A stretch of DNA of 64,000 bases, taken from a virus. The stretch lies in the IMG/VR virus record IMGVR_UViG_3300042507_005041, positions 62,001 to 126,000 of that record; one strand, 5' to 3'. This document shows positions 1 to 64,000 of this stretch, piece by piece. Both the position numbers and the translations under genes were made by a program. How positions within the stretch are numbered: the first letter of the stretch is position 1; each line of letters starts with the position of its first letter. Below the pieces are notes generated by a model. That model was given only the letters and a program-made list of their open reading frames with translations. It was not told where the DNA came from and searched no databases.

Positions 1-146
1 GTCAATGCTGGCATTTCGGCCTTGGTCTTACCGGTCTTCTCCTTGAGGAGCTGATCGATAACACCTACCAAGACGGTGTAGAACACAGTTCCATCCTCCC
101 TCTTGTTGGCCTTCGGTGCTGTATTGATGTACAGGGACTTCTTCAT
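1..146 (-). CDS. Partial small protein, C-terminus off left edge
   Basis: The first 48 codons of a leftward gene. It starts at the ATG complementary to 144-146 behind a strong GGAGG ribosome site, and reads MKKSLYINTAPKANKREDG, then a hydrophobic YTVLVGVIDQLL stretch and a Lys-rich segment. The remainder lies outside the window. I do not recognise the family. It is the leftmost cassette of the leftward array and is preceded by the long class III leader. Confidence 0.7.
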   Translation of the reverse strand, partial: MKKSLYINTAPKANKREDGTVFYTVLVGVIDQLLKEKTGKTKAEMPAL

Positions 147-317
147 GACAACCTCCAAGTTGTATGTAGAACGCGTATGTACACAGTGCACACACGACTA
201 CTATTTATTCGTTTAACCTGGAGCTGTTAAGCCACAGGACCCGCACCCTAAAGCACTGGCTGGATATAGACCTAGGGTCTACCCATAAAAGAAAAACTCA
301 GGAACTGACCCTGAGTT
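147..317 (-). promoter_or_regulatory. Cassette control element 1 (terminator, start element, long class III leader)
   Basis: On the minus strand a CTCAGGGTCAGTTCCTGAG hairpin (about 297-315) terminates the gene to the right. A T-rich tract and ATGGGTA (core 280-297) follow, then a leader of about 130 bases. This leader shares several blocks with the one at 3080-3224: GGGTAGAYCYTAGGTCTAT, TTTAGGGTGCG and an 8-bp stem GTGTGTGC/GTACATAC whose bases differ but still pair (G-C or G-U) in the other copy. That fits a conserved RNA structure. Promoter identity is inferred from position. Confidence 0.6.
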
Positions 318-330
318 AATCTTCTTATTG

Positions 331-534
331 TTAATCAAACAACGTTGGCTTTTGTTGCCTCTTTAGCTTTGCAAACTCCCTGCCTGTTTTGTTGTTTTCC
401 TTCCATTCGTTAAAATGTAAGTCACAAAGTGCCATCGGGCGAGGATAAGACACATATTGTCCTTCACCTCTACGAAGCTTGACGTTGCAAAGATGTCCTT
501 GACACCATGCTCCGTCACGTGATTGATAAGCCAT
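331..534 (-). CDS. Small Cys/His-rich protein, 67 aa
   Basis: Starts MAYQSRDGAWCQGHLC behind an AGAGG ribosome site. It contains C-x4-C near the N-terminus and a C-x2-H (ALCDLHF) in the middle, a plausible single zinc site, then a basic tail (KLKRQQKP). Family not recognised. It forms a one-gene cassette between its own leader and a terminator. A DNA- or protein-binding host-takeover factor is possible, but only by analogy with other small early phage proteins. Confidence 0.65.
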   Translation of the reverse strand: MAYQSRDGAWCQGHLCNVKLRRGEGQYVSYPRPMALCDLHFNEWKENNKTGREFAKLKRQQKPTLFD

Positions 535-610
535 TACTGACCTCTTTCTGTTGGGCCTAGACTTCCATATCTAGGATTTACCCATAAAGAGAAAACCCCC
601 GTTAGGGGGC
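535..610 (-). promoter_or_regulatory. Cassette control element 2 (class II leader)
   Basis: On the minus strand a CCCCC-TAAC-GGGGG type terminator hairpin (596-610) runs into TTTTCTCTTTATGGGTA (core 579-596). The presumed 5' end then folds as CCTAGA-loop-TCTAGG, closed by an outer GGG/CCC pairing. Elements 9 and 13 have the same layout with compensating stem changes. Confidence 0.6.
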
Positions 611-658
611 AATCTCCTTCTTCTAAGTACCTAAACTCAGGAATGTCACCAGCTTTAA

Positions 659-991
659 TTAGCTGTTAGGGCACTTGCCTTCTACAAGAAAGCGCTTTGA
701 ACGCATGCATCCATATTCTTCAACTCGAACCACAACCTTGTGGTAGTGGATTCCGTCTCCTGGAACACGTACATATGCTTTCTTGAAGAGTCCTCCAATA
801 ATCCTGCCAACACCCCAAGAGATGTCTGACAGCTCATCTTTAAACTCTGCAATGCTGCGAACTTCAAGCAATTCGTAGAATTCACCACGACGCTTTCCAT
901 CCACAAGTTCACGACTGAAGAGGTCTGCGACCCCATCTCGCCAAGAACGCACTTGCATGCATCCGCACCATTGAACCTTATTCCGGCTCAT
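659..991 (-). CDS. Unknown protein, 110 aa
   Basis: The start is the ATG complementary to 989-991, behind AAAGGA; an upstream in-frame extension would read through the leader and has no ribosome site. The protein begins MSRNKVQWCGC and ends GKCPNS. It is soluble and mixed in charge, with a Gly-rich SWGVGRIIGGLF stretch. No family recognised. Codon 3 is CGG used as an ordinary Arg codon, an important counterexample to the CGG-avoidance pattern of the rightward genes. Confidence 0.7.
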   Translation of the reverse strand: MSRNKVQWCGCMQVRSWRDGVADLFSRELVDGKRRGEFYELLEVRSIAEFKDELSDISWGVGRIIGGLFKKAYVRVPGDGIHYHKVVVRVEEYGCMRSKRFLVEGKCPNS

Positions 992-1064
992 AGTTTCCTT
1001 TCGGGTAGTCTCAACCAAGAGACTTTAGTTATACCCATAAAAAGAAAACTCCCCGAAGGGAGTC
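992..1064 (-). promoter_or_regulatory. Cassette control element 3
   Basis: A terminator stem ACTCCC-TTCG-GGGAGT (1049-1063) is followed on the minus strand by TTTTCTTTTTATGGGTA (core 1032-1049). The leader folds as AGTCTC-TTGGTT-GAGACT with a flanking GGGT/ACCC closure. The hairpin sequence differs from the other leaders, but its position directly at the presumed 5' end is the same. Confidence 0.55.
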
Positions 1065-1114
1065 TTCTTCTTCTTCTAAGTACTTAAACTCAGGAATGTC
1101 AATCAGTTGTCTGA

Positions 1115-1621
1115 CTATTTTGTTGCAAGCTCCAAATGCTTTTCGTTGTCAGCGTCGTACTTAGCTTTGATTACAAACTCAAGATTAAACTTCTCAAGGA
1201 TGGCTTTAACAAAATCAATTGTCAATCCAACATGAGTGTAATCATTAAGGGTAACTAGCATGTACTCAGGAGCACCATAGTTAAGGTGAATGCTTGGACG
1301 GCCAGACCATGGGCCACGGATGCTACGAAGTGAACCATCTTTCATTTTGAGATGAAATATGGCCTTACCATAACCGCCATGACATTTGTCGTCACCAGGG
1401 TGCATAAAGCAGTTGACTGCTGCTCCATCACGCGTGGTTCCTACAAAGCAACCGATGTCTTCGGCATCCAAACCAGCGTTGAACTCATAAATGATTTCGG
1501 ATTCTGACAAAAAGCCAGGAGATGTCTCCAGACTTAATTGCCACCAGCCGTTTCTGTTATGAGTAACGTCAGCCTTAACTACCTTTTCCAGTCGATGCTG
1601 GAATGCTTGGTTGTTGTTCAC
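1115..1621 (-). CDS. Unknown protein, 168 aa
   Basis: I start this at the GTG complementary to 1619-1621, directly behind AGGAGGAATT; the longer reading would begin inside the terminator/leader element. The product begins VNNNQAFQHRLEKVVKADV and is a soluble mixed alpha/beta protein with segments such as GCFVGTTRDGAAVNCFMHPG and GPWSGRPSIHLNYG. Family not recognised. It is the largest gene of the leftward array and has its own promoter-leader and terminator. Confidence 0.75.
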   Translation of the reverse strand: MNNNQAFQHRLEKVVKADVTHNRNGWWQLSLETSPGFLSESEIIYEFNAGLDAEDIGCFVGTTRDGAAVNCFMHPGDDKCHGGYGKAIFHLKMKDGSLRSIRGPWSGRPSIHLNYGAPEYMLVTLNDYTHVGLTIDFVKAILEKFNLEFVIKAKYDADNEKHLELATK

Positions 1622-1715
1622 AATTCCTCCTAGAAGTGTGATTTGCCCACACCACCACGGTGTAGGACTTGGCAATCTTGCGACTACCCATAAAAAGAAA
1701 ACTCCCGAAGGAGTC
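1622..1715 (-). promoter_or_regulatory. Cassette control element 4 (class I leader)
   Basis: The terminator stem is ACTCC-TTCG-GGAGT (1701-1715), then TTTTCTTTTTATGGGTA (core 1685-1702). The class I leader has hairpin one, GGTAGTC-GCAA-GATTGCC with a GNRA tetraloop, and hairpin two, CCTACACC-loop-GGTGTGGG. The ribosome site AGGAGG follows. Element 5 pairs the same stems with different bases. Confidence 0.65.
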
Positions 1716-1779
1716 TTCTTAATCACCAATTATAATAATATGTATAGGATGGTGAATCCTCTAATGCTCAGTAGCCTAG

Positions 1780-2058
1780 TTAGGCAAACTGAGTGGTGTA
1801 GTTTGCACCTTCAGCCAGAAGGTCTTTGATAACCTTCTCTAGCTTTTGGTAGCACTCCTCATAGGAGCGATCATTGCCAACCTCATTGTTGAACTCGATA
1901 TTTTCGAGCAAACCAATGATACGGTTCTCAACATCGGCACTAACGTAAAGCTCATCGTAACCAAAGAAGGTCCAGTGAGCAATATAAGCACGACCCTCGG
2001 TTGTATTGCCGAGGATGATGTTGATCATCGTGATAATGATCTCTTTTGGAATAAACAC
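1780..2058 (-). CDS. Unknown protein, 92 aa
   Basis: GTG start behind GGAGGTAAAAC. It begins as MFIPKEIIITMINIILGN and contains an acidic amphipathic C-terminal half (ENRIIGLLENIEF, CYQKLEKVIKDLLAEG). Predicted soluble; no known motif. It is a single-gene cassette with its own class I leader and a terminator before the next unit. Confidence 0.65.
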   Translation of the reverse strand: MFIPKEIIITMINIILGNTTEGRAYIAHWTFFGYDELYVSADVENRIIGLLENIEFNNEVGNDRSYEECYQKLEKVIKDLLAEGANYTTQFA

Positions 2059-2164
2059 GTTTTACCTCCGTGTCCTTGCCCACATCACCATAATGTAGGA
2101 CTTGGCAGTCTTGCGACTACCCATAAAGAGAAAACCCACCAGTCCGCGTGGACAACTGATGGGT
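2059..2164 (-). promoter_or_regulatory. Cassette control element 5 (class I leader)
   Basis: The terminator pairs ACCCATCAGT with ACTGGTGGGT (2134-2164), followed by TTTTCTCTTTATGGGTA (core 2118-2135). Hairpin one is GGTAGTC-GCAA-GACTGCC and hairpin two CCTACAT-loop-ATGTGGG. Compared with element 4, both stems carry substitutions that keep the pairing. Confidence 0.65.
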
Positions 2165-2178
2165 ATCTCTTTATTTAT

Positions 2179-2400
2179 TTACAGTTCTACAGAACCTTTT
2201 AGTTCTGCTAGTTCTGCTTTTTCCTGCTGAAGTGTTTGACGCAAATAGTTAAGATGACGATTAACTTGCAAGCATGAGCTTGGGTTTCTCGGCATGCCAA
2301 ACATTTTTATCTCTGCTAGTTGATTCTGAAGCATTTCTTCGGTAAAACGAATTTTCTCTTCAACTTTGGCAATTGCTTCGTTGTTTGTGTTTGTATTCAT
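2179..2400 (-). CDS. Coiled-coil protein, 73 aa
   Basis: Starts MNTNTNNEAIAKVEEKIRF behind AAAGGGG. It is almost wholly helical with heptad-like spacing: IAKVEEKIRFTEEMLQNQL, then NYLRQTLQQEKAELAELKG. The two helices are joined by an MPRNPSSC turn, suggesting a short antiparallel coiled-coil hairpin. Function unknown; a small oligomerising adaptor or inhibitor would fit. Confidence 0.65.
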   Translation of the reverse strand: MNTNTNNEAIAKVEEKIRFTEEMLQNQLAEIKMFGMPRNPSSCLQVNRHLNYLRQTLQQEKAELAELKGSVEL

Positions 2401-2520
2401 TGGATACCCCTTTCAAAAGGTAAACCACGCTGTTTGGTTAGTTGATTGATCTCACCGTGAGAACTAAAACCTATCCATAAAAAGAAAACCCCCGAAGATC
2501 CTAAGATCCCCGAGGGAGTT
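2401..2520 (-). promoter_or_regulatory. Cassette control element 6
   Basis: A long terminator stem (2488-2520) pairs ACTCCCTCGGGG with TTCGGGGGTT around a GATCTTAGGATC inner stem. The start element is the variant ATGGATA (core 2472-2489). The leader contains TCTCAC-GGT-GAGA. Confidence 0.5.
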
Positions 2521-2541
2521 CTTTTTGTTACTCTCTTTTAA

Positions 2542-2685
2542 TTAGAGAGTGTGCTGTTCTGCTTCAATTTCTTGAAGTTGACATTCGTAGCACCGTGCCA
2601 ATTGGAAATTTTGACATGTTGTGTGCTCTTTGCCACATGAAGGACAGTTTGCCTGTACATCTTCATGAAGATTTGAGTAACCCAT
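2542..2685 (-). CDS. Zinc-ribbon protein, 47 aa
   Basis: A small leftward gene behind AAGGAGGAAAGTAAT. It begins MGYSNLHEDVQANCPSCGK and ends EIEAEQHTL. Two C-x2-C knuckles (CPSC at 14-17 and CYEC at 32-35) make a classic zinc ribbon, so nucleic-acid or protein binding is likely. It also contains an in-frame CGG codon (followed by T) read as Arg. The gene fills the interval between elements 6 and 7 with correct spacing on both sides. Confidence 0.75.
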   Translation of the reverse strand: MGYSNLHEDVQANCPSCGKEHTTCQNFQLARCYECQLQEIEAEQHTL

Positions 2686-2774
2686 ATTACTTTCCTCCTT
2701 TCTGGATAGATGGCCTACCAAGCCTAGAATCTATCCATAAAAGAAAAACTCCCAGGCGTTTCTGCCCAGGAGCT
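2686..2774 (-). promoter_or_regulatory. Cassette control element 7
   Basis: Terminator CTCCTGGGC-agaaac-GCCTGGGAG (2749-2773), T-tract, ATGGATA (core 2732-2749). The leader closes with a perfect GGATAGAT/ATCTATCC outer stem around TCTAGGCTTGGTAGGCC. The first base of the start element therefore becomes part of the 5'-terminal stem. Confidence 0.6.
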
Positions 2775-2791
2775 TTTCTAATTTTGGGTGA

Positions 2792-3079
2792 CTACTCTTT
2801 AATCACAGGTTTCTGTGGCAAGAGTATTACCATACCAACGTCGAGATCAACGACGTCTTGGTTTAGGTCCCTGATGACACCAACCTTGATGTCACCATCT
2901 CGCTGCCCGCCGCAATGACGAGCAGCAATGTCCCACAGGGTGTCATCCTTTTGGACAACAACCTGTGGAACGTCACAACTGACCCCACGATAGGGATCAG
3001 AGTCTGGCCTGTCCAAGAACAGGAAGGCCAGAACCAAAAGGTAGCTAATAATAACTACCTTCTTGATTACTTTGAACAT
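2792..3079 (-). CDS. Membrane-anchored LysM-domain protein, 95 aa
   Basis: I start this at MFKVIKKVVIISYLLVLAF, behind CTAGGAGGATTC, rather than at the longer reading through the leader. Residues about 4-20 form a single hydrophobic anchor (or uncleaved signal). A LysM-like module follows: VVVQKDDTLWDIAARHC, a VIRDLNQ helix and VDLDVGMVILLP. LysM domains bind N-acetylglucosamine polymers such as peptidoglycan. An envelope role, such as altering the wall or excluding other phages, is inferred. Confidence 0.75.
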   Translation of the reverse strand: MFKVIKKVVIISYLLVLAFLFLDRPDSDPYRGVSCDVPQVVVQKDDTLWDIAARHCGGQRDGDIKVGVIRDLNQDVVDLDVGMVILLPQKPVIKE

Positions 3080-3240
3080 GAATCCTCCTAGATACATGTA
3101 CTGCATATGTACACCACGCACATACGACTGCTTCTGTACGATGCTGAAGCCAGCATGCTGATTAGCCAACTAGTGACAGGGACGCACCCTAAATAGACCT
3201 AAGATCTACCCATAAAAGAAAAACCACACTGGCTGTGTGG
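3080..3240 (-). promoter_or_regulatory. Cassette control element 8 (long class III leader)
   Basis: Terminator CCACAC-agcca-GTGTGG (3224-3240), core ATGGGTA (3207-3224). The leader of about 125 bases shares sequence blocks and an 8-bp paired stem (GTATGTGC/GTACATAT) with element 1. The two class III leaders precede genes of unrelated sequence, so the RNA element appears to be the conserved unit. Confidence 0.6.
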
Positions 3241-3253
3241 CTTCTCCTTTGAA

Positions 3254-3484
3254 TTATTGGTTACTTACCTCATAACCAATAATTCTCAACCATCGATCAA
3301 TGTTTTGATACATTCGTTCGATAGTGTTGTTTGCTGAAATAGCCCCCAATACAAGATAAGGAGTTGAACTGAATACATTGTCTTGCGTGTTTGAATCCAC
3401 GGCAAACAAAAGTACTTCGTTTTCCTCATTTGTCTTAAGGGTTATTGTTGCTGGCTTTAAACTGTTGGTCCCGAAGGACCCCAT
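3254..3484 (-). CDS. Unknown protein with MGSFGTN N-terminus, 76 aa
   Basis: Begins MGSFGTNSLKPATITLKTN behind AAAGGAGATAAGC. The rest looks like a small mixed beta/alpha protein (EVLLFAVDSNTQDNVF, YLVLGAISANNTIERMYQNI). The first seven residues are identical to those of the membrane protein at 4178-4456, although the remainder is unrelated. Function unknown. Confidence 0.65.
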   Translation of the reverse strand: MGSFGTNSLKPATITLKTNEENEVLLFAVDSNTQDNVFSSTPYLVLGAISANNTIERMYQNIDRWLRIIGYEVSNQ

Positions 3485-3563
3485 GCTTATCTCCTTTGTT
3501 TGGGTCTAGGTTTCCATACCTAGAATTTACCCATAAAAGAAAAACCTAGGAACTGACCCTAGG
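3485..3563 (-). promoter_or_regulatory. Cassette control element 9 (class II leader)
   Basis: Terminator CCTAGGGTCAGTTCCTAGG (3545-3563), which also ends the candidate RNA gene to its right. Core ATGGGTA at 3528-3545. The leader pairs TCTAGGT with AACCTAGA inside a GGG/CCC closure; relative to elements 2 and 13, both sides of the stem have changed together. Confidence 0.6.
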
Positions 3564-3693
3564 CTATTTCTTTCTCAGCGAAGTTGCTGACGGAAATCAG
3601 TCTAATGACTTGATCCGGCTAGGTTTAATGAGCTTAATGCCGCTCGTGCAGTCGTTTTGCTATGCGACCGCCTGTACCAAGTAACCCAAAGGC
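3545..3693 (-). ncRNA. Candidate small non-coding RNA, about 150 nt
   Basis: This cassette has the same start element (right end) and terminator (left end) as its neighbours but no convincing gene: there is no ribosome site and the only ATG is that of the start element itself. The transcript would begin with GTAGCC-TTT-GGGTTAC and contain a GTCG-loop-CGAC hairpin before the terminator. It may be a regulatory RNA or a decayed gene. It does not fold as a recognisable tRNA by eye. Confidence 0.4.
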
Positions 3694-3730
3694 TACCCAT
3701 AAAAGAAAAACCACCCTGGATGGATGGCAT
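3694..3730 (-). promoter_or_regulatory. Cassette control element 10
   Basis: Terminator stem CCATCC-atcca-GGGTGG (about 3711-3728) for the gene on its right, then TTTTTCTTTTATGGGTA (core 3694-3711). It drives the gene-less unit 3545-3693. Confidence 0.55.
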
Positions 3731-3792
3731 TCTCTTCTTATTTTATGTTTCCAGGTATAAGTACCTAGCTGATACACAGCTTGCTACCAGTA

Positions 3793-4029
3793 TTAGTGGT
3801 AGCTGTTGGAGGACTTTGAGGTTGGGGTATTGAGTTCGTACTCAACGCCATCCTCAAGGTACGTCCAGTTCATGCGTTCAACATTACCGTAGTAAGTGAA
3901 CCACACTCCTGTGACGTTGTAATCCTTCCGGCCCTCATTTGAAACAAGAGCAAACGTGTACTTACGATCGTAATACGACCAGTCCACGTGCCCCCCTTCA
4001 ACGAGTTGACGGATAACCTTTGCAGGCAT
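3793..4029 (-). CDS. Unknown protein, 78 aa
   Basis: Starts MPAKVIRQLVEGGHVDWSYY behind GGGAGGTAATCC. It appears beta-rich, with aromatic strands (RKYTFALVSNEG, NVTGVWFTYYGNV, MNWTYLEDGVEYEL) and a polar tail. An in-frame CGG-A occurs in the NEGRKDYN segment and is read as a normal Arg codon, since the continuing frame is clearly the sensible one. Family not recognised. Confidence 0.65.
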   Translation of the reverse strand: MPAKVIRQLVEGGHVDWSYYDRKYTFALVSNEGRKDYNVTGVWFTYYGNVERMNWTYLEDGVEYELNTPTSKSSNSYH

Positions 4030-4155
4030 GGATTACCTCCCTTTCTCCATAGTTTCACCTATGGGTAAAGGCGCACACCACAGTGGTGCACGGCTTGGTA
4101 GCCCGAAGACTACCCATAAAAAGAAAACCCCTGAGGACCGAAGTCCCCAAGGGAA
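4030..4155 (-). promoter_or_regulatory. Cassette control element 11 (class I leader)
   Basis: Terminator with a UUCG loop (4128-4155: CCCTTGGGGAC-TTCG-GTCCTCAGGGG), core ATGGGTA at 4111-4128. Hairpin one is GGTAGTC-TTCG-GGCTACC, with a UNCG tetraloop in place of the GNRA loop of elements 4 and 5. Hairpin two is GTGCACCAC/GTGGTGTGC-like. Confidence 0.65.
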
Positions 4156-4177
4156 AGAGTTTCTTTTTTACTGACAA

Positions 4178-4456
4178 TTAAAGGAATGGATCCGTATCGT
4201 CAGTTGTGTCTTCAGCTAGGTCTGCCTGGAAGAATTGATACACCTTATACCCGGCAAATACCAAGGCAATAAGAGTAACAGCCTTCCATTGTACGAACCC
4301 TAGGATAAACCCAAGGATACCGAAGAACATGCTTGCCACAGGGGTAAACACTATTAGTCCTCCGATAATGACAAACTGTACAGTCCGTGATAAGCCACGG
4401 AACCAGTTGCTGATGGACGTGAATGCAGATGAGATGTTGGTCCCGAAGGACCCCAT
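4178..4456 (-). CDS. Small membrane protein with MGSFGTN N-terminus, 92 aa
   Basis: The start is the ATG directly behind AAAGGAGAATGAC, giving MGSFGTNISSAFTSISNWFRG. Two long hydrophobic segments follow (VQFVIIGGLIVFTPVASMFF / GILGFILGFV and AVTLIALVFAGYKVYQFF) with an acidic C-terminus (DTTDDTDPF), predicting two or three membrane spans. Function unknown; small phage membrane proteins often act in superinfection exclusion or lysis. The N-terminal heptapeptide is shared with the protein at 3254-3484. Confidence 0.7.
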   Translation of the reverse strand: MGSFGTNISSAFTSISNWFRGLSRTVQFVIIGGLIVFTPVASMFFGILGFILGFVQWKAVTLIALVFAGYKVYQFFQADLAEDTTDDTDPFL

Positions 4457-4551
4457 GTCATTCTCCTTTCGTTGTTGCCCACACCACATTAGTGCAGGGC
4501 TTGGTAGCTTTCACACTACCCATAAAGGAAAAACCCCCAATTAAGGGGGTC
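4457..4551 (-). promoter_or_regulatory. Cassette control element 12 (class I leader)
   Basis: Terminator CCCCC-TTAATT-GGGGG (4533-4551), core at 4518-4535. The leader pairs GGTAGT with GCTACC around GTGAAA, followed by AAG and a CAC/GTG-rich second hairpin ending GTGTGGGC, as in the other class I elements. Confidence 0.6.
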
Positions 4552-4610
4552 CTTCCTAGTGATTATGATTAACAGAGCGTCACTACTGCTCCGGCTTACT
4601 GTGCAGTTAA

Positions 4611-4712
4611 CTAACCGTTATATGAACGATCGCAGCTAGGACAGCGTGTTTCCCCTTTGTCTGGGAACTCGTGTCCACACCACCTGCACTTAAGCAAAAG
4701 AATAAGGTACAA
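4611..4712 (-). CDS. Tiny zinc-ribbon protein, 33 aa
   Basis: A TTG start behind GGAGGTTAA gives MYLILLLKCRWCGHEFPDKG, then CPSCDRSYNG. The two C-x2-C pairs (CRWC, CPSC) are spaced as in a minimal zinc ribbon. It is the first gene of the leftward array, directly behind element 13. The short length and TTG start keep confidence moderate. Confidence 0.5.
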   Translation of the reverse strand: MYLILLLKCRWCGHEFPDKGETRCPSCDRSYNG

Positions 4713-4771
4713 TTAACCTCCTTTCTTTGGGCCTAAGTACCATACTTAGGATCTACCCATAAAAAAAGAAC
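4713..4771 (-). promoter_or_regulatory. Cassette control element 13 (first of the array, no terminator)
   Basis: Minus strand TTCTTTTTTTATGGGTAG (core 4754-4771), then CCTAAGTA-TGG-TACTTAGG closed by GGG/CCC. This copy has no terminator hairpin to its right because no leftward gene precedes it, yet it keeps the T-tract and ATGGGTA. That supports the T-tract plus ATGGGTA being a start signal rather than merely the tail of a terminator. Confidence 0.65.
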
Positions 4772-5046
4772 TAATAGATGACTACTAGAAGGAGGTATAC
4801 CCCGGTGGGCTCGTTAAAGATAACTAACACAATACTACTTTACTATTACCCACTCATATTTTTTCCCCTATTTTTAGACCCTATAGTTATATATCTATAT
4901 AGATCTTTATATACCTTTAGTAGACATCCCAAAAAAATCCAAAAATATTTCCCTACAGAGGTTGTGTTATTACAAAAGACCCTGATAGGTTATCTCCCAA
5001 GTCGGAATGGCCGGCGAATAAAACAATCATAGAAAGTAATACCATC
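4772..5046. other. AT-rich divergent intergenic region
   Basis: Between the leftward array and the first rightward gene. It holds TATA-rich blocks (for example TATATATCTATATAGA near 4887-4902) and pyrimidine runs. An 84-codon reading frame exists here, but its hydrophobic, low-complexity composition reflects base bias and I do not call it. A rightward promoter or a replication origin could lie here; nothing more can be shown by eye. Confidence 0.45.
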
Positions 5047-5196
5047 ATGGCTAAGATAGATCCAGAAAACTACATGCTTGATAACTACGAAGAGGCTGAG
5101 TTCCTAGAAGAATACACCAAGTCAGAGTACGACACATTTAGACCTGCTTACGGTGACTGTGACTATGACATGGACAACTACGGTTACGACTACTGA
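5047..5196 (+). CDS. Small acidic Tyr/Asp-rich protein, 49 aa
   Basis: ATG at 5047 gives MAKIDPENYMLDNYEEAEFL and ends with a repetitive YGDCDYDMDNYGYDY tail. It is strongly acidic and could be a DNA mimic or a short linear-motif protein, but no family is recognised. A TGA stop lies 20 bases before the next gene, so the two are probably co-transcribed. Confidence 0.55.
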   Translation: MAKIDPENYMLDNYEEAEFLEEYTKSEYDTFRPAYGDCDYDMDNYGYDY

Positions 5197-5216
5197 TAAG
5201 AAAGACCAGAAACAAA

Positions 5217-5765
5217 ATGACCACCCCTATAATGCCAAATCACATCCTAGTAGGATCAGAGAAGTTATTTAGAACAAAAGCCCCCTGGAGAATCAACAAC
5301 TCCTTGATAGGCCAACTGTCAGCTGACCACAGATTATTATTGTTCTCTACAGAGAATACAAAAGATTATAATAAGAAGATAACAACCAAGCTATCTAGAT
5401 CTCTTTATGATGAATGTCAAAGAGAATATAAAAAGTTAACCTTCATAGGATACGAGAATGAATGTCGTATGGTCTCAGACCTACAGGCTCATCACGGATT
5501 CAAGTTTGACTGCGTAGTGTTGATTAACAATCCCTTTAGGGAACCTATCTACAAGGAACTGTATCAGTATGGCAATCTTTATAACTTCTATACAAAACAA
5601 GATGGTGTTCATTTGGCGGGGGCTGACATCAATGAGTATGTCAAAACAAAACTTCCAGCACAGATGTCTAATAGACTTGCACTGGAAGTGTTAGGTTGTG
5701 TATTGTATGGTTCGTATGGATTAGACACTTTACAGTCTAACTACTCTAAACCAAAATATATTTAA
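5217..5765 (+). CDS. Unknown protein, 182 aa
   Basis: Starts MTTPIMPNHILVGSEKLFRT; a second ATG at 5232 is an alternative start, and neither has a strong ribosome site. Mixed alpha/beta with segments HRLLLFSTENTKDY, FKFDCVVLINNPF and LALEVLGCVLYGSYGLDTL. No catalytic motif seen. It ends tail to tail with the leftward gene at 5762, overlapping by a few bases. Confidence 0.65.
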   Translation: MTTPIMPNHILVGSEKLFRTKAPWRINNSLIGQLSADHRLLLFSTENTKDYNKKITTKLSRSLYDECQREYKKLTFIGYENECRMVSDLQAHHGFKFDCVVLINNPFREPIYKELYQYGNLYNFYTKQDGVHLAGADINEYVKTKLPAQMSNRLALEVLGCVLYGSYGLDTLQSNYSKPKYI

Positions 5766-6055
5766 TCAAACTCTTTAGGATCAAAGGTCAATACATTTGG
5801 TAAGTCTTTAGACATGGATCGAACAACATCTTCTTGTTCTTCGCCAGTCAAAGCACAGATGTCATTGACCATTGACCATTGTTCAGTAGAAAAGACGGCT
5901 AGAGTCATCTGGCCGTCTTCTTCTGCGTACGCAGCTAAGACTTTATCTTGCAATTCGCTTCCAAGGTTTTGGTTGAATATTTCGCTTTGGAGATCATTGT
6001 TATCTGACTCTAATATCTTCTTTATAAGATCTAGAAAAAAGTCCATATTGTTCAA
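5762..6055 (-). CDS. Unknown acidic protein, 97 aa
   Basis: Behind GGGAGATTGAACAAT, starting MNNMDFFLDLIKKILESDNN. A helical, acidic protein ending VLTFDPKEFD, last gene of the leftward recA cluster. The interval to its right (6056-6170) contains A/T runs and a GC-rich GCGCGCGG patch but no gene I can support. Unlike the left array, it has no ATGGGTA cassette element. Confidence 0.6.
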   Translation of the reverse strand: MNNMDFFLDLIKKILESDNNDLQSEIFNQNLGSELQDKVLAAYAEEDGQMTLAVFSTEQWSMVNDICALTGEEQEDVVRSMSKDLPNVLTFDPKEFD

Positions 6056-6170
6056 TCTCCCATGTGGTAGTGTATTTTAAAAAAAATAAAAAGCCGGGAA
6101 AAAATTGCGCGCGGTTTGAGGCACTATAACAACTTTTTGTCCGACTTCTTAATCATGTCTTTATAGTAAC

Positions 6171-6446
6171 TTAAAACTCTGGGTATAGATACAATTCATT
6201 TCTTAAATCGTCTAAAGCTTTCTGAATACGGTCTAGGCCACCGTCCATCTTATCAATGAAGGAATCAGAGGCCTTAATACCAAAGACTAGTTTGAAATCA
6301 AAGCCACCACCATCATCTTGTCTGGTTTTCTTTTCTGGCTCTTTGAAAGATTCAAAGTCATATATGTTACTAGGTTTTTCTTTTTTATTATCTTCAGCGT
6401 ACTGTCTGTACGCATCGTAGAACTTATTGAATTCGTCTTCATTCAT
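6171..6446 (-). CDS. Unknown protein, 91 aa
   Basis: Starts MNEDEFNKFYDAYRQYAEDN. Charged, with a likely disordered centre (EPEKKTRQDDGGG) between helical ends. Its start overlaps the stop of the zinc-ribbon gene to its right, so it is translationally coupled within the recA operon. A recombination accessory role is possible from position only. Confidence 0.6.
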   Translation of the reverse strand: MNEDEFNKFYDAYRQYAEDNKKEKPSNIYDFESFKEPEKKTRQDDGGGFDFKLVFGIKASDSFIDKMDGGLDRIQKALDDLRNELYLYPEF

Positions 6447-6594
6447 CTTCTAATATCTCCGTCCATTTATCTCCACATTCTCTACAGTCAACGTAGAGAC
6501 ACTTCTTGTCTCCTGACATCCCAGGCTTCACTATAAAGTTAGTGGGCACTGGGCAGTCTGGACATGGTTCTATGTTTAGTTTATTTTGTTGCAT
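6439..6594 (-). CDS. Zinc-ribbon protein, 51 aa
   Basis: I start at the ATG overlapping the last codons of recA, giving MQQNKLNIEPCPDCPVPTNF. It has CPDC near residue 11 and CREC near residue 40, a two-knuckle zinc ribbon with strands between (KCLYVDCRECGDKW). The stop overlaps the next gene. Coupling to recA suggests a DNA-related function, but no family is assigned. Confidence 0.65.
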   Translation of the reverse strand: MQQNKLNIEPCPDCPVPTNFIVKPGMSGDKKCLYVDCRECGDKWTEILEDE

Positions 6595-7561
6595 CTGCAA
6601 TCTTGACTTTGATCTCTTCAAACATCTCTAAGTTTTCTCTTAGATTGTTTATAGCGTTTTCTCGCCCTTGCGAAAAGAGCTCACCATTGTAATAAATCCA
6701 CGCACCTTTTTGCGTAAAGACTCCTTCGTCCACTGCCACATCAAATACACATCCATACTCATCAATTCCTTTTCCGTAGTAAATATTAAATTCAGTTATC
6801 TTCATTGGGGGTGCCATCTTATTTTTTATAATTTTGGCTTTTGAGGTAATGCCAATTGGATTACCAGACTTATCTTTGATGTCTTCCTTCTTGCGAATAT
6901 CAATTCGAACAGAAGCAGCGTACTTCAAAGCCATGCCACCAGGCGTAGTCTCTGGATTGCCGAACATAACACCAATCTTACTTCTAAGTTGGTTAATAAA
7001 TATAAGAAGTGTTTTATGCTGATTGGCTAGTCCAACCAACTTTCTCATTGCTTTGGCCATCATGCGTGCTTGGAGACCCATTTGCTGGGATTCCATCTCA
7101 CCTTCTAGCTCTGCTTTTGGAATAAGCGATGCAACAGAGTCAATAACAATAACACCAAGCTCACCAGTTCTAATAAGCTTATCTACAATCTCAAGAGCTT
7201 GTTCGCCATAGTCTGGTTGAGCAAGAAGTAAATCGTCAAGATTAATTCCAACAGCCTGCATATAGACTGGATCTAATGCATGCTCAGCATCTACGTAAGC
7301 ACATCTAAGTCCTTGCTTTTGTGCTTGTGCTACAACAGACAGAGCAAGTGTTGACTTGCCAGATGACTCTGGTCCATAGATCTCAACTACTCGACCTCTT
7401 GGCAATCCGCCAATTCCAAGAACTCTGTCTAGTGACATTGCACCTGTTGCTACGGCTGGCCATGGTTCAAATTGTGATGAACCCAATCTCATTACGGAAC
7501 CTGTTCCGAACTGTCTTTCTATCTGAGCAATTGCTAGCTCAAGTTGTTTGGATTCATCCAT
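6581..7561 (-). CDS. recA: RecA recombinase
   Basis: 326 residues, close to bacterial RecA length but with a shortened C-terminal tail. Walker A GPESSGKST (about 63-71), catalytic Glu in DAEHALD (about 91-97), Walker B VIVIDSVASL (about 137-146), and loop L2 with NQLRSKIGVMFGNPETTPGG (about 190-209) are all intact. It should form ATP-dependent filaments on single-stranded DNA and drive strand exchange during phage replication and repair. It resembles bacterial-type RecA rather than T4 UvsX. It heads an overlapping leftward operon with small genes on both sides. Confidence 0.96.
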   Translation of the reverse strand: MDESKQLELAIAQIERQFGTGSVMRLGSSQFEPWPAVATGAMSLDRVLGIGGLPRGRVVEIYGPESSGKSTLALSVVAQAQKQGLRCAYVDAEHALDPVYMQAVGINLDDLLLAQPDYGEQALEIVDKLIRTGELGVIVIDSVASLIPKAELEGEMESQQMGLQARMMAKAMRKLVGLANQHKTLLIFINQLRSKIGVMFGNPETTPGGMALKYAASVRIDIRKKEDIKDKSGNPIGITSKAKIIKNKMAPPMKITEFNIYYGKGIDEYGCVFDVAVDEGVFTQKGAWIYYNGELFSQGRENAINNLRENLEMFEEIKVKIADATK

Positions 7562-7757
7562 TGTTAGTGATAACTTCTTTCTTGGTTAGAAGTGATATTT
7601 CTTTTTCGACTTCTCTTATCTTAAGGATAGTTGCTTCTTGGACATTAATCAACTCAATACGTGATTGATGATCAGATCCTAAGATTTCTTTAGATATTGT
7701 TTCTAAAAAATTATATAGTTTACGTAAGTGTTGTTGCTTTGTGGCTGTAGTGCTCAC
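7554..7757 (-). CDS. Unknown helical protein, 67 aa
   Basis: I use the GTG at 7757 (VSTTATKQQHLRKLYNFL); the longer frame would overlap the divergent promoter region. It is mostly helical and charged, with a coiled-coil-like IEKLNVQEATILKIREVEKEI-type segment ending KKEVITNNG. Its end overlaps the recA start by 8 bases, so it is the first gene of the recA operon. Function unknown. Confidence 0.5.
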   Translation of the reverse strand: MSTTATKQQHLRKLYNFLETISKEILGSDHQSRIELINVQEATILKIREVEKEISLLTKKEVITNNG

Positions 7758-7822
7758 TGTGTCATTCTTTCGTGTATACTGATGGTGCAAGAATAATACC
7801 ACACAAAAGAAAGATTGGCAAC
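7758..7822. promoter_or_regulatory. Divergent promoter region
   Basis: Between the recA operon and the rightward gene at 7823. On the plus strand a TATACT hexamer near 7774 could be the -10 for the rightward gene, placing a start site about 35-40 bases before its GTG. No cassette element of the left-array kind is present. Confidence 0.4.
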
Positions 7823-7975
7823 GTGTCAAAGAAAATTGAATACAATCCAGACTACATTAGAGCAGTTAAAATTTTAAAGAATAGAATTCACACTCCGGCA
7901 GACTTAATTAGGTACTGGGCCTTCTGTGGCCCATGTATTGAACCACATCCGGCAATTGAAGATATTTCTGAATAA
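7823..7975 (+). CDS. Unknown small protein, 50 aa
   Basis: Likely GTG start giving VSKKIEYNPDYIRAVKILKN; an upstream in-frame ATG at 7772 overlaps the putative -10. The C-terminal half has AFCGPCIEPHPAIED with a C-x2-C pair. Resembles small helix-turn-helix or metal-binding phage proteins but matches no family I can name. Confidence 0.5.
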   Translation: MSKKIEYNPDYIRAVKILKNRIHTPADLIRYWAFCGPCIEPHPAIEDISE

Positions 7976-7988
7976 TTTGGTTGCGAAG

Positions 7989-8055
7989 TTGTGTGGGGGA
8001 TGTATACTGGATATACGAGATCCCTATCCTGAAGTGTATACAGTCCTCCACACAA
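7989..8055. other. Long imperfect inverted repeat, structured RNA or operator candidate
   Basis: Outer arms TTGTGTGG/CCACACAA, middle arms TGTATAC/GTATACA and inner arms GGATA/TATCC nest in order. One 67-base element can therefore fold as a long interrupted hairpin. No T-run follows, so it is not a standard terminator. A second small inverted repeat (GTTAGT/ACTAAC, about 8064-8083) follows. It lies in the 180-base gap before the Clp-like gene. Confidence 0.55.
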
Positions 8056-8123
8056 AGTAAGTTAGTCTAATAATACTAACGTATCCAGATACTTCCTGTT
8101 TAAGCATTATTATAATTTTTAAG

Positions 8124-8136
8124 TTACTATTACTTG
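8124..8136 (+). promoter_or_regulatory. TTACTATTAC box, putative late promoter
   Basis: TTACTATTACTTG about 20 bases upstream of the Clp-like gene start. It is one of nine intergenic copies of a TTACTATWWT motif in the window. Confidence 0.5.
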
Positions 8137-8154
8137 AAAACCAGGAGTAGGCAC

Positions 8155-9645
8155 ATGAAACTGTATCAAATTTACTTTCCAGAACTTGCAGTGTATGTTA
8201 AGTTTAAAGTGCTCGATCCTGAAGAAGTTCAAGGTTTCCTAACTGGATGCTCAGGCATTGAGAACAAGAGTGACTTTGATAAATTTAAAAAAACAGTAAT
8301 AGATTATTTTATATTTAACTTAAAGAGTGAAGTTTCTGATGCTCTGCGTATGATGTCTCGTAAAGCAGCAGAGAAATGTATTGCAGCAATGTATTCTGGC
8401 TGCGTTATGCTCAATCCCGGTCTTGACCTAGATGGATGGATTAATGCAGCATACGATGCCACTAAGTCAACAGATCCATTTTTATTTGATGACGATGACG
8501 ATGATGACGACGATCTAACATCAAAAGCTTTTTTGGAAACAATTAAAAACTTTAAAAGAAAGTTCCCAAAGATAGATGAAAATGATTTACCTTTTCCTGA
8601 AATCGAAAAGAAGATTAAGCCCGCAAAGGCTAAACCTATTACTAAGCAAAAATTCTTAGGTTTACAGCATCATCTACAAAACAGCATTATTGGTCAAGAC
8701 GATGCAGTGATAACAATAGTCGATGCTTTAAGAAGATCTCAAGCAGGATTAAATGACGAAAACAGACCAATAGGAGTTTTCCTTTTTGCTGGGTCTTCTG
8801 GCGTAGGTAAAACTCATTTGGCAAATGCTTTGCACAAGTATTTGTTTGGTGGAGACAATCCAATGGTAAGAATCGACTGTGGAGAGTTTCAACATAAGCA
8901 TGAGAATCAAAAATTGATTGGATCCCCACCTGGATATGTTGGCCACGATGAAGGCGGACAATTAGTTAATACCGTTAAAAAAAATCCAAATACAGTTGTT
9001 TTATTAGATGAAGTAGAAAAAGCTCACCCTGATCTTTGGAATACTTTTTTAAGAGTATTTGATGACGGAGTTTTAACAGACGCAAAGGGTGAAGTAGTAG
9101 ACTTTAGGAATACAGTTATTATTATGACAACCAATCTTGGTAACGACAAAACTACAGCCAACTTATTGTCCGGTGGAGCAGGCTTTACTAAAAACGTAGG
9201 TTATAAAACAAAAACTAAAGAAACTCCTAATAGAGAAATCATCGAAAGAAATACTAACGATGCAATTAAAAAACACTTTAAGCCAGAGTTTTTAAATAGA
9301 ATTGATAAAACTATTATTTTTAATTATCTTTCAGAAGAAGACTGCAAGAAGATAGCACAAATAGAAATGTCAATTGTTGGAGAAAAGCTAAATAAAAAAG
9401 GTTACTCATTTAGATATACAGACGAAATTATAGACCTTTTAATAGGTGAGGGCATAGATTCAGTAAAAGGTGCAAGAGGATTATCTCAAGTAAGAAGAGA
9501 AAAGATAGAAGACCCAATTGCTAAGCTTATAATTGATAAGTCAACACCAAGAGGAAGTATATTCGATATAGACTTTAAAGAAGGCAAAGTCAGAACAACT
9601 ATAATAAAGCCAGATAAAAAAGAAGTTTTAACAAAAGAAATTTAG
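8155..9645 (+). CDS. Single-ring Clp/Hsp100-like AAA+ unfoldase, 496 aa
   Basis: Start at the ATG behind CCAGGAGTAGGCAC (MKLYQIYFPELAVYVKF). Residues 1-150 form an unfamiliar N-terminal domain, then an unbroken run of nine Asp near residue 112. The AAA+ module follows, like the second ring of ClpA/ClpB: Walker A AGSSGVGKTHLA (about 210-222), GSPPGYVGHDEGG pore-type segment, Walker B VVLLDEVEKAHP (about 281-292), sensor TTNLG, FLNRIDKTIIF and the ClpB D2-small region. Substrate threading by ATP hydrolysis is expected. It could remodel virion proteins or redirect host ClpP; no obvious ClpP-docking loop was seen. Confidence 0.85.
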   Translation: MKLYQIYFPELAVYVKFKVLDPEEVQGFLTGCSGIENKSDFDKFKKTVIDYFIFNLKSEVSDALRMMSRKAAEKCIAAMYSGCVMLNPGLDLDGWINAAYDATKSTDPFLFDDDDDDDDDLTSKAFLETIKNFKRKFPKIDENDLPFPEIEKKIKPAKAKPITKQKFLGLQHHLQNSIIGQDDAVITIVDALRRSQAGLNDENRPIGVFLFAGSSGVGKTHLANALHKYLFGGDNPMVRIDCGEFQHKHENQKLIGSPPGYVGHDEGGQLVNTVKKNPNTVVLLDEVEKAHPDLWNTFLRVFDDGVLTDAKGEVVDFRNTVIIMTTNLGNDKTTANLLSGGAGFTKNVGYKTKTKETPNREIIERNTNDAIKKHFKPEFLNRIDKTIIFNYLSEEDCKKIAQIEMSIVGEKLNKKGYSFRYTDEIIDLLIGEGIDSVKGARGLSQVRREKIEDPIAKLIIDKSTPRGSIFDIDFKEGKVRTTIIKPDKKEVLTKEI

Positions 9646-9659
9646 TTACTATTATATTG
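9646..9659 (+). promoter_or_regulatory. TTACTATTAT box, putative late promoter
   Basis: TTACTATTATATTG immediately after the Clp-like stop codon and about 21 bases before the next gene's ATG, with an ATAGGAG ribosome site between. Confidence 0.5.
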
Positions 9660-9679
9660 AAAAGAATAGGAGACCCATT

Positions 9680-9904
9680 ATGCCTATGATACCAAAATCT
9701 GTAAGTACAGGTGTCAAAAACTTTACAAACAATCTATCAACTCAAGGATTAGGCTCCGCTGTGCGAAGCAGTGTAGGAAGTAATCCATACAGAAAAGGTG
9801 CAGCCGCAGCAGGAGCCGTAGTTGGAGCAGGCGCATTAATGAGAAGAAGGAAGTCAGGCCTTGATTCAACGCCTGGAAGACCTACCGGAATGAGACAGTA
9901 CTAA
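9680..9904 (+). CDS. Small Gly/Ala-rich basic protein, 74 aa
   Basis: Starts MPMIPKSVSTGVKNFTNN behind ATAGGAG. A short hydrophobic GAAAAGAVVGAGALM stretch is followed by RRRK and a Pro/Gly/Arg tail. Like its neighbour it resembles the C-terminal tails of the large virion proteins in this block. Virion or membrane-associated role possible; unproven. Confidence 0.6.
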   Translation: MPMIPKSVSTGVKNFTNNLSTQGLGSAVRSSVGSNPYRKGAAAAGAVVGAGALMRRRKSGLDSTPGRPTGMRQY

Positions 9905-9905
9905 T

Positions 9906-10208
9906 ATGCCTGGAGTTTTTGGTAAAGGTATGGCATCTATTGGTGGTATGACCAATAAGTTGCTAAAAGGAAGTAGTGGATACAACGCTGCCATTAGAGC
10001 AACTAGAGGTTCGATGCCTGTAGGTATGAGAGGGTCAATAGCTGACACTGCGTATCAAATGAATTTAAAAACTGGAAGAAAAGTAGCTGGAGCAGGGATT
10101 GGAATTGCTGGAATGGGAATGGCAAACAGAAGTGGTTCTGGAGCTAGAGGTGGATATCAACCCAGAAGATCAGTAGTACCAGTTCCTCAAAACGGAATGC
10201 CGATGTAA
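9906..10208 (+). CDS. Small Gly/Met-rich basic protein, 100 aa
   Basis: ATG one base after the upstream stop. Begins MPGVFGKGMASIGGMTNKLL, has a GAGIGIAGMGMA hydrophobic run, then a disordered Arg/Pro-rich tail. Composition matches the gene before it and the virion proteins at 15264-17590, suggesting a minor structural component. No family named. Confidence 0.6.
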   Translation: MPGVFGKGMASIGGMTNKLLKGSSGYNAAIRATRGSMPVGMRGSIADTAYQMNLKTGRKVAGAGIGIAGMGMANRSGSGARGGYQPRRSVVPVPQNGMPM

Positions 10209-10210
10209 CC

Positions 10211-10621
10211 ATGAGTAATTGGGAAAGTTTTATTAATGAGTCTGGCGATTTTGAGCTGCCAAACTTTTTATATAAAACTATAAATGATTTAATGAAACAA
10301 TCTTTAGATATGGGAACGCTTTTGTCTAGTGATCAACATAAGTTGAGGGCTTATAAAGAGCAAACAAAAAAAATGTTTAAAGCTAGATGGTATGAAATAG
10401 CAAAAGCTTTAGAGTTTTTTAATATAATAGACCCTTGTATTTGTTCTTTAAATGAAAAAGAAATTTATTGTGATGTATGCAAGGGTGCAAGATTTACAAT
10501 AAGCTCAACTCTTACAGCTGATCAGATGAAAGAAGTAGGAGTATTCACTAACGCAGCCAACAATGTAGAGATTATTCAAAAGCTTCAAAAAAGCCTCAAT
10601 GAAATATTGATGGACCAATAA
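10211..10621 (+). CDS. Unknown protein with Cys cluster, 136 aa
   Basis: Starts MSNWESFINESGDFELPNFL. Helical N-terminal two-thirds, then a C-x-C ... C-x2-C arrangement (PCICSLNEKEIYCDVCKG), a likely zinc finger. It overlaps the next gene, also a zinc ribbon. Function unknown. Confidence 0.65.
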   Translation: MSNWESFINESGDFELPNFLYKTINDLMKQSLDMGTLLSSDQHKLRAYKEQTKKMFKARWYEIAKALEFFNIIDPCICSLNEKEIYCDVCKGARFTISSTLTADQMKEVGVFTNAANNVEIIQKLQKSLNEILMDQ

Positions 10622-10622
10622 T

Positions 10623-10796
10623 GTGCAATGCCCAAGGTGTAACTATAAGCTAGAAAATATTGTAGAATATATAACTGAAGATGAAGATTATATTTTCACA
10701 AGACAATATTATTGTAGCAATTGCAAAAGCGGACTTACCGAACACTTTGATAAGGTAGGCCTATTTAGATCAGAGTGGATTGATTTTAATGTCTAA
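10623..10796 (+). CDS. Zinc-ribbon protein, 57 aa
   Basis: GTG start at 10623, just after the upstream gene's stop, giving VQCPRCNYKLENIVEYITED and then YYCSNCKSGLTEHF. Two C-x2-C knuckles at residues 3-6 and about 33-36 define a zinc ribbon. Its stop overlaps the start of the next gene (ATGTCTAA), so translation is coupled. Confidence 0.7.
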   Translation: MQCPRCNYKLENIVEYITEDEDYIFTRQYYCSNCKSGLTEHFDKVGLFRSEWIDFNV

Positions 10797-11523
10797 TATA
10801 GAAAAGTCAGATGACAAAAATGGTTTTATGAAAAACTTTGAATCCTTAAGACCAGATCTGTTCTTTCCAGAACATTGGTCTGAAGAAGAAGTTAGTAAAG
10901 CTAATGAATTAGTAAGACCGCAAAGAACTAGAAGTTCAATGTTTGCGTCCATACCAATGAACTGCGAAGCAGAAAAATGCGTATTCGCAGCAACGTGTCC
11001 TCTACTAAAAGAAAATGTAGCACCAAGAAACAAACCATGTCCTATTGAGATGTCAATGGTAGCACAGTTTACTTCTGAATATTTAGATCAGTTAGACGTA
11101 AATCCAAACAACCTAGTTGAGGTTTCTATGGTTAGAGATCTTGTTGATCAAGAAGTTCAGTATTTGCGCAAAACAAAGCTTCTCGCTAAAGAGCACTTTA
11201 TTCAAGAAAACGTTATAGGAGTTGATCAAGATGGTCAACCTATTCTGAAGAAAGAACTACACCTAGCAGTAGAACTTGAAGACAAGCTTCATAAGAGAAG
11301 AAAAGATTTAAGAAATCAACTTCTTGCGACAAGAGAAGCAAAAGCAAAAGTTGGTCAAGTTCAATTGGATACCGCTCAAGCAATATCTGATATTATCTCT
11401 AAGGTTCAGTCTCTTGAAACTCAAAGAGAAAAACTTCTTAAACAAAAACTTGGAACATACGAAGTAGACGAATACATTGAGGCTCAAGAATTGGAAAAAG
11501 GCCAGGAAGTAGAGAATGAGTAG
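10789..11523 (+). CDS. Unknown helical protein, 244 aa
   Basis: I start at the ATG that overlaps the preceding stop, giving MSNIEKSDDKNGFMKNFESL. It has a Cys-rich segment (CEAEKCVFAATCPLL ... KPC), then a long coiled-coil C-terminal half (LEDKLHKRRKDLRNQLLATR through VQSLETQREKLLKQKL). Four Cys with regular spacing suggest a metal site. In many phages a protein of this kind precedes the virion genes; the role here is unknown. Confidence 0.65.
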   Translation: MSNIEKSDDKNGFMKNFESLRPDLFFPEHWSEEEVSKANELVRPQRTRSSMFASIPMNCEAEKCVFAATCPLLKENVAPRNKPCPIEMSMVAQFTSEYLDQLDVNPNNLVEVSMVRDLVDQEVQYLRKTKLLAKEHFIQENVIGVDQDGQPILKKELHLAVELEDKLHKRRKDLRNQLLATREAKAKVGQVQLDTAQAISDIISKVQSLETQREKLLKQKLGTYEVDEYIEAQELEKGQEVENE

Positions 11524-14500
11524 GTATAGCAATTTACGTGACACATACGCTAGATTGTTTTATGGTGGCACGCCTACCCCAGATCAGTTAACTGATATAG
11601 AAGCACGCATTGCTAGAAATGCAGAGCTTCCTAAGAATCTTGTTGCAATGAGAGGCGTTGCTGCAAGAATGAAACCAGAAGCTGATATTCTTGCAGAGTT
11701 AGCTGATTTTCAATCAGAGTTTATGGAAGCAGTTCAACAAGAAATAGATCTTGGTCTTGCAAGTAAAGAAAGATTAAGAACACTAGAATATGCCATGAAA
11801 TCTCCGACAATGAATCTTCAAGTAATTTCAAACACTGAAGTTAGAAGACGACTGGATGATCAATTTCAATCGATAATAAGAGGTACACGGAGCTTTTCAA
11901 AACTTTGGACTACCATCAGTATCCGTTCCTTCTGGAAACCCCAGAAGAGCAACAGGATATATGAACACTATTGGTGACGGTGGAGTTTTGGATGTTTTAT
12001 TTAGTGGTAGAGCAGTATCTATAGACACAACAAAAGAAGGTCTTAAAGAACAGGGATTAAGAATGGGTACCTCAAACATACCCACGGTTGAATATCTCCA
12101 AAGGTCAGCTGCAAGAACTGATCCGTCGCAAATAGTTCAAGAAGCAATAGATTCAGGAAGAAAAATAAAATTCTTAGCAGCAGACATTGAGACTGGTGGA
12201 GTTGGTCCTTTTGACTTAGCTAGATCTGTAGCAGCTCAAACTTACGAACTTCCTACTGATAGACCAGGAGCAACGGTAGATGATGTATTGTCAGCCATCG
12301 GCACTCAAAGGGGCTTAACTTCTAATAAGATTGACTTTCACATGCTTCTGCCAGAAATGCAAACAATAACTTCTGGTCAAAGAGGAACTTCTTCAGCTCC
12401 CTTGGGTTTAAGAACTGCCATGAAAGAATCTGGATTTAACCCAGATAGAATTATGGACTTAGCTACACCACAGGGAAGGCAAGCTGCAGCACGAAGCTAT
12501 GAAGAACTATTTACACAAATAGTAGATCCGGATACATTTTTAGTAGGAAACAATATAGCAGGATTTGACATACCTAAATTATTGTCTAGCGCAGCGTCAT
12601 TAGAAGAATTTACTTCCGACTCATCAAGAGCTCAATTATTAGAATTAGTTGCAGAAAAAGCTAATAGTGACAAAGTTATAGATGTTACAGATGTTGCTGG
12701 TAGACATTTATTTGGAAGACTACAAGCTTTACAAGCCGCTGGAGGAAGTGTAGAAGAAATTATAGAAAGATCTACTTTAAATTTATTGTCTCCAGAAACT
12801 CTTTTGAAAGCAGGAATTGAAGGCGAAGGTGTAAAGCCTAGAAGTATTGAAAGCATTGTTTTGTCATCAAACCTCTTGGAAAGATTGGCTGAAAGTGGAC
12901 CTGAAGGAAGAAGAGCAATTCAACAATTAGCTAGCGGTAACCACGTTGCAGATATCGACCAGTTTATGTCTATGTCTATTTTGAGAGAAGTTTTTTCTGA
13001 TAACTTAGATTTATTAAGTGTAGAAAATAGAGGAATAATACCAGATGCAGCAACACTTGGAATAACTGAAACAGAAAGAGATACATTAGTATCAAATATT
13101 GGTTCAGCAAGAGTTGCTGTTAATCGAGCTGCAGCAGTTGTTCCAACAGCTAATATTGCAAGCGTAGATGAAATATCGGATCAGGTATTTGGATTCTTAA
13201 TGAGCTCAGATTCAGATGAAATGTTATCTGGTTTTGAGGGACTGCAAGCAGGTGCAAGAGTCAAAGATGTAAACTTTGCACGGAGAAACAACTGGCTATA
13301 TTCAGTATAATAAAAATGCTGGAAAGTTTGAAGTAATAAATATAGAAACCGGTTTACCAGGAAGAAATATTACACCAGATGAAGCACGACACGCAATAAG
13401 AAGTGCTATACAATTTGACGAAACTAATAGATTAAATAGAGAATCTGCAATAGCTGCAGGAACTCCTCTTCCTCCTCAAGTTGAACCAAGAGTTTTGTCT
13501 TTGGGAATAAACCAAACTCAAGCTAGTCAAATGGAGAGTACATTAAGATACATATCTGATACTACAGGAATTGGAACGTCTGTTAGAGCAACGGGTATGG
13601 AAGCCGCTCTTGCTACAGAAGCTGGACAAGAAGCTTTTATAGAGTCAATGTCAGCTACAAGAAGATTTACAGGAATGCCACATCTTCAGGAACAACCAAG
13701 TCTAGTAAGTAGATTAATCTCACCCACTATGAGAGGAAGATTTGATGTTCCTACAGAAGCAGCTGCAAGACAAGCTAGTCAGGCTTTACATTTGGGCGGA
13801 GCTGGATTAGCTATGATGGATCAATCTTTAAGATCTAACTTTGTTGCAATTTCATCACTAACAAGCAATTTAGCTTTTGAAGGAGGAAATCAAAGAGGAG
13901 CATTGAGAATAGCAGAAGCTGTTAAGAGAGCAGAAAATCCTGCAATAACAGAAGCTGAAATGACTGCACATTTATCTAGCTTAACAAAAGAACAAATAGA
14001 CTCCCTGAACACAAGAGCACTTCAAATGGTTGACTACACTTCTGAAATGGGTGTTTCATCAGCTAAAGTTACTAGATCAACTTCATTAATAACAATGGGT
14101 GGCCCAAATGCAATGACTGTTGGAAAACCAAGAATATCTCAATCGTTTTTAAGAGAGATGAGAGTTATGGAGGTCGCATCAATTCCTGGAGTGCCTGCTA
14201 GTTCTATTCCAGTTAGTACCAGTTTTTTAGATTCTCAATTCTATAAAGTTTCAGGTTTAAATAGAGCACACCTTTCAATTGTGGACGAAGCAATTGACTC
14301 ACAAAATATAGTTAACGTAGTAATGGGCAGTGGTTCTATGAACAGAAGCAATGCAGAAACTTTTGCTATGTCAGTAACTGATGTAGTAAGAGGAAAATAT
14401 ACAACTGGAGCTAACTTAGATGAACTAGTTGAACAGGGTTTTGCGTCAAGTAGACAAGAAGCTGACTATTTGTATAACTTAGTTCAAGCAGGAGATGAAG

Positions 14501-15261
14501 AAAGATTAGCAAGAGAATTTACTAACCCATTAGCTGAAAGACTAATGGACTCAGGTCCAGTTATTGGAAGCATTGAGGGAGAAGCAGGAAAAGGCGTAAA
14601 AGCAGTAATACACAGTATGTCAGGAACTGCGGGAAATGATAGAATAGCAATTCAAAGAGGGTTGCAATTTGATATTGCACAAATGGATGATGAAACTGTT
14701 TCTATAACAGCAGCACTAGATAGATCTGCTATAGCCCAAGCACAAAGTGCTAGCTCTGTAGTAGGTGACGCAATTACTGCAGAAAGTGGAGCGTCTCAAT
14801 TAGCAGCTCAAACAACTGTTTTAGCAAAAGCAGAAACAGACAAAGGTTTTAGATCTATGTTAGGAAATGCACTAGGTAGATATGGTGTTGATAGCGGAAT
14901 TGGTGGAACAAGACACGGTGCAGGAAGACTTGCTAGAAACCAAAAAATAATTGAAATGACAAAAAAAGCAAAACCTTATGTTTATAAGGGAGGATTAGCT
15001 GTAGCTGCCTTTAGTGCTGGTTACTATTTAGCTAGAAGAAACAGAGAAAATTCTTTGTATGACGAAACAATGCATCAGCAACCAGCAGAAAGACCTGGAC
15101 TTATACAACAAGCTAATCTAGGTATGCAGCAAAATACTGATATTAGCAGCACAAGAAGAGATCCTCTTGTAACTTCTGGAGTTGTTGGTAATTTAGATCG
15201 AAATAAAATAGGACACACAGGTATGGGTCCCAATAAATACAATCACCTATTCGGAGCTTAA
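11516..15261 (+). CDS. Giant virion-block protein with DEDD exonuclease motifs, joined by two +1 shifts
   Basis: Read conventionally this is three overlapping frames (11516-11977, 11961-13310, 13276-15261). A +1 shift at each of two CGGA sites joins them into one 1,247-residue protein, with sensible sequence running across both joins. Near residue 223 lies an Exo I-like ADIETGG and near residue 345 an Exo II-like NNIAGFDIPKLL, as in DnaQ-type 3'-5' exonucleases; Exo III is not clear. The C-terminus has a membrane-like VYKGGLAVAAFSAGYYLARR and ends GMGPNKYNHLFGA. Position ahead of terminase suggests an internal or ejected virion protein; nuclease activity is inferred. Confidence 0.75.
11885..11891 (+). 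other. +1 frameshift site 1 (ACA CGG A)
   Basis: In the upstream frame the ribosome meets GGT-ACA-CGG-A. Skipping the C gives GGA (Gly); a four-base CGGA codon would give Arg. The downstream frame then reads AFQNFGLPSVSVPSGNPRRA. Without the shift translation ends at a stop about 90 bases on, in a Ser/Arg/Trp-rich nonsense tail. Confidence 0.75.
13278..13284 (+). other. +1 frameshift site 2 (GCA CGG A)
   Basis: TTT-GCA-CGG-A. The shift gives NFA-(G or R)-ETTGYIQYNKNAGKFEV. The unshifted frame stops after RRNNWLYSV. Confidence 0.75.
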
Positions 15262-15263
15262 AA

Positions 15264-16052
15264 ATGGCAATACCAGCATCTGTTTTATCACAGGGACAAA
15301 ACCTATTAGACCTTGGAAGAAAGATAATAGGCCCAAGTGGTTCTATGCAAAGAAAATTAGTTGCAGGAGGAGCTCTTGGTGCAATAGGCCTAAAAGGAAT
15401 GGCAGACGTAGTTCTTCCAGGAGCCAGAGACGCAGCTTTAGACCTTGCTTTTGATGATCCAAACGCTGATGAAAAAATACTTGGCACAAAACTTAGCCCT
15501 AGCATGCTTGTTGGAGGAGCACTTCCTGGTCAGGCAAATGCAGGAGTCGTAGCTGGTTCAACAATAACTGGAGCAGCAGGCGGAGCTTACTTAGGAAGAA
15601 AGTTCGGAGCAGCTGGAATGGTAGTTGGAGGTTTAGCCGGAGCAATGACTGGTGGATATGGTTCAGCTTTAGCTACTGGTGGAGCTGGAGCAATGGCTAG
15701 AGGTATGAATCCAACAAGATTTGGAGGCATTGATGGATCCACCGTTGGTGCTGCTGCGCAGACAACTTTTATTGGATCCGGAGTTGGTTCTATAGCAGGT
15801 GCAGCGTATGGATTTAAAAAGCGTGGAATCAAAGGAGCAATATATGGTTCAGCAATTGGAGGCGTTGTCGGTGCAATACCTGGTGCAATTGGAGTTGGAG
15901 GATCGGCATCTTTTGCATATCAAGCAGCTAGAGATAATGCTCAAATATTAAGTGAGTCACCATTTTACAACTCTTCTTTAATGACGGCAGACAGACTAAA
16001 TGCAAGTGGGGATATCGTCCTCGGTGCCCACAACACCAGGAGAGGTAGATAG
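15264..16052 (+). CDS. Glycine-zipper virion protein, 262 aa
   Basis: Starts MAIPASVLSQGQNLLDLGRK two bases after the giant gene. It is dominated by Gly/Ala-rich hydrophobic stretches with GxxxG spacing (GGAYLGRKFGAAGMVVGGLA, then GAIYGSAIGGVVGAIPG). Such glycine zippers typify membrane-inserting or pore-forming phage proteins. An ejection or channel role is inferred from composition and from its neighbours. Confidence 0.65.
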   Translation: MAIPASVLSQGQNLLDLGRKIIGPSGSMQRKLVAGGALGAIGLKGMADVVLPGARDAALDLAFDDPNADEKILGTKLSPSMLVGGALPGQANAGVVAGSTITGAAGGAYLGRKFGAAGMVVGGLAGAMTGGYGSALATGGAGAMARGMNPTRFGGIDGSTVGAAAQTTFIGSGVGSIAGAAYGFKKRGIKGAIYGSAIGGVVGAIPGAIGVGGSASFAYQAARDNAQILSESPFYNSSLMTADRLNASGDIVLGAHNTRRGR

Positions 16053-16054
16053 TC

Positions 16055-17590
16055 ATGCCATCAATGGATCAATTTTCTCAGGACGTACAAAGTCAAGCAT
16101 TAGTAGTCCCTCAACAAGAATTTCAAGAACCATTCTTTCTAAAAGCACTGGCCGCAATGCCTGGCACATCTTCGATGGTGGCTCTCAATGCTGGTAGATA
16201 TTCTAACACAATGTTTAAGGGTGGCTATCTCGACACAGCTAGCGGTGCTACTGGAATCAGGCAATCAATAGGTAGAAGAACAGGTGCATTTGTCGGTGGA
16301 AACATGGGCAAGGCTAGTAACATCTCTCAAAAAGCACAAGCAATGACGATGACAAATGCAAACCCACTTGGTTTTACAAGGTTTGACTCGGTAGCTAGAT
16401 TAACTGGTATGAGAGGAAAAGCTGCACCATATAACCCTTTTCAGAACATTGCTGGAATAGTTGACTACGCAATGAAGCCAGATTTCATTAGAAAAAGAGC
16501 AGCTGCAAGATATGGCGATGATGTAATAAATAACACAGCAGATAATGCTATTTATACTGGTGGTGTTTTTGGTAGAATTAAAACAGCAGACCGAGCAATA
16601 AATTATGAAAAAGCAGTAACTAAAGCAGATGATCTTAGAGCAGCATTAGGCGGAAGAACAGCTACAAGGTCTCAGCAAAGAGTTCTCAATAGAGGAACTA
16701 AAGCAGCCGACAGATTAACAAAATTAGATGACAGCATAATTAAGCTTGGAAAATTAACTAATGCCAATTTTGCTAGAGAAGGTGCAACGGCTTTTGCTCA
16801 GAGCACTCTATTGGGGCCACATGTTGGTGTATCTGATGATGTAGTTTCTGGAATATTAAAAACTGGAGCAGCAGACTCAATGATAGGGTCAAAAGCATCT
16901 GCTTTAGGCAGGACTAGAGCCATCTATGAAACGATTCCAGGAGAGCTTTCTAAGTCTATATTTGGTCATTATAATATAATGAACAATGGCAACTTTGCAA
17001 ACTTTGCAGATACTGCAGTAGGAAAAAGAACAACCGCTTCTTTTGCAAGCGCATTGGAAAAAACAAAGTTGGGCAGAACTGCAGGTGGCACACTAAGCGT
17101 TTTAGATGATGCGGGTCAATCAGCTAAATCAGCAATGTCAATTGCAACTAGAACTTCAGGTTATACAGACGACGCTATGGATATTTTAAATAGTGGAGTA
17201 AAGGGCATTAGGTCTTCATCTGCAACTTTAGCAAAAACAGCATTTCAAGCAGGAGACAAAGTAACAGCTGCAAAAATGGGTGGACAATATCTTTCAACAT
17301 ATGGAAAAACAGCTGGAAAAGCCTTTAGTGCTTTTGGTTATGCCACTCTAGCCTATGATATAGGTAAAGGCGTAGGAAACATGATGATGGGTGGAGTAAA
17401 CTTTGCCAAAGACGCTATGAAGTCAATGCAAGGTACACTTAATAAACCAATATTTGGAGCAGGATTTAAGGACAACGAAGTAGCAGCAACATCGAGGGCC
17501 AGAGGAGTAATGGCAATTCAAAATTCAAGATTAAATGCAAGAAGCATGCTTGGATCTGAAGGCGGAATGATGGCAGCACATTTTGGATAA
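16055..17590 (+). CDS. Large virion-associated protein, 511 aa
   Basis: Begins MPSMDQFSQDVQSQALVVPQ. Basic, Ala/Gly-rich and helical, with a hydrophobic FSAFGYATLAYDIGKGVGNM near the C-terminus and ending AIQNSRLNARSMLGSEGGMM then AAHFG. It directly precedes terminase in a tightly packed block. Probably an internal or minor structural protein; family not named. Confidence 0.6.
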   Translation: MPSMDQFSQDVQSQALVVPQQEFQEPFFLKALAAMPGTSSMVALNAGRYSNTMFKGGYLDTASGATGIRQSIGRRTGAFVGGNMGKASNISQKAQAMTMTNANPLGFTRFDSVARLTGMRGKAAPYNPFQNIAGIVDYAMKPDFIRKRAAARYGDDVINNTADNAIYTGGVFGRIKTADRAINYEKAVTKADDLRAALGGRTATRSQQRVLNRGTKAADRLTKLDDSIIKLGKLTNANFAREGATAFAQSTLLGPHVGVSDDVVSGILKTGAADSMIGSKASALGRTRAIYETIPGELSKSIFGHYNIMNNGNFANFADTAVGKRTTASFASALEKTKLGRTAGGTLSVLDDAGQSAKSAMSIATRTSGYTDDAMDILNSGVKGIRSSSATLAKTAFQAGDKVTAAKMGGQYLSTYGKTAGKAFSAFGYATLAYDIGKGVGNMMMGGVNFAKDAMKSMQGTLNKPIFGAGFKDNEVAATSRARGVMAIQNSRLNARSMLGSEGGMMAAHFG

Positions 17591-17593
17591 TTT

Positions 17594-19465
17594 ATGACAA
17601 CAGCATTATCAAGTAAAACAAAAAAATTTAGACAAGATTTAGAAAAACTTTCACGAGAAGATTTAATTGAAATAATTAAAGCTCAAGACATTGAAACCTA
17701 TAAACAAATAAATAGAATTGAATGGGTTTTTGAAAATAAATTAAATCACCTAAACTGGGCTGATGGAAGTCCAGTCGAAGAAAGACTGCTGTCCAACAAA
17801 GAGTTAGCACTTCTTGTTGACGAACCTTTTGAATTAGATTTTGAATTGCTGGATATGGGAATATCTGCAGAACAACAAAGGCAGATTCACGTTGCCAAAG
17901 ATCCTTGTGTTTGGGCTAGGCAGTTCCTTCAAGCAGAAACAAGAGTTTATCAAACTCTTATTTTAAGAGACCCATCATTAAGAAAAGTTTTAAGAGCTGG
18001 TCGTCGTTTAGGCAAAACTTTTAGTATGGCAGTTTATTTGTTGCACTACAGCTATACACATAAAGACGGACGCTGTTTGGTTATTGCGCCAATGAAATCT
18101 CACGTAGAACTTATTTACCAAGAGATATTAAGGCTTGCATCTAAAAACGAAATAGTGATGAACTCAATAACTAGAAAAGTTACTAGTCCTCAATTTATGA
18201 TTCAATTTACGAATGGATCAACAATTAGATTCTTTACCTCGGGTATGCGCTCGGGAGGAAAATCAGACGTTGCTCGTGGTCAGGAAGCACATGTTATTGT
18301 TCTTGATGAAATGGACTATATGCACGCAGACGACCTGGACGCTCTATACGCAATGCTCCAAAAGACAGCAGAAGACCAGCCAGACAAAGTGTTGATTGGC
18401 GCCTCTACTCCAACTGGTAGAAGAGAGCGTTTTTGGGAATGGTGTAGAAGTACTAGATTCAAAGAGTTTTGGTTTCCTTCATATTGCAACCCTTATTTTT
18501 CTAAAGATCAAGAAGACGAATTTAGAGAACAATATTCCGAGATTGGTTATCGACATGAAATTGAAGCAGACTGGGGAGAAGATGCAGAAGGTGTATATCC
18601 AAGAAAGTATGTTGATAAAGCTTTTCTTAGTCCAAGTTGGGATTATCACGCAGAGTTAACTTCAGCTAGAAGTTTTCATGTCATTGGTGTCGACTGGGAC
18701 AAATATGGAGCAGGAACAAACATAGTCGTTCTTGAAGCATGCTCTGATACATATGAAGAAGAAAGATTTAGAAACAAAGTTAGAGTCGCTTTTAGAGAAG
18801 AGATAGAAAGATCTGAATACACTTTGACGAAAGCTGTTTCAAGAATAGTTGAATTAAATAATATTTTTCAACCAAAACATATTTATGTTGACCGAGGTTT
18901 TGGCGAGGTTCAAGTTGAGCTTCTTCATAAATACGGTGTAGAAAATCCTAACACAGGATTAAAGCAAAAAGTTAAAGGCGTTAGCTTTGGTGAGACAATT
19001 GAGCTAAGAGATCCATACACAAAAATGCCAGTTAAAAAAGAAATTAAACCATACATGGTTGACAACTTAAGACAGTATCTTGAAAAAGAAGTTTTAGTAG
19101 CTCCAGAAAAAGATGACGAACTTTACCTGCAATTAATATCCTATGTTGTTATGAGAACCACACAGACTGGTAGACCAGTTTTTGAAGCCGGAGGATCAGC
19201 ACAGGATCACGCGCACGATGCATTGATTCTTGCCCTTCTATCTATAACAGAAAATTATAACGATTTACACAAAGCAAGATATACTACAAAAACAAACACA
19301 TTTTCAAATACGTTTTTTATGCCAGGAGCTGGCGACAAAGATGACGATGATGATAAAGATGTAAACAAAGTTGCGAATAGAACATCGACATTGAGTAATA
19401 AAGCAACTTTTAAAAAGGGTTTTAGCAGAAGAGCTAGTTCACCTATAAAGAGACAGGTTTTTTAA
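17594..19465 (+). CDS. terL: Terminase large subunit, 623 aa
   Basis: The DNA-packaging motor ATPase-nuclease. Residues 1-100 are a helical leader; Walker A is RAGRRLGKT (about 131-139), Walker B VIVLDEMDYM (about 233-242) and coupling motif GASTPTG. The RNase H-like nuclease starts at VIGVDWDKYG (about 363), with a second carboxylate in YVDRGFGE and a third in DHAHDALI (about 537). The C-terminal 60 residues are disordered and include an acidic DDDDDKD run. It lies between virion genes, with no small terminase subunit recognised nearby. Confidence 0.95.
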   Translation: MTTALSSKTKKFRQDLEKLSREDLIEIIKAQDIETYKQINRIEWVFENKLNHLNWADGSPVEERLLSNKELALLVDEPFELDFELLDMGISAEQQRQIHVAKDPCVWARQFLQAETRVYQTLILRDPSLRKVLRAGRRLGKTFSMAVYLLHYSYTHKDGRCLVIAPMKSHVELIYQEILRLASKNEIVMNSITRKVTSPQFMIQFTNGSTIRFFTSGMRSGGKSDVARGQEAHVIVLDEMDYMHADDLDALYAMLQKTAEDQPDKVLIGASTPTGRRERFWEWCRSTRFKEFWFPSYCNPYFSKDQEDEFREQYSEIGYRHEIEADWGEDAEGVYPRKYVDKAFLSPSWDYHAELTSARSFHVIGVDWDKYGAGTNIVVLEACSDTYEEERFRNKVRVAFREEIERSEYTLTKAVSRIVELNNIFQPKHIYVDRGFGEVQVELLHKYGVENPNTGLKQKVKGVSFGETIELRDPYTKMPVKKEIKPYMVDNLRQYLEKEVLVAPEKDDELYLQLISYVVMRTTQTGRPVFEAGGSAQDHAHDALILALLSITENYNDLHKARYTTKTNTFSNTFFMPGAGDKDDDDDKDVNKVANRTSTLSNKATFKKGFSRRASSPIKRQVF

Positions 19466-19468
19466 ATT

Positions 19469-21061
19469 ATGGCTAACTATGGTTTAGGTAATTCAAATGC
19501 AGTTGAAGACGTTTTTGCAGATCCATATTCTGATGTTTCAAGTTTTAACTCTATAGAAAAAAGAGCACAAGAGTTTAAAGCAGGTGGCGGACTAGGTTCT
19601 GTATATGGTAACAATGTTTCTCAGACTACAATTCAAGAAGTTAGATCTTATGTTCTTGAGTCAGAAAATATGGTTAACCAATTGCTAGAAGAAATTGATA
19701 ACAATTTACATTTAGTAAATATTAATCCATATTTAAATCCTGACCTAGACGTAGCCCACTCGGCCGTTTGGAAAGACGCTGAAAAACACTCTTCTAAAAA
19801 TGAGCCGGGAACCGTTTCTGCTACAGTCATAACTCCAAGGCCACAGTTTATTTGCTACGAAGAGTATCTTTATGCATCAAGACATCAATGCAGGTCTTGT
19901 AGAGAACTTGTTAAGCAATATGAATTAGCTTTGTCCCATTCAAGTTTTGGTTATTTATTATCTTTAAAAAAATTATTAAGTTATTTGTATGAAGAGATAT
20001 TAATAATAAAAAATATAGTTATATATTATTTAGGAGAAACGTATAAAGATGAAACCGAAGGCGAAATTGCAAAACACCTCTCAGATTGGGCAAAGACAGT
20101 CACGCACTATACGAAACAGTTTGCCAAGGAAATCACAACAAACGCAATCCCACTCCCACAATCCGAGTTGGATCAAATCTCTAAAAAACAAGCCGCACAA
20201 TTTCAAGCATTTTTTTCGATCAGAGTAAACTCTTTAAGTGCAGAGACAAATTCTATAATCAATCTTATAAAAAGAGATTCGGTAGACACTTCAGAAGTAT
20301 TTTATAAAAACTATCTTCTTCCGGCTTTAACTTTTAAATCAAAACTAATAGAGCCAATAATGCTAGACCTAGGAACTACTTCGTTGGGCCGACTTGCTCC
20401 GATGTTAGCTGGGGAAATGGTCGTTGCTTCTAATGCGATTGTTGGCAACTTAGGTTCAATAACAGCTGACCTAGTTGAAAGAAGAATAACAGCAGGCAAA
20501 AGATTATCAGCTTATTCAGACACAATTAGATTAAAAAGAAGATATGTTGGATACATTATTCAATTAGAAGAATTTGGAAAACAAAGACAAATTACTTTAG
20601 CTAATCCAAGTCAACAAGATGTAGAAAAGTACTCTGATATTTTTGAGTCTATAGTTGTTGACTTATCAAAAAGAGAAAGTCTTAGATCTTCTCACAATGA
20701 TTTAGATGACATTGACGGCGATGCACATCCGCAATATCTAAGAATAGATGGTGGAACCATTTATGGAAAGATTGATTTAGCCGAAGGTGCAACTATAGGT
20801 GGAATAGATTTAGCGAACCATACTCATAATTTAGAAGATGGAAGTTTTCCAATCAGTGCCAGTTCAATAGATTACACTAGTGCAAGACAAGATTATTATG
20901 AGAACTTATATAATAGGCCCTACTCTAATCTAAATATAGTAGGCTTTGAATCAGTGCAAAAAATAGGTGGCGGTCATGAGTACAATGTTTCTTTTGAAAT
21001 CGAAATTGATGACGAAAAATTAAATACTTATGATTTTGAAATTTTATACAAAGAGGTTTAA
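19469..21061 (+). CDS. Virion structural protein, 530 aa
   Basis: Starts MANYGLGNSNAVEDVFADPY. A long helical N-terminal part (to about residue 400) is followed by the common phage appendage phrase DDIDGDAHPQYLRIDGG and a short beta region with TIGGIDLANHTHNLEDG. Probably links a helical virion-anchoring part to a tail or fibre assembly. Internal residues CRSCRELVK contain a C-x2-C pair. Confidence 0.65.
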   Translation: MANYGLGNSNAVEDVFADPYSDVSSFNSIEKRAQEFKAGGGLGSVYGNNVSQTTIQEVRSYVLESENMVNQLLEEIDNNLHLVNINPYLNPDLDVAHSAVWKDAEKHSSKNEPGTVSATVITPRPQFICYEEYLYASRHQCRSCRELVKQYELALSHSSFGYLLSLKKLLSYLYEEILIIKNIVIYYLGETYKDETEGEIAKHLSDWAKTVTHYTKQFAKEITTNAIPLPQSELDQISKKQAAQFQAFFSIRVNSLSAETNSIINLIKRDSVDTSEVFYKNYLLPALTFKSKLIEPIMLDLGTTSLGRLAPMLAGEMVVASNAIVGNLGSITADLVERRITAGKRLSAYSDTIRLKRRYVGYIIQLEEFGKQRQITLANPSQQDVEKYSDIFESIVVDLSKRESLRSSHNDLDDIDGDAHPQYLRIDGGTIYGKIDLAEGATIGGIDLANHTHNLEDGSFPISASSIDYTSARQDYYENLYNRPYSNLNIVGFESVQKIGGGHEYNVSFEIEIDDEKLNTYDFEILYKEV

Positions 21062-21063
21062 TT

Positions 21064-22029
21064 ATGGCATGGTTTAATTATTATACAACATCAGCTTTAA
21101 CTACCTCTGTTAAAGCTCCAGTAAGAAGATTAATTAGTTTTCCAAATATAAATGATAATATTAAATCTGGAGACTGGATAAATGTTTCTCTTGAAGACTA
21201 CAATATTGGTCAAGTTTATTCTTATATAGGTGGATCTGTAGTTCAGTCTTTTGATCAAGATTCTTTTCTTGTTATTTACGAAACATTAACAACTCAAGTT
21301 CCAACTTATAGCTATTTAGATCCAGAAGGTTATTTATATTTTAAAGCTGTTGCCGATATTAATTTGGGTCAGCAACCAGCAGGTTCTTATTATTTGTATT
21401 ATCACTCAGATAATATTCAGTACATTTCTCTTGTTGAATCAAACTATGTTTCAACAACAAGTCCTTCAGGATCTAATTACATGGGCTCAACAACTGTCTT
21501 AGGAGTTAGTTATGTTGATTACTATTCTCATGTAGTTAACAAAGCAGCAACCAATACACGAATTGCACAAATTGGTTATCTTGGAGATCCTTCTTCTTGG
21601 ATAAATGGGTCAACCACAGTTCCTGGAGCTAAAATCTTAGGATCTTTTGATGGACCAAATCTAAAGATTTATGCAGACAAAGGTCCTGACAAAGGCAAAG
21701 TTAGAATAAAAATAATAAAAACTTCCGCATCTGGAACTGGTCAATCTGTTGTTCGTACCGAAGAATCAGTGGACATGTACGCTCAATCATTAAACGCTGA
21801 TGCAGAAATTTTTTCGTTTAGCACAAAGAACACAGATGCGGTACAGTTGACAGATAGATACAGCACTTTTGCTTTTGAAATAGAGCTGTTACCAGAAAAA
21901 AATACCGCCTCAACGGGCACTGGTTTCAACATGACCAAATACGCATTTGGAAAAAATTATAATTTATCACTCGGAAATGAAGAAATAGAATCTTCAATCG
22001 TTTTTGCAAGCACAGGAGTAATTAGATAA
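21064..22029 (+). CDS. Beta-rich virion protein, 321 aa
   Basis: Starts MAWFNYYTTSALTTSVKAPV. Beta-rich, Ser/Thr/Tyr-rich with no catalytic motifs, typical of a fibre, spike or adaptor protein. Its stop overlaps the ATG of the frameshifted fibre gene (ATAATGG). Confidence 0.6.
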   Translation: MAWFNYYTTSALTTSVKAPVRRLISFPNINDNIKSGDWINVSLEDYNIGQVYSYIGGSVVQSFDQDSFLVIYETLTTQVPTYSYLDPEGYLYFKAVADINLGQQPAGSYYLYYHSDNIQYISLVESNYVSTTSPSGSNYMGSTTVLGVSYVDYYSHVVNKAATNTRIAQIGYLGDPSSWINGSTTVPGAKILGSFDGPNLKIYADKGPDKGKVRIKIIKTSASGTGQSVVRTEESVDMYAQSLNADAEIFSFSTKNTDAVQLTDRYSTFAFEIELLPEKNTASTGTGFNMTKYAFGKNYNLSLGNEEIESSIVFASTGVIR

Positions 22030-23748
22030 TGGCAATTATATCAAAAACTATTACACGGACTTAAACCAGACGCAAACTATTTATTTACCCTTAAGCCAAA
22101 AAACGTAGAGCTTTCTGCTATAGATCAAGCACCAGAAGCCATCAGAGTAAAGATGCCATCTGTTGCTACTTCACCTTCGCCAATAGCAAATTTTGTAATT
22201 ACAACCTTCTTTGAAACTGTGATGTTTAGTTTTGATGCATTGAATGATATTGACCTAGATAGTTACGCCTATAGGTTATATGACAATGCACTAGGTACCG
22301 GAACTCCAGTTGCACAAGGTAGAAATAAATCTAACGTTTTTACAGTTTCTGTTCAAAACACTACTGACTCTACTCCAAGAAGATATTGGGGTCAAGTTGC
22401 AGCAGTAAACAGTGCTGGAGTGGTAGCCACCTACACTCCTTTGCAATCTGATCAAGCCACTCCTCAAATAGGAAGTCAATATATTGCTACATTAACAGCT
22501 GACAAAATTAGGGCTGGAACAATCGGTGCGTATGAAATAATTTTAAATGGATCTGGTTCAATATTAAAATCTTCTAATTACGACCCAAGTGTTCCAATAG
22601 GAAGTCGTCAAGGTTGGACAATCAAAGGAGATGGAACAGCAGAGTTTAGTTCAGCATCGATAAGAGGCAGCATATCAGCTTCGTCTTTGTATTTTAACTC
22701 AAACAATAGATGGGGCAGAAACTCTGGCAATACCGCCGATTCAAGTGAGTTTAAAATTGGAACAAATGCAAGCTATTTATTTTATGACTTTGCAAATAAC
22801 AAGGTAACTTTTACAGGAGAGTTATCTGCAGCTAGTGGAACATTTACTGGAGCACTTTCAGGAGGAACCATACAAATAGGTTCTGGTGAAAATGTTTTTA
22901 AAGCAGACTCTAATGGCATTTATTTAGGAAATGAAACATTTGCTAACGCAGAGTTTAGAGTAACACCAGCTGGAGCATTGACAGCTACAAATGCAAATAT
23001 AACTGGAGCGATTACTGCAACTTCTGGAACCTTTGCTGGAACAGTTAGGGGTGGAGATATTTATATTGGTGGAGCTAGTGCAGCAAGTGCACCATTTAAA
23101 GTTGATTCAGCTGGAAATTTAACTGCAACCTCTGGAACATTTTCTGGAGCACTTTCGGGAGCAACTGGTAACATTGGTGATAATTTTATTATTGGCAACA
23201 GTCTAAGAGTTTTAAACAATGTTAGATTAAATTATGGAGAATCATCTCCCGGAGTACCAATTGGTGCAGATGGTGGTCAAACTATTGTTTACATAAGATC
23301 AGATACAAACGATGCTAATCCAAATAACTATCCATTAAGAATATCTAATCACAATAATAGTTCTCCTAATCTTTTTAGGGTAAGATATGATGGTCAAGTT
23401 TATTTTAATGGAGCGGTTCAAACATCGGACGTTCGTCTTAAAAACAATATTTTAGAAACTAATTTAGGTTTAAATTTTATAAATGATTTAAGACCAGTAA
23501 GCTATTTTATGTCATTAACAAAAGAATATTCTCCTTTAAATAATGTTAGAAAATATGGTTTAATAGCTCAAGAGGTAAAAGAAACTTATCAAAAATATAC
23601 AGAATCTTTTGGAGGATGGTCTTTAGAAAATGAAGCCGATGAAGATTCTTTGCAAGTGCTTTCCTATACAGAATTTATTTCTCCAATGATTAAAGCAATT
23701 CAAGAACTTTCTGCAAAAGTTGATGAACTAGAATCTCGTCTGGTATAA
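22029..23748 (+). CDS. Tail fibre with S74 intramolecular chaperone, joined by +1 shift, 572 aa
   Basis: The ATG overlaps the upstream stop; after nine codons the frame meets ACA-CGG-A and must shift +1, or it ends at TIT-R-T-stop. Across the shift it reads TIT-(G or R)-LKPDANYLFTLKP, which fits a fibronectin III-like strand. The middle has repeated SGTFSGALSGATGNIGD-like beta-helix units. The C-terminus is an S74 (endosialidase-type) chaperone: SDVRLKNNI with the Ser-Asp cleavage dyad, YGLIAQEV, and a terminal coiled coil. The chaperone normally trimerises the fibre and then cuts itself off. Confidence 0.8.
22053..22059 (+). other. +1 frameshift site 3 (ACA CGG A)
   Basis: Only nine codons from the start; the unshifted product is an 11-residue peptide. 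This placement cannot serve to make two useful proteins in a ratio and looks more like a gate on expression. Confidence 0.75.
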
Positions 23749-23757
23749 TCTTAGATT

Positions 23758-23943
23758 ATGAATGACCAAAATATAGATATCAATCTCATAGTTCAGTCCT
23801 TTCAAGAAAAAATATCTCAGTTGATCACAGAAATAGTGGTCAAGGACGCAACTATTAAACAGTTAACTTTACAGTTGACCCAAAAGCAATCACAAAATGA
23901 CGGGTTTGAAGTACCCGCTCAATCAACAAAGAAGGAAAAGTAA
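23758..23943 (+). CDS. Small coiled-coil protein, 61 aa
   Basis: Starts MNDQNIDINLIVQSFQEKIS nine bases after the fibre gene. Heptad-like LITEIVVKDATIKQLTLQL indicates a coiled coil. The stop overlaps the next ATG. Perhaps a virion assembly helper. Confidence 0.55.
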   Translation: MNDQNIDINLIVQSFQEKISQLITEIVVKDATIKQLTLQLTQKQSQNDGFEVPAQSTKKEK

Positions 23944-24128
23944 TGTCAGAAGAAACAGTAGAACCAACTGAAAGCCAAGTAGAAGAAAAAGAATTTAATA
24001 TTACTATTAAAATTACGAATTCTAACTTAGCTTATAAGAGTGACTTCTCAGAGCCAGAGACTGTTTTTTGGCTTGAAGCAATCAAGGATATTATCCTGAA
24101 GAAGACCTTCCAGGACATTCAAGGCTAA
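23943..24128 (+). CDS. Small acidic protein, 61 aa
   Basis: Begins MSEETVEPTESQVEEKEFNI. An acidic N-terminus, then a beta/alpha segment FNITIKITNSNLAYKSDF and WLEAIKDIILKKTF. Coupled to the gene upstream by a one-base overlap and followed by a 70-base gap before the portal gene. Function unknown. Confidence 0.55.
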   Translation: MSEETVEPTESQVEEKEFNITIKITNSNLAYKSDFSEPETVFWLEAIKDIILKKTFQDIQG

Positions 24129-24198
24129 AGCTGAATTAAATAGCCCATTTGCTGTACTATACAGCAATATCAGTTTATAAATTGGAGTGTAGTTAACT

Positions 24199-25878
24199 AT
24201 GCCATTACGTGAGTATTTGCCCTTTAGAAGGGCAGACATAAATGAGCTTGATTTTCAATCAGCACAAATGTCACCAGATAAAATAGGTTCTTTAGGCAAG
24301 ACAATGAAAGTTGCTGCCTTAGCACTTGGTTATCGTGGCGTAAATTACTACTACACTGGCAGAACAAACTTTGAGCCATCTCCATATAACTTTGATAGAA
24401 TTATTCAAGCAGTAGATACCGACTCTTATGTTAAGCAAGCTATTTCTAAATATAGAGATTTGTTTTGGAAAGAGGGTTGGGAAATTATTGGAGAAAATCC
24501 TGAAGCAGTAGCATATCTGCATCAAAGAATTGACTATATGGAAATGGCAATGAGAAGACCATTTCTTGATTTTCTTATTGATTTGTCAGATCAACTTTTC
24601 AAGTTTGCTAATGTGTTCTTTGTTAAAGCTAGAGCTGATTTAACCGAGTATTTTCCAACTAGATTAAATGCGGTCAATGGAACAGACCCAATTGTTGGCT
24701 ATTATTTAATTCCAACTGAGCAAGCGAGAATATTGCGAGATAAGCATAACAGACCAAAGTCTTACCTTCAGAGAACTAACCCTTTGACCTATGCTCCAAC
24801 CGATAGAGATCCACAGTGGCCAGCAGAAAAAGTTGTGCATTTATCATTTGATAAAAAACCAGGTAGAGCTTTTGGTACACCATTCTTGTCTAATGTTTTA
24901 GACGATGTTGTTGCACTTCGTCAAATGGAAGAAGACATTCAAAACTTAGTTCACAGAGAACTGTTCCCACTTTATAAGTACAGAATTGGAACTGCAGATC
25001 AACCAGCAGAACCAGAAGAGATAGATCAAGCAGCTGCAGAAATTGAGAACCTAAGAGCAGAAGGTGGACTTATTCTTCCTTACAGACATGATGTTGAAGT
25101 TATTGGATCAAATGGATCAGCACTTGACGCATCAGCGTATCTGGACCATTTTAAGGAAAGAGTTGCAATTGGCCTTGGTGTAGCACCACACCACCTTGGA
25201 ATGAGCCTTGGAGGCGGTAACAGAGCTGTTACAGAGAGACTGGACACTGCACTCTATGATAAAATTAAGCATTATCAAAAGCAATTTGCTGAGATGGTAA
25301 GAGTTAATATATTTAATGAACTTTTGTTTGAGGGTGGATTTGATCCACTTGTTAATCCTCTTGACTCTACGGTGTCTGACAGATGTTACTTTAAGTTTAA
25401 TGAGATAGACGTCGATACTCAGGTTAAGAAAGAAACTCACATAATTCAAAAGTTTGTTAACTCTCTAATTACAATAGAAGAAGCAAGAATTAAACTTGGC
25501 GAAGACCCAGATGCTGAGATGGACAGTTTGTTTGGTTCCGTTCAGGGACAAGTTCAGATAGACATAGCAGCAGCTCAGGCAAAGAATCAAGCAAAGCTAC
25601 AAAAGCAGATGCAACAAGATCAGCCAATGAAAGATGTAATGAAAGATGGAGACAAGCAGGATTCAGCTCCTGCTGGACAAAGAAATCTTCCATCCAACAG
25701 AAGGGGTCCAGGCAATACTATTAGGCCTCAGAATCAGCAAAAGAGAAATACTTCTCCAAACATAAAAAGATCAGATCCCACTTGGTTGTCTTTGGTTGAA
25801 AATTTGCTCGAAGAACAGTATAATGTTGTGATAGTAGAAGACGAAGACAAAAAAGTCGACATAGCAAACGAGGAATAA
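24199..25878 (+). CDS. Portal protein, 559 aa
   Basis: Starts MPLREYLPFRRADINELDFQ behind GGAGTG. It has portal-type features: RIIQAVDTDSYVKQAISKYR with KEGWEI early on, a membrane-proximal stem region, RFSFDKKPGR-like LSFDKKPGRAFGTPFLSNVL (about residue 215-235), VAPHHLGMSLGGGNRAVTER (about 330-350) and a Gln-rich, disordered C-terminal tail. It should form the dodecameric portal ring through which TerL packages DNA. The tail end overlaps the next gene by one base. Confidence 0.85.
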   Translation: MPLREYLPFRRADINELDFQSAQMSPDKIGSLGKTMKVAALALGYRGVNYYYTGRTNFEPSPYNFDRIIQAVDTDSYVKQAISKYRDLFWKEGWEIIGENPEAVAYLHQRIDYMEMAMRRPFLDFLIDLSDQLFKFANVFFVKARADLTEYFPTRLNAVNGTDPIVGYYLIPTEQARILRDKHNRPKSYLQRTNPLTYAPTDRDPQWPAEKVVHLSFDKKPGRAFGTPFLSNVLDDVVALRQMEEDIQNLVHRELFPLYKYRIGTADQPAEPEEIDQAAAEIENLRAEGGLILPYRHDVEVIGSNGSALDASAYLDHFKERVAIGLGVAPHHLGMSLGGGNRAVTERLDTALYDKIKHYQKQFAEMVRVNIFNELLFEGGFDPLVNPLDSTVSDRCYFKFNEIDVDTQVKKETHIIQKFVNSLITIEEARIKLGEDPDAEMDSLFGSVQGQVQIDIAAAQAKNQAKLQKQMQQDQPMKDVMKDGDKQDSAPAGQRNLPSNRRGPGNTIRPQNQQKRNTSPNIKRSDPTWLSLVENLLEEQYNVVIVEDEDKKVDIANEE

Positions 25879-26204
25879 TGGGAATCATAATTACTTCAGA
25901 TATTGCAAAGCAATACCTCCTGACAGAAGACGCAGTTGAAGGATTTAATACAGCAGTACAAAACGGTCAAATTCGTTTAGCGCTTGAAATAATGGTAGAG
26001 TTGGTTGATGGAATCATGCAAGTCCTTGATTACATTACCGAAGACGAAGATGAAGTTCAGGCTTCTCCAGAGCCAGTAAAAGATACAAAAGCTTTAGTTG
26101 AGGAAATCGCTGAGCCAGTCAAAGAAGAAACTAAGGCAGAAGCACCAGCCAAGAAGCCAGCTGCAAAAGAAGAAAAAGTACAGAGCAAAACAGAAGCTGA
26201 ATAA
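25878..26204 (+). CDS. Small portal-adjacent protein, 108 aa
   Basis: Starts MGIIITSDIAKQYLLTEDAV. A helical N-terminal 60 residues (FNTAVQNGQIRLALEIMVEL), then a highly charged Glu/Lys/Ala/Pro-rich disordered tail. Linked by one-base overlaps to portal and to the glycosyltransferase gene. Possibly a scaffold helper or virion protein; unknown. Confidence 0.6.
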   Translation: MGIIITSDIAKQYLLTEDAVEGFNTAVQNGQIRLALEIMVELVDGIMQVLDYITEDEDEVQASPEPVKDTKALVEEIAEPVKEETKAEAPAKKPAAKEEKVQSKTEAE

Positions 26205-26983
26205 TGAAACTTATTATAGGTTGTCCTATTTATAAAAGAGAGTGGATCTTTCCATTGTGGGCATCTGCGATAGAAAGACAATCAATTCCTCTTAGTAAAA
26301 TAGGTTTTGTATTTGAAGTCTCTCCAGATGACGACAAAACAGTTGATATGTTGATGTTGTGGAAAAAATACCACAGAGAAATTCCTCATTTTGAAATAAA
26401 TACAAGAGAAGACATTCCACACTTTGAACATGCCCAGAATTCAAGACAGTGGACAATTTCTAAATATGAAAATATGGTCAATCTTAGAAACTCTTTATTG
26501 AATAGAGTAAGAGAATTGGATCCAGACTATTATTTTAGTTTAGATTCTGATATAATAATTAAAAATGATTCTACTTTAGAATTATTGATTGGTCATATCA
26601 ATGATGGAATTGACGCAGTTAATCCATTGATGTATATGACTCCATTTGGCACAGACTTTCCAAGTGTTATGACATGGCTGGATAAAGAAGAATTTAAGGC
26701 AACAAGAACCGGAAATTATCCAATCGGAACCTTTTTCGAAAGCGATATCATAATGGCAGCAAAAATGATGTCAAAAAAAGTGTATCAAAATGTAAATTAC
26801 GAGGTACACTCTCAAGGGGAAGATCTTGGATGGTCAGCAAACGCTACCAAAAAAGGCTATTCCTTAGGCTGCGCAAGCTATTTATATGCACCGCATATTA
26901 TGCATGAGCAGATGTTAGATGTTTTTAGAAGACAAGGTGACCCTAGAGAAGCCTTAATTTTTGAAAACTCTGTAAAAACATGA
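26204..26983 (+). CDS. GT-A fold glycosyltransferase-like protein, 259 aa
   Basis: Starts MKLIIGCPIYKREWIFPLWA. It follows the family 2-type layout: an N-terminal GCPIYKR strand-loop, the metal-binding FSLDSDIII around residue 118-126, and a later HSQGEDLGWS segment that could supply the catalytic acidic residue. It probably transfers a sugar from a nucleotide-sugar donor. Placed between portal and protease genes, it may glycosylate a virion or host surface component. Confidence 0.75.
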   Translation: MKLIIGCPIYKREWIFPLWASAIERQSIPLSKIGFVFEVSPDDDKTVDMLMLWKKYHREIPHFEINTREDIPHFEHAQNSRQWTISKYENMVNLRNSLLNRVRELDPDYYFSLDSDIIIKNDSTLELLIGHINDGIDAVNPLMYMTPFGTDFPSVMTWLDKEEFKATRTGNYPIGTFFESDIIMAAKMMSKKVYQNVNYEVHSQGEDLGWSANATKKGYSLGCASYLYAPHIMHEQMLDVFRRQGDPREALIFENSVKT

Positions 26984-27022
26984 TATCTTTTATATAAAAT
27001 TGTTTAATGTTATAAAAGTAAA

Positions 27023-27034
27023 TTACTATATATT
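27023..27034 (+). promoter_or_regulatory. TTACTATATA box, putative late promoter
   Basis: TTACTATATATT lies in the 86-base gap between the glycosyltransferase stop and the protease/scaffold start, about 36 bases before the ATG. Confidence 0.45.
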
Positions 27035-27069
27035 TCAGCAGCCAAAGCTGCGCAGTCACGGAGAACTTC

Positions 27070-28771
27070 ATGAGTTTCGATTTTGTAGAAAATTTCACAG
27101 TTAAACTTCCTGATTTTTCAAAAACAAATTTTTCTTTTGAAGAAGCAGTAAGTTCACATCAAGGTTTAATAATTGAAGTTGCAGCCATTCATGAAGGTCT
27201 GACACGGAAATTATAATAACTATTCAGCTATAGAGCTGGAAAAGGCATTGCAGTCTTGGGTTGAGCCTTATCCAAAGCCAATCATTTTGAATCATGATCT
27301 TAACTCAGAGCCAATGGGCAGAGTTATGGCAGCTAGAATGGATAAAGAAGCAGACGGTTCATCATTTGTTCGTTTGCAAATTGCTATCACAGATCCTGTA
27401 GCAATCCAAAAAGTTTTAGACAAAAGATATCTTACCGGATCAGTAGGTGGACGAGCTGGAAAAGCAGTCTGCTCGATTAGCGGAGAAGATCTAGCCTCAG
27501 AGTCTGGTGGAAAAGCACCAGTAACTCGATACAAGAGAGGTCAAGTTTACAAGGGTAAACTTTCATATATCGACATGCAAGATATTTCCTTTAAGGAGTA
27601 TTCTTTTGTTAATCAACCAGCAGACTCAAAGTCAAGCGTTCGTTCAGTTAAGTCACCAGGTTCTGACTCTTTAGAAACATCTGATTCAGAATGGGTTGCT
27701 AAGAGTTCTGCCTTTATTCTTTCTATGGATGAAGAAAATATTTATTCTTTAGAAGAGAATGAATCCATCCTAAAGCCTATGAAAAAAAAGGAATCAAAGC
27801 CCCTCTATCTACACTTAAAGGGTGCCTTCCTAACCGCTATGGCTGTTCATGAAAGTGAAAATTACAATAAATCTGACGAATCATTACTATCTAACGAGAA
27901 TAAATCTAATAATACCCATGGGGAGAATTCAAAGATGAAAGACAATGTTCAGCAGGACGATGTCCTAGCAGCAATTGAGGGCCTTAGTGAAGATCTCTCA
28001 GCAATCGCATCAGGCTCAGTAGAGCAGGCACAACAGGATCCAGAAACAGCACCAGAGGCCGAAGAAGCAGTTGAGGAAACTCCTGCTGCTGATGCTCCAG
28101 AAGCAGAAGAGCCAGTCAAGGATGAAGAAGACAAAAAAGACGAAGCAGTCGAAGCTCTCAAAAAAGCAAATGAAAGAATTGCCCAACTTGAAGCCGAACT
28201 CGCAAAAGACTTATCAACATCACCAGATGCTAATGAGCAACAGTCTACAGTAGTTCCAGAATCAGCAGAAGAACTTGCCCCAGAAGCAGTTGAATCAGCT
28301 AATTCTGAAGTCGCTGAAGAGAATAAAGAAGTTGAAGACGCAAATGCAGAGCTCACTAGCACAGATAGCGCTTCTGAGCAAGACGCAAGCGAGTCAGATA
28401 ATAAAGTTCAACTTCTTGAAGAAGAAAACAAGAAGCTTAAGAATGCACTCCATAGAACTCTTGCAGAAAGAGTTGTGGATACAAAAATTGCAACAGGCGT
28501 AGAGCCAAGCGAAAGCAGAGAAGATCTTATTGAAGAGCACACAAAGCGTAGCGCAAGCTCGTTGGCTGACTCTTTAAGAGATCTTGCAAAAATGCCAGTT
28601 GCAAAGAGTTCAAAGAACACAATTCCAGAAATGAATTCCGAAGTCGCAGTTGTTGAGGGTGAAGATAATGTCATCACTTTAGACAAGCAAGAGATTGAAG
28701 AAGAAGTAAAAGAAGACGGTTCACCAGAACAACTTTTTGTAGACGCACTTATGGGCCGTCGCAAGCTTTAA
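27070..28771 (+). CDS. Prohead protease fused to scaffold, joined by +1 shift, 566 aa
   Basis: ATG at 27070 behind GGAGAACTTC. After 45 codons the frame meets ACA-CGG-A and shifts +1; the join reads AAIHEGLT-(G or R)-NYNNYSAIELEKALQSW, a close fit to prohead-protease N-termini. Downstream are PKPIILNHDLNSEPMGRV (catalytic His region) and LTGSVGGRAG (likely Ser nucleophile), as in phage U35-type proteases. The C-terminal half is acidic with a long coiled coil (ALKKANERIAQLEAELAKDL), typical of scaffold. It would organise the procapsid, then cleave scaffold and capsid termini. Confidence 0.85.
27202..27208 (+). other. +1 frameshift site 4 (ACA CGG A)
   Basis: CTG-ACA-CGG-A; the unshifted frame ends two codons later at tandem TAA stops. 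The shifted frame restores a recognisable protease core, so this is the strongest homology-supported case. Confidence 0.8.
27935..28771 (+). CDS. Nested scaffold protein, internal start, 278 aa
   Basis: An in-frame ATG inside the protease gene (MKDNVQQDDVLAAIEGLSED) has a good GGGGAG ribosome site about nine bases upstream. It would yield the scaffold domain alone, as in lambda C/Nu3. Importantly, this start lies downstream of the frameshift site, so free scaffold can be made without the shift while the protease form needs it. Confidence 0.65.
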   Translation: MKDNVQQDDVLAAIEGLSEDLSAIASGSVEQAQQDPETAPEAEEAVEETPAADAPEAEEPVKDEEDKKDEAVEALKKANERIAQLEAELAKDLSTSPDANEQQSTVVPESAEELAPEAVESANSEVAEENKEVEDANAELTSTDSASEQDASESDNKVQLLEEENKKLKNALHRTLAERVVDTKIATGVEPSESREDLIEEHTKRSASSLADSLRDLAKMPVAKSSKNTIPEMNSEVAVVEGEDNVITLDKQEIEEEVKEDGSPEQLFVDALMGRRKL

Positions 28772-28800
28772 TAATAAACTAGAAATTCAAGGAGATATAA

Positions 28801-29571
28801 ATGAGTTTAGCAAAATTTCGCAAAGTAGGTACTAAGACAGGTTCAGGCCGTTTCGTAGTATCCGAGGGTATCGCTCCAGCAGCTTACCTTCTTCCACATG
28901 TTGGTCTTCCAACATGGTACGCAGACAGTGAAGATGATCGTTTTGAGATCGTTATTCCTAAGGGTACCATTCTTTCAGTAGTAGCTGACGCCAATGGTGA
29001 TGCAAGAGTAGTTCCAGCAAACGGAACCTCCTCTTCGGTTACTTGGGGCGATGTAACTTCGGGCTGGAATCCATTAGATGGTGCAACCCCAAGCTACAGC
29101 TCTGGTGCAACTGACACAGTCGCAGTTGCCGCAAGATCAATTCCAGTAGGCGTCGCTCAGTACGACCTCTACCGCCCATTCGATAAGGGCACATCACAGG
29201 GTGCAGGCTTCATTACCCATGGTTACGTTGAGTACCCAATGGTTGAAGGAGTCAACGCTAACGTAACAGTTGGTAGCCTTGTTCGTGCGGACCATATGGG
29301 CCGTCCAGTTCTGGCAGCTGTAACTGACTTCCTCGCAAGCAGTTCAGTCTATTCTTACCTCCAGGTTGGTAAGGTAGTAGAAGTAGAAACATTCGCCACC
29401 AACTATGATGATGGCTTATTATCTTACATGCAGCTTCCTTCAGATCCAGGCGCACTGAAGACTGTATTTGAACTTACTCGTTCAGGTGCATTCTCTGGCA
29501 AGCTTGGAATCCGTAGCAACCTGGACGTACATAACGTTAAGGGCGCATTCCGCGTCAACTTAACGCTCTGA
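28801..29571 (+). CDS. Capsid-associated (decoration or stabilisation) protein, 256 aa
   Basis: Starts MSLAKFRKVGTKTGSGRFVV behind AAGGAGATATAA. Beta-rich and repeat-free, between scaffold and major capsid. Codon choice shifts to GC-ending, host-optimal-looking codons (CTC, CGT, GGC, AAG), as in the major capsid gene, indicating very high expression. A decoration protein is the likeliest role. Confidence 0.7.
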   Translation: MSLAKFRKVGTKTGSGRFVVSEGIAPAAYLLPHVGLPTWYADSEDDRFEIVIPKGTILSVVADANGDARVVPANGTSSSVTWGDVTSGWNPLDGATPSYSSGATDTVAVAARSIPVGVAQYDLYRPFDKGTSQGAGFITHGYVEYPMVEGVNANVTVGSLVRADHMGRPVLAAVTDFLASSSVYSYLQVGKVVEVETFATNYDDGLLSYMQLPSDPGALKTVFELTRSGAFSGKLGIRSNLDVHNVKGAFRVNLTL

Positions 29572-29623
29572 TCAACACTAATACAACAATAAAAGAAAAT
29601 AACACAGGAGGAATAATCCTAAG

Positions 29624-30679
29624 ATGAGTAAAACAATACAAGAGCTCCTCTCGGGTCTCCCAGCTTGGGAAGCCGCGCTGGCCGAAGACGGACACATTGA
29701 TCAAGACAACAGAGTAACAATCAAGGAAGCCTTTGCTTCAGCCGACGCTGCCGCACTTTTCCCTAAAGTTATTTCTAGAACCCTTAGAGAAGCAGCAGAA
29801 CCACAATTGTTGGTGACACCGCTTTTATCAGTTGTTCGCCTAGGCAAAGGACGCTCATTAGAGTTTCCTGCAGTCAACGCAATTCAAGCAGCAGAGATCC
29901 CAGAAGGACAAGAATACCCAGAGCAGGCATTAGCCTTCGCAAAGCAGATTGAGGGCAAGGTATCCAAAAAGGGTGTCAAGCTTTCATTCACCGAAGAAGT
30001 CATTGCCGACTCATTGTGGGACATCGTTGGTCTCCACGTAAGAGCTGCTGGACGCGCTATGGCACGTCTCAAGGAGCAGATTGCACTTAGCCGTTTCAAG
30101 GACGCTGCAACAATCGTCTTTGACAATGTTGACAATGCATATGATGATACAACCGGTCTTGGTATCGATGGCTTGGCCAACGACACCATCCGTTGGGATG
30201 ACATCGTAGACATGGCAGCAGTGCTCATGGCAGAAAAGCATGTACCAACAGACTTTATCCTTCATCCATTGATGTGGTCAGTGTTCCTTAAGGACGCTAT
30301 CTTCCACATGGGTGGCGCAGCTTCTGCAGTCAATACCAGCTGGGGCTTCCGCCCAGGCAACCCTGACGCAGCAATCAACGCAACCGCTCCAATGGGCTTG
30401 AATGTTATTGTTTCACCTTTCGTTAGCTTCACAGCTAAGAGCGGTGCAACACCAGCAAAGTCAGACATCTTCCTTATCGACCGCAACGAGGTTGGAACAA
30501 TCCTCGTCAAGGACGATATGAGCACAGATCAGTTCGACGATCCAAGCCGTGACATTCGTCAGATGAAGATGAAAGAGCGTTACGACATCGTTATGCTTGG
30601 CGATGGTGAAGGTATCACCGTTGCTAAGAATGTTAACCTTGCACGTAACTACGAGGTCGGTGTGGTTAACACCATCTAA
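29624..30679 (+). CDS. Major capsid protein, 351 aa
   Basis: Starts MSKTIQELLSGLPAWEAALA behind CAGGAGGAATAATCCTAAG. It has an HK97-type layout: helical N-arm, LGKGRSLEFPAV strand, KVSKKGVKLSFTEEVIADSL, the long spine helix VGLHVRAAGRAMARLKEQIA, and a C-terminal beta region ending YEVGVVNTI. It shows the strongest codon optimisation in the window. Followed by a clear intrinsic terminator. N-terminal trimming by the protease upstream is expected. Confidence 0.85.
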   Translation: MSKTIQELLSGLPAWEAALAEDGHIDQDNRVTIKEAFASADAAALFPKVISRTLREAAEPQLLVTPLLSVVRLGKGRSLEFPAVNAIQAAEIPEGQEYPEQALAFAKQIEGKVSKKGVKLSFTEEVIADSLWDIVGLHVRAAGRAMARLKEQIALSRFKDAATIVFDNVDNAYDDTTGLGIDGLANDTIRWDDIVDMAAVLMAEKHVPTDFILHPLMWSVFLKDAIFHMGGAASAVNTSWGFRPGNPDAAINATAPMGLNVIVSPFVSFTAKSGATPAKSDIFLIDRNEVGTILVKDDMSTDQFDDPSRDIRQMKMKERYDIVMLGDGEGITVAKNVNLARNYEVGVVNTI

Positions 30680-30716
30680 TCTTAGGAAAGTTATAGTTAC
30701 GACTATCCTAGTGACG

Positions 30717-30753
30717 GGGGAGTGGCTTTCGGGCCACTCCTCTGTTGCTTTTT
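30717..30753 (+). terminator. Intrinsic terminator after major capsid gene
   Basis: GGAGTGGC-tttc-GGGCCACTCC stem-loop at about 30719-30740, followed by CTTTTT. Confidence 0.85.
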
Positions 30754-30766
30754 CCTATACTTTTCG

Positions 30767-30780
30767 TTACTAAATAAGTG
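30767..30780 (+). promoter_or_regulatory. TTACTAAATA box, putative late promoter
   Basis: TTACTAAATAAGTG immediately after the capsid terminator and about 22 bases before the next gene. It is the most divergent copy (TACTAA), but its placement directly after a terminator supports a promoter. Confidence 0.45.
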
Positions 30781-30802
30781 ATATAAAAAACAGGAGATTA
30801 AT

Positions 30803-31573
30803 GTGTCGCTTCCACTAATTGAGTATGCAGTCGTTGATGACAACATGGTTGTTATCCGATTCGGTAAAACTATTAAAATATCTTCACTGATAAACAGTAA
30901 GTTTGTAGTTCAAACAACAGCTGCAACGCCATCAGTCATCTCCAACCCATTCTTAACTATCAATACAATAGCTGATTATAATCAGATTTCAAGAACACTT
31001 AAACTTTATTGGGACGCACCTAGACAGTCTGGCGTTGAGTATGCAATAAGACTAGTCGGCTTTTTGGATGCAGCTAATGAGTCTATTACAGAAGAGCAAA
31101 TAGTATTTACTCAAGCTCAGTCAGCTACTCCTTCGCAATTTAATTCTTATACAGTACCTGTAGTTCAAGAATTGCTTGTAGAAGATAAATCAATCAGATC
31201 AGACGCCTACACGACAGTTCAAATATTAGCTAAAAATCCACAGTTTTATATTAAAAATGTAGATCCATCTAATGGAGATTTCTATATAGACAATGACTAC
31301 AACAATGGTAGGGTTACAGTTTATTTTAGTTCTAGACCAGCTACTAACTTTTTAAATAATACATATTTTAAAGTTCAAAGAAAAAAGATACAGACTCATC
31401 CTACAAGATGGCAAAATGTAACTACAGAAATCTCTATTCATTCTTGGAAACCAGAAGTCTACATAGATTTTCCATCACTAGATGCAACTCCTGTTTTTAA
31501 TACTGTTGGCAGTGACTATTTTGAAACTGGATATAAATATAGAATTATTTTATCTAAAGACATAGGTGTGTAA
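30803..31573 (+). CDS. Virion protein, 256 aa
   Basis: GTG start behind AGGAGATTAAT, giving MSLPLIEYAVVDDNMVVIRF. Beta-rich with no catalytic motif; first gene of the appendage block. Ends with the overlapping GTGTAA near the next start. Probable structural or fibre-anchoring protein. Confidence 0.6.
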   Translation: MSLPLIEYAVVDDNMVVIRFGKTIKISSLINSKFVVQTTAATPSVISNPFLTINTIADYNQISRTLKLYWDAPRQSGVEYAIRLVGFLDAANESITEEQIVFTQAQSATPSQFNSYTVPVVQELLVEDKSIRSDAYTTVQILAKNPQFYIKNVDPSNGDFYIDNDYNNGRVTVYFSSRPATNFLNNTYFKVQRKKIQTHPTRWQNVTTEISIHSWKPEVYIDFPSLDATPVFNTVGSDYFETGYKYRIILSKDIGV

Positions 31574-31574
31574 A

Positions 31575-31988
31575 GTGGCTAATTTTGTTTACGCAAAAAC
31601 TAAAGAAGCTATTTTAAATGGAAATCTAAATTTTAGTGAAGGCCAATTTAAACTAATATTAATTAATTCTTCTCAATATACTGCTAATCAAAATGTTCAT
31701 GAATTTGTTTCAGACATACCTTTGAGCGCAAGAGTATATACAACTTCTTCAATTTCTAATCTAACAAACAGCTTAGGAACAATAGATGGAGATGATCTTT
31801 CTATAACACTGCCTTCAAACTATGGCTTTGAAGCAATGGTTCTGTTTAAGCAGGGGAGTTCGGAACAAAATTCAAGACTAATATCTTATATAGATACAGC
31901 AGAAGGCTTACCTTTTGTTGACACCTTAGATCAAATTTCAATGTCAATAGTTTGGTCAAATACAGCTACAAAAATATTATCAATTTAA
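31575..31988 (+). CDS. Small virion protein, 137 aa
   Basis: I use the GTG at 31575 behind AGGTGTGTAAA (VANFVYAKTKEAILNGNLNF). The fold looks like a small beta sandwich (FKLILINSSQYTANQNVHEF, LISYIDTAEGLPF). Proteins of this kind are common accessory tail or fibre components. No precise family named. Confidence 0.6.
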   Translation: MANFVYAKTKEAILNGNLNFSEGQFKLILINSSQYTANQNVHEFVSDIPLSARVYTTSSISNLTNSLGTIDGDDLSITLPSNYGFEAMVLFKQGSSEQNSRLISYIDTAEGLPFVDTLDQISMSIVWSNTATKILSI

Positions 31989-31997
31989 GGATTCATT

Positions 31998-32336
31998 ATG
32001 GCAACAAATTACCCAAGTTCTTTAGATATTTTAATCAACCCAGCAGCCAATGACACACTAAATTCAGGAAGTGTGCCACACCACCTTCAGCATGCAAACG
32101 CAAATGATGCAATAGAAGCAATTCAAACTGTCCTAGGCGTTAATCCTGCAGGTTCGCATTTAACAATTAAAGATAGAATTATTTCAGCAGAGACAAGTAT
32201 ATCTACTCAGTCAGTTTTAAATGGACTAACAGATGTTACTATTAATCAAGCAAGCAGTGGGAACGTATTGCGTTACAACGGCTCTCAGTGGGTAAATTAT
32301 GCTGAAAAAGACGTTACAGATGGAGGAAACTTTTAA
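31998..32336 (+). CDS. Fibre-region protein, 112 aa
   Basis: Starts MATNYPSSLDILINPAANDT. The first 70 residues match a widespread phage tail-linker pattern (LDILINPAA... VPHHLQHANANDAIEAIQTVLG). It ends in the module NGLTDVTINQASSGNVLRYN, a phrase reused in the large fibre proteins downstream, so it probably belongs to the same appendage. Confidence 0.65.
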   Translation: MATNYPSSLDILINPAANDTLNSGSVPHHLQHANANDAIEAIQTVLGVNPAGSHLTIKDRIISAETSISTQSVLNGLTDVTINQASSGNVLRYNGSQWVNYAEKDVTDGGNF

Positions 32337-32338
32337 AA

Positions 32339-34540
32339 ATGGCTAATATAATTAGAATCAGAAGAAGGACTAGTGGAGCAGCAGGAGCTCCATCCGGATT
32401 AAAGAATGCAGAGTTAGCATTTAATGAAGTAGACGAAACCCTCTATTATGGAAAAGGTGACTCAAGCGGCGACGCAACATCAATATTGGCTATCGCTGGA
32501 CCTGGTGCATTCGTAGGCTTAACTGGTACTCAGACAATTTCAGGAAGCAAAACATTTTCTGGAACCATTACATTTTCAAGCTCTGTTGCACTAGGTTCTT
32601 CTGCAACAGCTACTACTCAAACATCGGGAGACAATAGCACCAAAGTTGCAACAACAGCATTCGTAGCTGCAGCAATTACTTCAGCTGGTTCATTTACTGG
32701 TTTTAAAATTACTGGTGACTCTGGCACAGAACAGCAGGTAGATAGTTCAAACACTGTCACCATTTCGGGTGGAACAGGACTTTCTTCTGTAGCTGGTTCT
32801 ACTGACACAATTACGATCAACCTTGATAACACATCTGTAACAGCTGGGTCCTATGGTTCAGCTAGTGCAATTCCAACCTTTACAGTAGATGCTCAAGGTC
32901 GTCTGACCGCAGCTGGAACAGCTTCCATATCCACTTCATTTACAGTAGACGCAGACAGTGGTGACAATCTCACTATTTCTGGTGGAGACACATTCACTAT
33001 AGTTGGTGGCACAGGCTTAACATCTGTAGCTTCTGCAACTGATACTCTTACTCTAAATCTTGATAACACAGCAGTAACTGGTGGATCTTATGGTTCAGCT
33101 ACGGCTGTATCAACATTCACAGTTGATGCACAAGGTCGTTTGACTGCAGCTGGAACAGCAAACATTGCAATTGCAGCAAGTGCCGTTACAGACTTTACAG
33201 AAGCTGCACAAGATGCAGTTGGAAATGCAGTTGGAACAGGTCTTACCTATACTGATTCAACAGGTGCGATTTCAGTAACAGCAAATACTTATGATGCGTA
33301 TGGTTCAGCATCGACAGTTGCAGGAAACCTGACAACGCACACAGGAGCAACAGAAGCTCACGGTGCAACTGGTGCAGTAGTTGGAACTACAAACACTCAG
33401 ACTCTTACAAACAAGACTCTAACAAGCCCAGTAGTTTCAGGACTTACACTTTCAGACTCAAGCATTGTATTTGAAGGTTCATCAGCAGATAATAACGAAA
33501 CAACACTTACAGTAACAAACCCTACAGCAGATAATACTATTACTTTGCCAAATAATTCTGGTACTATAATTACAACTGGAAACCTTCATAACATTACTGA
33601 GTTCGGAGTACTTACTTCAGCAATCGTAATGGAAGGTTCTACGGCAAATGACTTTGAACTTACAATTTCTGCAGGTGACCCTACCGCAGATCGTACAGTA
33701 ACTTTCCCAGACGCAACTGGCACAATTGCCTTGGTTGCAGACGTTGCAGCGTTGTCTGGAGCAACATTTACTGGTGCCATTGCAATGGGCACCAACAAGA
33801 TCACCGGTCTTGGAACTCCTACTGATGCAGCAGATGCGGCAACTAAGGCATATGTAGATGCCGTAGCTGAAGGACTTCACGTTCACGAATCAGCTAGAGC
33901 CACTACAAACGCCAATGTTTCAATTGCGAATGGTCTTGAAAATGGAGACACCTTTGGCGGAGTAACACTTGCAACTGGTGACCGTGTTCTTTTAAAGAAT
34001 CAGACAACTACCTCAGAAAACGGCATTTATGTAGTCCAAGCCTCAGGGCAAGCACTACGTGCAGCAGACTTTGATACTGCAGCAGAGGTAGATAGCGGAG
34101 ACTTTATCTTTGTAACCTCCGGAACTTATGCTAACACCGGCTGGGTGCAGACAAGTCGTCCAGCAACAATCGGCACAGATGCAATTTCCTTCACGCAGTT
34201 TTCTGGTGCTGGTACATTTACTGCAGGCAATGGTCTAACGATAAATGGCAATGAGTTTAACGTAGTTGGTACAGCTGATCGCATTGTATCTAATGGGGAC
34301 AGCATTGACATTGCTTCAACTTATGTTGGTCAGTCTTCAATTACAACTCTGGGCACAATTGCAACTGGAGTATGGAATGGTACAGCTATAGCCATAGCTA
34401 ACGGCGGAACTGGCTCCACAAGTGCTTCAGGCGCCCGTACAGCCCTTGAACTTGGAACAATAGCAACTCAAGCAGCAAATAATGTTAGTATTACGGGAGG
34501 TTCCATCGACGGAATTACCTTTGATGGCGGAACATTCTAG
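32339..34540 (+). CDS. Long tail-fibre protein, 733 aa
   Basis: Starts MANIIRIRRRTSGAAGAPSG, an N-terminal module shared with the products at 38144 and 38383. Residues about 90-310 contain tandem Ser/Thr/Gly-rich repeats (SGGTGLSSVAGSTDTITINL and TFTVDAQGRLTAAGTASI appear two to three times). A GLGTPTDAADAATKAYVDAVAEG junction leads into LATGDRVLLKNQTTTSENGI, found in many phage fibres. A trimeric receptor-binding or structural fibre is expected. Confidence 0.8.
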   Translation: MANIIRIRRRTSGAAGAPSGLKNAELAFNEVDETLYYGKGDSSGDATSILAIAGPGAFVGLTGTQTISGSKTFSGTITFSSSVALGSSATATTQTSGDNSTKVATTAFVAAAITSAGSFTGFKITGDSGTEQQVDSSNTVTISGGTGLSSVAGSTDTITINLDNTSVTAGSYGSASAIPTFTVDAQGRLTAAGTASISTSFTVDADSGDNLTISGGDTFTIVGGTGLTSVASATDTLTLNLDNTAVTGGSYGSATAVSTFTVDAQGRLTAAGTANIAIAASAVTDFTEAAQDAVGNAVGTGLTYTDSTGAISVTANTYDAYGSASTVAGNLTTHTGATEAHGATGAVVGTTNTQTLTNKTLTSPVVSGLTLSDSSIVFEGSSADNNETTLTVTNPTADNTITLPNNSGTIITTGNLHNITEFGVLTSAIVMEGSTANDFELTISAGDPTADRTVTFPDATGTIALVADVAALSGATFTGAIAMGTNKITGLGTPTDAADAATKAYVDAVAEGLHVHESARATTNANVSIANGLENGDTFGGVTLATGDRVLLKNQTTTSENGIYVVQASGQALRAADFDTAAEVDSGDFIFVTSGTYANTGWVQTSRPATIGTDAISFTQFSGAGTFTAGNGLTINGNEFNVVGTADRIVSNGDSIDIASTYVGQSSITTLGTIATGVWNGTAIAIANGGTGSTSASGARTALELGTIATQAANNVSITGGSIDGITFDGGTF

Positions 34541-34559
34541 CAAATAAAGGGCATAAAAA

Positions 34560-37500
34560 ATGACTTTACCAAATCTACCTAATATTACTCAAGGGCAAAT
34601 AGCTCTTGATCCAATTAATGGAATTGTTTATTATAAAGACGATAATAATAACACCATAGCAACTACTTGGTCTTGGCTTCAAAATAGAAATGATGAACAA
34701 AATGTAACTAGTGAAAAAAATGTTTCTATTGAACAAGATCTTACTGTTGGTGGAAATTTAGTTATTGGTGGAGATACAGTTAGCATTAATGTTTCTGAAG
34801 TTTTAATTGAAGACAATATTTTAGTTTTAAATCATAACTTTACTGGTGCTCCAATACTTAATGCAGGAATTGAGATTGAACGTGGTTCTGAAAATAATGT
34901 TCAAATAAGATGGAACGAACTAGATAATAAATGGCAGTTTACAAATGATGGAATTACGTACTTAGATTTAAATTCTATTGTAGCAAATTCCGTAACCCTT
35001 GGTTTTCATACTGTAGGTGACTATGTCAAGAATCTAGTAGCTGGAACTGGTGTAACTATAACCAATAACTCTGGCGAAGGCGCAACGCCCAACATTTCAA
35101 TAGGTCAAGCTGTAGGAACTTCTAACACTGTAACTTTTGCTGGAGTCACAGCACCGTTGACAGGCAACGTTACTGGAAACGTAACTGGTAATGTAACAGG
35201 AGATGTAACAGGAACAGTTTCCAATATTTCTAACCATGGTATTTCTGATCTCTCTGATGTTAATATAAATGATGCCGCAGATGGAAACTTTTTAAGATAT
35301 AACGGATCTAACTGGTTTAATGATCCTGTTAATCTAGCAACAGATACGATTGGCGATTATGTTGCTAAACTTGCTGCTGGTACCGGCATAACAATAACCA
35401 ATAACTCAGGAGAAGGTGCAACACCTAACATTTCTTTTAGTGGATCTATAGACAGTGTTTCTGATGTTGTTATAACCTCTGCAGCCAATGGTGAATTACT
35501 AGAATTTGATGGTACGAATTGGGTTAATGCAGTCAGGCCTTCATCAGAACCAATTGGACATGAAGATAAAACTGATAGCGTTATTTCTTTTAATGAATCT
35601 ACGAGAGAGTTTTCTATTGCTCCGGTGTCAACTAGCTACACTGTATGGTGTGCTGGTAAAAGATATGTTAAAACTTCTACAGAAAAAGTAGAAATTCCAG
35701 ACACTTCTGGTCTTTATTATATCTATTTTAATTCATCTGGTTCGTTAGCCTATAAAACTACATTTTTTACTTGGGATCAAGACACTCCAACGGCTTATGT
35801 TTATTGGAATGAAGTAGACAATAAAGCCTATTTCTTTGCCGACGAGCGTCACGGCATCACTTTAGACTGGGCAACACACGAGTATCTTCATAGAACTAGA
35901 GGAGCTGCAATTGCAAATGGTTTTGGAGCCAATAACTATACTCTGATTGGCGATGGCAGCTTAGACGCTCACGCAAAAATAGATATAGCTGATGGTACAT
36001 TTTTTGATGAAGACCTGCAGGTTGATATTGAACACAGCGCATCACCAACTGCAAACACATGGCAACAGAGGCTGCAATCGGGTGCTTACATTCCTGTATT
36101 TTATAGAACAAATAATCACTGGAAAAAAGATGTGGCTACTCAATTTCCAGTTAAAAATGGTGGAACAAGAGCCCAGTACAATCTTAATACTGGGGGCACA
36201 TGGTCTAGCACAGCCATAGATAATGCTAAGTATGGTGTAATGTTCTTGGTTGCTACAAATAATTTAAACGAACCAGTTATATCTATAATGGGACAAACTC
36301 AATACACAGATCAAGGTTCAGCAGAAGCTTCAACTTGGGAACAGTTAGATTTAGGCGGGTTTCCTGTAGTAGAATTTAGGCCTTTATATAAAATTGTTTT
36401 TCAAACAGCAAATGCGTATGCAAACAGTGTAAAAACAAAATTTGTTAATTTACTAGACTTAAGGCAAATTGTATCATCTGGTGCTGGTGGTTCATCTACG
36501 GCTGTTTCTGATCATGGTTCAATGACAGGACTTAGTGACGATGATCATACGCAGTATCTACTTGCTGACGGCACACGAACTGCAACGTCTTTAACCGTAT
36601 CTGGATCTATAACTACAAATACTTTAATCCTTGATGGAATTGAAATAGATGCAGCTACCCCATCTGATACAAATGTTCTTAAATATGATGCCGGACTAAA
36701 TAAATATGTTCCAGGTGTTGCATCAACTGTAGCTTCCCTTAATGACTTAACTGATGTGGCAATAGCGGGAGCAACTGCAAACCATATATTAAAATGGGAT
36801 GGCTCACAATGGATAAATGCAGAAGTCCCAGGAACAATTGGTGGAACTACAAAATTTGAAACCATAGGTAACGGCGTTGATGAAACTTTTACTATTACTC
36901 ACAATCTTTCTACGAGGGACATTGTAGTATCTATAAGCGAAAATGTTTCCCCATATGGAGCCATCAATACTACATGGGAAGCAACAACAGAAAATACTAT
37001 TACGATTTATTTCAGTGATGCTCCAGCATCAAACTCCGTTAGAGTATCCATCTATGCCGCTGTTTCAGGTGCACTAATTGGCCCTGAAGGCCCTGCTGGA
37101 CCTACCGGACCCGAAGGGCCACCAGGTACTGTGTCAACTTCTGTTTTAGACGATCTTTCAGATGTGGTTTTAACTGGAGCTACCCCTAATAACTATTTGC
37201 AATACAATGGCTCTCAATGGATAAATAGCAATATTGATCTCGGCACAAACACTACAGGTTTTTATGTTAAAAACTTAGTTGAGGGAACGGGCATCTCTAT
37301 TACTAACAATTCAGGAGAAGGGGCTACTCCAAATATAGCAGTAAGTTCCATAGTTGTTAAGACTACGGACACTGGAACCGTAACAGATACGATGCTGGCT
37401 ACAGGGGTAGCAAGGGCAGGTTTTAGATCTACTTTAAATGCTCAGACAGGCACGTCTTATACTCTTGAGTTAACAGACTTAGCAAAGTTAATAACGCTAA

Positions 37501-37733
37501 GCAATACATCCGCAATAACTCTCACCATACCTCTTGAGTCCTCTGTGGCTTTTTCGATAGGGGACAGGATAGATATACTACAAAGTAATACTGGTCAAGT
37601 TACTATTGCTGGAGCAGGTGGAGTAACTGTCAATGCAACTCCCGGCTTAAAGTTGCGTGCAAGATGGTCTTCTGCTACACTAATTAAATTAGATACTAAT
37701 ACTTGGGTTGTAATAGGAGATATGCAGGCGTAA
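34560..37733 (+). CDS. Large fibre protein with collagen-like segment, 1057 aa
   Basis: Starts MTLPNLPNITQGQIALDPIN. Three modules of the type LSDV...G..LRYNGS.W ...VKNLV.GTGI.ITNNSGEGATPNI repeat near residues 150, 240 and 860-920. At about residue 840 a collagen-like stretch of six G-x-y triplets (GPEGPAGPTGPEGPPG) likely forms a triple helix. The C-terminal 90 residues (NATPGLKLRARWSSATLIKL) recur in the 38383 product. A trimeric adhesin; its prolines are candidate substrates for the nearby hydroxylase-like enzymes. Confidence 0.8.
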   Translation: MTLPNLPNITQGQIALDPINGIVYYKDDNNNTIATTWSWLQNRNDEQNVTSEKNVSIEQDLTVGGNLVIGGDTVSINVSEVLIEDNILVLNHNFTGAPILNAGIEIERGSENNVQIRWNELDNKWQFTNDGITYLDLNSIVANSVTLGFHTVGDYVKNLVAGTGVTITNNSGEGATPNISIGQAVGTSNTVTFAGVTAPLTGNVTGNVTGNVTGDVTGTVSNISNHGISDLSDVNINDAADGNFLRYNGSNWFNDPVNLATDTIGDYVAKLAAGTGITITNNSGEGATPNISFSGSIDSVSDVVITSAANGELLEFDGTNWVNAVRPSSEPIGHEDKTDSVISFNESTREFSIAPVSTSYTVWCAGKRYVKTSTEKVEIPDTSGLYYIYFNSSGSLAYKTTFFTWDQDTPTAYVYWNEVDNKAYFFADERHGITLDWATHEYLHRTRGAAIANGFGANNYTLIGDGSLDAHAKIDIADGTFFDEDLQVDIEHSASPTANTWQQRLQSGAYIPVFYRTNNHWKKDVATQFPVKNGGTRAQYNLNTGGTWSSTAIDNAKYGVMFLVATNNLNEPVISIMGQTQYTDQGSAEASTWEQLDLGGFPVVEFRPLYKIVFQTANAYANSVKTKFVNLLDLRQIVSSGAGGSSTAVSDHGSMTGLSDDDHTQYLLADGTRTATSLTVSGSITTNTLILDGIEIDAATPSDTNVLKYDAGLNKYVPGVASTVASLNDLTDVAIAGATANHILKWDGSQWINAEVPGTIGGTTKFETIGNGVDETFTITHNLSTRDIVVSISENVSPYGAINTTWEATTENTITIYFSDAPASNSVRVSIYAAVSGALIGPEGPAGPTGPEGPPGTVSTSVLDDLSDVVLTGATPNNYLQYNGSQWINSNIDLGTNTTGFYVKNLVEGTGISITNNSGEGATPNIAVSSIVVKTTDTGTVTDTMLATGVARAGFRSTLNAQTGTSYTLELTDLAKLITLSNTSAITLTIPLESSVAFSIGDRIDILQSNTGQVTIAGAGGVTVNATPGLKLRARWSSATLIKLDTNTWVVIGDMQA

Positions 37734-37735
37734 TT

Positions 37736-38131
37736 ATGGCTATTAACAGTGGAAGTTCATCGGGACCTAGAAAAAATAACGTTCCAAACATAGTTGGAGA
37801 CAAGCCAGCAGTTGCTGATCCAAAGTTAACTGCAGCAGAGTTTGACAAAGGCACAGTGACCGACACTCCTTTGAACGACCCTTCTGGAGGAAACTTAACA
37901 AGGCTTGATGAAATTGTATCTCAAACTCCAACATCAAACACTGTTTATCCAAGAAAAGAAGATGTTGACTACACTAAGTACGCTCCGTACTTCCCTCCCT
38001 TTTTTCCTCCCTTTTTTCCTCCGTTCTTCCCTCCTTTTTTTCCCCCTTATTTTCCTCCATTCTTTCCTCCATTCTTTCCTCCATATTTCCCTCCATATTT
38101 CCCTCCATACTTCCCTCCATTCTTTAAGTAA
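37736..38131 (+). CDS. Protein with Phe/Tyr-Phe-Pro-Pro repeat tail, 131 aa
   Basis: I start at the ATG at 37736 (MAINSGSSSGPRKNNVPNIV). The first 85 residues are polar and probably disordered. From about residue 86 to the end the chain is nothing but (Y or F)-F-P-P repeats, about eleven in a row, ending FFK. The DNA is a matching 12-base tandem repeat rich in C and T. The tail should adopt a stiff, aromatic polyproline helix. Lying between fibre genes, it is probably part of a virion appendage. Confidence 0.75.
   Translation: MAINSGSSSGPRKNNVPNIVGDKPAVADPKLTAAEFDKGTVTDTPLNDPSGGNLTRLDEIVSQTPTSNTVYPRKEDVDYTKYAPYFPPFFPPFFPPFFPPFFPPYFPPFFPPFFPPYFPPYFPPYFPPFFK
37980..38126 (+). repeat. 12-bp tandem repeat coding for FFPP units
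   Basis: Units such as TTTTTTCCTCCC, TATTTCCCTCCA and TTCTTTCCTCCA, each coding F/Y-F-P-P. Third positions vary while the peptide is held constant, which points to selection on protein rather than simple slippage. Confidence 0.8.
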
Positions 38132-38143
38132 AAGAGTTATTTG

Positions 38144-38383
38144 ATGGCTAATGTTATTAAATTAAAACGTTCTGGAACAGCATCTAGTAGCCCAACATCA
38201 TTAGAGCATGGCGAATTGGCAATTAATTATGCAGATGGAAAAATCTTTTACAAAGATAATAATAATGTAATAAATAACTTTAGTTTACTTGATAGCTCAG
38301 GTGCTATAAATATAGACGGAGGGTCAGCAGCCACAATATACTCATATGGTGGTGTAGACGAGATAGACGGAGGGGATGCGTAA
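38144..38383 (+). CDS. Fibre N-terminal-module protein, 79 aa
   Basis: ATG at 38144 (MANVIKLKRSGTASSSPTSL). It consists almost only of the attachment-type module found at the start of the 32339 and 38383 products (EHGELAINYADGKIFYKDNN), with a short Gly-rich tail. One-base overlap with the next gene. It could cap or adapt the fibre base. Confidence 0.65.
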   Translation: MANVIKLKRSGTASSSPTSLEHGELAINYADGKIFYKDNNNVINNFSLLDSSGAINIDGGSAATIYSYGGVDEIDGGDA

Positions 38384-39336
38384 TGGCTTCTAAGATTCAA
38401 TTAAGACGTGACACAGCCGCAAACTGGACATCAGTTAATCCCATCCTTGCATCTGGAGAAATAGGATTTATTACAGATACAAATAAATTAAAAATTGGCA
38501 ATGGTTCAACTGCCTTTAACTCTTTGTCATTTTTTAATGGAAATCTTACTGGTTCAGTACTTGATGATTTATCTGATGTAACTATTACATCTGCAACAAA
38601 TGGTGACTTTCTTCGTTGGAATGGTACGGCATGGATCAATGATGCAGTTAATCTGTCTACCGACACGGTTGGAGATTATGTCGCCTCACTTGTTGCTGGA
38701 ACTGGAATAACTCTTTCAAATAACTCTGGAGAGGCATCAACACCTACAATTGCACTTACAAATTCTTCTCTTACAGTTAATGGAACGTCAATATCGCTTG
38801 GTGGAACAGCAACTATAACAGCAGCAGCAGGAACTTTAACTGGATCTACCCTTGCCTCAGGGGTAACTTCGTCAAGCTTAACTTCATTTGGTTCTACTCC
38901 AACCATAACTGCACCAGTATTAACACTGTCTACTTCTGCGTCTACTACAGATGCTAGAATATCCTGGGATTCAACGAATAAAAAAATAGTAGTTGGAAAT
39001 GGCTCGATATCTTTAGACTTTGCCCCAGCAAATGTTATTACGAATGCTCAAACAGCCAGTTATACCCTTGCTTTATCAGATAAAGATAAGCTGGTTGAAA
39101 TAGACAACGCTTCAGCAAATAACTTAACTGTTCCTCTTGAATCTTCCGTAGCATTTCCAATTGGTACACAAATAAGTGTTCTTCAAACTGGAGCAGGAAC
39201 AACAACACTTGTTGCTGCTGGTGGGGTAACAATAAACGCTACCCCAGGCTTAATACTAAGAGCCAGATGGTCTTCCGTTACCCTAATAAAAAGAGCAGCT
39301 AATACTTGGGTTGCAATTGGCGACTTAAGGGCCTAA
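38383..39336 (+). CDS. Short fibre protein, 317 aa
   Basis: Starts MASKIQLRRDTAANWTSVNP, followed by the module ILASGEIGFITDTNKLKIGN. Then one copy of LDDLSDVTITSATNGDFLRW and GTGITLSNNSGEASTPTIAL, and a C-terminal domain (INATPGLILRARWSSVTLIK) nearly matching the 34560 protein. It looks like a shortened paralogue of the large fibre. It ends against the leftward oxygenase gene with a few bases of overlap. Confidence 0.75.
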   Translation: MASKIQLRRDTAANWTSVNPILASGEIGFITDTNKLKIGNGSTAFNSLSFFNGNLTGSVLDDLSDVTITSATNGDFLRWNGTAWINDAVNLSTDTVGDYVASLVAGTGITLSNNSGEASTPTIALTNSSLTVNGTSISLGGTATITAAAGTLTGSTLASGVTSSSLTSFGSTPTITAPVLTLSTSASTTDARISWDSTNKKIVVGNGSISLDFAPANVITNAQTASYTLALSDKDKLVEIDNASANNLTVPLESSVAFPIGTQISVLQTGAGTTTLVAAGGVTINATPGLILRARWSSVTLIKRAANTWVAIGDLRA

Positions 39337-39884
39337 TCTTTTTTAATACACCAAAAATTAGTTGAACACCAACGGTATCCGCTTTTTATTTCTCTTACTT
39401 GATGGGGGAATTCATCTTTAGCTGGAAAACAAATAAACATTCCAGGTTTTGGTTTTATTAATAAATCTTGATTGGGAAAATAAATTTCTCCGCCCTCGTA
39501 GTCATCATTATAATAAAGAACAGAACTAATGTCTCTGGTTGGATGTCCAGCTCCAGTTTTTAATCCAACACTTTCATTTAAGGAAGATCCGTGATCAAGA
39601 TGAACTGGCATTGAATCCCCAGTCTTTAACTCAACTACACTACTTACTCCCTCGTCGTAGACATTGCAATTAAAAGAAGATTCTATAATATTTTTAATTT
39701 TGCTATAGTTAGGTTCAAGTAAATTGGCTAGTATAGGACTACCTCCACCTGCATATACTCCATATGGAGAATACCCAGTTTCATCAAAAGTAACTGGTGT
39801 ATTTTTTAAATAAAATATAATTTCTTCTAAATTTTTTTCATCTAAAACATCTTCTATAACGTAAACTTTATCCACATTACTCAT
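39333..39884 (-). CDS. 2-oxoglutarate/Fe(II) oxygenase (prolyl hydroxylase-like), 183 aa
   Basis: A compact jelly-roll oxygenase. The iron ligands are H95-x-D97 (PVHLDHG) and H161 (EFPHQVREI), and R171, ten residues on, should bind 2-oxoglutarate. The core phrase VLYYNDDYEGGEIYFPNQDL is typical of P4H-type phage enzymes. It should couple decarboxylation of 2-oxoglutarate to hydroxylation of a protein or small substrate. Leftward gene, tandem with the next oxygenase and convergent with the fibre genes. Confidence 0.88.
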   Translation of the reverse strand: MSNVDKVYVIEDVLDEKNLEEIIFYLKNTPVTFDETGYSPYGVYAGGGSPILANLLEPNYSKIKNIIESSFNCNVYDEGVSSVVELKTGDSMPVHLDHGSSLNESVGLKTGAGHPTRDISSVLYYNDDYEGGEIYFPNQDLLIKPKPGMFICFPAKDEFPHQVREIKSGYRWCSTNFWCIKKD

Positions 39885-39885
39885 G

Positions 39886-40509
39886 TTATCTCAATTCAGT
39901 AATTGTATAAAAAGATGGAGTTGTATATCTTTCTCCGGAAATAAGCGGCTTAACTCCATGTAGATAATTTATATCTCCGGGATGAGCAACGGCTAATCCT
40001 GGATTAGGCTTTACTACCAAATCATGATCTGGGTAATACAATTCTCCTCCTTCAAAATCATCATTATAGTAAAATAAAGAATTTATATCATAGGTTGGAA
40101 AAGGATTTGGTCTTCCATCATTTGTCTGCTTGTCTGCATGTGGTCTCTGTTCCATTCCAGGACGCCACTTAATTATCACCGGAGGCCTAGTTGACAAACC
40201 TACGTTAAAAGACGTCTCTAAATATTGTTTCATTTTTAAAATATATTTATCAATAATATTATAAACTTGAATATTAATTTTATGAAGAATATCCCAACTG
40301 CACTGTCTGTCAGCCCAGTAGGAAGCATCATATATACAAGTGCCGTCATCGGCATATTGGTTCTCTCCAGCATCCATCCATTCGTTGATAGTAGGTAAAA
40401 ATTTTTGAATTATTTTAATATCTTCTAATTCAATAAAGTTATTGATAATCTTTATATTACTTTTTGATGAACCAAAATGTCCAGGTTCTACAAGCGATTT
40501 TTCTTCCAT
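39886..40509 (-). CDS. 2-oxoglutarate/Fe(II) oxygenase, 207 aa
   Basis: Ligands H124-x-D126 (QRPHADKQT) and H184 (NYLHGVKPL), with R194 for 2-oxoglutarate; core FYYNDDFEGGELYYPDHDL. Closest in layout to the oxygenase at 39333, suggesting duplication, but with a longer N-terminal helical region. Start MEEKSLVEPGHFGSSKSNIK. Divergent from the oxygenase at 40611. Confidence 0.88.
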   Translation of the reverse strand: MEEKSLVEPGHFGSSKSNIKIINNFIELEDIKIIQKFLPTINEWMDAGENQYADDGTCIYDASYWADRQCSWDILHKINIQVYNIIDKYILKMKQYLETSFNVGLSTRPPVIIKWRPGMEQRPHADKQTNDGRPNPFPTYDINSLFYYNDDFEGGELYYPDHDLVVKPNPGLAVAHPGDINYLHGVKPLISGERYTTPSFYTITELR

Positions 40510-40610
40510 TTTTATCCTACTTACGAAATACCAAGTTGCGTTGCTCGCCTTACAGTGATATAGTATATCGTTAAACCTAGTAGGTAATCAATTTTGATTT
40601 GGAGAATAAA
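40510..40610. promoter_or_regulatory. Divergent promoter region between oxygenase genes
   Basis: About 100 bases between oppositely transcribed genes, holding a GATATAGTATATC palindrome-like block near 40557-40570 that could supply -10 elements in one or both directions. No TTACTATWWT box found. Confidence 0.35.
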
Positions 40611-41285
40611 TTGGAAATTTATAACGTAGACGATCCTAAGCTTGGAATAATTTTGTACAGAAAAGCTGTGCCCGACGATTTAAATATACCGACAAGGTTG
40701 GAAGAGACACTTGCCAATAGCGATCACGAATACTATAAATGGAATGAAGCTATGGTTGGACACAACACTAGTATGCCAGACTATAGAGACTGTTTTGACC
40801 TAAAGGTTGGGCCAAAACATTGGTCAACTCTACCTGAAAAGTTCTCCGCCATTAAAGAAGTATACGAAGATTATAACGAGGTTTTAGACAAGTGTTTAGC
40901 CGACTATGAATCTAGATACAATTTTAAAATGGAATTTATGGAGGCGATTAACTTCATTAAGTATAATCCAGGTCAACACTTTCAAGTTCATACCGATTCT
41001 GGCTTTTCTTACTTCTGCACACTCTCTTCAGTAGGCTGGTTTAATGACGACTACGAAGGGGGAGAGTTATGGTTTCCTTATATTAATTTAAAATTTAAAC
41101 CACAAAAAGGTGACGTCTTATTCTTTCCATCTAATTACATTTTTGCACATGCATCAATGGAAGTAACTAGCGGCATTAAATATAGTGCAGTTACAATGTA
41201 TAACTATAATGAGATAGGACAGTCAAATACTTTGGCTACTTCAGCTTCAACTGCAGCCTCTCCACTTTTGTCAAAGGCTAAATAG
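40611..41285 (+). CDS. 2-oxoglutarate/Fe(II) oxygenase, 224 aa
   Basis: I start at the TTG at 40611, six bases after GGAG (MEIYNVDDPKLGIILYRKAV). Iron ligands H127-x-D129 (FQVHTDSGF) and H180 (FAHASMEV). The position that normally holds the 2-oxoglutarate Arg is Lys190 (TSGIKYSAV), so co-substrate binding may differ. Core FNDDYEGGELWFPYINLKFK. Ser/Ala-rich C-terminal tail. Confidence 0.85.
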   Translation: MEIYNVDDPKLGIILYRKAVPDDLNIPTRLEETLANSDHEYYKWNEAMVGHNTSMPDYRDCFDLKVGPKHWSTLPEKFSAIKEVYEDYNEVLDKCLADYESRYNFKMEFMEAINFIKYNPGQHFQVHTDSGFSYFCTLSSVGWFNDDYEGGELWFPYINLKFKPQKGDVLFFPSNYIFAHASMEVTSGIKYSAVTMYNYNEIGQSNTLATSASTAASPLLSKAK

Positions 41286-41296
41286 TTTTTATAAAA

Positions 41297-42007
41297 ATGA
41301 CAAAACTAACCTTAACAAGAACCCATCAAAATCCTCCTGAGATAAAGCAGTCAAGATTAAAAAGAGACTGGATGGATGATACCTACAATAAGCATGCCTA
41401 TAAGTGTCTACCAATGTCAGCAGCTAACGTTAATGGCTGGGAGATGGTATTGCAGCAAGATGTTGTGGTTCAATGGGATGGTGGCAATACACCGCCCAGA
41501 GTTTTAGAGGGTGAATTTTTAAATGGAAGACCTGTTGTAATTCCATCAATTATAGGAATTATATCATTTGCTACCGGGTGGGCCATAAACACAGAAGAAG
41601 GTTATGACACCTGGATCACTGGGTCTCCTAATTATTTTGTAGATGGAGCAGTTCCACTTTCTGCAACAATACCAAGCTTTTGGTGGCCAGATGAATTCAA
41701 TATGAATTGGAAGATAACCAAGGTCGGAGAGCCAGTTACATTTAAAGCCGGAATGCCGTTTATGTTCTTCAACATATATAAAAATGACCTACTTTCCAGT
41801 GTTGAGATAGAAGTAGAAAATCTTTGGGACAAACAAGACCTAATGGACCAAAGACAATCTTATGGTGACGCCAAAATGAAAAAGAACCAAGAGCAACCAT
41901 GGACTTGGATGAATGGGATTAGGTCTGGATTAAACGAAAAAAATGAAAGAATTGGTCCTAGAACTGAGGGCCTACTTAAGCTAAGCGAACCCAAAAAACT
42001 TGATTAA
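41297..42007 (+). CDS. DUF6065-like protein, 236 aa
   Basis: Starts MTKLTLTRTHQNPPEIKQSR. The layout resembles the family annotated DUF6065 in marine bacteria and phages: YKCLPMSAANVNGWEMVLQQ, then VVVQWDGGN, IGIISFATGWAINTEEGYD and SFWWPDEFNMNWK. Function of that family is not known to me; it is often found beside 2-oxoglutarate oxygenases. Assignment is by recalled pattern only. Confidence 0.55.
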   Translation: MTKLTLTRTHQNPPEIKQSRLKRDWMDDTYNKHAYKCLPMSAANVNGWEMVLQQDVVVQWDGGNTPPRVLEGEFLNGRPVVIPSIIGIISFATGWAINTEEGYDTWITGSPNYFVDGAVPLSATIPSFWWPDEFNMNWKITKVGEPVTFKAGMPFMFFNIYKNDLLSSVEIEVENLWDKQDLMDQRQSYGDAKMKKNQEQPWTWMNGIRSGLNEKNERIGPRTEGLLKLSEPKKLD

Positions 42008-42021
42008 TCACAGCAGTTTCA

Positions 42022-42035
42022 TTACTATATGGTTG
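42022..42035 (+). promoter_or_regulatory. TTACTATATG box, putative late promoter
   Basis: TTACTATATGGTTG just after the stop of the gene at 41297 and about 41 bases before the next ATG. Confidence 0.5.
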
Positions 42036-42076
42036 TGACTTAGTTGATTATGCTAAATTCTAAGATTTGAGGAAGT

Positions 42077-42304
42077 ATGAATTTTAATTTTGACAAAAAT
42101 TTAAAAATAGAAATTATAGAAGAAGCTATCAAAAAAAATGAGATAGATTTATATAGAGCTATTGTTATGGGTGGATATATTGTTGAAGATTTCGATCCTG
42201 AAGATTTTGAGCCAGATACAGAAACTATTACTGATGTTGATATCCAAAGCCTTCTTGCCAAAAGAGATAAATTCATTCTAAAGTTAGAAGAATTAAAGTT
42301 ATAA
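42077..42304 (+). CDS. Small acidic paralogue A, 75 aa
   Basis: Starts MNFNFDKNLKIEIIEEAIKK behind GAGGAAGT. Two helices flank an acidic loop VEDFDPEDFEPDTETITDVD. The adjacent gene encodes a protein of the same size, layout and loop pattern, so the two are tandem duplicates. Function unknown. Confidence 0.6.
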   Translation: MNFNFDKNLKIEIIEEAIKKNEIDLYRAIVMGGYIVEDFDPEDFEPDTETITDVDIQSLLAKRDKFILKLEELKL

Positions 42305-42307
42305 AAT

Positions 42308-42538
42308 ATGGAGTTCTTATTAAATAATCAAGAAAAAATTGAAGCAATTAATGTTTCAATTAAAGAATTTGAAAAAAGTTTAATATTAAGACTAGCTGCT
42401 ATAGACATAGATTTTGAAGATTTTAACCCAGATCAATTTCGTTCTGAAGCAGATCCAGAAAAAGGTTCTCACGCTGGTATAGTTGAAATTATTAATAAGA
42501 TAGAATATCTTCAGAGTAAAAAAGAAAACTTAGTGTAA
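42308..42538 (+). CDS. Small acidic paralogue B, 76 aa
   Basis: Starts MEFLLNNQEKIEAINVSIKE. Shares the helix, D-F-E-D-F-N-P-D-Q-F acidic loop, and helix arrangement with its upstream neighbour. It may form a helical hairpin dimer with paralogue A. Confidence 0.6.
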   Translation: MEFLLNNQEKIEAINVSIKEFEKSLILRLAAIDIDFEDFNPDQFRSEADPEKGSHAGIVEIINKIEYLQSKKENLV

Positions 42539-42546
42539 TTATATGA

Positions 42547-42558
42547 TATAATATTTTT
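42547..42558 (+). promoter_or_regulatory. TATAAT promoter positioned for a leaderless mRNA
   Basis: TGATATAATA ends such that the hexamer's last T is six bases before the ATG at 42559. Initiation at the usual distance would begin on the start codon, and no ribosome site precedes the gene. Confidence 0.55.
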
Positions 42559-42843
42559 ATGGATAATATCGTCAGTTTAAACAAAGAGTACAGCTTTTTG
42601 TATACTGAATTTATTGATAAAAATATCTATATCTTACCTAAAAATGAATTCTTTCCAGAAAACAAAACATTTGTTTTTATAGGAAAAATGAAATTTAAAT
42701 ACAAAATTAAAAGAATACAACCGGTGTCCACCACTAGTGATGGGCATCTTTTTTGTTTTACTCCTAAGATTTTAGGAACTTATCACTTAGAAGTCTATGA
42801 AGGTAAAGATCTTCTAGATACTTTAAAAATAGAGGTAATATAA
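42559..42843 (+). CDS. Small beta-rich (Ig-like) protein, 94 aa
   Basis: Starts MDNIVSLNKEYSFLYTEFID. Strand-rich, ending GTYHLEVYEGKDLLDTLKIE, resembling a small Ig-like sandwich. Leaderless by position. Overlaps the acyltransferase start by one base, so it may serve as its translational leader or partner. Confidence 0.55.
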   Translation: MDNIVSLNKEYSFLYTEFIDKNIYILPKNEFFPENKTFVFIGKMKFKYKIKRIQPVSTTSDGHLFCFTPKILGTYHLEVYEGKDLLDTLKIEVI

Positions 42844-44198
42844 TGTATCAACTTACTGCGATAGATTATGAGTTTTATAAAGACATAGACAACCATAGTT
42901 CTGTAGTTGGAAATATATGTATATTATCAAACAAAAGTGGCAAAAGAATAAAAGATCAGATTCTAAAAAATATAGAAAAAAACATCAACTCAAGCATAAT
43001 TCACAGTCATAAAATAGTCCCAAGTACAACGTTTAAAGACTATCCTTTTTTTATAAAAGATAAAAATTTAAATATAAAAGATCACATTTATGAACACTTT
43101 TCTGACAAATCAGATATTAAAAGTAGTTTAATATATAGAGATATTATTTCATCTGCTCTAGACCCTGATGCACCGCTATGGGATATTCACATAATATACG
43201 GAATAAATGAACAAGATGACACCGCAATCATAAGAAGATATCACCACTGCTTGGGTGATTCAGATGCTCATCAAAATGTTCATAACATTATTTTTGACAA
43301 TTATTCTGGCAAAAAAATAAAGAGCAACAAAAAAATAAATAAGTTAAATTCTTTTTTTAACCATTTTTATAAACTAATTAAAAGTTATTTAATTTTAATT
43401 TATGGTTTTATTTTTAAAATAAACCACTGCAATGAGTCTTATAAGATTGATAAGAAGCAAATACATAAAGGTCAATTTAGACTTAAAAAGCATAAGCAAA
43501 ATAATATAAGCTTTTTTTCGCATGATATTTCTAGTTTAAAAAACAACTTAAAGAAAAATGATGTAACTATCCTAGAGATGTGCATGTACATTACATCATC
43601 AATCTATAAGCAGCTACTGCCTACTTCTGAAGATAAAACAATCTTAACAATGTTTCCAATTTCATATAGAAAAAGAAAACATCCCAACTGCAATAACATG
43701 GCTACAGCAGCAAAAATTAATCTTCATTTAGACGAAAAAGATAGTCATAAAAGATTAATTAAAATTAAAAAAGAATTAAGAAATAAAATAATAATTCTTA
43801 AAAAAGGTCCACATGTAGTTTATGATAGAGCTTTTGGTGTCGATCCTAGGATAAGTAAGTTTAAAAGAAATTGGGATATATTCAATAAAGCTAATTGGCA
43901 CGATAGAAAAAAAATATATAAAAAAGACGATTCTTTACCAATGATATCTACAACAACTTCTTTTAAGAAGAACAAAGACGATGTCGGACTATTGTCAGAT
44001 GACTATGTAAAAGAAGTCTACAATTTTAGCACTATAAGCAAGACAGTATTTTCTACAGGGTGCTCTATCTCGTATAGATTATATGGAGACAAGTTAAATA
44101 TTGGAGTAATTTATTCTGAAGACTTGTATTCAGATAGTCAGATTTTTAAAACTTTATTTGAAAAATCTATAGAAGAATTTAAAAAAGTTTGTGATTAA
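42843..44198 (+). CDS. WS/DGAT-family acyltransferase-like protein, 451 aa
   Basis: Shows the two marks of the wax-ester-synthase/diacylglycerol-acyltransferase family: PLW in PDAPLWDIHI (about residue 108-117) and the catalytic HHxxxD, H134-H135 and D139, in RYHHCLGDSDAH. A later NNMATAAKINLHLDEKD region occupies the place of the second-lobe motif. These enzymes transfer acyl groups from acyl-CoA to alcohols or other acceptors. The usual final Gly of HHxxxDG is Ser here. Very Lys/Ile-rich and more AT-rich than the virion genes. Followed by the P450. Confidence 0.78.
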   Translation: MYQLTAIDYEFYKDIDNHSSVVGNICILSNKSGKRIKDQILKNIEKNINSSIIHSHKIVPSTTFKDYPFFIKDKNLNIKDHIYEHFSDKSDIKSSLIYRDIISSALDPDAPLWDIHIIYGINEQDDTAIIRRYHHCLGDSDAHQNVHNIIFDNYSGKKIKSNKKINKLNSFFNHFYKLIKSYLILIYGFIFKINHCNESYKIDKKQIHKGQFRLKKHKQNNISFFSHDISSLKNNLKKNDVTILEMCMYITSSIYKQLLPTSEDKTILTMFPISYRKRKHPNCNNMATAAKINLHLDEKDSHKRLIKIKKELRNKIIILKKGPHVVYDRAFGVDPRISKFKRNWDIFNKANWHDRKKIYKKDDSLPMISTTTSFKKNKDDVGLLSDDYVKEVYNFSTISKTVFSTGCSISYRLYGDKLNIGVIYSEDLYSDSQIFKTLFEKSIEEFKKVCD

Positions 44199-44199
44199 T

Positions 44200-45393
44200 A
44201 TGAATTTACAAGAAGATTATTCAGAATTTTTAGAAATAACATTAAAGTCAAAAGATGATCAATATAAATATTTTGATGAAAAAAAACAAAAAGAACCAAT
44301 ATTTAAAATAAAAAATGATCATTGGATAGTGTCTAGATATGATGACATTAATACAATATTAAGAAGTGATAGCTTTTTAAGAATGACTGACCCCAACGAA
44401 AATGATCCTGTTAGATCACTTTTGGATTTAGATTTTGAAGATCATAGCAAATATAGAAAAATGTTAAATCAAGTTTTTAACTCATCTTTAGTTAAAAAAT
44501 TAAAGATAGAACAAAAGGTTGAAGAAAATTTAAAACAAATAAAGAGCAAAGAAATAATAGACGTAGTTAAAGATATAGCGGTACCAGTTCCTCTCCAGGT
44601 GATAATGGAAATACTAGGTGCACCCATGCCGCAAGAAGAAGAAGCTTTATTAATCAAAAGCTGGGCTAGTAATATATTTAATTCAGTTGGTGTTCACATA
44701 ACCAGAAGTGGCTACAAGCAGTACATAGAGGATATGGAAAGTTTGTGTACATATTTGATTAATGTAATATTTAGTGATAAATACAAAAAACAAGATGGAT
44801 TAATTAACTATTTAAAAAATTATTATATTGATGGCAAAAAAATAACCAACCAAGAAATCTTGTCGATATGTGCGTTGATATTTGTTGCTGGCTTTGAGAC
44901 AAATGTTGGCTCAATAACCTCTTCTATCTTTAGTATTGCTCAAGATGAAGAGCTTTTATCTAATTTTCAAAATCTGCAAATTCAAGATAAAACATCTCAA
45001 ATTTCGGATGAGCTGATAAGACACTCTTCTAGTGTTTGCTATGCAGCAAGAAGGGTTGGCCAAGACTATGTGTTTTACCAAGATTCAGATAATCCGGTAT
45101 TTTTATCAGAAGGTGATTTCGTCCTTGCACACCTAGAATCTGGCAATAGAGATTCTATGATATTTGAAAGTCCACATGATATAATTCTAGACAGACACAA
45201 TTCAAATAAGCATCTAGGTTTCGGGGTTGGGGTGCACTACTGTTTGGGAGCCATGCTAGCCAGAGCAGAAGTGTCTCCAGTGGTTGATTACTTTTTTAAA
45301 AATGTTAAAAATCCAAGAATTACTGGAAACCCGGTAAGACATCCCAGTTATGCTATTAATGGCTTTTCTGAGTTATGTGTGACGACAGGTTGA
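44200..45393 (+). CDS. Cytochrome P450, 397 aa
   Basis: I use ATG 44200 (MNLQEDYSEFLEITLKSKDD). All signature elements of a soluble bacterial P450 are present: I-helix VAGFETNVGS (about residue 230), ExxR as E271-L-I-R274, and heme loop HLGFGVGVHYCLGAMLARAE with the thiolate Cys348. Length is typical. It needs redox partners (ferredoxin and reductase), none of which lie in the window, so the host would supply them. Tightly linked to the acyltransferase, suggesting hydroxylation and acylation of one substrate. Confidence 0.93.
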   Translation: MNLQEDYSEFLEITLKSKDDQYKYFDEKKQKEPIFKIKNDHWIVSRYDDINTILRSDSFLRMTDPNENDPVRSLLDLDFEDHSKYRKMLNQVFNSSLVKKLKIEQKVEENLKQIKSKEIIDVVKDIAVPVPLQVIMEILGAPMPQEEEALLIKSWASNIFNSVGVHITRSGYKQYIEDMESLCTYLINVIFSDKYKKQDGLINYLKNYYIDGKKITNQEILSICALIFVAGFETNVGSITSSIFSIAQDEELLSNFQNLQIQDKTSQISDELIRHSSSVCYAARRVGQDYVFYQDSDNPVFLSEGDFVLAHLESGNRDSMIFESPHDIILDRHNSNKHLGFGVGVHYCLGAMLARAEVSPVVDYFFKNVKNPRITGNPVRHPSYAINGFSELCVTTG

Positions 45394-45398
45394 CAATG

Positions 45399-45412
45399 TT
45401 ACTATTATCCTG
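45399..45412 (+). promoter_or_regulatory. TTACTATTAT box, putative late promoter
   Basis: TTACTATTATCCTG right after the P450 stop, about 31 bases before the next ATG. Confidence 0.5.
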
Positions 45413-45442
45413 TAGGCAATGAGATATGCAGGTAGGTTTCTA

Positions 45443-45631
45443 ATGGCTCAAGCAAAAGAATCTTTAATTTATTTTAAAGAAAGATTAATTTACGAACTAG
45501 CAATTTCTTTAGGACTAAATCTCGACACTCTTGATTCTATAGATATACCAGATTTTGAAGATCCATTGTATAATATATATCTTACCCTTAGTGTAAACTT
45601 AAGCATTTTAAATGCCATGAAAGAAGCGTAA
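45443..45631 (+). CDS. Small helical protein, 62 aa
   Basis: ATG at 45443 is six bases behind AGGTAGG and is preferred to the ATG at 45419, which lies almost on the promoter box. MAQAKESLIYFKERLIYELA then an acidic SIDIPDFEDPLYNIYLTL. Same general layout (helix, acidic loop, helix) as the small proteins at 42077, 42308 and 45799. Confidence 0.55.
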   Translation: MAQAKESLIYFKERLIYELAISLGLNLDTLDSIDIPDFEDPLYNIYLTLSVNLSILNAMKEA

Positions 45632-45632
45632 A

Positions 45633-45797
45633 ATGAATAAAGAAATAAATGAAAATTTTATTATGAAAGAAGCTCTAGACAAAGAAGTCGATGAGATAAA
45701 AATGGACGATCTTAGATTTTCTTGCGCGGTGCTCGATGGAGCAAATACTCCCGTTCAGGCTACAAGCTCTTTCCCTGAAGATGAGGATTTAAACTAA
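45633..45797 (+). CDS. Small acidic peptide, 54 aa
   Basis: ATG one base after the upstream stop (MNKEINENFIMKEALDKEVD), with a centre of FSCAVLDGANTPVQATSSFP and an acidic end. Similar in size and acidity to a leader or precursor peptide with a lone Cys; a ribosomally made precursor modified by the nearby enzymes is conceivable, but nothing proves it. Confidence 0.5.
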   Translation: MNKEINENFIMKEALDKEVDEIKMDDLRFSCAVLDGANTPVQATSSFPEDEDLN

Positions 45798-45798
45798 A

Positions 45799-46080
45799 AT
45801 GAAATACAATCAAACATCTCGTAAAGCTTACCTAGAAGATCAACTAAGAGGCATATTTACTCTTTTGGGAATTGATGAAGAAGAAATGTCGGATATAACT
45901 TTTAAAAAAATTAGAGTTAAACTAAATCAGGTTTACCCCCTTGCTGTCCTGCCAAGCAATGCCTTAGACTACCCTTCGAACGAAGCCCTTGCTAGAGACA
46001 GAAAAAGAATAATGAATAACTCTAGACATATACTGTACGAATTGAATGCTATAAGAAATAGAGAAGAAAATGGCAACTGA
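45799..46080 (+). CDS. Small helical protein, 93 aa
   Basis: Starts MKYNQTSRKAYLEDQLRGIF. Helices LEDQLRGIFTLLGIDEEEM and KIRVKLNQVYPLAVL with a positively charged tail. Overlaps the next gene by 11 bases. Function unknown. Confidence 0.55.
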   Translation: MKYNQTSRKAYLEDQLRGIFTLLGIDEEEMSDITFKKIRVKLNQVYPLAVLPSNALDYPSNEALARDRKRIMNNSRHILYELNAIRNREENGN

Positions 46081-46843
46081 ACAAAGCTTTATATCAACTT
46101 CAATAAAAGCCAATAAATTAAGCAATACTTTATTTGGTAATTTGATCACACAAGAAAAAATGAAAGACTACTGCAGCCTGGTATTAAGCCATGAAGTGGA
46201 ATACTTGAATCTTGACAGAGGCGTACAGAGCATAGGCGTCTTGCCAAGTGATATACATAATTATGAGAATTTGGTAGCTTACGATAATACTTCTAATGAT
46301 GGAACTGAATCATACCCATATCACGCAGTTACTGCAAGATCTATGCAGCTAGAAATGGCCATTATGTTGAATAAGCCTTCTAGCTTACTTTTCTACAATG
46401 CTTCATTTTGGTCCTACCCTGTTGATTATCTAGAAAGCTTGCCAGTAGAAACAATATATGTTCCAAATGACGAAGATCTTTATAGAGCAGAAAATGTATA
46501 TTTAAACAGAGAAGTTGATGTTGAAGTAGTTGAAAAAGCAGATTTAGATGATGGAATAATTCCAGATGGCGTAGATATGATCTGCATAAACGGAGTTAAT
46601 CTTTCTAGTCAATTTGATCACACTTTAATATCTAAGTTTTTTGAAAAACTGCCTGTAGGCGGTGTTATCTTTATAGATAATAATAATGATTTTTTGTCAT
46701 ACTATTTAAACAAAAGCGACACAAAAGCAGAGAATATGTCTAATCCATTATATGATCTGAATATCGCCATCAATGGCTTAGAAGACGCTTTGGTCTACCA
46801 CATGCCGACTTCAATAGGGTTTACAGTAATAATTAAACAATAG
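46070..46843 (+). CDS. Methyltransferase-like Rossmann protein, 257 aa
   Basis: Starts MATEQSFISTSIKANKLSNT. The second half reads like a class I SAM methyltransferase core: SSLLFYNASFWSYPVDYL, ETIYVPNDEDLYRAEN, GVDMICINGVNLSS, then FFEKLPVGGVIFIDNNND. However, the Gly-rich SAM motif I is absent, so cofactor binding is doubtful. It may be an inactive or divergent member. Confidence 0.45.
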   Translation: MATEQSFISTSIKANKLSNTLFGNLITQEKMKDYCSLVLSHEVEYLNLDRGVQSIGVLPSDIHNYENLVAYDNTSNDGTESYPYHAVTARSMQLEMAIMLNKPSSLLFYNASFWSYPVDYLESLPVETIYVPNDEDLYRAENVYLNREVDVEVVEKADLDDGIIPDGVDMICINGVNLSSQFDHTLISKFFEKLPVGGVIFIDNNNDFLSYYLNKSDTKAENMSNPLYDLNIAINGLEDALVYHMPTSIGFTVIIKQ

Positions 46844-46899
46844 AGCATTTAATATGATCGTTGTATACGACTTCATAAAAAAAATAAGATCTTATGTGA

Positions 46900-46912
46900 T
46901 ATAATAGTTGCT
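46900..46912 (+). promoter_or_regulatory. TATAAT promoter positioned for a leaderless mRNA
   Basis: TGATATAATA again lies with its -10 hexamer ending seven bases before an ATG (46913), with no ribosome site. Nearly the same spacing and flanking TGATATAATA as at 42547. Confidence 0.55.
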
Positions 46913-47230
46913 ATGGTCCAATCTAATTATTCATTAAACGTAAGTGGAAAATGGAATCTTACTGTTGACACACCATTTGGCAAAGAAGAATACTCTTTAA
47001 ATATATCTAATATAAATGGAAGCTTAACTGGATCAGTTTCTCACGAAAAAGGAGAGGCCATCATAAGCGATGCATCTTTGCTAGACGGAGCATTCAAGTG
47101 CTCACTAAATGTTGATTACCCCATAAAAGCCACTGTATACTTGCAGGCAAGTGTTATCGACAGTAATAAGATGTTTGGAACGCTGCAGATTGATCAGTAT
47201 TTAGAAACCTTATTTGTTGGGTCAAGATAA
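46913..47230 (+). CDS. Small lipocalin-like beta protein, 105 aa
   Basis: Starts MVQSNYSLNVSGKWNLTVDT. The repeating pattern GKWNLTVDTPFGKEEYSLNI, GSLTGSVSHEKGEA and LDGAFKCSLNVDYPIKATVY resembles small beta-barrel domains that bind hydrophobic ligands. It overlaps the peroxidase-fold gene by one base. Might bind a lipid product of the island; inferred. Confidence 0.55.
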   Translation: MVQSNYSLNVSGKWNLTVDTPFGKEEYSLNISNINGSLTGSVSHEKGEAIISDASLLDGAFKCSLNVDYPIKATVYLQASVIDSNKMFGTLQIDQYLETLFVGSR

Positions 47231-47844
47231 TGGGATTATATAACTTTACTTCCTCTTCAATACATGGAAAAGAAAACTACCTTGCTGAGTTTGATGGCAA
47301 TGTAACTCTAGTGGTAAATATAGCTAGCAAGTTTGGATATGAACCCCAATGCTCAAAGCTATGGTCGTATGCAAGAACTGGAAGACAGCTTTGGCAATTG
47401 CAGTCAGTGCATGATGAGTTTAAAGATAGGGGCTTTTCTGTTTTAGCATTTCCATGCAATCAGTTTGGTTCAATGGACCCAGGCACTAATGAGGAAATAG
47501 CAGATTTTATCAAATGCAATTATCCTTTTGTTACTTTTCCTATTTTTGAAAAAGTTGAAGTAAATGGAAAAAATGAACATGAAATATTTTCCTTTCTTAA
47601 AGGTTATGAAAAAAGAGCTTATTCTGACTTTGCTGCAGATGGCTCAGAAGAAGCTAAGAAGGGTCAAAATTTAGCAGGTCAAGCAATGGCAAGAATCTCT
47701 CATAATTATGAAAAGTTTTTAGTGAGCAGAGATGGAATTATGATATCTAGATTTAATTGGCAGGATATGCCACTAGATGAAATTCCTAGAATTCAAGGTG
47801 CAGGCTGGACAATTAGAGAAGCAATAGATGAGGTATTAGGGTAA
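47230..47844 (+). CDS. Glutathione peroxidase fold protein lacking catalytic Cys, 204 aa
   Basis: The fold is clear: LVVNIASKFGYEPQCSKLW, VLAFPCNQFG, FPIFEKVEVNGKNEHEIFSF and NYEKFLVSRDGIMISRF. In active enzymes the NVASKC/U position is Cys or Sec; here it is Phe35. Gln78 and Asn159 of the tetrad remain, but the Trp position is His158. Cys41 and Cys76 remain. Peroxidase chemistry by the usual route is therefore unlikely; another thiol or binding role is possible. The start overlaps the previous stop. Confidence 0.85.
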   Translation: MGLYNFTSSSIHGKENYLAEFDGNVTLVVNIASKFGYEPQCSKLWSYARTGRQLWQLQSVHDEFKDRGFSVLAFPCNQFGSMDPGTNEEIADFIKCNYPFVTFPIFEKVEVNGKNEHEIFSFLKGYEKRAYSDFAADGSEEAKKGQNLAGQAMARISHNYEKFLVSRDGIMISRFNWQDMPLDEIPRIQGAGWTIREAIDEVLG

Positions 47845-48950
47845 TGGAAAATTCTAACAATAAAAAACTAAGTAGTATCGCCTATCCTGTTTCGCCAAAG
47901 ATAGGTGAAGATGAGATAAAAGAAATAGCTAATTTTGAATATGAAGAGTTGGCACCTGGTGTCGTGGTCATAAAGAACGCCTTTAAAATAAACGAAGAGC
48001 TAATACTTTCTCATATCGACTCTAGAGCAGAAGAAGCACACAGAACTAGATGGACGTGGATAAAAGATGAAGAGGGACAAGAATATGGAATCAATGAAGA
48101 CGGTTTTAGATACAGACCTGAAGACGTCCCCAATGCTCCCGTTAGACTACTTGATCCAGTAAATCCAGATACTGAAGAAGAGATAAAAGATTTTTTTATT
48201 TATTTAGAAAATCAAATCTACAAAGGATTGTTAAAGTACATTGACTTTTATCCACTCATGATTGGCAGCATCTGGTGGAAAACTAGGGGCCATATTTTAA
48301 GATACGGAGATGGTGGGATACTCGGTTGTCACGCAGACAATGATACAAACTATAAGGTAACCAATGGGATTAGGTACATGCCTAAAGGAATGGTTGCGTC
48401 CAGACAAACATGTGGAGCTTTGGTTTACTTAAATGATTCTGTTGACACAGAAGAAGAATTAAATGGAAGAAACTTTACTGGTGGAAATCTTAGATTTGTT
48501 CATTTAAAAATTTCTTACAAACCAAAAAAGGGAGACATAATATTTTTCCCAACAAATTATGTTGCGTCTCACGATGTTGAAAAAATGGGCAGTGGGGTTA
48601 GATATTCTTATTTAACATTTTTTGGACAGGGAGCAAGTGATCAAGCTACTAATATAGTCATAACAGAACCCGATCAAAGTTTTGAATGGTGCCCTCCAGT
48701 ATGGTTGAATAATATATATGATGACTATGAAAGATTCTGTAGAACCCCATATTCATTCTGGGAGAATGCAGGAAAGTACAATTTAGAAGCAGGATGGAAC
48801 CCAGTCTATCAAGGCAGAGAGATAGTTCAATATAATAAGTCACACGACGCTCTTGAATTAGAAGATAAAACTGAAGAAAACAAAGGTTCGTTGATTGGCG
48901 ATAACGAATTACATGAAGGACCTTGTGGCACTAACCCTATTGAAATATGA
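47844..48950 (+). CDS. 2-oxoglutarate/Fe(II) oxygenase, large paralogue 1, 368 aa
   Basis: First of four related enzymes with layout GVVVIKNA, GFRYRPED, WWKTRGHILRYGDGG, iron ligands H163-x-D165 (GCHADNDT) and H243 (VASHDVEKM), and R253. The core NFTGGNLRFVHLKISYKPKK leads into GDIIFFPTNY. It has an extra C-terminal 90 residues absent from the others. One-base overlap with the peroxidase-fold gene and a four-base overlap with the next oxygenase. Confidence 0.88.
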   Translation: MENSNNKKLSSIAYPVSPKIGEDEIKEIANFEYEELAPGVVVIKNAFKINEELILSHIDSRAEEAHRTRWTWIKDEEGQEYGINEDGFRYRPEDVPNAPVRLLDPVNPDTEEEIKDFFIYLENQIYKGLLKYIDFYPLMIGSIWWKTRGHILRYGDGGILGCHADNDTNYKVTNGIRYMPKGMVASRQTCGALVYLNDSVDTEEELNGRNFTGGNLRFVHLKISYKPKKGDIIFFPTNYVASHDVEKMGSGVRYSYLTFFGQGASDQATNIVITEPDQSFEWCPPVWLNNIYDDYERFCRTPYSFWENAGKYNLEAGWNPVYQGREIVQYNKSHDALELEDKTEENKGSLIGDNELHEGPCGTNPIEI

Positions 48951-49882
48951 AGATCTCAATAGATGATTTAAATATAGAAAAGCACGACATGGGAATAGTT
49001 GTGTTTAAAAATGTCATACAAATGAAAGAGTATGACTATGTGTTGGATAAAATTTCTTTAATGAAAAAAGAAGCTATTGAAAAAGATTACACAATTATTA
49101 ATGACGAACTAGGAAAACCACTTTACGCCATCAATAGAAGTGGTCATAGATACGCAATTGATGATCTAGAAAAATCCTGTAGTCATATTATGAATTTTGT
49201 CAATGAATATAGCGATGAAAAGTATATAAGCTTTTTTGAAATGTGTGAACAGGCACTATACCAATGCTTGATTAGATATGTGGAATTTTTTCCTATGATG
49301 CTCCCCTGCCTTTGGTGGAGAACCCAAGGTCACATAGTCGCATATGGCCCTGGGAGCAGTTTTGGGACCCATTGTGACAATGATGTAAACTACAAGCCAG
49401 GAGCTGAACCAGATCAGCAATTAGCAATTAGAAATGTAGTTGGTGGATTGATTTATTTTAATGACTCTGTAGATGAAGATGATTTTTCTGAAAAGAAAAA
49501 AAACTACATAGGAGGAAAGATAATATTCCCGTATGCTAATTTTACTTACACTCCTAAATCTGGAGATGTAATAATGTTTCCATCCAATTATCTTGGAACA
49601 CATGAGGTTGAAAATGTTACAAGAGGAGAAAGATACGCCTATGTAGGATATTTCGCTCAGGGATCAAATGATTCCTCAAAGGGGATAAACATAAGAAACC
49701 CTTCTCCTGTAATAGATAGTGGTCAAGTCTGGATGCCCGACATAGTTTCAGATTACGTTAAGAGTGTAGATCTTCGTCATTCAGATAAATCCAAAAAAGA
49801 ATATAATAAACTAGTTCAGGCGTGTGATAGACAATACACTAGCGACAATACTAATAAAGAATTGGAACATAAAAATGTTTAA
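48947..49882 (+). CDS. 2-oxoglutarate/Fe(II) oxygenase, large paralogue 2, 311 aa
   Basis: Ligands H142-x-D144 (GTHCDNDV), H219 (GTHEVENV) and R229. Shares LWWRTQGHIVAYGPG and GDVIMFPSNYLGTHEV with its neighbours. Start overlaps the upstream stop (ATGA) and its stop overlaps the next start. Substrate unknown. Confidence 0.88.
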   Translation: MKISIDDLNIEKHDMGIVVFKNVIQMKEYDYVLDKISLMKKEAIEKDYTIINDELGKPLYAINRSGHRYAIDDLEKSCSHIMNFVNEYSDEKYISFFEMCEQALYQCLIRYVEFFPMMLPCLWWRTQGHIVAYGPGSSFGTHCDNDVNYKPGAEPDQQLAIRNVVGGLIYFNDSVDEDDFSEKKKNYIGGKIIFPYANFTYTPKSGDVIMFPSNYLGTHEVENVTRGERYAYVGYFAQGSNDSSKGINIRNPSPVIDSGQVWMPDIVSDYVKSVDLRHSDKSKKEYNKLVQACDRQYTSDNTNKELEHKNV

Positions 49883-50753
49883 CAATGTAAAAGGAAAAAA
49901 CTTAGGTGGTGGCGTTATTCTTTTCGAAAACGCAATAAATTTAGACTGGAAAAAAGTTGTAACTAAATCTTCAGACTTAATACAACAAGAGTGGGAAGAT
50001 ATGTATAAGCCAGCTTTAGATCCAGAAACTGGAGAAGAAGTTTACATTAATAAAAGCGGTTACTTTTTTGGCAAAAACAATATCGACTCAATGCCGATGA
50101 GAGCATCTGCTATTCATTTAAGTGACGATGAATATGTTCAAGATATTTTGCTACAATTAGAAGGGTGTAGAGATAAATATCTTTTGAAGTATTTAGAAAT
50201 CTTTCCACTAGCATACAAATGTATATGGTGGAAGGTGAAGGGTCATATTTTAAAGTATAAAAAGGGTGTTTATTTAGGTTCACATTCTGATATAAGTGCA
50301 GATTACGTATATGATGTTTGGGAACCAAAAGATCAGTTGGCCCTTAGAAATGTTGTTACTTGTTTAATATATTTTAATTCTTCTGTATCTTCTAATGAAG
50401 AAATAAAAGATGATGAATATGTTGGTGGTTCTCATTATTTTAATTATTTAGATATTGAATATACTCCTAAAGCTGGCGATATTATGTTTTTTCCCTCTAA
50501 TTACATGGCCGCACATGAAGTAAAGCCGGTTACAAGCGGCGAAAGATACTCTTACCTTGGTTGGTATAGTCAGGGCACTCCAAATCCAGCTGTACACGAA
50601 TATGTAGCAGATCCAATAAAAGAACCACAGCTAGCAACAAAGGCGACTAATGTGTATATGCCAACACTTAGAGAAGATTTTAGATCATATCTTTTAGAGT
50701 CTGGATACAGTGAAGATTCTCCACAGTTGTATATTACAAAATCAAATTATTAA
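49875..50753 (+). CDS. 2-oxoglutarate/Fe(II) oxygenase, large paralogue 3, 292 aa
   Basis: I start at ATG 49875 (MFNNVKGKNLGGGVILFENA), which aligns with the paralogues; the longer frame has no support. Ligands H137-x-D139 (GSHSDISA), H214 (AAHEVKPV) and R224. Core EYVGGSHYFNYLDIEYTPKA, with His replacing the usual acidic residue after the GG. Confidence 0.88.
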   Translation: MFNNVKGKNLGGGVILFENAINLDWKKVVTKSSDLIQQEWEDMYKPALDPETGEEVYINKSGYFFGKNNIDSMPMRASAIHLSDDEYVQDILLQLEGCRDKYLLKYLEIFPLAYKCIWWKVKGHILKYKKGVYLGSHSDISADYVYDVWEPKDQLALRNVVTCLIYFNSSVSSNEEIKDDEYVGGSHYFNYLDIEYTPKAGDIMFFPSNYMAAHEVKPVTSGERYSYLGWYSQGTPNPAVHEYVADPIKEPQLATKATNVYMPTLREDFRSYLLESGYSEDSPQLYITKSNY

Positions 50754-50762
50754 GATTTAACT

Positions 50763-51389
50763 ATGAGATATAATGAAACGGAAAGAAGTATTGACTCAAA
50801 TACTACACATATATTTTATGTGGACGGATCTCATAGACAGGGCAACAACACGCTGAGAAGATTAATGCTAGATTGCTTCCCTACAATTTCTATCAATAAA
50901 CCATTAAGGCACACTGTAGATAATTTTAATCAGGCTTTATTAGATAATGACATCGTGATAGCAACACTTAGACATCCAAAAGAATCAATTAATTCTTTTT
51001 GTGGATACAAAAAAATTAACCCACTAGACAAAAAAGAAATAACTATGTATTTAGAATTTTACAACTATCTTCATCAGTTTTTATTTTTAAATAAGAATAA
51101 AATTTACTTTATAGACTTTAATGACATAATAACCAAACCGCATGGAATTGTAAATTATTTTAAAGATAAATTTTTAATAAAAAATAATAATGTATCAAAA
51201 TATGAAAATTTAACACAAACGCCGTTTTTTACTTTTATTGACGAAAACGGTGTAGATGGTCATAATAAAACTTCAAGTTTAGACACAGAAGATAAACTAT
51301 CCTGGATGTTAGAAAATAGTTATTATAAAGATTCAGAAAATTTATATAAAAGTTTATTATTAGAAAAAATTCAATTAGAGGACAAATAA
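50763..51389 (+). CDS. Sulfotransferase-like P-loop protein, 208 aa
   Basis: Starts MRYNETERSIDSNTTHIFYV. Residues about 21-34 (DGSHRQGNNTLRRL) resemble the 5'-phosphosulfate-binding loop of PAPS-dependent sulfotransferases, and ATLRHPKESINSF (about 67-79) resembles the 3'-phosphate motif with its R-x-P...S. Shorter than typical members and set between two oxygenases. It could sulfate a hydroxyl made by them. A nucleotide-kinase-like fold is the alternative. Confidence 0.6.
   Translation: MRYNETERSIDSNTTHIFYVDGSHRQGNNTLRRLMLDCFPTISINKPLRHTVDNFNQALLDNDIVIATLRHPKESINSFCGYKKINPLDKKEITMYLEFYNYLHQFLFLNKNKIYFIDFNDIITKPHGIVNYFKDKFLIKNNNVSKYENLTQTPFFTFIDENGVDGHNKTSSLDTEDKLSWMLENSYYKDSENLYKSLLLEKIQLEDK

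Positions 51390-64000: not shown

Follow-up and report, generated by a model that had tools for sequence, protein, structure and literature searches.

Clustering of (F/Y)FPP repeat proteins with prolyl-hydroxylase-like genes suggests that phages modify their own proline-rich proteins

Introduction

Aquatic phages often carry 2OG-Fe(II) oxygenases as auxiliary genes, whose substrates are so far a matter of proposals. Repeats of xFPP-like or Y-Pro-Pro pattern occur in PR-39, mussel proteins and extensin; those of the mussel and plant proteins are hydroxylated. A virus-encoded prolyl-hydroxylase fold is represented by vCPH of PBCV-1, and proline-containing PBCV-1 peptides were reportedly described by Eriksson in 1999 as substrates of this enzyme. 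An analysis cited in a chlorovirus review (PMC7019647, reference 162) reportedly detected no hydroxyproline in particles of this virus. The established target of collagen P4H is Pro in position Y (PMC3368898). Phage 2OG oxygenases have been proposed to act in DNA repair or in the signalling of 2OG or nitrogen status (PMC3037559), and tail-fibre collagen has been proposed as a target (PMC9301287).

Here we describe a locus from the window, the 64,000-nucleotide stretch analysed in this study (positions 62,001 to 126,000 of IMG/VR record IMGVR_UViG_3300042507_005041). It encodes a small protein with an (F/Y)FPP array and several oxygenases. Many uncultured aquatic phages encode a protein that ends in such an array, nearly always with prolyl-hydroxylase-like genes close behind. 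This suggests chemical modification by the phages of proline-rich proteins of their own. No paper on phage arrays of the FFPP kind was found in the open PMC literature (subscription journals and bioRxiv lie outside it).

Results and Discussion

The FFPP protein and its repeat array

Judged from ORFs and PHROG matches, the FFPP gene is located between the capsid and sheath genes, amid fibre genes (Table 1), and its product may be a virion component. The original prediction of about eleven (F/Y)FPP repeats agrees with our count of 11 complete units followed by FFK, and Tandem Repeats Finder reported a 12-base period at 37994-38125. None of the PHROG families matches the window FFPP protein; 3 of 7 other FFPP carriers were matched, weakly or outside the array, and the array itself is without a PHROG family. 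No tRNA was found in the window.

Table 1. Positions of the features discussed, numbered from the first letter of the window.
Feature	Position	Strand	Basis
Fibre-like protein, 1057 aa, 5' of FFPP gene	34560..37733	+	Partial PHROG tail-fibre family matches
Collagen-like run, six G-x-y triplets, Pro mostly in x	37080..37133	+	Within 1057-aa fibre-like ORF
FFPP-repeat protein, 131 aa	37736..38131	+	ORF and repeat pattern; relatives found
PASTA-fold domain, FFPP protein aa 13-83	37772..37984	+	Pfam (sub-cut-off), profile, AF2 model and Foldseek
(F/Y)FPP array, 11 units (aa 85-128), then FFK	37988..38119	+	Repeat pattern
Fibre-N-terminus-like protein, 80 aa, between FFPP gene and oxygenases	38141..38383	+	ORF, PHROG match
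Fibre-like protein, 317 aa, Mtd_N domain	38383..39336	+	Pfam Mtd_N E 1.5e-18
OxyA, 2OG-Fe(II) oxygenase	39333..39884	-	PF13640 42 bits
OxyB, 2OG-Fe(II) oxygenase, main FFPP-adjacent clade, prolyl-hydroxylase fold (model)	39886..40509	-	Profile, tree, model
OxyC, 2OG-Fe(II) oxygenase, second FFPP-adjacent clade	40599..41285	+	PF13640 39.1 bits, tree
DUF6065 protein, immediately 3' of OxyC	41297..42007	+	Pfam PF19541 E 5.4e-44
OxyD, 2OG-Fe(II) oxygenase, second paralogous cluster	47844..48950	+	PF13640 42.4 bits
OxyE, same second cluster as OxyD	48947..49882	+	PF13640 36.5 bits
OxyF, second cluster	49824..50753	+	Oxygenase match, tree
OxyG, second cluster	51389..52195	+	Oxygenase match, tree

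Arrays in the different carriers contain 5-34 units each. They end in xFK or run on into folded tails, and the units follow one another without intervening spacers or cleavage sites. Residues 2-4 of a unit are fixed by its definition; residue 1 was left free, and 1365 of the 1368 units have F, Y, H or W there. Constraint at the peptide level with varying third positions had also been predicted, and a codon comparison of 108 distinct arrays agrees with it: third positions of unit residues 2-4 differ between adjacent units in 1516 of 3780 cases, and identity in DNA is limited to 182 of 1260 pairs of adjacent units.

The arrays lie C-terminal to non-homologous N-terminal domains, PASTA in some carriers and fn3 in others, and many carriers are long fn3 proteins. 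In the window protein, Pfam PASTA (PF03793) misses its gathering score (17.4 vs 23.2 bits, E 0.0043), and PknB PASTA is a profile match of the domain (E 2.8e-4). The AF2 model shows the PASTA fold when compared with PknB PASTA 5e12 (Foldseek E 7e-5).

Oxygenases of the window

Three P4H-like oxygenases had been predicted to begin within 1.3 kb of the repeat gene. The block does begin 1.2 kb past the FFPP gene, but OxyC begins 2.5 kb past it, and besides the three genes at 39333-41285 there are four more at 47.8-52.2 kb, giving seven in the window. OxyA, OxyC, OxyD and OxyE clear the PF13640 cut-off of 27 bits; OxyB alone falls below it, with 24.9 bits. P450, WS/DGAT and glutathione-peroxidase genes are also found in the enzyme region.

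Among solved structures, OxyA is closest in sequence to human prolyl 3-hydroxylase 1 (8k0e, E 4.4e-8). The profile matches of OxyB are clear despite its sub-cut-off Pfam score; they also include PiuC, which by name is no prolyl hydroxylase. The OxyB model (pLDDT 93.2) is predicted to be nearest in fold to protein prolyl hydroxylases, with PBCV-1 vCPH as the top Foldseek match (PDB 5c5t, E 1.6e-10) and P3H1 (Z 16.9) and PHD2 (Z 16.5) as the top VIA-align matches, and it keeps all catalytic residues. H124, D126, H184 and R194 are invariant in 25 of 25 OxyB sequences, as are H131, D133, H184 and K194 in 17 of 17 OxyC sequences. Both enzymes carry the HxD...H iron triad and the basic 2OG-binding residue, roles that are transferred from known P4Hs. 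Both are candidate hydroxylases of peptidyl proline, with proline a putative target, since the substrate of an enzyme cannot be read from its fold.

Co-occurrence of the array with oxygenases

FFPP arrays were found in at least 120 IMG/VR stretches, compared with 4 in 84,980 species genomes. PF13640 was present, mostly in 5-15 copies, in 46 of 50 FFPP records (taken from the 72 listed records of at least 20 kb); four had none, and four others exactly one. A random 15-mer sample, unmatched to the FFPP set in habitat and phage group and with 4 of 50 records below 20 kb, had PF13640 in 3 of 49 FFPP-free records, and its sole FFPP-bearing record had 6 matches. The Fisher p for this co-occurrence is approximately 1e-19, ignoring kinship among records, which inflates all counts reported here. 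Oxygenase-rich exceptions without a strict array have variant repeats, FF(S/G)PP in L212 and FFPP/FF(A/S)PP in L440.

Within the capsid lineage of the window, 13 FFPP records have 6-10 PF13640 matches each; the FFPP-free records have 0-2, except G109, which has a variant repeat. A T4-type gp23 search gave no match in 32 records or in the window's own, and the controls were likewise without match. All 11 cyanophage isolates tested have 4-11 PF13640 matches, and a pattern search found an array in none of them. As these isolates have oxygenases without FFPP, the enzymes have other roles too. When the window FFPP protein and two fn3-type FFPP proteins were compared with phage isolates by tblastn, no match was obtained, a result that does not exclude isolates with arrays because BLAST filters low complexity.

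Gene adjacency and enzyme clades

Adjacency was counted for 130 distinct FFPP ORFs, giving FFPP and oxygenase ORFs priority in gene calling. In 41 of 115 cases the gene directly after the FFPP ORF encodes an oxygenase. Within four genes, an oxygenase lies 3' of the FFPP ORF in 74 of 85 cases (none in the other 11) and 5' of it in 2 of 35. The gaps between the two genes range from 8 nt up. A within-locus position permutation gave 33 observed against 22.0 expected, with 13 of 10,000 permutations as high, on an incomplete gene set in which the FFPP ORF was kept in 89 of 120 loci and those overlapping longer antisense ORFs were lost.

The enzymes nearest to FFPP are mainly orthologues of OxyB and OxyC. 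In the tree, the OxyB clade contains 15 rows (100/99), comprising 8 fn3-type loci, 6 PASTA-type loci and the window, and the OxyC clade contains 19 rows (97/92); cyanophage enzymes fall outside both. Of the 35 loci of OxyC relatives with more than 6 kb of DNA 5' of the gene, 30 carry a same-strand array no more than 6.5 kb upstream. OxyB relatives flanked by 5 kb or more in both directions have an array in 24 of 26 loci, and it is always 3' of OxyB and converging. In 7 of 8 fn3-type rows, by contrast, the OxyB-clade enzyme is encoded downstream of the array and on its strand. The irregular pattern FFPFFP occurs in 12 of 19 OxyC-clade arrays and in none of the 19 arrays from the other two clades.

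The collagen-like run

The 1057-aa fibre-like protein does contain the collagen-like G-x-y run that had been predicted (GPEGPAGPTGPEGPPGTV, 6 triplets, 37080-37133). Among shuffles of this protein, a run of 6 was reached in 0 of 2000 and a run of 5 in 6 of 2000. Only one of the 6 triplets has the Y-Pro of a C-P4H collagen substrate. Across the loci examined, collagen-like runs have Pro in X in 568 and in Y in 43 of 1203 triplets, and most oxygenase-bearing FFPP loci have no such run within the locus DNA examined. Because the run is short and its Pro is in X, rarely in Y, this half of the prediction is weak, and the run was set aside as a hydroxylase substrate.

Functional interpretation

The original prediction placed proline-rich fibre substrates beside their modifying enzymes. 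This reading is supported in part. For the FFPP protein, a link between the repeat and the hydroxylase-like genes has strong comparative support, given their co-occurrence in records that mostly lack the window's capsid gene, the downstream oxygenases and the same enzyme clades beside unrelated carriers; the support does not extend to the collagen run. We think it probable that FFPP arrays and OxyB/OxyC-type hydroxylases form one inherited functional module in which the enzymes modify the array. The array would be a C-terminal aromatic, proline-rich segment, probably extended (polyproline-II-like), attached to a small domain of virion or adhesion type (PASTA here, fn3 in other phages). The adjoining 2OG-Fe(II) oxygenases would hydroxylate its prolines with 2-oxoglutarate and O2 inside the infected cell, ahead of assembly. 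Such modification may give an otherwise very hydrophobic repeat a controlled solubility, stiffness or stickiness, and could harden the phage fibres.

The oxygenases could instead modify other products of the tail/fibre cassette, such as glycans, other fibres or a small molecule, with FFPP marking one end of the cassette. In the window, fibre genes lie between the FFPP gene and OxyA-C, and since two of them part FFPP from OxyA, other fibres could be substrates. Cyanophage oxygenases also adjoin tail genes without FFPP, and the P450, WS/DGAT and glutathione-peroxidase genes would fit such a cassette as well. The constant partner, however, is FFPP and not the inserted fibres, the oxygenase being the next gene in 41 loci; the OxyB-FFPP linkage is kept although relative orientation varies between phage groups, and FFSPP or FFAPP variants appear where the strict array is absent. 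We regard this explanation as rather unlikely. Kinship, whereby one oxygenase-rich phage clade happens to have FFPP proteins, is improbable: many records are related and the within-locus position test is only moderate, but the window's capsid protein was found in only 2 of 32 FFPP records tested, the PASTA and fn3 carriers are non-homologous, and among phages of the window's capsid lineage array and enzyme cluster appear and disappear together.

EF-Tu-binding bacterial prolyl hydroxylases are among the structural relatives of OxyB, going by PDB titles (5v7y, 4iw3), and the enzymes might act on a host protein such as EF-Tu, with FFPP adjacent by chance or through shared late expression. This would leave unexplained both the strict downstream position and the fact that array pattern varies with enzyme clade (FFPFFP), and we consider it very improbable. 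Hardly plausible is a RiPP-like role, with FFPP arrays as multi-copy precursors of a modified small peptide matured by oxygenases and P450. Tandem near-identical units beside oxidising enzymes recall such precursors, but cleavage sites and spacers are lacking, arrays end in xFK or enter folded tails, and many carriers are long fn3 proteins.

Modification of the FFPP array by its neighbouring hydroxylases is our preferred reading; if true, protein hydroxylation would join the phage tools for adhesion structures, with FFPP arrays as a marker. We stop just short of favouring a broader proposal, in which hydroxylated aromatic-Pro-Pro rods, each with its own dedicated prolyl hydroxylases, would make up surface structures in a large and undescribed class of aquatic phages. 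Phages would then have a counterpart to the chemistry of extensin or mussel adhesives, and this would be the first instance known in which a bacteriophage hydroxylates proline repeats of its own. Comparative genomics names a concrete repetitive peptide as candidate substrate beside two enzyme clades, and with a candidate named, the question can be tested with synthetic peptides.

Comparison with known systems

In the FFPP protein, the modelled N-terminal domain has the fold of the PASTA domains of PknB-type kinases and PBPs; the phage protein has one short PASTA domain plus the array, and cell-wall binding is only putative. Human prolyl 3-hydroxylase 1 and the collagen prolyl/lysyl hydroxylases are the best sequence or structure relatives of OxyA and OxyB. 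In contrast to these, the phage enzymes are single-domain, share 13-19% identity over the fold and have no Y-Pro collagen substrate nearby. Cyanophage 2OG-Fe(II) oxygenases of PHROG 61 belong to the same superfamily as the window enzymes and are often near tail genes, but they stand apart from the FFPP-adjacent clades in the tree and are without an array in 11 of 11 isolates. The likeness to PR-39, mussel and extensin repeats is one of repeat pattern; the phage arrays have no fixed charge except in His units. Like OxyB, PBCV-1 vCPH is a virus-encoded enzyme with a prolyl-hydroxylase fold. PBCV-1, however, is a eukaryotic algal virus with a different repeat, whereas the loci described here are from bacteriophages, with (F/Y/H/W)FPP arrays and conserved adjacency.

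The FFPP protein and its relatives

The FFPP protein of the window is 131 aa long and comprises an N-terminal domain (aa 13-83) followed by 11 (F/Y)FPP units and a closing FFK, in agreement with the original prediction of about eleven such repeats. Its match to PASTA falls under the Pfam cut-off (E 0.0043; query with one additional upstream codon), and a 13-sequence profile matches PknB PASTA chains (E 2.8e-4). The N-terminal domain is confident in the AF2 model (pLDDT about 80-93), with a Foldseek match to PASTA domains (E 7e-5); the array part has a pLDDT of about 53-61 and lacks regular secondary structure. By general polypeptide geometry, the array would probably extend as a polyproline-II-like rod some 14 nm long.

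A DNA pattern covering three and a half units matches at least 120 stretches in IMG/VR. The same pattern occurs in four stretches among 84,980 species genomes, every one in metagenome-assembled bins (L164 and L166, Gammaproteobacteria; L163, Verrucomicrobiales; L165, Magnetococcales). Oxygenases also lie 3' of the array in L163 and L164, and these may therefore be phage contigs. No oxygenase was found in the approximately 5.6 kb examined of L165, and the DNA examined of L166 stops at the array. In the loci examined, distinct arrays with five or more units number 108 (range 5 to 34 units, median 11), and the first residue of 1368 units is F (871), Y (366), H (117), W (11) or other (3). Among ten other carrier proteins tested, five contain fn3 above the Pfam cut-off, one contains Peptidase_S74, and two (L073 and L092) show weak sub-cut-off Hint matches. 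A short FK-bearing tail, recognized by text pattern, closes 46 of 130 FFPP ORFs. Three carriers end in a Hint- or intein-like domain, called from the weak Pfam match for L073 and L092 and by eye for L440; such tails may reflect self-splicing, or a cut made C-terminal to the array. Loci L583, L585 and L601 each have one OxyB beside two FFPP arrays that are separated by about 6 kb.

Genomic setting

The source is an uncultured virus record of 133,418 bases, of which the window covers bases 62001-126000. Among isolates, its capsid matches best in Bacillus phage KLEB27-3 (45%), followed by Moorella phage MTATph1 (40%). The WS/DGAT-type acyltransferase and cytochrome P450 pair is unusual phage cargo.

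Features of the window and of compared loci
Feature	Position	Strand	Remark
Terminase	17594
Portal	24199
Major capsid protein	29624
Fibre region	30.8-39.3 kb
Collagen-like run	37080-37133		six triplets
FFPP protein	37736-38131	+	131 aa
Oxygenases and other enzymes	39.3-52.2 kb		after fibre region
DUF6065 gene	41297-42007		immediately 3' of OxyC
WS/DGAT-type acyltransferase, cytochrome P450	42843-45393		AT-rich pair, GC 26-32% in 2-kb windows
Glutathione peroxidase	47230-47844		immediately 5' of OxyD-OxyG
OxyD-OxyG	47844-52195	+	four paralogous 2OG oxygenases, clade apart from OxyA-OxyC; enclose a 208-aa gene without known family
Putative tail sheath	56382		taken for sheath from sequence
L440 carrier	9096-11135	-	array, then Hint- or intein-like domain
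L073 carrier	8066-9304	-	array, then Hint- or intein-like domain
L092 carrier	3566-6478	+	array, then Hint- or intein-like domain
L540 (Synechococcus phage S-CAM9)	12399-19414		1830-aa collagen-like GPT-rich fibre, one small gene, two 2OG oxygenases

Association of arrays with oxygenases

FFPP arrays and 2OG-Fe(II) oxygenases of family PF13640 occur together. Among 50 FFPP records of at least 20 kb (out of 72 listed), 46 contain PF13640, mostly with 5-15 hits; it is absent from four records and occurs once in another four. PF13640 was detected in 4 of 50 records of a random 15-mer sample, in which the sole record with more than two hits is also the sole one with an FFPP array. An oxygenase profile search of 120 random loci returned five with oxygenases: L458 has an FFPP array, L440 encodes six oxygenases and an fn3-like protein of 680 aa that carries both FFPP and FFAPP repeats, and no aromatic-PP array was found in the DNA examined of L521, L452 and L459.

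Adjacency was scored on a gene set giving priority to FFPP and oxygenase ORFs (130 distinct FFPP ORFs). An oxygenase is the immediate next gene in 41/115 cases (gaps of 8 to 445 nt, same strand in 35), lies within the next four genes in 74/85 and within the preceding four in 2/35. Among the best 80 of 118 relatives of OxyC, 30 of the 35 loci having >6 kb of upstream DNA carry an array ≤6.5 kb upstream. For the best 80 of 302 OxyB relatives, the array is present in 55/80 loci, and in 24/26 with at least 5 kb on either side, invariably 3' of OxyB and converging, down to 75 nt away.

The window's lineage is represented by 29 records of 40 kb or more, retrieved through capsid or terminase; the array is present in 18 of them and missing from 11. 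Thirteen array-bearing records show 6-10 PF13640 hits and five show 0-3; in these five the array lies no more than about 9 kb from where the contig stops. The array-free records have 2, 0, 7, 1, 1, 0, 1, 0, 0, 1 and 0 hits. The one with seven (G109) bears the variant FF(S/G)PP in the same PASTA-type gene, and two exceeding 200 kb have 2 and 1; some array-free fragments may lack the region altogether.

The oxygenase tree (77 rows, 46 FFPP-adjacent and 24 cyanophage, with several long branches) places FFPP-adjacent enzymes mainly in three clades: OxyB (15 rows, support 100/99, with both fn3-type and PASTA-type carriers), OxyC (19 rows, 97/92) and a third of five fn3-type rows (100/99). Carrier types were assigned by text pattern, fn3 being confirmed only within the ten Pfam-tested proteins. 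Nine of the 46 adjacent rows fall elsewhere, and 24/24 cyanophage rows lie outside these clades. Of the arrays beside OxyC-clade enzymes, 12/19 are irregular (FFPFFP), versus 0/19 of those beside the other two clades, in counts that ignore kinship. The phage carries seven oxygenases in all, of which OxyD-OxyG form their own clade and may act on other substrates. The window's capsid protein was found in only 2/32 FFPP records tested; the pairing therefore spans other phage groups, or the fragments lack the capsid gene.

Proposed reaction and substrate

By sequence, the top solved relatives are human prolyl 3-hydroxylase 1 (P3H1) for OxyA (E 4.4e-8) and Bacillus anthracis prolyl 4-hydroxylase (P4H) for OxyC (2e-5). 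Profiles match P3H1 (1.7e-9), PiuC and P4H for OxyB, and P4H and PiuC for OxyC. The OxyB model (pLDDT 93.2) is nearest to PBCV-1 vCPH in Foldseek, and to P3H1, PHD2 and vCPH in VIA-align 2 (Z 16-17, rmsd 2.3-5.2, 13-19% identity). Positions for iron and 2OG binding are invariant across both the OxyB and OxyC alignments. As for annotation, Synechococcus phages ACG-2014f and S-T4 (L524, L526) carry a 2OG oxygenase domain inside genes annotated as ferrochelatase, and the oxygenases are also matched by PHROG families labelled otherwise, for example as DNA endonuclease V.

Enzyme class, fold and repeat jointly suggest prolyl hydroxylation; aromatic or histidyl hydroxylation is a possible alternative. 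Aromatic residues and proline each make up half of the array, which would thus be expected to aggregate unless partnered or modified. Prolyl hydroxylation adds polarity and fixes proline pucker, and hydroxylation of the array would yield a more polar repeat with its pucker fixed. Collagen was the other substrate proposed in the original prediction. The six-triplet run does exceed chance expectation, but the proposed substrate role is not supported: collagen P4H requires Pro in Y (PMC3368898) and the runs here place it mostly in X. Across 120 FFPP loci, a collagen-like run occurs in 14 and an oxygenase in 86 (incomplete gene set). The GPT-rich fibre of S-CAM9, near two oxygenases, makes a collagen link possible in other phages.

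Comparison with known systems

No description of phage FFPP arrays was found in the open-access literature searched. A link between phage P4H and tail-fibre collagen has already been printed as a suggestion (PMC9301287). The PBCV-1 precedent is cautionary: a chlorovirus review cites an analysis in which hydroxyproline was reportedly missing from PBCV-1 particles (PMC7019647). Elsewhere, cyanophage 2OG oxygenases have been tied to 2OG levels and DNA repair (PMC3037559), and phage 2OG oxygenases are described in the Phold paper as resembling human EGLN3 (PMC12774648).
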